Shown: in pieces, positions 1-35,742 of the stretch
Layout of the letters: every line of letters begins with the position of its first letter
Numbering within the stretch: the first letter of the stretch is position 1
From: an uncultured Treponema sp.
GTDB taxonomy: Bacteria > Spirochaetota > Spirochaetia > Treponematales > Treponemataceae
DNA length: 35,742 nt
Reading direction: 5' to 3'
Assembly (NCBI GenBank): GCA_946631855.1
Contig: CAMPAL010000012.1
Coordinates: forward strand, 1-35,742
The notes under the pieces: generated by a model
The model's input: the letters and a program-made list of their open reading frames with translations, nothing else
The model's database searches: none
Told to the model about the DNA's origin: nothing
Program-made: the position numbers and the translations under genes

Positions 1-115
1 AGTAATCTTTTACGTCTTTACCGTTTACAACGATTTTACCTGAGCCATCGCGAACGAATACGCGAGCTACAGCAGTCTTTCTTCTTCCTGTTCCAATAGC
101 AATATTCTTTACCAT
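1..115 (-). CDS. rpsI: 30S ribosomal protein S9, N-terminal part (runs off the window)
   Basis: Reverse-strand translation from ATG at 115: [40 protein letters not shown]-like gggag upstream; directly follows rplM. Confidence 0.95.
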
Positions 116-132
116 TTCTTAACTCCCGTAAA

Positions 133-561
133 TTAAAGTTCAACTGGCTGTGGGTTCTGAGCAGCATGTGGATGTTCAGCACCAGCGTAAATCTTTACAC
201 ATTCCATCATCTTACGACCAAGACGTCCATGTGGAAGCATACCAGCTACAGCAATTTCCATTGGCTGTGTTGGATGTTTTTCAAGCAATTTTTCATATGT
301 GTGAGCACGAAGTCCACCAACGAATCCTGTGTGATGATAATAAATCTTCTTCTGTTCTTTTCCACCAGTAACAGCAGCTTTTTCTGCATTGATGATTACA
401 ACAAAATCACCCATCAACTGGTTCTTTGTATATGTTGCTTTGTTCTTTCCGCGTGCAATTGCAGCAGCTTTAGCAGCAACACGTCCTAATGGTTTTCCGG
501 CTGCATCAATAATGTACCATTTGCGAGCCTGTTCGTATTCTTTAACGAAGATAGTTTCCAT
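133..561 (-). CDS. rplM: 50S ribosomal protein L13
   Basis: METIFVKEYEQARKWYIIDAAGKPLGRVAAKAAAIARGKNK... with GMLPHGRLGRKMM. The ORF-track start at 654 is too far upstream; ATG at 561 is the family start. Confidence 0.96.
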   Translation of the reverse strand: METIFVKEYEQARKWYIIDAAGKPLGRVAAKAAAIARGKNKATYTKNQLMGDFVVIINAEKAAVTGGKEQKKIYYHHTGFVGGLRAHTYEKLLEKHPTQPMEIAVAGMLPHGRLGRKMMECVKIYAGAEHPHAAQNPQPVEL

Positions 562-674
562 GATATACCTTACTAAAAATAAAAGTTTATCTGCAACTCT
601 CAAATATTTGCATCTTATTCGAAAGTCGCCAAAGATTTCAGATGAGCAGTCCAAAATCCTTTAACGGGTAAAAT

Positions 675-704
675 ATAATATCAAATTCAGAGCATCTTAG
701 TCAA
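675..704 (-). promoter_or_regulatory. Putative sigma70-type promoter for rplM-rpsI
   Basis: Minus strand TTGACT (699-704), 18 nt spacer, TATTAT (675-680); about 105 nt of leader before the rplM ATG. Confidence 0.6.
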
Positions 705-712
705 TAGCATTA

Positions 713-3700
713 CTAATCCATTATAGACACAGGCAAAATATAGGATGTTGAATCAATTGTAAAAGTATCCCATAAAGCTGCAAGGCCTGTAGCATTCTTT
801 TCAAGAACCCATTCGTTTAATGCATCAAGAACATTAGATTTATTTAATGTATATGCAGAAGCTGCTTCAAATTCTGTTCCTGAAAATAAAAATTTACCAA
901 CAGTTGTAGAATTAATTGGTAAGTCTGTCACCAGTTCTTTGCTCAATACAGAGGTTCCATATGGACCAATCGACATGTTATTATGATAATTATATTGAAG
1001 GCACATAGAATTACATTTTGAAGCATCATCAATTATAGCACCAACAATGGTGCCACAATATGATTCCAGGGAAGACGTGAGCCTTGCAGAACTTATACAA
1101 TTTTCTATATCACAAGCACCTACTAAATCCATATAACCAACAATTCCACCATAACCTTCACTACCATTAATGGTCGAAGTATTTCCTGTTGTTAAAAGGC
1201 CATAAAATGCACAATTTACAACATTAGCATCAGTGTCATACTCACTATACAAACCGCCGATAATTCCACCAACAGCTGCTTTTCCACTTACACTGGCAAA
1301 ACTAACACAGTTATATACATTGACAACTCCTTCTGCTCTACCGATTAATCCGCCGGCATTGGTAATTGTTCCACTTCCAGTAGAATTAAGTCCAGTTACA
1401 GCAACATATGATACACAATTATACATATTAATTGAATATGCATTACAAACTATACCACCAATATTTTCTGCATCAGAAACTCCTGTTGCAGTTATAGAAC
1501 CATTTACAGTAAGATCCTGTATAGTACCCGCTGTAACAGAACCAAACATTCCACGATATTCGGATGCTGAGTATGTAACACTTAAACCGTCAATTGTATG
1601 TTGATGACCATAAAACTGACCTCCAAATGGAGTTGAATTATCTACTGCATTACCAATACAAACCCAGGTATTAGAAATAAGGGTAATATCTTTGTAAAGA
1701 TGTATTTCACGACCAATACAAGCTTCTCCAGAATTAACCCAGTTAGAAATCTGTAGTAACTGACTATAATTAAAGACATTTATAATATTATTATTATTGT
1801 TAATATAATCATACTCAGGGCATGTTTCAGGGAAATTACTTCTTTCCAGCCCTTCATAAGAGACTGGTATAGGATAAGTCATTCCTTCATAAAGGAAAGT
1901 TTTATCCCAGGTATTAAAGCTAGTATCTGTAAGTGTTGAAGAAAGAGTTTCTATTCTACCAGACAAAGTTGAAGAAAGATCTGAAACATCTGTAACAGGA
2001 GTAGCTGTATCGGTAGAAGTAGAAGCGAAAGGTTTTCCTAAATCTGAATCATAATACAAAGCAGAAGCAGAAGCATTTGTTGCTTGTGATACAAGAACAG
2101 AACCGCTACCAATTACAAGACCTGCAGAAATACAGTTATCAACATAAGTCTTAGAACTACCATATGTAATTCCAGATGCATTTGCACAGTTTATATATCC
2201 AAAATTTGCACAATTATAAATATAAGTTGAAGTAGCAACTGTATCTCCAAAGCCAAGGATTCCTGCAACTTTTTCAACATTACCAGAACAAATAATACTG
2301 CCTGAATTTACACAATTTGTAATGATTGTTATATAACCAGCATAACCACAAATTCCACCAATATAAGAAGGAGAAGTTCCCGTTCCTGTGGAATTTACGT
2401 AAATATCTATATCTGAAACACAATTACTAATAGTTCCTGTTGAGCTGGAAGACCCAACAAGACCTCCTGAACAAGCACCTGCAGAACCTGAAGTTGTAAT
2501 TTCTATATTGCCTGAAACATATAAATTTTTAATAGTTCCTGCACCCAGTTTTCCAAAAAATGCTGTATAATTAGCTGATGTCGAAAGATTTAATCCTGTT
2601 ATTTTATTATTCTGTCCATCAAAAATTCCTTTAAATGCATAAGAACCTGAAAATAAAGAGGTTGTCCATTCTTCTGTAAGAGCAATGTCATTAGCCAGAT
2701 AAAACTCATACTTAGAAAAATCATAAGACTGAGAATAATCGCGAAGATTTTTTAAATCTTCTTCGGTAGAAATAAGATAATTACCCTGAACTTTATTGTC
2801 ATTATCATACTCGCTGAATGGATGATATAATTTTTCAATTTTACCTTCATTATCAATTCCCCATATATAACTTTGAGCTGTGGTAAAAATTGAATAATCT
2901 ATATCTTCATCTGAGGTTACTAACTGAAGGCCTTCAGCATAATCTGTATTATAAGTAGCAAGTATAAGTTGAGAATTAGTTACTGCTTCGGAATCTTCAA
3001 TGTGAAGCGTAGGAATAACACTTCCGGAACCTTTATAAAGATAAATACTTTTATCACCTTCAAAAGAACATCCGTCTGAAAGATAGATATCATTTGTTGT
3101 ATATAAATAATAGTTCTTAGTATCGTTAAAAGTTGACTTAGAAAAGTTTATCTCTCCAGAAAAGTGACTATTTGTATATACACGCACTTCATAAAGTCCA
3201 CCAGAAAAAGAACATTCATTAAACGATATAGCCCCACTTATATTAGAAGAGTTTTCATAAGTAATACTTACTCCATAATTAGTTTGTAATGTATTTTCAA
3301 TAGAAGTATTATTAAAATTTATATCCATCTCTAATAAATATGGAGCAATATAAACAAGTCCATTTGAACAATTACTTCCTGTAATACTGGAATTAGAAAC
3401 ATTTACAGTTCCAGCTAAGAGATACATTGCTCCAGCCTGTATAGAAGTTGATGGAGCACACTCAAATTTACAATAATCTACATTTAGAGCACCCGCTCCA
3501 GTAGAATATTGTGTTTTTACACAATAACTTTTTTGAGATACAAGAGTAAGGTTTTTAAGGGTTAATTCCTGAGAGTTTCCAGCTAAAACAAACATCTCTG
3601 ATGTAAAATCAGAAGCTCTGGTAATTACAGCATTATTATCAAGATCAGTTTCGTCTGTATTACCATAAGTTTTTACTACAAGATTTTTTACAGTAGATGT

Positions 3701-4732
3701 ATCAATAGTTTCTGAAAGTTCACAACTGGTACCGGCTTTTATATTTATAGTTGCACTTTCCTTTCCATAACCTTTTGCAACTTCAAAAGCTTCTTCAATT
3801 GTCTGGAATGGATCAAACATAGAACCGTAAGTTCCATTTGTAGTTACAGTCGGATCTACATAATATTCATTCTGACTGGCAAATTGAACATCTGTCTCTG
3901 TAACCTCAAAACTTCCATCATTCTTTATAAAACCTCTGGCAGAAACAGATTTCCAGATATTTGTAATCATAGAATTAAAAACATTAACTCTATCATTATG
4001 TCTTATAATAACATTAGTTGAAGAATCATAAAAAGTAAGACTTAATTCATATATACCAGCAGGTATATCAGATTCAGAAATACTGGCAAGCCCTGAAGTA
4101 ACCGCTCTTACATCACCACCATAAGTTACTGAGCTATCATCAAGATTTGTAAGACTATAAGAATATTGTACAACAGAAGTTCCTTCCACCGTAATTGAAA
4201 GATCAACTTGTCCACTTGAAGAAGTTGTTCCGAAAGCCTCTATAATAATCTTCAAGGGGTCTGCCTGCCCTACTGTGTATTCTGTAGTTCCTTCCAGAAT
4301 TTTATTTTCATCAATACAATCATCTGCACTGGAAGCATTATAAGCAGAAGCTGTTATATCATAAGTACCGCTTTCAATATTCAAGAGAAAGGATCTGCTT
4401 GAACTAGGAGTTGTTGTTATAGTTTCAAGACCAGAATCTCTTGGTACAGCAGTCACAATATACAAAACTGATGCTAAAGGAGATGCTGTTGCCATTCGAG
4501 ACACCGACAGACTTGCAGCTTCTTCTCCATTCACTGCAAGGTCTATTATGTCAGGAACGGCACCTCGAGTTCCAATTGAGCCACTTATTGTGTGATAAAC
4601 TCTCTGGACAGGTTCTTCTGTCTCTGTCGCAGGATTTTCTCCGGATGCTGGAGTATTAATAAGATTAAAACAAGATGTTAAAGAGATTAAAACTACAAAA
4701 AGACTTAATAAAACTGTTAATTTTTTCATCAT
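713..4732 (-). CDS. Large lipoprotein: N-terminal beta-sandwich region, YVDP/beta-helix segment, GLUG-like repeats
   Basis: 1339 aa; signal peptide with lipobox ISLTSC; YVDPTVTTNGTYGSMFDPFQTIEEA; repeated GGLVG/GGICG/GGLIG/GGIIG...NCV motifs; SD ggagag upstream. Confidence 0.85.
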   Translation of the reverse strand: MMKKLTVLLSLFVVLISLTSCFNLINTPASGENPATETEEPVQRVYHTISGSIGTRGAVPDIIDLAVNGEEAASLSVSRMATASPLASVLYIVTAVPRDSGLETITTTPSSSRSFLLNIESGTYDITASAYNASSADDCIDENKILEGTTEYTVGQADPLKIIIEAFGTTSSSGQVDLSITVEGTSVVQYSYSLTNLDDSSVTYGGDVRAVTSGLASISESDIPAGIYELSLTFYDSSTNVIIRHNDRVNVFNSMITNIWKSVSARGFIKNDGSFEVTETDVQFASQNEYYVDPTVTTNGTYGSMFDPFQTIEEAFEVAKGYGKESATINIKAGTSCELSETIDTSTVKNLVVKTYGNTDETDLDNNAVITRASDFTSEMFVLAGNSQELTLKNLTLVSQKSYCVKTQYSTGAGALNVDYCKFECAPSTSIQAGAMYLLAGTVNVSNSSITGSNCSNGLVYIAPYLLEMDINFNNTSIENTLQTNYGVSITYENSSNISGAISFNECSFSGGLYEVRVYTNSHFSGEINFSKSTFNDTKNYYLYTTNDIYLSDGCSFEGDKSIYLYKGSGSVIPTLHIEDSEAVTNSQLILATYNTDYAEGLQLVTSDEDIDYSIFTTAQSYIWGIDNEGKIEKLYHPFSEYDNDNKVQGNYLISTEEDLKNLRDYSQSYDFSKYEFYLANDIALTEEWTTSLFSGSYAFKGIFDGQNNKITGLNLSTSANYTAFFGKLGAGTIKNLYVSGNIEITTSGSAGACSGGLVGSSSSTGTISNCVSDIDIYVNSTGTGTSPSYIGGICGYAGYITIITNCVNSGSIICSGNVEKVAGILGFGDTVATSTYIYNCANFGYINCANASGITYGSSKTYVDNCISAGLVIGSGSVLVSQATNASASALYYDSDLGKPFASTSTDTATPVTDVSDLSSTLSGRIETLSSTLTDTSFNTWDKTFLYEGMTYPIPVSYEGLERSNFPETCPEYDYINNNNNIINVFNYSQLLQISNWVNSGEACIGREIHLYKDITLISNTWVCIGNAVDNSTPFGGQFYGHQHTIDGLSVTYSASEYRGMFGSVTAGTIQDLTVNGSITATGVSDAENIGGIVCNAYSINMYNCVSYVAVTGLNSTGSGTITNAGGLIGRAEGVVNVYNCVSFASVSGKAAVGGIIGGLYSEYDTDANVVNCAFYGLLTTGNTSTINGSEGYGGIVGYMDLVGACDIENCISSARLTSSLESYCGTIVGAIIDDASKCNSMCLQYNYHNNMSIGPYGTSVLSKELVTDLPINSTTVGKFLFSGTEFEAASAYTLNKSNVLDALNEWVLEKNATGLAALWDTFTIDSTSYILPVSIMD

Positions 4733-4740
4733 CTTCTCTC

Positions 4741-7700
4741 CTACTCACTCACTGTAATTGTAAAGGAATCTGTGCAGGCAACTCCATTTAAGGTAGCTCC
4801 TACAGTCAGAGTATATGTTCCAGCCTGATAGAAGACTCCTTCTGAAGTTTCGAAAGTAATAGTCTTTGTTGATTCATCACTTCCATCTGCTAAAACAGCA
4901 CCTGTATTAATTAAATTATTATATAAAAGACTGCACCACCAGTTGCTCAAACTTGTAATTTCATTTCCTGGTGTAAAATCTTCATCTGAATAAGCAGTAA
5001 TTGTCAATGTTTTTTCTGTAGATGTAATAGTTTCAGAACTTAGTTTGAAGTAAATAACTGTTGAAAGAGGATCTGAAATTCCATCATCAACAACCATACC
5101 TTTTATACGAATATGTCCACTTTCATTTATATAATGGGTATCAACATTCATCTTAAAGAAATTTGTAAGGCCGCTCATATCACCTGAGGTCTCTTCTTTT
5201 AAGGCAACTATGTAAGTGGTTGAATCGCTGTCTACATAATTTACTGTGGGAAGTTCCCTGGCCGAAGTAAGTGTGGCATAAGTTTCACCATCATCAGTTG
5301 CTGCAAGTAAATTACTTGCTTCTCTATCAGAAGTTCCAGAACCAAAGGCAAAATAATTTCTTGGAAAAATAAAACCATAAGATGAATTGCTTAAATATAC
5401 ATTTGACAGCCAGCCTTTTCCAGAAACATAAAGACGGCCTGTATTAACAATTGAATATGCAGAAGCGTCATCTAAGCTGAGGGCAGAAGAATCTATTGTA
5501 AAATATCCGGCTGAATTAATATGAATATTCTGACCAGAAACTCCAGAAGTAGCATTACTAACATTATCTTGCATACTTACATTTCGTATAAAACTGTAGT
5601 ATTCCTTCTTACAATCTGAAGCTACAACAATTCCTCCACCATTTCCAGATACACATGTATTGTTATAGATAGAACCTCCATTCATCTGGAATTTTCCACC
5701 TATATAAACAGCTCCTCCAGAAGAACCGGCCTGGTTGCTAAACATATCTGTATCAGATACCAGCACAGTTGAAGGAAGAGTCATATCTGTTGCTGAATTA
5801 CAAATATAAACTGCTCCCCCCTGATTTTGTGCAACATTATTTGAAATTACACAAGAAGAAATATTTACATCACCACAGTCAAGAGAAAGTGCTCCTCCAT
5901 ACGAACCTCTGTTATTCTGAATAACTGTACCCCGTAAAGAAAGGGAGATTAAAGTGCTTTGTATAGTACCGTCAGAATCATCTGTATCAGGTAATAAAGC
6001 AATTGCTCCACCACGACCAGCAGAGGAATTATTACTAATTGTGCAGGATTCAAAAGATGCAGAACTTGTGTCATTAATGAAAACACCACCGCACATAGTA
6101 TCAGATGTATTGTTAGAAATAACTGTATTATAAGCTATAATAGTACTGCCATCTCTTAAAAAAACTGCCCCAGCTTTTGGTGTATAATTATTTTTCACAG
6201 AAAAATCACCTGAATAACCGCCTGAAGCCCCTAAACTAAGTCTTACATTACTTACAGCGTAAATAGCACTTCCATTTCCGGTTACAGAAACATTTCCATC
6301 ACTGGCAGCTTCTCCACCTATCAATCCTTTTGTTAGAGTTAATTCAGAATTTTGTCCTGCAAAGATTCCACCGCCCATAGAGTATGATCTGCAGGCACGA
6401 ATTACATTTGAAGAAGAATTTGAGTAAAGTTTGCCATACACTCTTATTCCACCACCAGGATAAGAAGTTCCTATATTATCATTATTTTGAATAACAACAT
6501 TGCTGTCTAAAGTGAGTTCTGGTAATTCACCAGTTTTATAAAGAACAATAAGACTGCATTCTGATGTATGACCGGTATTAACCCCAGTTCCATTATTTCC
6601 GGCAGGACCATCATCATCCCAGACAGCACCACCATCAAGAATTACATCTTTCAGGGTTGTATCAGTAGTTATTGTAAGAAGTGCATCGCTTGGGAAAGTA
6701 GAATGTCTTATTACGATTACTGGATTTGTACCATCACCATATTTAGAAGTATCTGAAATTCCAGAAGGATTATATGGACTATCTGCACTATCAATTACAA
6801 TTTCATCAAGCACATAAACTTTTTCTGCCAGAGGATTGTCTATTAAGTAAAATTTTGCTTCATCAATTGTTGCAAGAGCCTGGGATGGTGAAAAACCTTT
6901 GTTTGTATCTGAACCAATGCCCACTGATGGAGGATCTACATAAATATATTTGTAGTTCCATTTTGCATAAAATGGTTTTACCCTATCAACAACTCCATCG
7001 CTATCACTATCTTCAAGATATGAAGAAGTCAAAAGTGTGCCATCTGGAATTGCAGTATTACAGTCGTTATCTAAATAAAAACCTGCAAAAGTAACTGTAT
7101 TTCCGTCAGACAAAGGGTAAGTTGCAGTATCAAAAGTATCTGCAGATGGAATTTCCTGACGGTAGGATAATTCATAATAAGTTCCAGTAGCATCTGCGGT
7201 AAATCCATCATAATTTCCAGAATAAGATTTAGGATTTTCTGCATCACTTGAAAAATCATACAAATAAACCCGATATTTTTTTGGAGTCCATTTTGCATAT
7301 AAAACTACATCTTCTTCTTTGCTTCCTGCTGTCCACCCGGTAACAGGACTTCCTGTACAAGCTGAATTATCATACCAGCCGCCAAAATCGTAATGAGGAG
7401 CAAAAGGTTCCTGCAAAGTTACATTTGTTGAAGAATTGTATACATCAATATTTGCACTATTATCAACTTCTTCATCTCCATCACCAGAAACATTATCTGC
7501 ATAAGTAATAGAGTAAGATTTATTTAAATCGGTGTAAGTAACTTCACCACTGGTAGATTGTCCACCAAGAATTTTTACATAATTTACTCGGGTTGCGGTA
7601 GAACTTGACGATGAATCGGTGAAAAACTCCAATCTCAAGAAGTAATATCCCCTTGGAATGTTATTTTCTACAATGCTGACAAAATCACCACTTCCGTCTG

Positions 7701-8370
7701 CGGCTGCTTCTGGAATATATTCTGATTGTGATAAAGTCTGATACTGTTTAGTTCCATCTGAATCAAATGTATAAAGCTGAACTTTTACTTTAGTAACTCC
7801 ATTTAGAGGAAGATTAAATTTTACATCTAAAGTTCCTGCTGTAATTTCTGTTGCTTCATCATTAAAACTGAAGGTAAAATCAAGAGTATTTGTGCCAGAT
7901 GTCCCAGGACTTTCTACATTATTCTTTCTGGCAACAGCATAAATTTTTTCAACACCATCAACCATCTTGTATGCATATAAAGATAAATCCCAGCAGCCAG
8001 GATACAAAACAATTTGATCTGTACCCATCTGACTGATAGAAGTCCAGCTGCCTAAAACTTTTGTTTCTCCAACAGAAAGACCAATATCTTCCTCAGTCAT
8101 ATCTGTTGAAAGTAACTTACCTTTCAAAACATATTTTGAAACCGAAGAACCTGTTTCTCTTGGAGGTCTTAGAGTTCTGCTGACTATATCTGCATTTTCT
8201 TTCCAGTCTGTAACTCTGATTGAAAAATAAAATTTATTATCAGAAGCTGCTGCGGGATTATTTTGAAAATTTGAATTATTTCCATTAATTAAATCTGAAC
8301 ATGAAAAAGTAAAAAATATCAGAGAAAGAATAAAAATCAAATTAAACTTAGAAAAAATCTTTTTTATCAT
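4741..8370 (-). CDS. Large lipoprotein: InlB B-like repeats followed by right-handed beta-helix with GGA[ILV] repeats
   Basis: 1209 aa; lipobox FFTFSC; two GWY...YAKW InlB/Flg_new-like repeats; YVDPPSVGIGSDTNKGFSPSQALATIDEA; repeated NN...GGAI/GGAL/GGAV motifs. Confidence 0.85.
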   Translation of the reverse strand: MIKKIFSKFNLIFILSLIFFTFSCSDLINGNNSNFQNNPAAASDNKFYFSIRVTDWKENADIVSRTLRPPRETGSSVSKYVLKGKLLSTDMTEEDIGLSVGETKVLGSWTSISQMGTDQIVLYPGCWDLSLYAYKMVDGVEKIYAVARKNNVESPGTSGTNTLDFTFSFNDEATEITAGTLDVKFNLPLNGVTKVKVQLYTFDSDGTKQYQTLSQSEYIPEAAADGSGDFVSIVENNIPRGYYFLRLEFFTDSSSSSTATRVNYVKILGGQSTSGEVTYTDLNKSYSITYADNVSGDGDEEVDNSANIDVYNSSTNVTLQEPFAPHYDFGGWYDNSACTGSPVTGWTAGSKEEDVVLYAKWTPKKYRVYLYDFSSDAENPKSYSGNYDGFTADATGTYYELSYRQEIPSADTFDTATYPLSDGNTVTFAGFYLDNDCNTAIPDGTLLTSSYLEDSDSDGVVDRVKPFYAKWNYKYIYVDPPSVGIGSDTNKGFSPSQALATIDEAKFYLIDNPLAEKVYVLDEIVIDSADSPYNPSGISDTSKYGDGTNPVIVIRHSTFPSDALLTITTDTTLKDVILDGGAVWDDDGPAGNNGTGVNTGHTSECSLIVLYKTGELPELTLDSNVVIQNNDNIGTSYPGGGIRVYGKLYSNSSSNVIRACRSYSMGGGIFAGQNSELTLTKGLIGGEAASDGNVSVTGNGSAIYAVSNVRLSLGASGGYSGDFSVKNNYTPKAGAVFLRDGSTIIAYNTVISNNTSDTMCGGVFINDTSSASFESCTISNNSSAGRGGAIALLPDTDDSDGTIQSTLISLSLRGTVIQNNRGSYGGALSLDCGDVNISSCVISNNVAQNQGGAVYICNSATDMTLPSTVLVSDTDMFSNQAGSSGGAVYIGGKFQMNGGSIYNNTCVSGNGGGIVVASDCKKEYYSFIRNVSMQDNVSNATSGVSGQNIHINSAGYFTIDSSALSLDDASAYSIVNTGRLYVSGKGWLSNVYLSNSSYGFIFPRNYFAFGSGTSDREASNLLAATDDGETYATLTSARELPTVNYVDSDSTTYIVALKEETSGDMSGLTNFFKMNVDTHYINESGHIRIKGMVVDDGISDPLSTVIYFKLSSETITSTEKTLTITAYSDEDFTPGNEITSLSNWWCSLLYNNLINTGAVLADGSDESTKTITFETSEGVFYQAGTYTLTVGATLNGVACTDSFTITVSE

Positions 8371-8384
8371 CTTTTCTTATCCCC

Positions 8385-10016
8385 TTAATTTTGAACCTGG
8401 AAGACCTGGTCAGCTGAGAATTGTTCACCATTGTCTGTTACTACTACAACTATACTGTGATATCCTGGACTTAAAGTAACTGTTTGTGAACCAGTAAGAG
8501 AATCTGCTCCAGAAAGTAATTCACCATCCAGTATCCACTGAACAACTATAGAAGTACTGCTTAAACTTGGAGTGTATGTAGCGGCAAAAGATAAAGTTCC
8601 ACCGGTGTAAGAAACACTAGAAATTGTGAGGTCCCCATCACTTTCTTCCGGATAAGCTGGACTGACTCCAGAATTTTCTACCCATCTTGCGTAGAATTCT
8701 TTATTACCTGTCTCAGTGCCTTTTTCCCAGCCAGATACAGAAACCCCTGCAAAAGTAGAAGATTCATACCATCCAATAAATGTATAATCATTTCGAGAAA
8801 TATCTGATACAGAAGGAAGAGTTACAATATCTTCAATTGTATAAGTTGTAACAGGTGAAGCAGACGAATCAAAACTTCCACCGTTTAAATAATATGCAAT
8901 AGAATAAATTTCCCGACTCCACTTTGCATAAATTGTAAGGTCAGACATATTACTTGTTGGGCAAGCTGTTATTTCCTGAGTATATGCAGAATCAAGATAC
9001 CAGCCTTCAAAACTATAACCTTCATGAGAAGCAAGATCTGTAACAGCTGGTAAAACAAAAGGATTGCTTCGGGTATAACTTTCAGGTGGTGTAAAGCCAC
9101 TTCTCCATTCTGGACTTGCATAAGTAATACCATGGTCAAGAACCCAGGTGATGGAATAAGTAATTTCATTCCATACAGCAGTATAAACCGCACTCTGAGC
9201 TGGATATGTTAAACTTGTTGCAGTTGAAGTTTCAGTTGTAGAATCTGCATAAGAAATATTCCAGTGACTAAAACTTGCTCCTTCTGAAGTTCTATCAGGT
9301 ATAGAAACTCCTGTAACAGGCAATCCATAATAACCATACAAATTCAAAGGACTTGTAACTCCATCATTATAATCTACAGTAAGGAATACTTGAATTCTGT
9401 CATAATAAATCAGAACTTCTGTACTTCCATCATATCTGATTGTTTCCTGGAAGAAGGGCTGGGCAAAAAAGCCTGGAACATTAAGGGCCGCTGCTGCAGT
9501 AGAATGATTTGTAACACCAACCAGATTCTGACGTAAAGAAGTATTTTCTTCATATCCATCCATAGTCAGATTCTGGAACATATGTCTTACAACATAAGGA
9601 ATATCATCACGTTCTTCTACAACTCCATAAAACAGATAAGACTTTGTATCAACAAAAACTTGTAAAACCTGCTGATTATCTTCCGAAAGCTGAATTGTAT
9701 CAGGACAGGTATTATCTGCTGTTTCACTAACCCCCAAAAACTTAAAATAAGCTACTTTATAGCCTGGAATAAGCTGGGAAAGTTCTGCCGCAGGGAAAGA
9801 AGACTGATCTATTGTAGTTCCAATTCTAAAATAGCGGACTACATATTCATCAGAAGTTTCATTCAGATAGAATTTAAAAACAGAACAAGTGTCTTTTTCA
9901 AGATCGTTTTTTAAGTCTCCAAACCAGTCGATTGAACAGGAACTTGCGAGGAGGCCTGTCAGAATTAATAAAAGAGAAAAAAATAATGTTCTGGTTTTAT
10001 AAAAAAATCTCTGCAT
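8385..10016 (-). CDS. Lipoprotein with InlB B-like repeats
   Basis: 543 aa; lipobox LLASSC; two clear and one degenerate YSI...GY.F.GWY...YAKW repeats; C-terminal Ig-like region. Confidence 0.85.
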   Translation of the reverse strand: MQRFFYKTRTLFFSLLLILTGLLASSCSIDWFGDLKNDLEKDTCSVFKFYLNETSDEYVVRYFRIGTTIDQSSFPAAELSQLIPGYKVAYFKFLGVSETADNTCPDTIQLSEDNQQVLQVFVDTKSYLFYGVVEERDDIPYVVRHMFQNLTMDGYEENTSLRQNLVGVTNHSTAAAALNVPGFFAQPFFQETIRYDGSTEVLIYYDRIQVFLTVDYNDGVTSPLNLYGYYGLPVTGVSIPDRTSEGASFSHWNISYADSTTETSTATSLTYPAQSAVYTAVWNEITYSITWVLDHGITYASPEWRSGFTPPESYTRSNPFVLPAVTDLASHEGYSFEGWYLDSAYTQEITACPTSNMSDLTIYAKWSREIYSIAYYLNGGSFDSSASPVTTYTIEDIVTLPSVSDISRNDYTFIGWYESSTFAGVSVSGWEKGTETGNKEFYARWVENSGVSPAYPEESDGDLTISSVSYTGGTLSFAATYTPSLSSTSIVVQWILDGELLSGADSLTGSQTVTLSPGYHSIVVVVTDNGEQFSADQVFQVQN

Positions 10017-11755
10017 CAGAATCTGACTCCAAAAGAAACAAAAGGTATTAAACTGCCTGTTGGCATTTCTTCTATAAATGTATGGGTAAAATTAGCTCCA
10101 ATTTCTAAAGCTGCAACATTAACTGGCATAAAGACTAAAGAAAGTTCTCCATCAGCACAAATAAATCCGTAACTATTTGATGAAGTCTGTTTTCTTGTAG
10201 TGTCTTCGGGATAAGAAACATTAATTTGGAAAAGAGAAACTCCCGCACCTGCTTTTACACCAAGATACAACTTATCTTTTATAAGAGAAATTCGTCCTGC
10301 AAGATTCAGACACACATTCTCTTCATTCATAAGATAAGAAATAACAGAATTACTTTTTTCGACATAAGTACCTGTTGCATTTATGTCAAAACCAAATTTG
10401 TTATTTCCAATTTTAACAGGCAGATATGTAAAATCAAATTTTATTGTAGGAAGCACAGGCCATGCAGAAAGACTGTAAAAATTCTTATCATAAATATTCC
10501 AGGTAAGACCACCGCCCAGCTGAATATTGAAATCTGAAACCTGACGATTCAAAATAGCTTCCCATTTCTTCTGACGTGCAAGTTCCTTATCTTCTTCTTT
10601 CTTTTCTTCAGCAAGACGACGTTCTTCTTCGAGTCTTTCCTGTTCTTGTAATTCTTCCTCAATTTTAAGCTGCTTCTGATTTTCCTTAAAGACTTCTTCT
10701 GCTTCTTTTGCTCTTGCCTCTCTTTCGGCAACTGCCTTAGCCCTTTCCTGAGCCTGAAGTTTTTTTGCTTCTATACGTTTTTCAAGATTTTCATCTTCTT
10801 CTTTCATTTTTTCTGCAGCTGCTTTTGCTCTTTCTTCGGCTTCTTTCTGTCTTTGTCGAGTTTCTTCTATCTTTCTATTACGTTCTGCAATTCTTTCTTC
10901 CTGGAGACGACGTTTTTCTTCCTGCTGTCTTCGTTTTTCTTCCGCTGCAAGACGAGCTTCTTCCTGTTTTTTAAGTTCAGCCGCTTTTTTTGCTTCTTCT
11001 GCAAGTCTTTTCTCTTCCAGTTTCTGCTCTTCAAGTCTCTTCTTTTCTTCTTCTTTTTCTAAGATACGGGCTTCTTCTTCGGCTCTTTCCTTATCTATAT
11101 TTTCAGCCACTCTCTGCTCTGTTTTATCTGTACTTTTTGATATTTCAGATTTTTTTTCTTCAATATTGATAACTTCCGAATCTGTACTCAAACCGCTTGG
11201 ATTAGTTACACGAAGCTTCCAGTCCCCCTCTTCTACTTTTGGGAAGACTGCAGAAGCGGCAACTACCTGACCTGAACTTTCTTTTGTTTTCAGAGTACCA
11301 GTTACAACTTCGTTTGTCTGAGTATTTATCAATTCAATACTTGTTTCTTCTTCAATATTTTTAATTTCAACAGGAAGAGAAAGCTTTTCATTTTTATCAA
11401 TTTCTGTTTCCACCACTTTTGGAACAGACACACTAGGTGCAAGGGCCTTAAGAACGGTGAATTTTCTCCATTCACTCACACTTGACTGACGGCCCAGAAA
11501 ATCAAAAGCATAAACTCTATATTCATAATCACCAGACAAAAGATTTACTGAAATTGAATTAGATGAAGTTTGATGTGTAGAAACTTTTCCATCCGAAAGA
11601 TTTTTTATTTCAACTTTATATTCAATGGCGTTTTTATCAGACTGCCATTTTAAAATCTGTTCAAATTTACCCTTAGACTCTGAATACAAAGAGACTGTCT
11701 GTAAAAGAAAAATGAGGAAAATCAAAATGCTGGAAAATCTAAATCTCTTACTCAC
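10016..11755 (-). CDS. Signal peptide - FN3-like domain - long charged helix (TolA-like) - C-terminal beta-barrel domain
   Basis: 579 aa; FN3-like SGDYEYRVYAFDFLGRQSSVSEWRKFTV; ~185 aa E/K/R/A-rich helix; C-terminal amphipathic strands ending SFGVRF (terminal Phe). Confidence 0.8.
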   Translation of the reverse strand: MSKRFRFSSILIFLIFLLQTVSLYSESKGKFEQILKWQSDKNAIEYKVEIKNLSDGKVSTHQTSSNSISVNLLSGDYEYRVYAFDFLGRQSSVSEWRKFTVLKALAPSVSVPKVVETEIDKNEKLSLPVEIKNIEEETSIELINTQTNEVVTGTLKTKESSGQVVAASAVFPKVEEGDWKLRVTNPSGLSTDSEVINIEEKKSEISKSTDKTEQRVAENIDKERAEEEARILEKEEEKKRLEEQKLEEKRLAEEAKKAAELKKQEEARLAAEEKRRQQEEKRRLQEERIAERNRKIEETRQRQKEAEERAKAAAEKMKEEDENLEKRIEAKKLQAQERAKAVAEREARAKEAEEVFKENQKQLKIEEELQEQERLEEERRLAEEKKEEDKELARQKKWEAILNRQVSDFNIQLGGGLTWNIYDKNFYSLSAWPVLPTIKFDFTYLPVKIGNNKFGFDINATGTYVEKSNSVISYLMNEENVCLNLAGRISLIKDKLYLGVKAGAGVSLFQINVSYPEDTTRKQTSSNSYGFICADGELSLVFMPVNVAALEIGANFTHTFIEEMPTGSLIPFVSFGVRF

Positions 11756-14567
11756 CGTACAGTTTTCCCGGGTCTATTGTTTCAATCTTTCCTGGCAATT
11801 CAAATTTAATTTTGAAATTACCGCCTGCTGCTTTACTGCTCTGTTCTTCAAAACCATCACGTGCATGAACATAAGCTGTAACATTCCATTCAAAATCTCC
11901 AATATCAAGTATTGAAAGATCTTTTATTTTTACTTCAGAATTTCTAAGGTTCTTTGCCTCATAAATTCTCTTCAAACTTCCATTTGGATTTACATAATAA
12001 AGTGTAAATTTATAATCGGTAGCACCAGCAACATCAGCCCAGTCAAAACTGATATTTCTGTTCTTTTTAAGATATTCAGAATCAATTACCTGTGTCTGAG
12101 AAGGAGAAACCAACCTTGGTGAAGCAAGTTCTGGAACCGGTCTTACTTCAAATGAATAAGTTTCCTGAGCATCAAGAGGAATTCCTTCTGCTGAACTTGC
12201 ACGAATTGTCCACTGATAATTTCCTGCTTCCAGTCTTTCAAGACTAATCTGATTTCTAGGATTATTGATAGTCTTTACTACCTTCATAGTTCCATTTGCT
12301 TGATGTTTTCTCAGAACAAATTCTGAACGGGCAACTTTATCACCCTGTCTCCAGACTAATACAGTTGGACTACGAAGTGCTGTGAGTCCCTGAATACTTG
12401 CATTATTTGCAGGAGAAACCAGATGTACCGGATCTGGCCCACGAATAGTAAAATTAACTTCGGAAATATGACTGCTTCTTCTTGGAGCAATTTCTGTTTC
12501 TTCACTGAAGGCCTGAACAGTTCCCCTGTAACTTTCTGGAGGCAAAGCGATATTGGCAAAATTTTCCCGGGTAGAAGAAACTTCTTTTACAAGTTTATTG
12601 TTATTTCCATAAATCTTAACTTTGTAATAATCAGCCTCTCTTACTGGAGCCCAGGCAATTCTTACCCTTCCTTCACCATAAACAGTTAATGTTGAAGAAG
12701 CCAAAGGTGAAGTAATATTTGGTCTTGCAAGAGGATTCAAAACAGAAAGACTTCTTGGACTTGTATAAATTAATTCACCAGTTAATGGGTTTTCAATTGC
12801 AACTCGCCAGTAATAACTTCCTGCATTAAGACTTACATCTCTAACTTCAGGAACGCTGCTTCTTATCTCTTTCAAATCCTGCTTAAAATCTGAAGATGAA
12901 GAAATCTGGAAAATTGAAGTTATATTTCCACGGTTATATTCAGGAGCTAACTTCCAGCTGAACACAGTAGCAAGAAGTTTCTCTTTTTCAGCAGCAAACG
13001 CATCTGGTGGATAAACCAGTTTATTTTCCCCAGGAACATATTCTTCAACTCTGAAAGATCTTACATCAGAGGAAACAGGCACTTTATCAGAAGGAGAAGT
13101 TCTTACAACCCTCCAGTAGTAAGTTCCCTGAGGAAGACTTTCCAAAGTAAAATTATCTGTTACACGAGTTAGTTTAGTTGTTTTTTCGTAAACATCATCC
13201 TTAAAAGCCTGATCTTTTGCGACTTCCAGTTTATACTCAGCCGATTTTGCGTCAGATTTCCACTGGAAAGTTACAGGACTAACCTTCATAGGACTAAAAG
13301 TCAATTTACCTTTATGAGCAGGAATACTTAATTTTGGTGGAAGGACTTCTGCAAGTTTTTCAACAGAGAAAGATGATATTGCAGAAGATTTTCCGTCCCC
13401 GATAGAATTTACTTTATAATAAGGAGTAATTCGCCAGTAATAAGTTCCCTGACCAAGTTTTTTCAAAGTGAACTGTTCATTTGTAATATCATCAGAAATA
13501 ATAGGATTAGACAAATCCTGAGAGGCAGAAACTTCAAGATGATAATGTTCTGCATAATCATTTCCAGACCAGGCCAGCTGAACGGCAGGAAAATCTTCTT
13601 CATGATAACTAAAAGAAGAGCCCCGCACTGGTGATTTTAAAACTACAGGAGCAACGGCTTCAACAGTAATTCTACCGCTTGAACCAAGAGCCTTCTGTCC
13701 CTGAGGGTAAACTCTCCAGTACAATCTTCCAAGCGGAGAATCAATCTTAATTTCATTTTTATTATTTACCGAATAAGTGTTCTGTATTTTGCTGAAATCT
13801 TTATCAAAAGAAGTTTCTACTGTAATACTATCTTTTTCATATTCACCAGAAGCTGTCCATTTCAGAAGGACTGGAATAGATTTTTCCTGATTAAAAGCCA
13901 GAAGTTTTGTATCGCTTGAAATTGAAGTAACTGTCAAAGGTTCTTTTTTAATTTCTCCGGAAGAAGCAACTTTTACAGTTTCACCCGAAGTTAATACCTG
14001 AGCCTGTTCTCTTCCATCGGCAGAATGACTTGTTACAGTTGCATTTCCAGCCTGAAGCTTAAAACTGTTATCTCCGGAAGAAGAATTTGTGGCTGCAGAA
14101 AGTTTACTTCCTTTATCAAGCTTAAAGACAGAACCATTTTCCATTGCAAGAGAAACAGATTTCTGCTCGCTGGATGCAGTTGTATCAAGTTCGATATTAC
14201 CGTCATTAACAGAAAGGGTTAAACCTTTTTCTTTTGTGTAAGAAACCTGAATCATGGTATTTTCATGCAAATCAAGAACTGTACCATCTTCAAAGGTGAT
14301 TTTTGCAGTCGCACCATCTGCGGTACGGATTGTATCTGAATCATAAAGAGGAGAATTCTGCTGTAATCTTTCCCAGACAACCCGATCATTGTATTTTCGC
14401 TGGGCTATCTTACGTTTAAATTCAATTTTTGCAATCTGATCTTTATCTTTTCGAGAAGAACTGCTGTTCAGGTCTTTCCAGAACATATAAATACTTGCAG
14501 CACAAACTCCTGAACAGATGATTACAATAAGAAAATCACGTAGCCTTAATCTTGCTTTCTTCTGCAT
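11748..14567 (-). CDS. FecR-domain protein with N-terminal TM and tandem FN3-like repeats
   Basis: 939 aa; TM near N-terminus; FecR-like VWERLQQNSPLYDSDTIRTADGATAKITFEDGTVLDLHENTMIQV; repeated G.YYWRV motifs. Confidence 0.85.
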   Translation of the reverse strand: MQKKARLRLRDFLIVIICSGVCAASIYMFWKDLNSSSSRKDKDQIAKIEFKRKIAQRKYNDRVVWERLQQNSPLYDSDTIRTADGATAKITFEDGTVLDLHENTMIQVSYTKEKGLTLSVNDGNIELDTTASSEQKSVSLAMENGSVFKLDKGSKLSAATNSSSGDNSFKLQAGNATVTSHSADGREQAQVLTSGETVKVASSGEIKKEPLTVTSISSDTKLLAFNQEKSIPVLLKWTASGEYEKDSITVETSFDKDFSKIQNTYSVNNKNEIKIDSPLGRLYWRVYPQGQKALGSSGRITVEAVAPVVLKSPVRGSSFSYHEEDFPAVQLAWSGNDYAEHYHLEVSASQDLSNPIISDDITNEQFTLKKLGQGTYYWRITPYYKVNSIGDGKSSAISSFSVEKLAEVLPPKLSIPAHKGKLTFSPMKVSPVTFQWKSDAKSAEYKLEVAKDQAFKDDVYEKTTKLTRVTDNFTLESLPQGTYYWRVVRTSPSDKVPVSSDVRSFRVEEYVPGENKLVYPPDAFAAEKEKLLATVFSWKLAPEYNRGNITSIFQISSSSDFKQDLKEIRSSVPEVRDVSLNAGSYYWRVAIENPLTGELIYTSPRSLSVLNPLARPNITSPLASSTLTVYGEGRVRIAWAPVREADYYKVKIYGNNNKLVKEVSSTRENFANIALPPESYRGTVQAFSEETEIAPRRSSHISEVNFTIRGPDPVHLVSPANNASIQGLTALRSPTVLVWRQGDKVARSEFVLRKHQANGTMKVVKTINNPRNQISLERLEAGNYQWTIRASSAEGIPLDAQETYSFEVRPVPELASPRLVSPSQTQVIDSEYLKKNRNISFDWADVAGATDYKFTLYYVNPNGSLKRIYEAKNLRNSEVKIKDLSILDIGDFEWNVTAYVHARDGFEEQSSKAAGGNFKIKFELPGKIETIDPGKLYGE

Positions 14568-16833
14568 CTAAGTTTACTTCTCCAAAATCAGGAGTTGGAA
14601 TTCCTAACAAAGTTCTAACTTCTGCCAGTGTTTTTGGACCTTTTGAACCAATGGCACGGGCACAATCAGGATCAAGTTTGAATTTAGGGTCTCCTTTTCT
14701 AAAGAAACCTTCAATATCAAACTGAGGCATATTTACAACTCCATAGAAATGCTGTTTACCCTTTCCTTTTACTTCAAAAGTAACAGGAATTACTTCAACA
14801 ACAACTTCATATTTAAGATTTTCAGGTTTAATTTTATAATTATTTTCAGGACAACGAATAAAATCTTTCTTTAACAAATCATAAGTATCCTGAGTGATTA
14901 ACATATCAGTTCCACAAGGTTTATTTGATGATTCTGTACGACTGGCAAGGTTTACGGCATCACCAATAGAAGTAAATTCCATCTTGTCGTAAGAACCCAT
15001 AAAACCAACTGTAGCACGACCAGAATTTAAGCCGGAACCAATGCGGATATGAGGTTTATACTTTGCATAAGGTTCGCCTTCATGAGCTTTGGTGAAAGCT
15101 TCTGCCTTTTTGTTATATTCCATCAGAGCATAACGCATGGCAGTTGTTGCCATAATAGCACTTACAGCATCCTGTTTTACATGTTTTTCATGAATTGCCT
15201 TAAATTTTGCCTTACGAGGATCAGAATCAGGCCATTTTTCATAATCCAGGCTGTCATCACGCAGAACGCCCCAGCAGGCCATGATGGCATCACCTTCAAA
15301 CTTATCAACATTTCCACCAGAAATAGAAATACAGTTTACCATACGGCCCATGTAATCATTCAAAAATCCGATGATTTCTCCCGCAGACTTTTCACCAAAA
15401 CGCTTGTTGAATCCATCAGAAATTGCAGTAAAGCCTCGAATATCTGAGAAGAAAATTGTGATATCTTTCAAATGTGGCTGGAAGTCAATTTTATGAGTAA
15501 CAATAGCTCTTGTAACTCCCTTATTGGTCAACCGGGTAAAAGTATTAAGGATTTCCTGTTCCGCTTTTGTAGAACGAATAAGAACACCAATTTCATCCTT
15601 TCGCTTTGTCTTAAGCTGATTTAAAAGAGGTGTTTCAAAATTACCGGCATTAATCTCGTTTGTAACCGCAGTAAGTTCTTTAAGTGGTGTACTCAAAGAT
15701 TTAGAAAAGAACCATACAATCATAATTGCGATTGAAAGAATGGCAATTGTAAGATAAACATTTCGACGGGTGGTTGCATTTACTGCTTCAAGTACTATTC
15801 GGGTCTGAACTTCAGTTATAACAGCACAACCTGCAAAAGTTAATTTTGTAAAAGCACCAATATATTCTACATCTTCAGTATTAACATAAGTAAGCTGTTC
15901 ACTTCCTGTTTTTGCAGAAGGAAGAAGTTTTACCAGATAATGATCCCGATATTCTGCTGCCCTTTTCATAAGGTCCAGGTCAGGGTGAACAATAATTGTA
16001 CCGTCATCATTAACTAAGAATGAAAGATTTATAGAACTGGTTGAATAAGATTCAGAAAGATCTTCCAGAGATGAATAAATTACAACTACATCATTATTAT
16101 CATCTGAGCGAATTGGTGTAAAAATTGCCACAATCTGTTCACCAAAAAAAGGAGTTGCATTCATAACTGAAACAATTCCATTTTTTGCACGGTCAACTTT
16201 TTCACTTTCCTGTTCTGAATAAAGATTTACAAGTTCTGAATCCAGCTCATGAGCAGCAAAGTAAGCTCTGTTCACAAAAACATCATCATCATAAATAAAT
16301 TTAAAAGCGACGATTCCTTTGTTTCTTTCAAAAAAACGGGCTGCCTTATTCTGCAACTCTTCTTTTTCATCATCAGAAGAAATATTGTCATAAAACATTC
16401 CGACAGAAGAAACAATCGAATTAAAACGACTTTCTGTATCTGCGGCTGTACGACTGTTAATTGTCAGGTTGTTTTCTTCGGCATTAACCCTTACATCAGA
16501 AGAAATGTAATAAGATACAAGAACTGTAATTAAAATAAGGGAAAGACTTACAATGGCGGATATAATTCCAATCAATTTTCCACCAATTGAATATCTCGAC
16601 TTAACTGAACTTACAGTCTTCTTTTTATTCTTTACAAAATCCGCTGGCCTGGCGGCAGAATAAGTTTTTGAACTCTCAACTTTTTTGTCCACTACAGGAG
16701 TTTTTTTTACAATTTGTTTTTTAACTTCAGTACTTTCTGGACTTATCTGCTTAAGAATTGAAACTGATTCATCATTCCCGGCAGGCTTACCTCTGGGAAC
16801 AAAGGAGCCATAATTAATATCATTCTTACTCAC
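14536..16833 (-). CDS. Class III adenylate/guanylate cyclase with N-terminal TM, Cache-like sensor and HAMP
   Basis: FFSDIRGFT, GGNVDKFEGDAIMACWG and FTSIGDAVNLASRTESSNK catalytic motifs; HAMP-like region after second TM. GTG at 16833 (MSKNDINYGS...) preferred over the track's TTG at 16872, which coincides with the -35 box. Confidence 0.88.
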   Translation of the reverse strand: MSKNDINYGSFVPRGKPAGNDESVSILKQISPESTEVKKQIVKKTPVVDKKVESSKTYSAARPADFVKNKKKTVSSVKSRYSIGGKLIGIISAIVSLSLILITVLVSYYISSDVRVNAEENNLTINSRTAADTESRFNSIVSSVGMFYDNISSDDEKEELQNKAARFFERNKGIVAFKFIYDDDVFVNRAYFAAHELDSELVNLYSEQESEKVDRAKNGIVSVMNATPFFGEQIVAIFTPIRSDDNNDVVVIYSSLEDLSESYSTSSINLSFLVNDDGTIIVHPDLDLMKRAAEYRDHYLVKLLPSAKTGSEQLTYVNTEDVEYIGAFTKLTFAGCAVITEVQTRIVLEAVNATTRRNVYLTIAILSIAIMIVWFFSKSLSTPLKELTAVTNEINAGNFETPLLNQLKTKRKDEIGVLIRSTKAEQEILNTFTRLTNKGVTRAIVTHKIDFQPHLKDITIFFSDIRGFTAISDGFNKRFGEKSAGEIIGFLNDYMGRMVNCISISGGNVDKFEGDAIMACWGVLRDDSLDYEKWPDSDPRKAKFKAIHEKHVKQDAVSAIMATTAMRYALMEYNKKAEAFTKAHEGEPYAKYKPHIRIGSGLNSGRATVGFMGSYDKMEFTSIGDAVNLASRTESSNKPCGTDMLITQDTYDLLKKDFIRCPENNYKIKPENLKYEVVVEVIPVTFEVKGKGKQHFYGVVNMPQFDIEGFFRKGDPKFKLDPDCARAIGSKGPKTLAEVRTLLGIPTPDFGEVNLDAEESKIKAT

Positions 16834-16843
16834 AATAGCAAAA

Positions 16844-16872
16844 ATTATACTATATAAGCCACATTTAAACAA
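16844..16872 (-). promoter_or_regulatory. Putative promoter of the cyclase-led six-gene cassette
   Basis: Minus strand TTGTTT (16867-16872), 17 nt, TATAAT (16844-16849); only 10 nt between -10 and GTG. Confidence 0.65.
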
Positions 16873-16873
16873 T

Positions 16874-16912
16874 AAAGGGAAGAAAAATCTGTTATATTTC
16901 TTCCCTTTTTTT
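16874..16912. terminator. Rho-independent terminator-like hairpin
   Basis: Perfect 12-bp inverted repeat AAAGGGAAGAAA (16874-16885)/TTTCTTCCCTTT (16897-16908), 11-nt loop, T-rich on both exits; lies downstream of the 16948-17175 gene. Confidence 0.75.
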
Positions 16913-16947
16913 AAGAAAATTAAGATGTAAATTAACCAAAAAAACGA

Positions 16948-17175
16948 TTATTTTTCTTCTTCGTTTTTAGCCAAATCTTCTTTTTTTGCTTCTTTTTTGT
17001 CTTTAATATCAGCTGCACCAATGAAAAGACAAATCAGACCAACAAAAGCTGCAAGAACAGGAACTGAACCTTTTAAGAAGGCAATTACATCTGCTCCCCA
17101 GTTAAGAGGGCACATTGGTAATACAGCAAAAACTGTAAATGCAATAAAAATCAGACCTAAAATAATAGCAACCAT
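16948..17175 (-). CDS. Small two-TM protein with charged Lys/Glu tail, hypothetical
   Basis: 75 aa; SD-like gaggtg before ATG; hydrophobic segments then DIKDKKEAKKEDLAKNEEEK; followed by a terminator. Confidence 0.75.
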   Translation of the reverse strand: MVAIILGLIFIAFTVFAVLPMCPLNWGADVIAFLKGSVPVLAAFVGLICLFIGAADIKDKKEAKKEDLAKNEEEK

Positions 17176-17395
17176 AATTCACCTCAAATTCGATTTTTAA
17201 TAATTAAAAGATAATCCAAATAAGTAATGCTTGCAAGAAAATAATTCTCAAAAACTTATTGACACTTTCGTATTTATATAGCATTTTACATTTTAGTATA
17301 AAAAAAACGAACCAACATTAGTAGCTAAGTTTTTATAAAAATGTACTCTACTGCACGTATGTGTTAGTTATCATTTTTGAATCGGGGTCACTTGA

Positions 17396-18586
17396 ATGAA
17401 AGGAAGTCAGGTTACCATTGATCATGTATCCAAGAGATTTGGCGACTTTGTTGCTTTGGATGACATCAACTTTACTATTAAACCGGGAGAGTTTTTCTCT
17501 CTGCTCGGTCCTTCAGGATGTGGAAAAACTACACTTCTCCGCATTATCGCAGGTTTTGAATTTCCAGATGATGGAGTTGTTCTTTTTGATGATAAGAATG
17601 TAGTTTCTTTACCACCAAACAAGAGACATTCAAACACAGTTTTCCAGACATATGCACTTTTTCCTCATATGACAATTTATGAAAATGTTGCATTTCCACT
17701 GCGTCTGAAGAAATTACCAAAGGACGAAATCGACAAAAAAGTTCGCGAATACGTACACCTTGTACAGTTGGATGAACACATTAACAAAAAACCAAACCAG
17801 CTTTCTGGTGGTCAGAAACAGCGTGTTGCAATTGCCCGTGCCCTCATCAACGAACCAAAAGTTCTTTTACTTGATGAACCTTTATCAGCTCTGGATGCAA
17901 AACTCCGCGCAAATCTTCTGATTGACCTGGATCGTCTGCATGATCAGATTGGAATTACATTTATTTATGTTACTCACGACCAGTCTGAAGCGCTTTCTGT
18001 TTCTGACAGAATTGCTGTAATGAATCATGGTCATGTTTTGCAGATTGGAACTCCTTATGAAATTTACGAAAGTCCTGCAACTCAGTTTGTTGCCCAGTTC
18101 ATTGGTGAAACAAATCTCTTTAGTGCAGAAGTAGCAGACTGTGTACCTCACAAAGATTCTGCAGGAAATGATGATTTTATGACAACTCTTGCAGTTCCTG
18201 AACTTGGACATCAGGCTCCACTTGCAACTGACACAGAAGCAACTGCAGCCTTAGACCGTTATATGCAGGTAACTGATTATGAACATACTGATAAAGGACA
18301 GAAAGTAGCCTTTACTATCCGCCCTGAAAAAATCCGCATTACGCTTGAACCTCCTGCAACAGGAGCTCGAACTGATGTAAATGTATTTAAAGGTGTTGTT
18401 GAAGAACCAATTTATTCAGGTTTCCAGTCAAAATTCTATGTAAAACTTGAAACTGGAAAAGTAATTAAAGTTTTCAAACAGCATACTGACTACATGGATG
18501 ACGGTCCTGTTATTCACTGGAAAGATGAAGTATACGTTTCCTGGTCTGCAGAAGACGCATACATCGTTGAAGACATTGAGAAATAA
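17396..18586 (+). CDS. potA: Spermidine/putrescine ABC transporter ATP-binding protein
   Basis: Walker A GPSGCGKTT, signature LSGGQKQRVAIARAL, Walker B VLLLDEPLSALD, TOBE-like C-terminus; followed by potB/C/D-type genes. Confidence 0.93.
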   Translation: MKGSQVTIDHVSKRFGDFVALDDINFTIKPGEFFSLLGPSGCGKTTLLRIIAGFEFPDDGVVLFDDKNVVSLPPNKRHSNTVFQTYALFPHMTIYENVAFPLRLKKLPKDEIDKKVREYVHLVQLDEHINKKPNQLSGGQKQRVAIARALINEPKVLLLDEPLSALDAKLRANLLIDLDRLHDQIGITFIYVTHDQSEALSVSDRIAVMNHGHVLQIGTPYEIYESPATQFVAQFIGETNLFSAEVADCVPHKDSAGNDDFMTTLAVPELGHQAPLATDTEATAALDRYMQVTDYEHTDKGQKVAFTIRPEKIRITLEPPATGARTDVNVFKGVVEEPIYSGFQSKFYVKLETGKVIKVFKQHTDYMDDGPVIHWKDEVYVSWSAEDAYIVEDIEK

Positions 18587-18625
18587 AAGTTTCAGCAATT
18601 ATTATTTCTTTTTTTGGAGTTATAA

Positions 18626-19651
18626 GTGAAAAAGAACAGTTCTTTTCAGTTAAAAATTGCCGCAAAAGCACATGCTGCTAAATATAAAAAAGTAAATCCA
18701 GGTCCTGCCTATGCATGGCCAATGGGCTTGTGGTTTACAGTTTTCTTTGTTGTACCAATTGCAATCATCCTCTGCTATTCTTTTATGAAGAAAGATATGC
18801 ACGGTGGTGTAAAGGCAGAATTTACTTTTAATGCATACAAAGCAATTTTTTCCAGAGATGCTGATACAGGAAAATTCATCTACCTGCCAATTCTCATTCG
18901 TACTCTCTGGATGACCCTGCTTTCTACCCTGGTTTCAATTTCTATTGCACTTCCATGCGGATATGCAATTGCCAGAAGCAAGCATCAGACTGCCCTTTTA
19001 ATTCTGGTAATCATTCCTTTTATGACAAATTCCCTTATCAGAATTTTTGCATGGCAGTCTATTCTGGGAGAAGAAGGTCTTCTTAATCAGATTTTCCATT
19101 TCTTCGAATGGTTATGGCATTTTATTTGCGGAAAGAAAGACTGGGTATTTTCTCCACACAAATTCATGTACACCAAGGGAGCAGTTGTTCTGGTAAGTAT
19201 TTACATGTACCTGCCTTATGCAATTCTTCCAATTTTTACAGCAGTAGACAGATTTGACTTTTCTTTACTTGAAGCAGCCCGTGACCTTGGAGCAACAAAA
19301 GCACAGTCAATGATTAAAATTCTTATTCCAGGCATTAAAAGTGGAATTGTAAGTTCATTAATCTTCACTTTTATCCCTATTTTTGGTAATTACACCGTTC
19401 CTCAGCTGGTAGGTTCAACCAAGAGTTACATGCTTGGAAACATCATCATGGACCAGATTCAGAAAGCAAGAAATATTCCTCTTGCATCTGCATTCTCTGT
19501 TGTTCTTACAATCATCACAATGGTTGCAATTTTATTCATGCTCTCTTCTGACAAAAAAGAACAGAACCTTAAAAAGTCTTCTGGCAAAGAAGATTCAGGA
19601 GTTCCAGAAAAAACAATTGCTGCTCCTGTTCAGACAAAAAAAGAGGCTTAA
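18626..19651 (+). CDS. potB: Spermidine/putrescine ABC transporter permease
   Basis: GTG start with SD ggag; multi-TM; EAARDLGATKAQSMIKILIPGIKSGI EAA loop. Confidence 0.92.
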   Translation: MKKNSSFQLKIAAKAHAAKYKKVNPGPAYAWPMGLWFTVFFVVPIAIILCYSFMKKDMHGGVKAEFTFNAYKAIFSRDADTGKFIYLPILIRTLWMTLLSTLVSISIALPCGYAIARSKHQTALLILVIIPFMTNSLIRIFAWQSILGEEGLLNQIFHFFEWLWHFICGKKDWVFSPHKFMYTKGAVVLVSIYMYLPYAILPIFTAVDRFDFSLLEAARDLGATKAQSMIKILIPGIKSGIVSSLIFTFIPIFGNYTVPQLVGSTKSYMLGNIIMDQIQKARNIPLASAFSVVLTIITMVAILFMLSSDKKEQNLKKSSGKEDSGVPEKTIAAPVQTKKEA

Positions 19652-19653
19652 TC

Positions 19654-20529
19654 ATGGAATTTTTAATTTCTTGGATTATAGATAAATTACGTTCAAATCA
19701 TCCCAAATCTGAAAATGCAAGACATGCAAAACGTTCCTGGAAAAAAAGAGGACAAAAATCCTTCTCCAGCTCGAAACTTGTTTTGTGTCTGACCCTTGCT
19801 TTTTTATACATTCCTTTATTTGTAATTATCATTTTTTCTTTCAACAAATCAGAAGGAGCTCATTTTTCTGGAGTTTCCTTCCGCTGGTATGAAGAATTAT
19901 TCATTTCCTCTGGTGAATTATGGATGTCTCTTTTATACAGTGCGATTGTTGCCCTTGCTTCTGCCCTGATAGCTACAATTCTTGGAACTTTAGCTGCAAT
20001 TGGTATCAGCTGGTACAAATTTTTAGGCCGCGGATACATCAAATCAATCAGCTTTTTACCAATGGTTTTGCCAGAAGTAATTATGGGTGTTTCTTTGTTG
20101 ATTTTCTTAAGTGGAATTCACATGAACTTAGGTTTGGGAACTATCATAATTGCTCATGCAACCTTCTGTCTTCCTTTTGCATATCTTATGGTTTCTTCCC
20201 GCGTGGATGAATTTGACTACTCAATCATTGAAGCAAGTCATGACCTGGGTGCAACTGAAGTACAAACTCTCTTTAAGGTAATCATTCCTGCTATCATGCC
20301 TGGAATTACCAGCGGATTTATGATGAGCATTACCCTTTCCATCGAAGACTTTGTTATTACATCTCTGGTAAATGGAAACGTTGAAACTCTGCCAATTTAT
20401 GTATATAACATGATTCGCCATGGAGTAAGCCCTGTTATCAATTCGCTGTCATTCATTCTTATTCTGGGCATTTGTTTACTGGCAGTACTTTTACGTAAAG
20501 GTCTCAAATCTTTTGCTGCCGCTCACTAA
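19654..20529 (+). CDS. potC: Spermidine/putrescine ABC transporter permease
   Basis: Multi-TM; EASHDLGATEVQTLFKVIIPAIMPGI EAA loop; 2 nt after potB. Confidence 0.92.
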   Translation: MEFLISWIIDKLRSNHPKSENARHAKRSWKKRGQKSFSSSKLVLCLTLAFLYIPLFVIIIFSFNKSEGAHFSGVSFRWYEELFISSGELWMSLLYSAIVALASALIATILGTLAAIGISWYKFLGRGYIKSISFLPMVLPEVIMGVSLLIFLSGIHMNLGLGTIIIAHATFCLPFAYLMVSSRVDEFDYSIIEASHDLGATEVQTLFKVIIPAIMPGITSGFMMSITLSIEDFVITSLVNGNVETLPIYVYNMIRHGVSPVINSLSFILILGICLLAVLLRKGLKSFAAAH

Positions 20530-20597
20530 AAAAAATAAGGGGGTCAAAGGCTCCCTGTTTTATAAAAAATCTATTTTTTTTAATTTTGGAGGCGATT

Positions 20598-21644
20598 ATG
20601 AAAATCGTTACTAAAATTGTTTTGACTGTAGGCTTGGTTGCCGCAGCTTTGGGTCTTGTTTCTTGCGAAAAGAAGCAGGTTTTAAAACTTTACAGCTGGA
20701 CTTATTACACACCAACAGATGTTGTAGAAGCTTTTGAAAAAGAGTTTGACTGCAAAGTTGTTGTAACAGAGTATGATTCAAACGAAACTATGTTCAACAA
20801 ACTTGTAAACGGTGGTGCAAAAAGCTTTGATATCGTAGTTCCAAGTCAGGATTACGTTTCAATCATGAAAGAAAAAGGAATGCTTCAGCCTATCGTTCAG
20901 GAAAAATTTACTAACAGAAGCAAAATCAATCCAAAAGTTGTAGAAAAAATGACTTTTGATCCAGATATGACATATGCCGTTCCATATTATTTTGGTGCTG
21001 CAGGAATTTCTGTAAACAAGAAAAAGGCAAACGGTAACTACGAAAGAAGCTGGAACATTTTTGCTGATCCTCAGTTTAAAGGCCATGCTTCAATGATGGA
21101 TGATTACCGCGAAGTTATTGGTGATGCCCTTGCCTATAAAGGATACAGTGTTTGTACAAAAAATGATTCAGAACTTGCAGAAGCTGTAAGTCTTCTTAAA
21201 AACGAATGGCTTCCAAATGTAATTAAAATTGATGCTGAAGGTTTTGGAAAAGACTTTGCCCGCGGAGATCTCTGGCTTTGTCAGGGTTATGCAGAAGTAA
21301 TTTATGGTGAAGTTGCAGAAGAAGACTGGGCTGACACTGTTGATTTCTTCATTCCAGAAAATGGAGGTCCTTCTTACCTGGACAGCATGTGTATTCTTAA
21401 GGATTCAAAAAATGCTGAACTGGCTACAGAATTCATCAACTTTATCCACCGCCCTGAGAATTATGCTAAATTCCTGGATTTCTTCCGTTTCCCATGTTTC
21501 GTAAACCTCGAAGCTGAACAGTACATGACAACAAGTCCTATGTATCCTGCTTCAGCACTCGATAACTGTGAACTTAAGAATGACCTTGGAGATTATCTTG
21601 AAAAGTACTACGAACAGTGGGAAAAATTAAGAATCTCTGAATAA
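20598..21644 (+). CDS. potD: Spermidine/putrescine-binding lipoprotein
   Basis: GGAGG SD then ATG at 20598 (MKIVTKIVLTVGLVAAALGLVSC lipobox); LYSWTYYTPTDVVEAFEKEF. The track's TTG start at 20586 overlaps the SD. Confidence 0.93.
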   Translation: MKIVTKIVLTVGLVAAALGLVSCEKKQVLKLYSWTYYTPTDVVEAFEKEFDCKVVVTEYDSNETMFNKLVNGGAKSFDIVVPSQDYVSIMKEKGMLQPIVQEKFTNRSKINPKVVEKMTFDPDMTYAVPYYFGAAGISVNKKKANGNYERSWNIFADPQFKGHASMMDDYREVIGDALAYKGYSVCTKNDSELAEAVSLLKNEWLPNVIKIDAEGFGKDFARGDLWLCQGYAEVIYGEVAEEDWADTVDFFIPENGGPSYLDSMCILKDSKNAELATEFINFIHRPENYAKFLDFFRFPCFVNLEAEQYMTTSPMYPASALDNCELKNDLGDYLEKYYEQWEKLRISE

Positions 21645-21667
21645 ACCATTAAAATCATTTAAACAAA

Positions 21668-21706
21668 AGGCTGCCTTACAATTTCTAAAGGCAGCCTCCT
21701 TTCTTT
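21668..21706 (+). terminator. Rho-independent terminator of potABCD
   Basis: AGGCTGCCTT (21668-21677)/AAGGCAGCCT (21688-21697) then cctttcttt. Confidence 0.85.
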
Positions 21707-21764
21707 AAAAATATAACAAATCTATCCAAAAATTTAATAAATTTTTATAATTTTGAATAATAAA

Positions 21765-21793
21765 TTGACGAATCGGAGTATGTAGAATAACAT
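21765..21793 (+). promoter_or_regulatory. Putative promoter of the GGDEF/EAL gene
   Basis: TTGACG (21765-21770), 17 nt, TAACAT (21788-21793). Confidence 0.45.
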
Positions 21794-21812
21794 TAAATTA
21801 ACAGGAACTTAT

Positions 21813-23480
21813 ATGGATTTAAATCATTCTTTAGTTTTGGAAAATATTAACTCACCAATCCTTGTAGGAACTCCTATAAAAGATGATACAGGGCGTATTG
21901 TCGACTTTGATATTATTTATACTAATGAAGAATTAAAGAAAGCAGTTGGATTTGTTATCAAAGGACAGACCAGATGGAGCGATTTCGAGGCAGATATTAC
22001 TTCTGATGTGCCTTGGTTCAAAATGGCGATTGATGCTATTGCCGGAAGATTTTATCCTGAAGCCAGATACTTTTCACCATCTACTCAGTCCTGGTATAAA
22101 ATTGACATGAAATGGTTACCTGATGAAAAATACGTGATTGTATGTTTCTCTAATGTAACCTCAGAACACATATACTATCAGAAATTAAAGCAATCATTAA
22201 TAACAGATCCTCTTACAGGCTTTCTGAACCGCTCAGGCTTTGATGATGCATTTGGAATAACTCTTGAAACTGCACGCTACACTCATACTGTAGCAGGCCT
22301 TTTACTTATTGATATAGACAATTTACAGAACGTAAATGATTCAAGAGGTGTAAAAGAAGGCGATAACCTTATTCTTATGGTTTCAGATGTTCTTAAACAG
22401 TTCCAGAAAGAGTACATTCAGGTCTTCCGCTATGGAGACGATGAATTTGCTATTATTATTTCAAACTTTGCCTCTGAAAACAGTCTGGTAAACTTTATTG
22501 ACTGCATTTATGAAACCTTCCAGACAAAACAAATCGGGGTTTCTGGTGGAGTTGCCTTCTTCCCAAATCATTCTGAACAGCAGGAAGAACTTATCCGTTT
22601 TGCAGATATGGCAATTCATTATGCAAAGAAAAACGGAAAAAATAATTTTGTATATTTTGAACCAGATATGCAGAGAGTTTTCATTCAACATCTGAAACTT
22701 CAGACAAAAATGACAACTGCAATTCTGGAAAGTTCTTTCAAGCAGTTCTATCAGCCACAATTTGATATCCACACAGGCAATCTAAGAGGATTTGAAGCTC
22801 TTATCCGCTGGTCTGATTCTGAACTGGGAGATGTTGCCCCATCAGTTTTTATTCCTCTGGCAGAAGAAACAGGACTTATAATTCCAATTGGAAGATGGGT
22901 TTTGAACACTGCCCTTTCAACCTTAAAAACCTGGCAGGAAAAATACAACTTTAAGGGAATTATGTCTGTAAACGTTTCTCCTGTTCAGTTGAGACAGGAA
23001 AGTTTCCTTTCTGAACTGGACGAACTGATTGAACGCTATCAGATTGACCCAAATCTTCTGGAAATTGAAATTACAGAAGGGGTAATGATTCACAACATGA
23101 ACGACACCATAGATAAACTTAAAGAAATAAAAAACAGAGGCCTTAGAGTTTCTCTGGATGACTTTGGAACAGGCTATTCATCTTTAAGTTATCTGCAGAT
23201 GCTTCCACTGAACACCCTTAAAATTGACAAATCTTTCATCAACAATATCACTTCTTCAGATGGAGTTCAGGCAAATATCACTTCTTCAATCATCAGTATG
23301 GTTGAAAAAATGGGACTTGAAACTATTGCAGAAGGAGTTGAACACCCTGAACAGTTAGATTTGCTCAATAAGTTTAATTGTAATGTTGTTCAAGGCTTCC
23401 TGCGCGGAAAACCAATGCCTTTCAATCTGTGTGATGCTTACCTCGCGGGTGACAAAAATGCCCTGCTAAAAAACAGGTAG
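21813..23480 (+). CDS. PAS-like + GGDEF (degenerate) + EAL c-di-GMP protein
   Basis: DPLTGFLNRSGFDDAF; signature RYGDDEF instead of GGDEF; EAL motifs FEALIRW, EIEITEGV, LDDFGTGYSSLSYL, KIDKSF, AEGVEH. Confidence 0.92.
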   Translation: MDLNHSLVLENINSPILVGTPIKDDTGRIVDFDIIYTNEELKKAVGFVIKGQTRWSDFEADITSDVPWFKMAIDAIAGRFYPEARYFSPSTQSWYKIDMKWLPDEKYVIVCFSNVTSEHIYYQKLKQSLITDPLTGFLNRSGFDDAFGITLETARYTHTVAGLLLIDIDNLQNVNDSRGVKEGDNLILMVSDVLKQFQKEYIQVFRYGDDEFAIIISNFASENSLVNFIDCIYETFQTKQIGVSGGVAFFPNHSEQQEELIRFADMAIHYAKKNGKNNFVYFEPDMQRVFIQHLKLQTKMTTAILESSFKQFYQPQFDIHTGNLRGFEALIRWSDSELGDVAPSVFIPLAEETGLIIPIGRWVLNTALSTLKTWQEKYNFKGIMSVNVSPVQLRQESFLSELDELIERYQIDPNLLEIEITEGVMIHNMNDTIDKLKEIKNRGLRVSLDDFGTGYSSLSYLQMLPLNTLKIDKSFINNITSSDGVQANITSSIISMVEKMGLETIAEGVEHPEQLDLLNKFNCNVVQGFLRGKPMPFNLCDAYLAGDKNALLKNR

Positions 23481-23488
23481 AAGGACTG

Positions 23489-23896
23489 CTAGATTCGATA
23501 TTCAACATAACGAACTCTGCCCTCTTTCACGGCCTTTTTTATCTCTTTTTCCCTTTCACTCAAGGCTGATTTACCAGTTTTTACTTCAATAAGAAGAACT
23601 TCCTTTACTTCATCATTTTCAGAAAGCCCCGGAAAAGCTACAAAATCAACAGGCTTACCAATAAAACGGGCATCAGCTGGATTGCAGGGAAACCCCGGAA
23701 GAAAAGGTGCTACCTGCTCAAGAACCTGTCCACCTATCACCGCTTTTGACCTTTTAATTGCATCCTTACGCAAACTGGATTTTCTACCAAAAAGCCGTAT
23801 TGTCTGAATAATCAGAAGAATAATCATAATAAAAAAAACAGAAAGAATTAGATAAAAGTTTTCAGGATTTTGTAAAATTGCTCTAACTTGATTCAT
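23489..23896 (-). CDS. Membrane-anchored Holliday-junction-resolvase-related protein (PF10107-like)
   Basis: N-terminal TM (YLILSVFFIMIILLIIQTI) then GGQVLEQVAPFLPGFPCNPADARFIGKPVDFVAF...VLLIEVKTGKSALSERE (PD-(D/E)xK-like D...EVK). Confidence 0.8.
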   Translation of the reverse strand: MNQVRAILQNPENFYLILSVFFIMIILLIIQTIRLFGRKSSLRKDAIKRSKAVIGGQVLEQVAPFLPGFPCNPADARFIGKPVDFVAFPGLSENDEVKEVLLIEVKTGKSALSEREKEIKKAVKEGRVRYVEYRI

Positions 23897-23902
23897 GTGG
23901 CT

Positions 23903-23931
23903 ATTATAGCATGTAAAATCTTGCTATTTAA
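23903..23931 (-). promoter_or_regulatory. Putative promoter of the PF10107-like gene
   Basis: Minus strand TTAAAT (23926-23931), 17 nt, TATAAT (23903-23908), 6 nt, ATG. Confidence 0.55.
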
Positions 23932-23949
23932 CTTTTTATTGACGATAAT
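23921..23949 (+). promoter_or_regulatory. Putative promoter of the OmpA-family gene
   Basis: TTGCTA (23921-23926), 17 nt, GATAAT (23944-23949), then ATGCCT and ATG at 23956. Confidence 0.5.
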
Positions 23950-23955
23950 ATGCCT

Positions 23956-25164
23956 ATGAAGAAATTAATTATATCTTTTTTACTTTTTACAGGCATTACT
24001 TTATCAGGCTTTTCTCAGGAAGTGCTATTTCAGTTTAAACAAAATAAAGGGGATGCAGTATCCCACGTTTCAACCGTAGAAGAAGAAGCCTATTTAAATG
24101 GCAGATTAAATAATCGCACCCAATTTATAAACAGAACTTCCACCACTGTAGAAGAAGTCAATTCCGATGGTTCTGCCCTGCTTCATACCCACTATATGAC
24201 AACTCAGAATTCCCTCCTCAACCGCTCAGACGAACTTTTAACCTGGGGAGAAGAAGATGATGTCAGAATTTACCGCAAACCTGATGGAGAACTTTACGAT
24301 TCTGACAATGATTTTCTTCCAACCGTAAGAAATATCCCTTCATTTCCTGATTATCCTGTTTCGGCAGGAGACAGCTGGCAAAAAGAAGGATTTGAAGTCC
24401 ATGATTTAAGGGAATTATTCTCCATGGACAAGGCAATTGTTATTCCTTTTACTGCAAACTATGTTTATAAGGGAGATCTTGAAGAAAACGGAAATACAGT
24501 CCAGGTAATTCAGGTTCACTATGATTTTTTCCAGGACAATACCAGAGGTGCATACTATAAAAACACCACTTATGCAGGAGCTTCAGGCTTTGCAGAACAG
24601 ACCATTTACTGGGACTGCAAAAAAAATGATATAGACCACTTTGATGAAGAATTTCAGATTAAGCTGGTTGATGTCTGGGGAAACACTTTCCTCTTCAAGG
24701 GTCTTTCTACAGGCCAAGTTACTGAATATAAATCTGTAAACAACGAGGAAACCCGAAAACGCCTGGAAAAATCTGTAAAAAAATACAAACTTAAAGATAT
24801 TTCTGTTAAACAGGGAGAAAAAGGACTTACAATCAGTCTGGAAAACATTCAGTTCGAAGCTGATTCAGACAAACTTCTTCCATCAGAACAGGCAAAACTC
24901 CTGAAAATTGGAGAGATTCTAAAAGATTTTTCCAACGACCTTCTGATAACCGGTCACACAGCTCTTAGAGGAACAGCCAGCGGAAGACAATTACTTTCTG
25001 AACAAAGAGCAAAAGCTGTCGCTGACTTCCTGGTTACAAACAAAATCCGCGACCAGTATCATATTTTTACCCAGGGAAAAGGCTCTTCCGAACCTGTCGC
25101 ATCAAACGACACAGAAGCAGGACGAAGCCGTAACCGCCGTGTAGAAATTACAATCATGGACTGA
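23956..25164 (+). CDS. OmpA-family C-terminal domain protein with signal peptide
   Basis: MKKLIISFLLFTGITLSGFSQ; C-terminal IQFEADSDKLLPSEQAKLLKIGEILK...ITGHTALRGTASGRQLLSEQRAKAV...GSSEPVASNDTEAGRSRNRRVEI. Start could instead be ATG 23950. Confidence 0.88.
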   Translation: MKKLIISFLLFTGITLSGFSQEVLFQFKQNKGDAVSHVSTVEEEAYLNGRLNNRTQFINRTSTTVEEVNSDGSALLHTHYMTTQNSLLNRSDELLTWGEEDDVRIYRKPDGELYDSDNDFLPTVRNIPSFPDYPVSAGDSWQKEGFEVHDLRELFSMDKAIVIPFTANYVYKGDLEENGNTVQVIQVHYDFFQDNTRGAYYKNTTYAGASGFAEQTIYWDCKKNDIDHFDEEFQIKLVDVWGNTFLFKGLSTGQVTEYKSVNNEETRKRLEKSVKKYKLKDISVKQGEKGLTISLENIQFEADSDKLLPSEQAKLLKIGEILKDFSNDLLITGHTALRGTASGRQLLSEQRAKAVADFLVTNKIRDQYHIFTQGKGSSEPVASNDTEAGRSRNRRVEITIMD

Positions 25165-26674
25165 TTTTTTTCGAAACTCTAAGCCGTCCTTTCCAGAAAA
25201 AATTATCCAGCTCGACTCGCCCGGAATCCTTCAACTGTTTTATAACCTCCACCGTATCCTGGTGAGTCCAGACATTTAAGCCCAGTTTCTTCCTGTATTT
25301 TTCATTTAATCTGTCAAAAAGCGTTTCTTCAATTTCTTCTTCAGAATAAAAATTTCTGCTCTTTTTCAAAATTGAATAAGCCAGGCCCCAGTCTGAAAGT
25401 TCTGTTTTTCCAGAAGGATTTTTCCTGGCATTGCATAAATCACAGCCGCTACAGACAGCCTGTTCACCACCAAGAGCATCTAACAGAACCTGACGCCTGC
25501 ATTCTTTTGTTTCAGCAAATTCTCTCATAGCGGCTTCCCTGGAACCTGATGGAAAAACTGAATAGTTTAAAGAATCTTCCAGACTCCAGATTAAAATAGC
25601 TTTTGCAATACTTCCGTCCCTGCCTCCACGCCCGGCTTCCTGAATATAAGCTTCCGCAGTAGGACTGGCCTGAATATGAAGGACTGTTTTTATGTCTTTT
25701 TTGTCAACGCCCATTCCATAAGCACAAGTAGCACAGAGTATCCCGTCTTTACTTTCAAAAAACCATTTTTCTGTCTCATCTTTCTCTTTTTTCTCCAAAC
25801 CCGCATGATAAAACCGTGCAGTCCCAGATCCAAAACAAACATTCAACTCCTGAGCCATATCTTCTGTTTTATCCCTGGTTCCACAAAATATTATCATTGG
25901 CCTTGCTTCTGTTTTTGCAAGATAAAGAGCTTCTTTCTTTTTCGCACTGGCATAACGCACAAAATAGTGAATGTTCTGTCTGTCAGATTCACTCCGTACT
26001 ACATGGGCATTACCATCAAAAAGGATTTCAGCAACTCTTTTCAAAACCTCAGGAGAAGCCGTAGCTGTAAAAGCCGTAATCACAGGCGGATTCAGAGTTT
26101 TTATCACCCTGCCAAGCTGCAAATACGCAGGCCTGAAAGAGTCTCCCCATTCGCTGCAACAGTGAGCTTCATCAATAGCTATATGCTTTATATTAAGTTC
26201 CTTCAGTTCCTCCAGAAGTTCCTCACTTTGTAAAACTTCCGGATTAGCCAGGATAATCTGTGCTCCATCTTTAATTTTTCTGTAGTTTTCCAGTCTTTCT
26301 TCCCTGCTTTGCCCACCTCTGAAAATCACACTTCTCAAGGCACCCTCTTCCATTCTTCGCTGCTGATCCGACATCAAAGCCAGCAAAGGATAGATAATTA
26401 AAGACGGGCCATCCAGTATTAAAGCAGGCAATTGAAAACATAATGATTTACCTGCCCCGGTTGGAAGCAGCACAATCTGACGCCCCTTGCAGAAAGAATC
26501 ATCTCCTTCCTGGAGGCTTTCAAAATTCTGGATATTTTTCTGATATTCGTAGGCTTCGAGAATATTTGCAACAACCAGACGCTGCCAGGGATATAGATAC
26601 TTTATTCCAAAGTTTTCCCAGGCGGTCTGAGTCACAAAATCATCTGAATGAAATATTTCTGAATCACTTTCCAC
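25154..26674 (-). CDS. recQ: RecQ-family ATP-dependent DNA helicase
   Basis: LLPTGAGKSLCFQLPAL, IAIDEAHCCSEWGDSFRPAY, TAFTATASPEVL, QEAGRGGRDG; Zn-binding C...CSGCDLC. Short, no obvious HRDC. Confidence 0.9.
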   Translation of the reverse strand: MESDSEIFHSDDFVTQTAWENFGIKYLYPWQRLVVANILEAYEYQKNIQNFESLQEGDDSFCKGRQIVLLPTGAGKSLCFQLPALILDGPSLIIYPLLALMSDQQRRMEEGALRSVIFRGGQSREERLENYRKIKDGAQIILANPEVLQSEELLEELKELNIKHIAIDEAHCCSEWGDSFRPAYLQLGRVIKTLNPPVITAFTATASPEVLKRVAEILFDGNAHVVRSESDRQNIHYFVRYASAKKKEALYLAKTEARPMIIFCGTRDKTEDMAQELNVCFGSGTARFYHAGLEKKEKDETEKWFFESKDGILCATCAYGMGVDKKDIKTVLHIQASPTAEAYIQEAGRGGRDGSIAKAILIWSLEDSLNYSVFPSGSREAAMREFAETKECRRQVLLDALGGEQAVCSGCDLCNARKNPSGKTELSDWGLAYSILKKSRNFYSEEEIEETLFDRLNEKYRKKLGLNVWTHQDTVEVIKQLKDSGRVELDNFFWKGRLRVSKKISP

Positions 26675-26733
26675 ACCAATAATATGGTCTTAATGTGACG
26701 ATTTTAGGAAATGTTTTTTATCTTTTTTTTAAA

Positions 26734-26973
26734 TTATTCTTCGCCAGAAGCTTCTGCTTCTTTTTCTTCAGTTTTTTCTTCACCCTCTTTCTTTTCCTCT
26801 GGTTTAGGAGCAGGTGTTTTTTCTTTCTTTACCTTTGGCTTAGGAGGTTTCTTTTTATAAGTTGTAATAAATTTCGCAAATTCTATCACCAGCAGCATAA
26901 CTACCACAGTGAGAATTACTTTCAAATTTGTAATGACATGAATAATCAAACTGAAATATTCTTTTATACTCAT
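26734..26973 (-). CDS. Small single-TM protein with Lys/Pro then Glu-rich tail, hypothetical
   Basis: MSIKEYFSLIIHVITNLKVILTVVVMLLVIEFAKFITTYKKKPPKPKVKKEKTPAPKPEEKKEGEEKTEEKEAEASGEE; GATAAA box 6 nt upstream of ATG 26973. Track start at 27033 is less likely. Confidence 0.6.
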   Translation of the reverse strand: MSIKEYFSLIIHVITNLKVILTVVVMLLVIEFAKFITTYKKKPPKPKVKKEKTPAPKPEEKKEGEEKTEEKEAEASGEE

Positions 26974-27043
26974 AATTGTTTTATCGGATAAAAGCCCCTG
27001 CTGATAAACAAGATTTTTCATAAGCCAGGCCAAAAATCCCCAC

Positions 27044-27072
27044 TTTTCACAAATCCCTATAATCTTTATACT
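27044..27072 (+). promoter_or_regulatory. Putative promoter of hisH
   Basis: TTTTCA (27044-27049), 17 nt, TATACT (27067-27072), 7 nt, ATG. An overlapping TATAAT lies at 27058-27063. Confidence 0.5.
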
Positions 27073-27079
27073 TCAAGCC

Positions 27080-27697
27080 ATGATTGGAATTATTGATTAC
27101 AATGCCGGAAACATCACCAGTGTTGAAAGGGCTCTAAAAAAATTAAACATTGATTATATTCTTTCAAAAAATCCAGAAGATTTGCAAAAATGCGATAAAT
27201 TAATCTTTCCTGGAGTTGGAGACGCAGCCTACGCAATGGAGGAACTTAAAAAAAGCGGATTTGATTCTTTCATCAAAGAAAAAACTGCTGCTAAAATCCC
27301 CCTTCTTGGAATTTGTCTGGGCTCACAGATTATTTTCCAGCTTTCAGAAGAAGGAAATACACCATGTTTAGGTCTCATCAATGGCTCTATCAAACATTTC
27401 TACACCATAGATGCGTCTCTTAAAAAGCAGCTGAAAGTACCTCACATGGGCTGGAACAATCTAGAATACCATAGTGAATGTCCAATCCTTAAAAATATCC
27501 CTCAAAATGCAGATTTTTATTTTGTTCATTCGTATGTAATCTGTCCTGAAGATAAATCAGTTATAAAAGCAAGTGCAGATTATGGAATTAAAGTACCTGC
27601 AGTAATTCAGAAAGAAAATATTTTTGCATGTCAGTTTCATCCTGAAAAATCAGGTCAGGTCGGTCTGACAATTTTAGAAAACTTCTGCAACTTATAG
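27080..27697 (+). CDS. hisH: Imidazole glycerol phosphate synthase, glutamine amidotransferase subunit
   Basis: IGIIDYNAGNITSV, FPGVGDAAYAM, LGICLGSQIIF (Cys), VPHMGWNNL, CQFHPEKSG (His). Confidence 0.94.
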   Translation: MIGIIDYNAGNITSVERALKKLNIDYILSKNPEDLQKCDKLIFPGVGDAAYAMEELKKSGFDSFIKEKTAAKIPLLGICLGSQIIFQLSEEGNTPCLGLINGSIKHFYTIDASLKKQLKVPHMGWNNLEYHSECPILKNIPQNADFYFVHSYVICPEDKSVIKASADYGIKVPAVIQKENIFACQFHPEKSGQVGLTILENFCNL

Positions 27698-27706
27698 GAA
27701 ATCAAA

Positions 27707-28471
27707 ATGATAAAAAAAAGAGTTATAGTTTGTCTTGATGTAAAAAATGGACGCACAACAAAAGGTGTAAAATTCCAGAATAATGTTGATATTGGTGATC
27801 CGGTTGAAATGGCCGAAGAATACTATCGTCAGGGAGTAGATGAACTGGTTTTCTATGATATTATTGCTTCTGCCGATGGAAGAGGTCCAATCCTCGATTT
27901 AATTTCCAGAGTTGCATCAAAAGTTTTTATTCCTTTCTGCGTTGGCGGAGGAATTGGAACTATTGAAGATATAAGATCTACTATTCTTGCCGGAGCCGAA
28001 AAAGTTTCCCTTAACAGTCAGGCTGTAAAACATCCGGAATTAATTACCGAAGGTGCCAGAATTTTTGGAAATCAGTGTATTGTTCTGGGAATGGATGTTC
28101 GAAAAGATTCTTCAAAACCAAGCGGATATGGAACTACAATTAACGGCGGACGTGTAGACACCGGACTTGATGCTCTTGAATGGGCAAAAAAAGCAGTAAG
28201 CCTTGGTGCCGGAGAAATTGTTCTTAATTCCATGGATGCAGACGGAACAAAAGCAGGTTATGATGTAGAACTGACCCGTATGATTTCTGAAAATGTTTCT
28301 GTTCCTGTAATTGCAAGCGGTGGTGGAGGAACTCCTGAACACATGGCAGATGTTCTTACAAATGGTAAAGCTGATGCCGCCCTGATTGCTTCTATGGTTC
28401 ACTCAGGTGCATATACAGTAAAAGGAATCAAAGAAGATTTAAAACAAATGGGCATTCCTGTAAGACTCTAA
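27707..28471 (+). CDS. hisF: Imidazole glycerol phosphate synthase cyclase subunit
   Basis: [69 protein letters not shown]. Confidence 0.95.
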
Positions 28472-28578
28472 AGAATAACTTTTTGTAATATAAAATTTTA
28501 GGGTAAATCACCTTATACCGTTTCCTTCTCCCCGCTCTTATAATGTTTCTAAATAAACATTTTTGGGAGAATTACGAT

Positions 28579-29823
28579 ATGAAAAAACTTTCTTCATGTT
28601 TGCTATTAATTTTACTGACACTCAGTTCATGCCTTCTTTTTGCTACTGACTGGATGGATGATTCTGTTCCGTCTCTTTATCAGTCATACAAAAATTATTT
28701 TGAACATGTAGGTATAGCCTGTGAGTATGGAATTGCAGGATACAGAACAAAAGAACTTGCTACAAAACCTGTTCAGGACGGTCTTGAAAAACACGCCTCT
28801 ACAATCACAGCAGGAAATGAATTTAAGCCACAGTTCATAATGGCCTGGTGGGGAAAAGCTCCATCTGTAACAAAGAAAACTTTTGAAGCATCAAATGGTG
28901 TCACAATAAAAACTCCTCAGTTGAACGGTTTTAACGGTGTTGATGCCATGCTGCAAATTTGTAAAGAAAGAAACCTCAAAATAAGAGGACATGTTTTAGT
29001 ATGGCATTCCCAAACCGAAGAGGCCTTCTTCCGCCAGGATTATAATCCTTCTAAACCTTTAGTTTCAGCCGAAGAAATGACAGCCCGTCAGGAATGGTAC
29101 ATCAAAACTGTTATAGAACACATTCAGGACTGGGAAGAAAAAAACAACGGTGGTGAAAAAATCCTCTGGTGCTGGGATGTTGTAAACGAAGCCATTGGTG
29201 ATGGATCAACAGAACTTAGAAAAGAATCTAACTGGTACAAAATCTACAAAAACTACGACTTTATTGTAAACGCCTTCCGTTTTGCAAATAAATATGCTTC
29301 AAAAGATACCCTTCTCTGCTACAACGATTACAACTGTACTGACAATACAAAACGCAAGGGTATGCTCAAACTGCTTGATAAGGTTATAGCCGCTCAAAAC
29401 GATTCAAATCTGCCTGCAAGAATTGATGTAATGGGAATGCAGTCCCACATTAGTAAAAGAACAAAACTTTCTGATTTTGAAAGAGCAATTGATGATTTTA
29501 CTGCAAAAGGACTGGATGTTCAGGTTACCGAACTTGATATTGCAACTGAAGAAAAATACGATGAAAACGAACTTGCCCAAGTTTACAAAAATTATTTTAA
29601 TCTCTTTTTGAACAAAAGAAAAACTGACAGCAAGAAAGGCCTTACAGCAATTACAATCTGGGGTATTAATGATGAAAGCACATGGCTGAATTCCCCTGAC
29701 CAGATTAAATGGCATGGAAACAAAAAACAGTTCCCTCTTCTTTTTGAACTTAAAGGAAACTCTTACATTCCAAAGAAGGCCTTCTTCGCAGTTGTAGAAG
29801 CTGCAGAAGAATATTCAAAATAA
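28579..29823 (+). CDS. GH10 endo-1,4-beta-xylanase, secreted or lipid-anchored
   Basis: SD gggaga before ATG 28579; signal peptide MKKLSSCLLLILLTLSSCLLFA; GHVLVWHSQ; WDVVNEAIGDGS (acid/base Glu); VTELDIA (nucleophile Glu). The track ATG at 28543 lies in a TATAAT box (28539-28544). Confidence 0.93.
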   Translation: MKKLSSCLLLILLTLSSCLLFATDWMDDSVPSLYQSYKNYFEHVGIACEYGIAGYRTKELATKPVQDGLEKHASTITAGNEFKPQFIMAWWGKAPSVTKKTFEASNGVTIKTPQLNGFNGVDAMLQICKERNLKIRGHVLVWHSQTEEAFFRQDYNPSKPLVSAEEMTARQEWYIKTVIEHIQDWEEKNNGGEKILWCWDVVNEAIGDGSTELRKESNWYKIYKNYDFIVNAFRFANKYASKDTLLCYNDYNCTDNTKRKGMLKLLDKVIAAQNDSNLPARIDVMGMQSHISKRTKLSDFERAIDDFTAKGLDVQVTELDIATEEKYDENELAQVYKNYFNLFLNKRKTDSKKGLTAITIWGINDESTWLNSPDQIKWHGNKKQFPLLFELKGNSYIPKKAFFAVVEAAEEYSK

Positions 29824-29831
29824 ACCCTCAA

Positions 29832-30239
29832 TCAGTCGTCCACCCTGTAACGGGCACGACTGCTATCAGTTTCAAAAACATCTACCGCATAAAGGGCTGG
29901 TTCTTTTTTATCTTTACTATAAGATAAATCCAGTCCTTCTTTTTTTAATTCTTCAATAATGCCATCATAAATATACATGGCTATTCTTTCTGCACTTGGA
30001 TTCTGATCAAAAACTTCCAGATCATTAAGATTTGTATGATCCAGACCTTTGCAGACAGCTCTGAGTGCTTTTTTCAAAAGGGAAAAATCAAGAAGCATTC
30101 CCCCTTCATTTAATTTATAGCCCCGAACATGAGCATAAACCTTATAATTATGTCCATGCAGATTTTCACACTTACCGTTATAATCTCTTAAAAAATGTGC
30201 CGCAGCAAAATCTGCTTCTACTCTTACTTCAAAACTCAT
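29832..30239 (-). CDS. queD: 6-carboxytetrahydropterin synthase (QueD/PTPS family)
   Basis: MSFEVRVEADFAAAHFLRDYNGKCENLHGHNYKVYAHV (C...HGH), LDHTNLND, NPSAERIA. Confidence 0.92.
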   Translation of the reverse strand: MSFEVRVEADFAAAHFLRDYNGKCENLHGHNYKVYAHVRGYKLNEGGMLLDFSLLKKALRAVCKGLDHTNLNDLEVFDQNPSAERIAMYIYDGIIEELKKEGLDLSYSKDKKEPALYAVDVFETDSSRARYRVDD

Positions 30240-30246
30240 ATTCAAA

Positions 30247-30275
30247 GTTATACAGATTCCCTTCAAACTCTTCAA
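30247..30275 (-). promoter_or_regulatory. Putative promoter of queD
   Basis: Minus strand TTGAAG (30270-30275), 17 nt, TATAAC (30247-30252), 7 nt, ATG. Confidence 0.6.
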
Positions 30276-30299
30276 CATCCCAGACAATAACGGTATAAT
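30271..30299 (+). promoter_or_regulatory. Putative promoter of murE
   Basis: TTCAAC (30271-30276), 17 nt, TATAAT (30294-30299), 6 nt, ATG. Confidence 0.6.
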
Positions 30300-30305
30300 A
30301 AATTT

Positions 30306-32015
30306 ATGACAAAATTACTTTCACAACTTTTACCATCTTTTAAAAACACAGTTGTATCTGTAGATGGAAAAGAAATTACAGATTTATCAGAAATTAATAA
30401 CATACCAGTATCAAACTTAGTTTTTGACTCCAGAGAAGTTACAAAAGATTCTCTTTTCTTTGCCCTTCCGGGAACTCACACCGACGGAAACCGCTTCATA
30501 GAACAGGCCATTTTAGCCGGTGCAAATGCCGTTGTATTTCAGGGCGAATTAAGTCCTTCCCAGCAAAAAGACATAGCTCAGGCAATTATAAAAAGAACAA
30601 TTGATAATGCCATTTCTTCTGAAAACCAGAAGTTTGCTCCAGTTTTAATAAATGTTCCAGACTCTCGTTTTGCCATGGCTCCTTTATCGGCCTGTTTTTA
30701 TGACAATCCTTCAGAAAGAATGGTCATTTTTGGAGTAACCGGAACAGAAGGAAAATCTTCAACCGTAAGTTTTATCTGGCAGCTTTTACGTGCCTGTGGA
30801 CAGAAAGCCGGATTTATTTCGACAGTAGAATATTCCTATGGTGGAGATGCACTTCCAAATCCTCAGCATCAGACTACACCAGAAGCTCCAATTATCCAGC
30901 ACCACCTGAACGAAATGCTGGAAAACGGATGTAAATTTGCAGTTATTGAAACTTCTTCTCACGGACTTTCAACAAAACTTAACCGCTGTGGAAATATCAG
31001 TTTTGACTGCGGACTTTTCATGAATGTTACACTTGAACATCTGGAATTCCACAAAACTTTTGACCAGTACCGTTTCGACAAGGCAAATCTTTTCAGAGCA
31101 CTGGATAAATCTTCTCATCAAAAAACAATTGCTGGAACTACAGAAAACCTTCCTTCTCTGGGAATTGTTAATCTGGAAGATCCATCGGCTACCTATTTTG
31201 CAGAAGCAACAAAATCAAAAGTATATGGTTTCACTTCACATGGAAAAGCCGGTCGTGCAGCAGATGAAAATGGAAACGAAATCAAACTTCCAGAAATATC
31301 TCCTGCCGTAAAAGAATATTTTGAAATTTCTGACATCAAATCTGATTCTAATTCTTTAAGTTTCACCTTTGATTCAAATGATAAAAGCATTCACGCTCAG
31401 GTTGAATCAAAACTTCCAGGTTCCTTCAACGCCTACAACATTATGGCATGTATAATGGCAGTAAAACCTTATGTTTCTCAGTCATATCAGGAACTTGCAG
31501 CTCTTATTCCTCAGCTTACACCAATAAAAGGTCGTATGACTGAAATTAGAGAAGGACAGCCTTTCGAAGTCATTGTTGATTATGCTCATACTCCATCAAG
31601 CTTCGAAACCATCTTCCCTCCTATTAGACAGCGCTGTAAAGGAAGAATGTTTGCCCTTTTTGGCAGCGGTGGAGAAAGAGATCTTACAAAAAGACCTTTA
31701 CAGGGACAAATTGCAGCATCCTACTGTGATATAGTAATTCTTACAGACGAAGATCCACGTGGAGAAGATTCTGTAGAACTTTTAAAAATGATTGCAGCAG
31801 GTGCCGAAAAAGAAGGAAAAGTACTGGATAAAGACATGTTCATAATTCCAGACCGTCCTTCAGCTATAAAAAAAGCCTTTGAAATGGCAGAAGCAGATGA
31901 TATCATCCTTTTACTTGGAAAATCACATGAAAACAGCATTATCTATAAAGACAGAGTAATGCCTTATGATGAAATTTCTACAGCAAAAGAACTCTTACAC
32001 CAGTTAAAGGCGTAA
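30306..32015 (+). CDS. murE: UDP-N-acetylmuramyl-tripeptide synthetase
   Basis: FDSREVTKDSLFFALPGTHTDG, GVTGTEGKSSTVSFIWQLL, DYAHTPSSFE, LFGSGGERDLTKRP, LTDEDPRGED, LLLGKSHEN. Confidence 0.93.
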   Translation: MTKLLSQLLPSFKNTVVSVDGKEITDLSEINNIPVSNLVFDSREVTKDSLFFALPGTHTDGNRFIEQAILAGANAVVFQGELSPSQQKDIAQAIIKRTIDNAISSENQKFAPVLINVPDSRFAMAPLSACFYDNPSERMVIFGVTGTEGKSSTVSFIWQLLRACGQKAGFISTVEYSYGGDALPNPQHQTTPEAPIIQHHLNEMLENGCKFAVIETSSHGLSTKLNRCGNISFDCGLFMNVTLEHLEFHKTFDQYRFDKANLFRALDKSSHQKTIAGTTENLPSLGIVNLEDPSATYFAEATKSKVYGFTSHGKAGRAADENGNEIKLPEISPAVKEYFEISDIKSDSNSLSFTFDSNDKSIHAQVESKLPGSFNAYNIMACIMAVKPYVSQSYQELAALIPQLTPIKGRMTEIREGQPFEVIVDYAHTPSSFETIFPPIRQRCKGRMFALFGSGGERDLTKRPLQGQIAASYCDIVILTDEDPRGEDSVELLKMIAAGAEKEGKVLDKDMFIIPDRPSAIKKAFEMAEADDIILLLGKSHENSIIYKDRVMPYDEISTAKELLHQLKA

Positions 32016-32053
32016 ACTCTACAAATTGTTATTTTTTTTTCTTGGGGGAAAAT

Positions 32054-33181
32054 ATGAATATTGCCGTAATTTATGGCGGTCGCTCTGGAGAGCACGAAAT
32101 CAGTTTGATTTCAGCAGCAGCAATTACACGGGGAATAAAAAAAGAAAATAAAGTCATCCTTATTGGAATCACCAAAAATGGAAAATGGTATTTGCAGGAT
32201 GATTCAGAATACAAAAGAATAATTGATGACAGCAAGGCAGCCTTTGAAATTAAGGAAGATCCTGCAAAACTCATATCAGTAATTCCTGGAAATGGAACAG
32301 AGTCTTTCACCCTTGCAGGAAAAGCTCTTAAAATTGATATTGCCTTCCCTGCCCTTCACGGAACTTACGGTGAAGACGGTACAATTCAGGGACTTTTTGA
32401 AATGTGTGATATTCCATATGTAGGCTGTACTCATCTTGCCTCATCAATCACCATGGATAAAGAAAAAACAAAGATGATCTGGCAGAGCGTAGGATTACCA
32501 GTCGTTCCTTATGTTTGCATGAAACGTTCAACAGTTCTTGACTCAACACTTTATGATGCCTTCATTGAAGCTACTGAAAAAGAATTAGGATATCCTCTTT
32601 TTGTAAAACCATGTTGTGCAGGCTCTTCAAACGGAGCAAACAAGGCTAATAACCGCAAGGAACTTTCTTTTGCAATCATGGAAGCCTTCAACTGGGACCA
32701 CAAGGTTCTTATTGAAAAAGCAATCAACGCAAGAGAAGTTGAATGTTCTGTAACAGGAAACTCAGTAACTTATGCACCAGAAAATGATATTGAAGATGTT
32801 GTTGCCTATATTCCTGGAGAAATTGCTCCAAGTCACACTTTCTACGACTTTGATGCAAAATACAACGATCCAAATGGAGCCCGCCTCCTGATTCCTGCAG
32901 AACTTACAGAGAATGATCTGGAAAAAATCAGAAAGACTGCATGTGCCGCCTACAAAGCCCTGGATGCAACAGGTCTTTCACGAGTAGATTTCTTTATTGA
33001 TCGTGATACAAAGGCTGTTTATTTGAACGAAATTAATACACTTCCTGGCTTTACACCAATCAGCATGTTCCCAAAAATGTGTGATGCAGCAGGCCTTAAC
33101 TTTGAAGACCTGGTTGACCTTTTAATTCAGGAAGGACTTGAAAGATTTAATTCAAAGAAAAACCTCAGAACCAGCCGATAG
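32054..33181 (+). CDS. ddl: D-alanine--D-alanine ligase
   Basis: MNIAVIYGGRSGEHEISLISA; FPALHGTYGEDGTIQG; KPCCAGSSNGANK; FYDFDAKY; EINTLPGFTPISMFPKM; SD ggggga upstream of 32054. Confidence 0.94.
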   Translation: MNIAVIYGGRSGEHEISLISAAAITRGIKKENKVILIGITKNGKWYLQDDSEYKRIIDDSKAAFEIKEDPAKLISVIPGNGTESFTLAGKALKIDIAFPALHGTYGEDGTIQGLFEMCDIPYVGCTHLASSITMDKEKTKMIWQSVGLPVVPYVCMKRSTVLDSTLYDAFIEATEKELGYPLFVKPCCAGSSNGANKANNRKELSFAIMEAFNWDHKVLIEKAINAREVECSVTGNSVTYAPENDIEDVVAYIPGEIAPSHTFYDFDAKYNDPNGARLLIPAELTENDLEKIRKTACAAYKALDATGLSRVDFFIDRDTKAVYLNEINTLPGFTPISMFPKMCDAAGLNFEDLVDLLIQEGLERFNSKKNLRTSR

Positions 33182-33208
33182 CTTATAAATTCATAAAATT
33201 TTAAAAAC

Positions 33209-33237
33209 TAGACGGTTTGACTTATATATGATAAAAT
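33209..33237 (+). promoter_or_regulatory. Putative promoter of the SurA/PpiD-like gene
   Basis: TAGACG (33209-33214), 17 nt, TAAAAT (33232-33237). Confidence 0.4.
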
Positions 33238-33272
33238 ATTTCGATTATTTTAATTAATAAAAGGATTTTGTT

Positions 33273-34754
33273 ATGAAAAAAAATACTGCTTACACAATTG
33301 GATCTTTAATTATCCTTTTGATTTGTGCATTCTGTTTCGTTGTACTTCCTGCATTTACAGGTGCCAGCGATGCAAACAAGGAAAAACTTCCTGCCTTTGG
33401 TAAATTCAAGGGAAAAGAAATTAAATATGAGCCAGGAAACGATTATTACAATTTTGTTTCTCAATATGGCCAGAGCTTCCAGAGCCGTGGACAGCAGATT
33501 GATTCTTCTGCATATTATTACATTTTCAGTTATGCATTCAACGCAACAGTTAGAAAAATGTACTACGAAGATGCAGTAAAAAGCAGTGGTTATGTAGCAC
33601 CAAAGAGTTCAATCAACAAACAGCTCATTACTTACTTCTCAGACGGCGACGGAAAATATTCTTCAAAACTTTACAGAGAAACTGATGAAGCAACCAAAAA
33701 AGAAATTCGCAGAGGTGTAGAAGATAATCTTTATACAACCCGTTTCTATGATGATACTTTTGGTTCAGAATCTGCTGTAGTTGGAAAAGAAGGCCTTTTT
33801 GGTATTAAAGAATCTGATTCAGAATTAGACTTCCTTACAAATTACGGAAACAATAAACGTGCTTTCAACATGGCCGTTTTCTCAATGAACAATTATCCTG
33901 AAGAAGAAACAATCAACTTTGGAAAAAAGAATGCTGCTAAATTCAACAAGTTTGACCTTTCTTTGATTACAGTTGATACAAAATCTACAGCTGAAAATCT
34001 TCTTAAGAGAATTGAAAACAACGAAATTACATTTGAAGATGCAGTTTCTGATGAATATTCAACAAAAGCTTTCTCAAATACAGAAGGAAAAATCACAAAC
34101 TCATATCAGTATCAGATTGAAAACATCCTTACTAACAAAGAGGATATTGCAACTCTTTCAAACCTTACAACTGGTGCTTTAAGCCCTGTAATTGAAACTG
34201 GCGATTCATTCTCAATTTTCAAAAAAGATGCTGACACAGTTTCTCCAGATTTCAGTAATGCTGATACAATTTCTTTCGTTGCAACTTATATGAAGAACTA
34301 TGAATCTTCAATTATCGAAGACTATTTCTCTGCAAAAGCAACAGACTTTACAAGAGAAGCAATGCTTAGAAATTTCCAGAAAGCCGCAGAAGCTGATGAA
34401 AGCATTGAGTTTGTAGAAATTCCAGCTTTCCCATTAAACTACGGTTCTGTAAATATCACACAGTCTGTTAATACTTCACTTTCTGGTCTTTCTAATGCAG
34501 ATGTAAATGAAAACTTCCTTTCTAAAGCATTTGCCTTGAAAGAAAATGAAATTTCTGAACCAATTGTAATGAACAATTCTGTTATCGTTCTTCAGTATAT
34601 TAAAAATGCAGAAGAAACTGACAATGCAAATCCTGTTACAATTTCTGATCTTGCTGTTTATGATGAAAACTCTTCTGAGACTGCAATCATGGCAAGTGAT
34701 AAACTTGAAAACAATTTTGCAAATGTTTATTTCAATTACCTGATGAGTAACTAA
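33273..34754 (+). CDS. Membrane-anchored SurA/PpiD-like (degenerate parvulin) periplasmic foldase
   Basis: N-terminal TM; SurA_N-like helical region; two parvulin-like segments (ITFEDAVSDEYSTKAF..., LSKAFALKENEISEPIVMNNSVIVLQYI). Confidence 0.6.
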   Translation: MKKNTAYTIGSLIILLICAFCFVVLPAFTGASDANKEKLPAFGKFKGKEIKYEPGNDYYNFVSQYGQSFQSRGQQIDSSAYYYIFSYAFNATVRKMYYEDAVKSSGYVAPKSSINKQLITYFSDGDGKYSSKLYRETDEATKKEIRRGVEDNLYTTRFYDDTFGSESAVVGKEGLFGIKESDSELDFLTNYGNNKRAFNMAVFSMNNYPEEETINFGKKNAAKFNKFDLSLITVDTKSTAENLLKRIENNEITFEDAVSDEYSTKAFSNTEGKITNSYQYQIENILTNKEDIATLSNLTTGALSPVIETGDSFSIFKKDADTVSPDFSNADTISFVATYMKNYESSIIEDYFSAKATDFTREAMLRNFQKAAEADESIEFVEIPAFPLNYGSVNITQSVNTSLSGLSNADVNENFLSKAFALKENEISEPIVMNNSVIVLQYIKNAEETDNANPVTISDLAVYDENSSETAIMASDKLENNFANVYFNYLMSN

Positions 34755-34757
34755 AAT

Positions 34758-35742
34758 TTGGAAAATCCAGATAATCAGAAGCCCTGTGTCGTTCAAACGC
34801 CTCAGGGCTTTTCTATTTCATACAAAGAACACCTCCTCTACTCTAAATACAATCCATCAAAAGCAATAATTCAAACTGTTCAAAATTTACAGCTTTTACC
34901 AGGAAGTATAATTCTCTGTAACTCCCCAGTCTTAACTTATGGTCTGAAAGAATTATCTGAAAAATTACCTGACAATTGTATTATTGTTCTTTGCGAAGCA
35001 GAAAAAGCCCTCTATGATTATGAAAAAACTAATCTGGATACCTCTTTTTTAGAAAAACTTCTTTTTCCAGAACCTGAAACTCTAAAAAATCTGCCTTTAA
35101 AACTATATGACTTATGTAAAACAGGAAATTACAAGCGAGTCATAAGTATAAACTTTTCGGCTGGAATACAATTTCATGAAGATTTTTACAAGAGTCTAAG
35201 TCAGGCCTGCACCAATTCTGTAATGACTTTCTGGAAAAACAGAATTACTCTTACAAAATTTGGCCGACGCTATTCCCAGAACTTATTTTCTAATCTAAAA
35301 AATCTGCAGGAAAGCTTGCCTGTAAGAAATTATTTCCATGCCATTACAAAACCTATTTTAGTTTTTGGAGCAGGTCAAAGCCTTGATTTATTTATAAAGA
35401 ATACAAACCTTAACTATAAAGATTTTTTTGTACTCTGCGTTGATACAGCTTTAAAACCCCTGCTTAAACATGGAATAAAGCCTGATGGAGTCTTTCTCGA
35501 AGAAGCCCAGTCCATCATCACAAAATCATTTATTACAAATCTGAAGGATATACATTTTTTTGCAGGCTTATCATCAACGAGACAACTTTCTCACATTACA
35601 AAAGTTTCGAACATATCCTACTTCATGACAGAATACACCCAGGGCAATTTTACTGATAAACTTTATAAAGAAATACCACAACTGGAAAAAAATCCCCCCT
35701 TTGGTTCAGTTGGGCTCACTGCGGTTTATTATGCCCTCACAT
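34758..35742 (+). CDS. DUF115 / MptE-like (PF01973-like) protein, partial, runs off the right edge; not in the ORF track
   Basis: Open frame from TTG 34758: MENPDNQKPCVVQTPQGFSISYKEHLLYSKYNPSK...ILVFGAGQSLDLFIKN...VDTALKPLLKHGIKPDGVFLEEAQ...; no stop to window end. Confidence 0.75.
   Translation, partial: MENPDNQKPCVVQTPQGFSISYKEHLLYSKYNPSKAIIQTVQNLQLLPGSIILCNSPVLTYGLKELSEKLPDNCIIVLCEAEKALYDYEKTNLDTSFLEKLLFPEPETLKNLPLKLYDLCKTGNYKRVISINFSAGIQFHEDFYKSLSQACTNSVMTFWKNRITLTKFGRRYSQNLFSNLKNLQESLPVRNYFHAITKPILVFGAGQSLDLFIKNTNLNYKDFFVLCVDTALKPLLKHGIKPDGVFLEEAQSIITKSFITNLKDIHFFAGLSSTRQLSHITKVSNISYFMTEYTQGNFTDKLYKEIPQLEKNPPFGSVGLTAVYYALT
34777..34815 (+). terminator. Terminator-like hairpin embedded in the first codons of the DUF115 ORF
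   Basis: AAGCCCTG (34779-34786)/CAGGGCTT (34803-34810), inner CGT/ACG stem with TCAA loop, then TTCTATTT. Confidence 0.7.

Follow-up and report, generated by a model that had tools for sequence, protein, structure and literature searches.

A widespread cyclase-FecR-barrel gene trio in spirochaetes, a candidate route from the outer membrane to cAMP

The conserved unit within a six-gene cluster of an uncultured Treponema consists of three genes, which encode an adenylate cyclase, a FecR-domain protein and an FN3-barrel protein (BAR); it is smaller, and far more widespread, than the six-gene cassette proposed in an initial annotation of the same DNA. We lean towards reading this trio as a cell-surface module with a cAMP output, in which events at the outer membrane would be relayed to an inner-membrane cyclase. 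The stretch of DNA analysed (the window, 35,742 nucleotides) comes from contig C12 of a 2.65-Mb draft genome with an estimated completeness of 77%, whose named relatives are Treponema, largely from rumen and gut. The features discussed here are the following:

14536..16872, minus strand: CYC, adenylate cyclase with two membrane helices, a periplasmic dCache-like domain, HAMP and a class III catalytic domain
16844..16872, minus strand: promoter-like site TTGTTT-17-TATAAT before CYC, read from the sequence and kept in the nearest relative (L035)
11748..14567, minus strand: FECR, with an N-terminal membrane helix (residues 10-34), a FecR domain (about 44-225) and about seven FN3/Ig-like domains (about 230-920)
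10016..11755, minus strand: BAR, with a signal sequence, two FN3/Ig domains (33-200), a variable KE-rich helix (217-403) and a barrel (409-578)
10022..10531, minus strand: residues 409-578 of BAR, its barrel domain, modelled with eight strands, most residues above pLDDT 90
8385..10016, minus strand: LP3, lipoprotein with InlB/List_Bact repeats adjoining BAR, called from its lipobox Cys and Pfam
9807..9938, minus strand: conserved N-terminal segment of LP3, residues 27-70 from the lipidated Cys, placed by a family model
4741..8370, minus strand: LP2, lipoprotein with one List_Bact repeat and Chlam_PMP-type repeats, a variable accessory
713..4732, minus strand: LP1, lipoprotein with GLUG repeats, a variable accessory

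The six collinear genes of the initial annotation were reproduced exactly, with overlaps of 32, 8 and 1 nt and gaps of 14 and 8 nt at their junctions. Pfam bore out its family calls as well: Guanylate_cyc and HAMP in CYC, FecR in FECR, List_Bact_rpt (InlB-type) in LP3 and LP2, and GLUG in LP1. All three lipoproteins carry a lipobox Cys, and BAR has no Pfam match of its own. The Cache domain assigned to the cyclase does correspond to a dCache_1 match, but one that falls below the Pfam cut-off.

The TTG taken as the start of CYC (position 16872) falls inside the -35 box of the promoter-like site, which is retained in the nearest relative as TTGTTT-17-TATACT. A GTG at 16833, itself conserved, is more probably the start codon. 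A generic sigma-70 scan was uninformative (53 sites versus 59 ± 7.4 in shuffled sequences); since it is without power here, the proposal of a single clear promoter ahead of the cyclase rests on the conservation of the site. The absence of an internal terminator held at every point, no minus-strand terminator-like site being found at any of the five junctions between the six genes, and the downstream rplM has its own promoter-like site (TTGACT-18-TATTAT, 704-675). Judged from the overlaps and the lack of terminators, a single transcription unit of six genes is plausible.

Searches for FecR recovered 139 loci, which encode 118 distinct FecR proteins; 111 are long (>800 aa). Among these 111 distinct full-length homologues, a cyclase lies directly upstream in 110/110 testable cases and BAR directly downstream in 108/109; at the sole exception (L092), an antisense ORF was picked between FecR and BAR. 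The overlap between cyclase and FecR is mostly 32-41 nt across loci. All six genes, by comparison, occur together only in L035, the nearest relative seen. The linkage of cyclase, FecR and barrel is kept across spirochaetes, but the notion of one conserved six-gene cassette was rejected: the invariant part is the trio, often followed by one LP3-type lipoprotein.

Comparison of two match lists for 98 genomes of the genus placed a long FecR alongside BAR in 63, found neither protein in 33 and gave BAR by itself in 2. In the BAR-only genome G070, the copy of BAR, with a lipoprotein, lies on a short contig, and G023 was rejected as a genome with BAR and without FecR, its FecR being cut by a contig end. 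Other orders and classes of the phylum contributed 20 loci; the cyclase sits upstream at all of them, and a BAR-family gene lies downstream on the same strand at 16-17. No match was obtained in small multi-contig genomes (1.0-1.8 Mb) of the same class that are apparently Borrelia. Pairwise distances correlate between FecR and cyclase (r 0.81) and between FecR and BAR (r 0.72; shuffles ≤0.08), values that include common descent. The paralogues are a better sign of inheritance as a unit: where one genome has more than one trio, the nearest neighbours of all three parts almost always belong to one and the same foreign trio, which suggests that the trio travels together. The constancy of both neighbours, the kept overlaps, the co-occurrence of long FecR and BAR, the gene order outside the order, and the joint inheritance of paralogous trios all argue for the signalling module.

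Partial copies argue the other way. A cyclase-FecR pair without BAR is present in the window's own genome (L074), FecR-BAR without a cyclase at L243, and BAR with a lipoprotein, without FecR and cyclase, at L238, L239, L244 and L245; the parts are therefore separable. The same separate occurrence of submodules would suit an explanation in which the genes share an operon and a physiological setting while their proteins never touch. We consider such mere co-expression very unlikely, given that gene order and overlaps are kept across the order, that paralogous trios are co-inherited, and that the three proteins have complementary predicted places in three envelope layers.

CYC has the residues of a class III (IIIb type) cyclase, namely the metal-binding Asp pair, the substrate Lys and Thr, and the transition-state Asn and Arg (D477, K524, D528, T634, N641 and R645, numbered from the TTG), and an alignment of 137 sequences shows each of them conserved in 133 or more. 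Class IIIb adenylate cyclases make cAMP and are often stimulated by bicarbonate. With its catalytic residues intact, CYC is predicted to be a class III adenylate cyclase that produces cAMP, and cNMP-binding proteins, possible receivers of that cAMP, are present. The retained residues, the possible receivers and the confident barrel model of BAR (below) count in favour of signalling from the outer membrane. Perception could instead be periplasmic, the Cache domain binding a small molecule or another signal of envelope state, with FecR as an inner-membrane scaffold and BAR as a mere brace to the outer membrane. The dCache-like domain and HAMP of the cyclase and the pair without BAR at L074 speak for this arrangement, and the possibility that the Cache domain senses a ligand alone weighs against our preferred reading. 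We nevertheless judge it quite unlikely, as BAR adjoins FecR almost without exception, also in other orders and classes, and the sub-threshold dCache match in the window has no counterpart among the domains listed for the T. pallidum-like cyclase.

FECR matches PF04773 above the cut-off (E 2.8e-12) and is weakly similar to E. coli FecR (E 3e-4). Its AlphaFold model (42 sequences) comprises one membrane helix, the FecR domain and about seven FN3/Ig domains, a chain that may reach across the periplasm; pTM is 0.42 for both this model and that of BAR, which leaves relative domain placement unfixed and tells against the signalling reading. A PDB sequence search with the FecR profile gave no match, and Foldseek with the FecR model returned generic Ig/FN3 chains only. 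The FecR domain and its E. coli likeness bring to mind classical FecI-FecR-FecA cell-surface signalling, where FecR is an anti-sigma factor whose FecR domain likewise lies in the periplasm, with a protein of the outer membrane on one side and a cytoplasmic output on the other. That system has an anti-sigma domain, a sigma factor and a TonB-dependent receptor, whereas the spirochaete unit is without all three. Because only about nine residues precede its membrane helix (which begins at residue 10), FECR is without a cytoplasmic anti-sigma domain; no sigma factor or TonB-dependent receptor was found among the window genes scanned, and BAR is modelled as an 8-stranded barrel. Sigma signalling of this type was rejected as extremely improbable.

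The FN3-helix-barrel architecture first ascribed to BAR was matched by AlphaFold2 (45 sequences; mean pLDDT 82.4), which modelled a pair of FN3/Ig domains, a helix and, over residues 409-578, eight strands, with most barrel residues at pLDDT >90. Foldseek matched OmpA, Ail, OmpX and NspA. BAR ends in Phe579, and a C-terminal Phe is found in 90 of 108 homologues; eight strands and a C-terminal aromatic are the marks of OmpA/Ail-type barrels, and BAR has both by prediction. We predict an eight-stranded barrel of this type sited in the outer membrane. The layout suggested earlier, of inner-membrane cyclase, periplasmic FecR and outer-membrane barrel, fits these predictions, but not with the helix as an essential envelope-spanning element: alignments show that its length differs between homologues and that it is often absent, as in the more divergent relatives, and a necessary periplasm-spanning rod was rejected.

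The gene after BAR encodes a lipoprotein of >300 aa at 67 of 104 loci, compared with 92 of 620 control pairs (the lipobox pattern used is permissive and also flags 26% of other ORFs). Immediately after the lipidated Cys, the first 45 residues of the BAR-adjacent lipoproteins form a recognisable family. In held-out tests its model separated them from the second lipoproteins of the same cassettes with an AUC of 0.90 and from other lipoproteins with one of 0.93, with test and training sequences <60% identical and shared descent remaining in these values. Within the window it scored LP3 at 29.8 bits, LP2 at 4.3 and LP1 at 1.0. LP1 and LP2 vary between loci, whereas an LP3-type lipoprotein often follows the trio, and its conserved segment may be a docking site on BAR. 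These observations open the way to another explanation, an adhesion or surface-display complex in which BAR and FecR would anchor or place large surface lipoproteins and the cyclase would be a co-expressed regulator of the adhesive state, not its reader. The enrichment of lipoproteins after BAR, their shared segment, the BAR-lipoprotein sets without cyclase and FecR, and the reported fibronectin and laminin binding of TP0483 (PMC10118025, PMC5421087) are in its favour. We hold it to be unlikely, since cyclase and FecR are the most constant partners and the lipoproteins vary, being missing in the apparent T. pallidum locus and in many others.

The initial annotation had pointed to a possible reduced version of the locus around TP0483-TP0485 of T. 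pallidum, and the same trio without lipoproteins is apparently what is found there. One genome (G110; one contig, 1,139,633 bp), apparently T. pallidum of Nichols type, has a trio at about 514-519 kb that would be TP0485-TP0484-TP0483 (cyclase-FecR-BAR), its third gene read as 374 residues. The three genes, their order and their overlaps are those of the window, and the cyclase has all six catalytic residues intact; the FecR-like protein is shorter, no lipoproteins follow, and BAR lacks the long helix. Homology of the third protein to BAR is clear over the FN3 part (E 5.6e-20 when this one sequence was searched, E 2e-15 in a whole-genome search), and the barrel part aligns more weakly (hhalign probability 69%, 13% identity). 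No other class III cyclase was found in the genome, and five cNMP-binding domains are spread over four of its ORFs. Reviews report that TP0483 binds fibronectin, with binding peptides at 274-289 and 316-333, and that residues 179-374 bind laminin (PMC5421087, PMC10118025); its outer-membrane location is disputed (PMC10118025), which weighs against signalling from the surface. In two alignments, both fibronectin peptides fall on loops L2 and L3, which are predicted to face outward, and on the stretches beside them; at such low identity, this is only suggestive. The single class III cyclase and the peptide positions (PMC5421087) favour the signalling reading, under which the syphilis spirochaete, with its reduced genome, could link its surface to the sole class III cyclase found in it. 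Little is said to be known of the structure of TP0483, which gains a testable fold, place and partners.

In the mechanism we propose, BAR would be held in the outer membrane by its Ail/OmpA-type barrel, the loops facing outward and the FN3/Ig domains lying in the periplasm. The lipoprotein encoded next to it in many treponemes would dock on BAR through a conserved N-terminal segment and so add repeat-rich binding domains. FECR, anchored in the inner membrane by one helix, would couple BAR to the cyclase across the periplasm through its FecR domain and FN3/Ig chain. Contact at the surface or the binding of a ligand, perhaps in combination with a small ligand at the Cache domain, would alter the cyclase through HAMP, and cAMP would then act via cNMP-binding proteins. 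Of this scheme, the gene order, co-inheritance, domain make-up and intact catalytic residues are observed and the barrel fold and loop side are model predictions, whereas the physical complex, the direction of the signal, a ligand and the docking of the lipoprotein are inferred.

An apparently related locus is LIC11435-LIC11436-LIC11437 of Leptospira interrogans. BAR is homologous to the LIC11435 family (NF047756; 66.4 bits, E 2e-18) and is not a member by the NCBI rule, the curated cut-off being 380 bits; no genome searched scored above that cut-off, and the best match in them was the third gene of a trio (in G272). LIC11437 is described as an adenylate/guanylate cyclase (PMC3798601), and LIC11436, which from locus order would be the FecR member, is called a confirmed fibronectin binder (PMC11350617). 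Adhesin reports from Treponema and Leptospira may be linked to one conserved operon. A tentative extension, which we regard as possible, is an ancestral spirochaete transenvelope receptor whose Ail-like barrel, fitted in gut treponemes with docked lipoproteins that can be exchanged, would meet extracellular matrix or a surface and have that contact converted into cAMP; TP0483 and LIC11436 would then be receptor parts, not mere adhesins, and the trio the only class III cyclase input in T. pallidum.

A literature search combining FecR, adenylate cyclase and Treponema, with most subscription journals outside it, found no paper. Three things are new as far as the searched literature goes: a trio with an Ail/OmpA-type barrel that extends across the phylum, the assignment of TP0483 to that trio, and the conserved LP3-type N-terminal segment. 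The comparison also separates a conserved core from variable lipoprotein cargo in gut treponemes. The trio is a variant, because related pairings are known. In Campylobacterota, a CHASE2-cyclase gene lies beside a FecR-domain gene, as the class III cyclase and FecR genes do here, and the two were proposed as one signalling pathway (PMC9239204), a precedent for our reading. Those clusters differ in their CHASE2 sensor, where the spirochaete cyclase has dCache_1 and HAMP and no CHASE2, and in phosphodiesterase and TPR genes not seen at the spirochaete locus; here FecR carries FN3/Ig domains and the third gene encodes an FN3-barrel protein. Burkholderia operons of LysM-FecR and CHASE2 histidine kinase (PMC5192318) also pair a FecR-domain protein of the envelope with a sensor enzyme in the membrane, and their genes overlap too. 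Their output is a histidine kinase and response regulator rather than cAMP, with LysM instead of FN3 and no barrel protein. The barrel fold of BAR is shared with OmpA, OmpX and Ail, from which BAR differs by its N-terminal FN3/Ig domains and cyclase-operon setting; Ail also binds fibronectin and laminin.

A FecR-BAR pair, joining the FecR-domain protein to the FN3/Ig-domain protein with a predicted outer-membrane barrel (BAR), occurs with no adjoining cyclase at one homologous locus, and the output of the module may therefore be exchangeable. The window's own genome carries a second cyclase-FecR pair, in which FecR is short; a ThrA-like gene follows this pair, and BAR was absent after it in the locus neighbourhood.

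L243 (G101:C19), 6590-11279: FecR-BAR pair, no adjoining cyclase
L074 (G000:C58), 8076-11472: second cyclase-FecR pair, window's own genome
L239, 2992-6378, minus strand: lipoprotein with a C-terminal FGE-sulfatase domain, in a cyclase-free BAR cluster

BAR genes lacking both cyclase and FecR were found at four loci (L238, L239, L244 and L245), at each of which BAR is followed by a large lipoprotein gene. The L244 and L245 lipoproteins have in common a YNEPVK-YLEYW motif near the lipid Cys. The FGE-sulfatase domain at L239 is possibly a variable display end, by analogy with other FGE-type domains.

The region beyond the cyclase contains the following features.

16950-17178, minus strand: small ORF for a membrane protein of ~76 aa, preceding the cyclase gene
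17396-21644, plus strand: polyamine-type ABC transporter operon, divergent from the trio
21813-23480: GGDEF-EAL protein gene (cyclic-di-GMP turnover), shortly past the transporter operon
28543-29823: glycosyl hydrolase family 10 gene

The small ORF is kept in L035, the nearest relative seen. In the window a hairpin at about 16915-16876 lies between this ORF and the cyclase gene; in L035 no hairpin stands between the two. The transporter operon, which encodes an ATPase, two permeases and a solute-binding protein, adjoins the trio in many relatives within the genus. The GGDEF-EAL gene places a second nucleotide messenger, cyclic-di-GMP, near the trio. Lastly, the family 10 hydrolase is in keeping with a fibre-degrading treponeme of the gut or rumen.

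Follow-up and report, generated by a model that had tools for sequence, protein, structure and literature searches.

Analysis of a 35,742-nucleotide stretch from an uncultured Treponema sp. (the window) revealed that its conserved feature is a trio of genes encoding a membrane adenylate cyclase, a FecR/multi-FN3 protein and a protein that joins an FN3-Ig head to an outer-membrane-type β-barrel. The individual parts are already known; their combination and its phylum-wide conservation appear to be undescribed in the literature searched, in which we found no paper on a FecR-cyclase or FecR-FN3 pairing in Treponema or other spirochetes. The long charged helix that joins head and barrel in the window protein is not a conserved feature: it is dispensable and one of several ways of lengthening the arm. 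An earlier note, made from the sequence of the window, had described the barrel protein as a possible periplasm-spanning tether pointing toward the adjacent FecR/FN3 protein. Gene order, co-occurrence, the variability and exchange of the linker and, by prediction, the domain anatomy were computed here. The features are as follows.

14536..16872, minus strand: dCache-HAMP-class III adenylate/guanylate cyclase (Guanylate_cyc 4.2e-13, HAMP 9.6e-7)
11748..14567, minus strand: FecR-domain and multi-FN3/Ig protein with putative N-terminal membrane anchor (Pfam FecR, PF04773, 2.8e-12)
10016-11755, minus strand: barrel-protein ORF, GTG start, 579 aa
11675..11755, minus strand: predicted signal sequence, residues 1-27, from the GTG start (sequence; hydrophobic helix 6-23 in the AF2 model)
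11453..11659, minus strand: FN3-like domain, residues 33-101 (strands in the AF2 model)
11156..11434, minus strand: second Ig/TIG-like sandwich, residues 108-200 (strands in the AF2 model)
10547..11107, minus strand: charged helix linker, residues 217-403 (length and kind differ among relatives)
10019..10540, minus strand: predicted C-terminal eight-stranded outer-membrane β-barrel, residues 406-579, ending in Phe (AF2 and fold matches)

Conservation of the Gene Trio

The three genes overlap in the window, by 32 bp between the cyclase and FecR genes and by 8 bp between the FecR and barrel genes. The cyclase ORF has a TTG start as listed, its true start possibly lying further in, and its dCache_1 match (1.9e-7) falls below the Pfam cut-off; from its sequence, the FecR protein is judged to carry an inner-membrane anchor. 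The order cyclase, FecR/FN3, FN3-Ig(-barrel), with ends overlapping or nearly touching, was found in all 20 Treponemataceae loci first fetched, and at least 102 of the 111 barrel loci listed have the FecR gene directly upstream on the same strand. A family survey of 145 Treponemataceae genomes with a whole-protein profile (A1) produced matches in 97 genomes, spread through 14 of 20 genera. Both FecR and barrel genes were present in 97 genomes, FecR alone in 11, the barrel alone in none and neither in 37 (Fisher p about 5e-25, uncorrected for relatedness). Three FecR-only genomes, all from genus g13, retain the cyclase and FecR genes intact with the third gene gone.

Elsewhere in the phylum, the trio was present in 16 out of 16 spirochete loci, which had been picked by the FN3-Ig gene and not by synteny; 15 exhibit the same order, and in the remaining locus the FN3-Ig gene is divergent and lies beside the cyclase. 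The link to the neighboring FecR/FN3 gene, which the earlier note had offered as a possibility, proved much stronger than could be seen from the sequence of the window.

Outside Treponemataceae, the C-termini of the third protein are diverse. Barrels were found in L089-L093 and L096, an apparently larger barrel-like C-terminal sequence in L099, and in L100 a C-terminus that matches no identified module, whereas in the Leptospira-type loci L085-L088 and L097 this FN3-Ig head is followed by a DUF5683-like helical LPGWGQ module (the DUF5683 match exceeds the cut-off in L086 and L088). The barrel end is therefore not universal, since this module replaces it in the Leptospira-type relatives. The head of the window protein matches the Leptospira LIC11435 family (NCBIfam NF047756) at 2e-18, with 66.4 bits against a curated cut-off of 380, which places it outside the family and suggests a distant relationship by sequence. 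The closest relatives of NF047756 in the genomes searched are also encoded downstream of FecR and cyclase genes, but end in the DUF5683-like helical module and not in a barrel.

Some loci depart from the three-gene layout. In the nearly complete genome G066, cyclase and FecR form a single 1596-aa ORF (L036:4201-8988) whose topology is compatible with a real fusion, a single case that serves as a lead only; a FecR-barrel single ORF in G018 was rejected as a real fusion because a signal sequence in its interior would be incompatible with the topology. At L044:1938-4256 and L034:2704-4595 the cyclase is divided between two ORFs, by frameshift or assembly error, and G104 has two separate neighboring genes (L040:7216-8097 and 8570-9373), one encoding the FN3-Ig part and the other a barrel together with a degenerate FN3 of its own. 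A second match in the genome of the window itself (C70, L002) was taken as a low-complexity match and not as a paralog, because its sequence resembles the P83/100 protein encoded beside the T. pallidum trio.

Domain Architecture and Membrane Topology

The window protein, for which a Pfam search matched no family, was modeled with AlphaFold2 (AF2) from an alignment of 26 sequences. The model lends good support to a predicted anatomy of signal sequence, FN3 domain, Ig-like domain, charged linker and eight-stranded barrel. The signal peptide proposed in the earlier note was borne out by the sequence together with the predicted hydrophobic helix, and is judged to be a probable signal sequence on these grounds. 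Its single FN3-like module was recovered, with strands at residues 33-101, but a second Ig-like domain, with strands at 108-200, had been overlooked. Residues 31-201 aligned with tandem FN3 structures in the PDB at Z 9.9, but with an rmsd of 8.1, and a weak match of a distant homolog to Pfam TIG (E 0.0044) supports the second, Ig/TIG-like domain.

Toward the C-terminus, eight barrel strands were placed by AF2 within residues 408-578, with pLDDT of about 74-97 for the block. The modeled barrel superposed on the transmembrane domain of OmpA with Z 18.8 and rmsd 2.5 over 157 residues, and matched the folds of OmpW (Z 17.2) and NspA (Z 17.5), the three giving an overall range of Z 16-19. The predicted structure hence contains, with confidence, the C-terminal barrel that the earlier note had proposed, and whose absence it had named as fatal to its reading. 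Homologs of the window protein match Pfam OMP_b-brl and PagL weakly, and a sequence search of the PDB with the barrel profile returned no match. The barrel fold is the sole feature in common with the OmpA family, as the OmpA-like peptidoglycan-binding domain has no Pfam match in the window protein.

In the modeled barrel, a single face holds both termini and the short turns, which measure 2, 3 and 5 residues. In known eight-stranded outer-membrane proteins, the face bearing the termini and the short turns is periplasmic. Because the barrel termini and the three short turns would, by this canonical topology, face the periplasm, we infer that the barrel sits in the outer membrane with head and helix on its periplasmic side, as expected from the inward-pointing head of the earlier note.

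A Putative Route from the Outer Membrane to the Cyclase

The arrangement that we consider moderately probable is that of an outer-membrane anchor or receptor presenting its FN3-Ig head to a cyclase-coupled FecR protein. The eight-stranded barrel would be seated in the outer membrane and the head would hang in the periplasm, in the window lineage on a single charged helix up to about 28 nm long, which would act as an adjustable reach extender and not as a fixed ruler. The docking site of the head would be the FN3-rich region that the FecR protein, encoded by the overlapping upstream gene, exposes to the periplasm; the FecR protein would be anchored in the inner membrane and work with the dCache-HAMP cyclase. 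We infer here the contacts between head and FecR protein and between FecR protein and cyclase, as well as the direction of signaling and any ligand. In this way the trio would couple cyclase activity to the outer membrane and possibly to the cell surface, and it may relay information from the surface to an enzyme inside the cell that makes cAMP.

The Fec system likewise pairs an outer-membrane protein bearing an N-terminal periplasmic part with an inner-membrane FecR-domain protein. The trio resembles FecA-FecR-FecI in having an outer-membrane protein with a periplasmic N-terminal part and a FecR-domain protein, the latter encoded next to the barrel gene in the window, and differs from it in three respects: a small eight-stranded barrel stands where Fec has a TonB-dependent receptor, FN3-Ig stands where Fec has an STN domain, and a cyclase gene lies next to FecR where Fec has a sigma-factor gene, none being adjacent at the window locus. 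A more ambitious reading, in which the trio is an ancient spirochete trans-envelope pathway running from barrel loops that bind ligands of host or environment, fibronectin in T. pallidum being an example, through the FN3-Ig head and the FecR-type protein into a class III cyclase, Fec-like with cyclic nucleotides replacing the sigma factor, is tentative and on balance doubtful. Against a signaling trio in general, the genes could lie side by side simply because they are regulated together, the cyclase, with a Cache sensor of its own, may act without partners, and one lineage (g13) keeps cyclase and FecR without the barrel gene. If correct, the signaling model would define a phylum-wide envelope system, taking in three syphilis proteins without known joint function.

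The main rival to this model is a purely mechanical tether, in which the barrel fastens the outer membrane either to peptidoglycan or to its FecR/FN3 neighbor and the cyclase is merely co-transcribed. The OmpA-like barrel and linkers long enough to reach through the periplasm are in keeping with it, and helix-barrel tethers have precedents in SlpA (PMC9388160) and OmpM (PMC10628300), where an N-terminal periplasmic part is followed by a long helix and a C-terminal outer-membrane barrel. The window protein has the same domain order, which is consequently less unusual than the earlier note had supposed. SlpA and OmpM, however, carry SLH domains, and SlpA has a trimeric coiled coil and 30-stranded barrels, whereas the window protein has FN3-Ig, a charged helix without heptads (p = 0.10) and eight strands. 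Pfam detected no SLH, OmpA C-terminal or other peptidoglycan-binding domain in it, the majority of the family has no linker, so that the head would stay close to the outer membrane, and the cyclase gene accompanies the other two in every locus sampled across the phylum. Taken on these points, a tether without signaling is rather unlikely.

TP0483 as the Treponema pallidum Counterpart

The T. pallidum trio is TP0485-TP0484-TP0483, in the same three-gene order; TP0484 matches PF04773 at 1e-12, and the third gene of the trio in G020 carries both published Tp0483 fibronectin-binding peptides exactly. TP0483 is the counterpart of the window protein, as it occupies the same position in the trio, has a homologous FN3-Ig head and is predicted to end in an eight-stranded barrel; it differs in having no linker helix and in its very divergent sequence, which gives it a long branch. 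Its AF2 model, built with 25 relatives, exhibits the same head and an eight-stranded barrel at 216-373 (OmpA Z 17.6), and its head falls just below the Pfam fn3 cut-off (7.4e-5). The two proteins align by blastp with 34% identity (E 1.6e-7). Profiles built without either of them recovered the window protein and TP0483 at 2.6e-26 and 2.8e-11 with the head HMM, and at 2.5e-19 and 9e-4 with the barrel HMM, the TP0483 barrel scoring 15.2 bits where the highest-scoring of 200 shuffles reached 4.7; by sequence alone, the tie of this barrel to the family is weak.

TP0483 was previously known solely as a fibronectin- and laminin-binding protein, and a 2023 review describes its structure as little known and its outer-membrane location as disputed (PMC10118025). 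It is not named in the T. pallidum OMPeome papers checked, and those listing eight-stranded barrels give four others. Two fibronectin-binding peptides have been published (PMC4368718), of which 316-333 also appears in PMC10118025. In our model, peptide 274-289 runs from the last part of strand 3 through loop 2 into the beginning of strand 4, and 316-333 takes in loop 3 and strand 6, so that the binding peptides are predicted to map at L2 and L3 on the extracellular side, which is where a periplasmic head would lead one to expect them. If true, the barrel and its fibronectin-binding loops would lie in the outer membrane and the head in the periplasm, which addresses the disputed location and makes TP0483 a candidate fifth eight-stranded outer-membrane protein of T. 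pallidum.

The in vitro binding of fibronectin and laminin reported for TP0483 (PMC4368718, PMC10118025), along with a barrel fold common to the adhesins Ail and OpcA in our fold comparison, could be read as a sign that the family mainly binds host matrix, with head and helix displayed outside the cell as in an autotransporter or trimeric adhesin. We consider this highly unlikely, as an eight-stranded barrel is no known passenger translocator, the position of the short turns and of both termini identifies the side of the head as the periplasmic one, the TP0483 binding peptides that have been mapped fall in the barrel and not in the head, and many spirochetes keep the gene next to those of partners in the periplasm and cytoplasm. 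The surface loops could nevertheless be adhesive even without a head outside the cell.

The gene preceding the T. pallidum trio (L033:8973-10565) encodes a P83/100 protein (Pfam E 4e-233) with a long Q/A/E/R-rich helical stretch.

The Charged Helix and Its Replacement among Relatives

The longest stretch of the window protein with zero Pro or Gly spans 225 aa (residues 189-413), and charged residues make up 61%, large hydrophobic ones 15%, of the segment 213-402. Compared with 5000 shuffles of the same residues, opposite-charge pairs are in excess at i+3 (z 5.3) and i+4 (z 2.3), and a heptad (3.5-residue) periodicity of the charged stretch is not significant (p = 0.10). A coiled coil was rejected on this last ground; because charge pairs are in excess and heptads are not significant, the sequence shows the pattern of a single charged helix, the outcome of the coiled-coil/single-helix check that the earlier note had suggested. 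AF2 predicts helix at 217-327 and 338-403 with pLDDT of about 50-88 and a minimum around 320-345, a model of moderate confidence with one low-confidence break. The long charged helix described earlier as uninterrupted is hence predicted with one weak spot, and not as the short globular pieces that would have counted against it.

Of the 57 proteins in the tree, 36 have essentially no linker (about 0 residues) between Ig domain and barrel; in the remainder it measures 47-275 residues, with one outlier of 436 (G110). The value for TP0483 was a partial-match artefact and was set to 0. The linker-bearing members all fall in one tree group with four linker-free members nested inside, which requires a minimum of three changes and is consistent with a single gain and two losses; support for some of the branches in question is weak. 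The kind of linker also changes: it is disordered and S/T/E/P-rich in G110, (E/P)n-rich over about 150-170 residues in L093 (G204, from another family of the order), and built of repeat-like units in L028 (AEEERLAKEEAERK repeats). The FecR protein, on the other hand, measures 926-965 residues whatever the linker length, with no compensation between the two (rho -0.07, p 0.76, 24 loci). Since the linker ranges over 0-275 residues or is replaced while FecR length holds steady, it is reach, not sequence, that varies.

As an essential ruler or tether, the helix was accordingly rejected, being absent in most of the relatives that keep the gene trio, apparently lost twice, and replaced by disordered or (E/P)n linkers. 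A similar exchange of helical, proline-rich and disordered periplasmic spacers by clade is reported for TolA and TonB (PMC12204202), which differ in having an inner-membrane anchor and a motor, the window protein being anchored in the outer membrane by its predicted barrel and lacking a Pfam match to the TolA C-terminal domain. That the long helix is a low-complexity expansion without selected role, as its widely varying length, repeat-like units and two losses by fewest changes might indicate, is very improbable in view of the charge pairing above shuffles and of the other linker kinds at the same position in G110 and G204, which suggest that extension itself is favored. Comprising no linker, charged helix, disordered and E/P forms within one family, this series offers a natural test of periplasmic spacer requirements.

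Two loci of genus g8 (L035:5656-11085 and L037:7043-12784) encode FecR proteins of about 1810-1914 aa with FN3 arrays roughly doubled, and their barrel proteins have no linker. Downstream of the barrel gene, the window carries three large secreted or lipoprotein-like genes (713-10016, minus strand) with List_Bact_rpt (InlB-type), Chlamydia PMP-like or GLUG repeats, and InlB-repeat genes also follow the barrel gene in the linker-bearing or nested relatives L039, L044, L045, L046 and L051.
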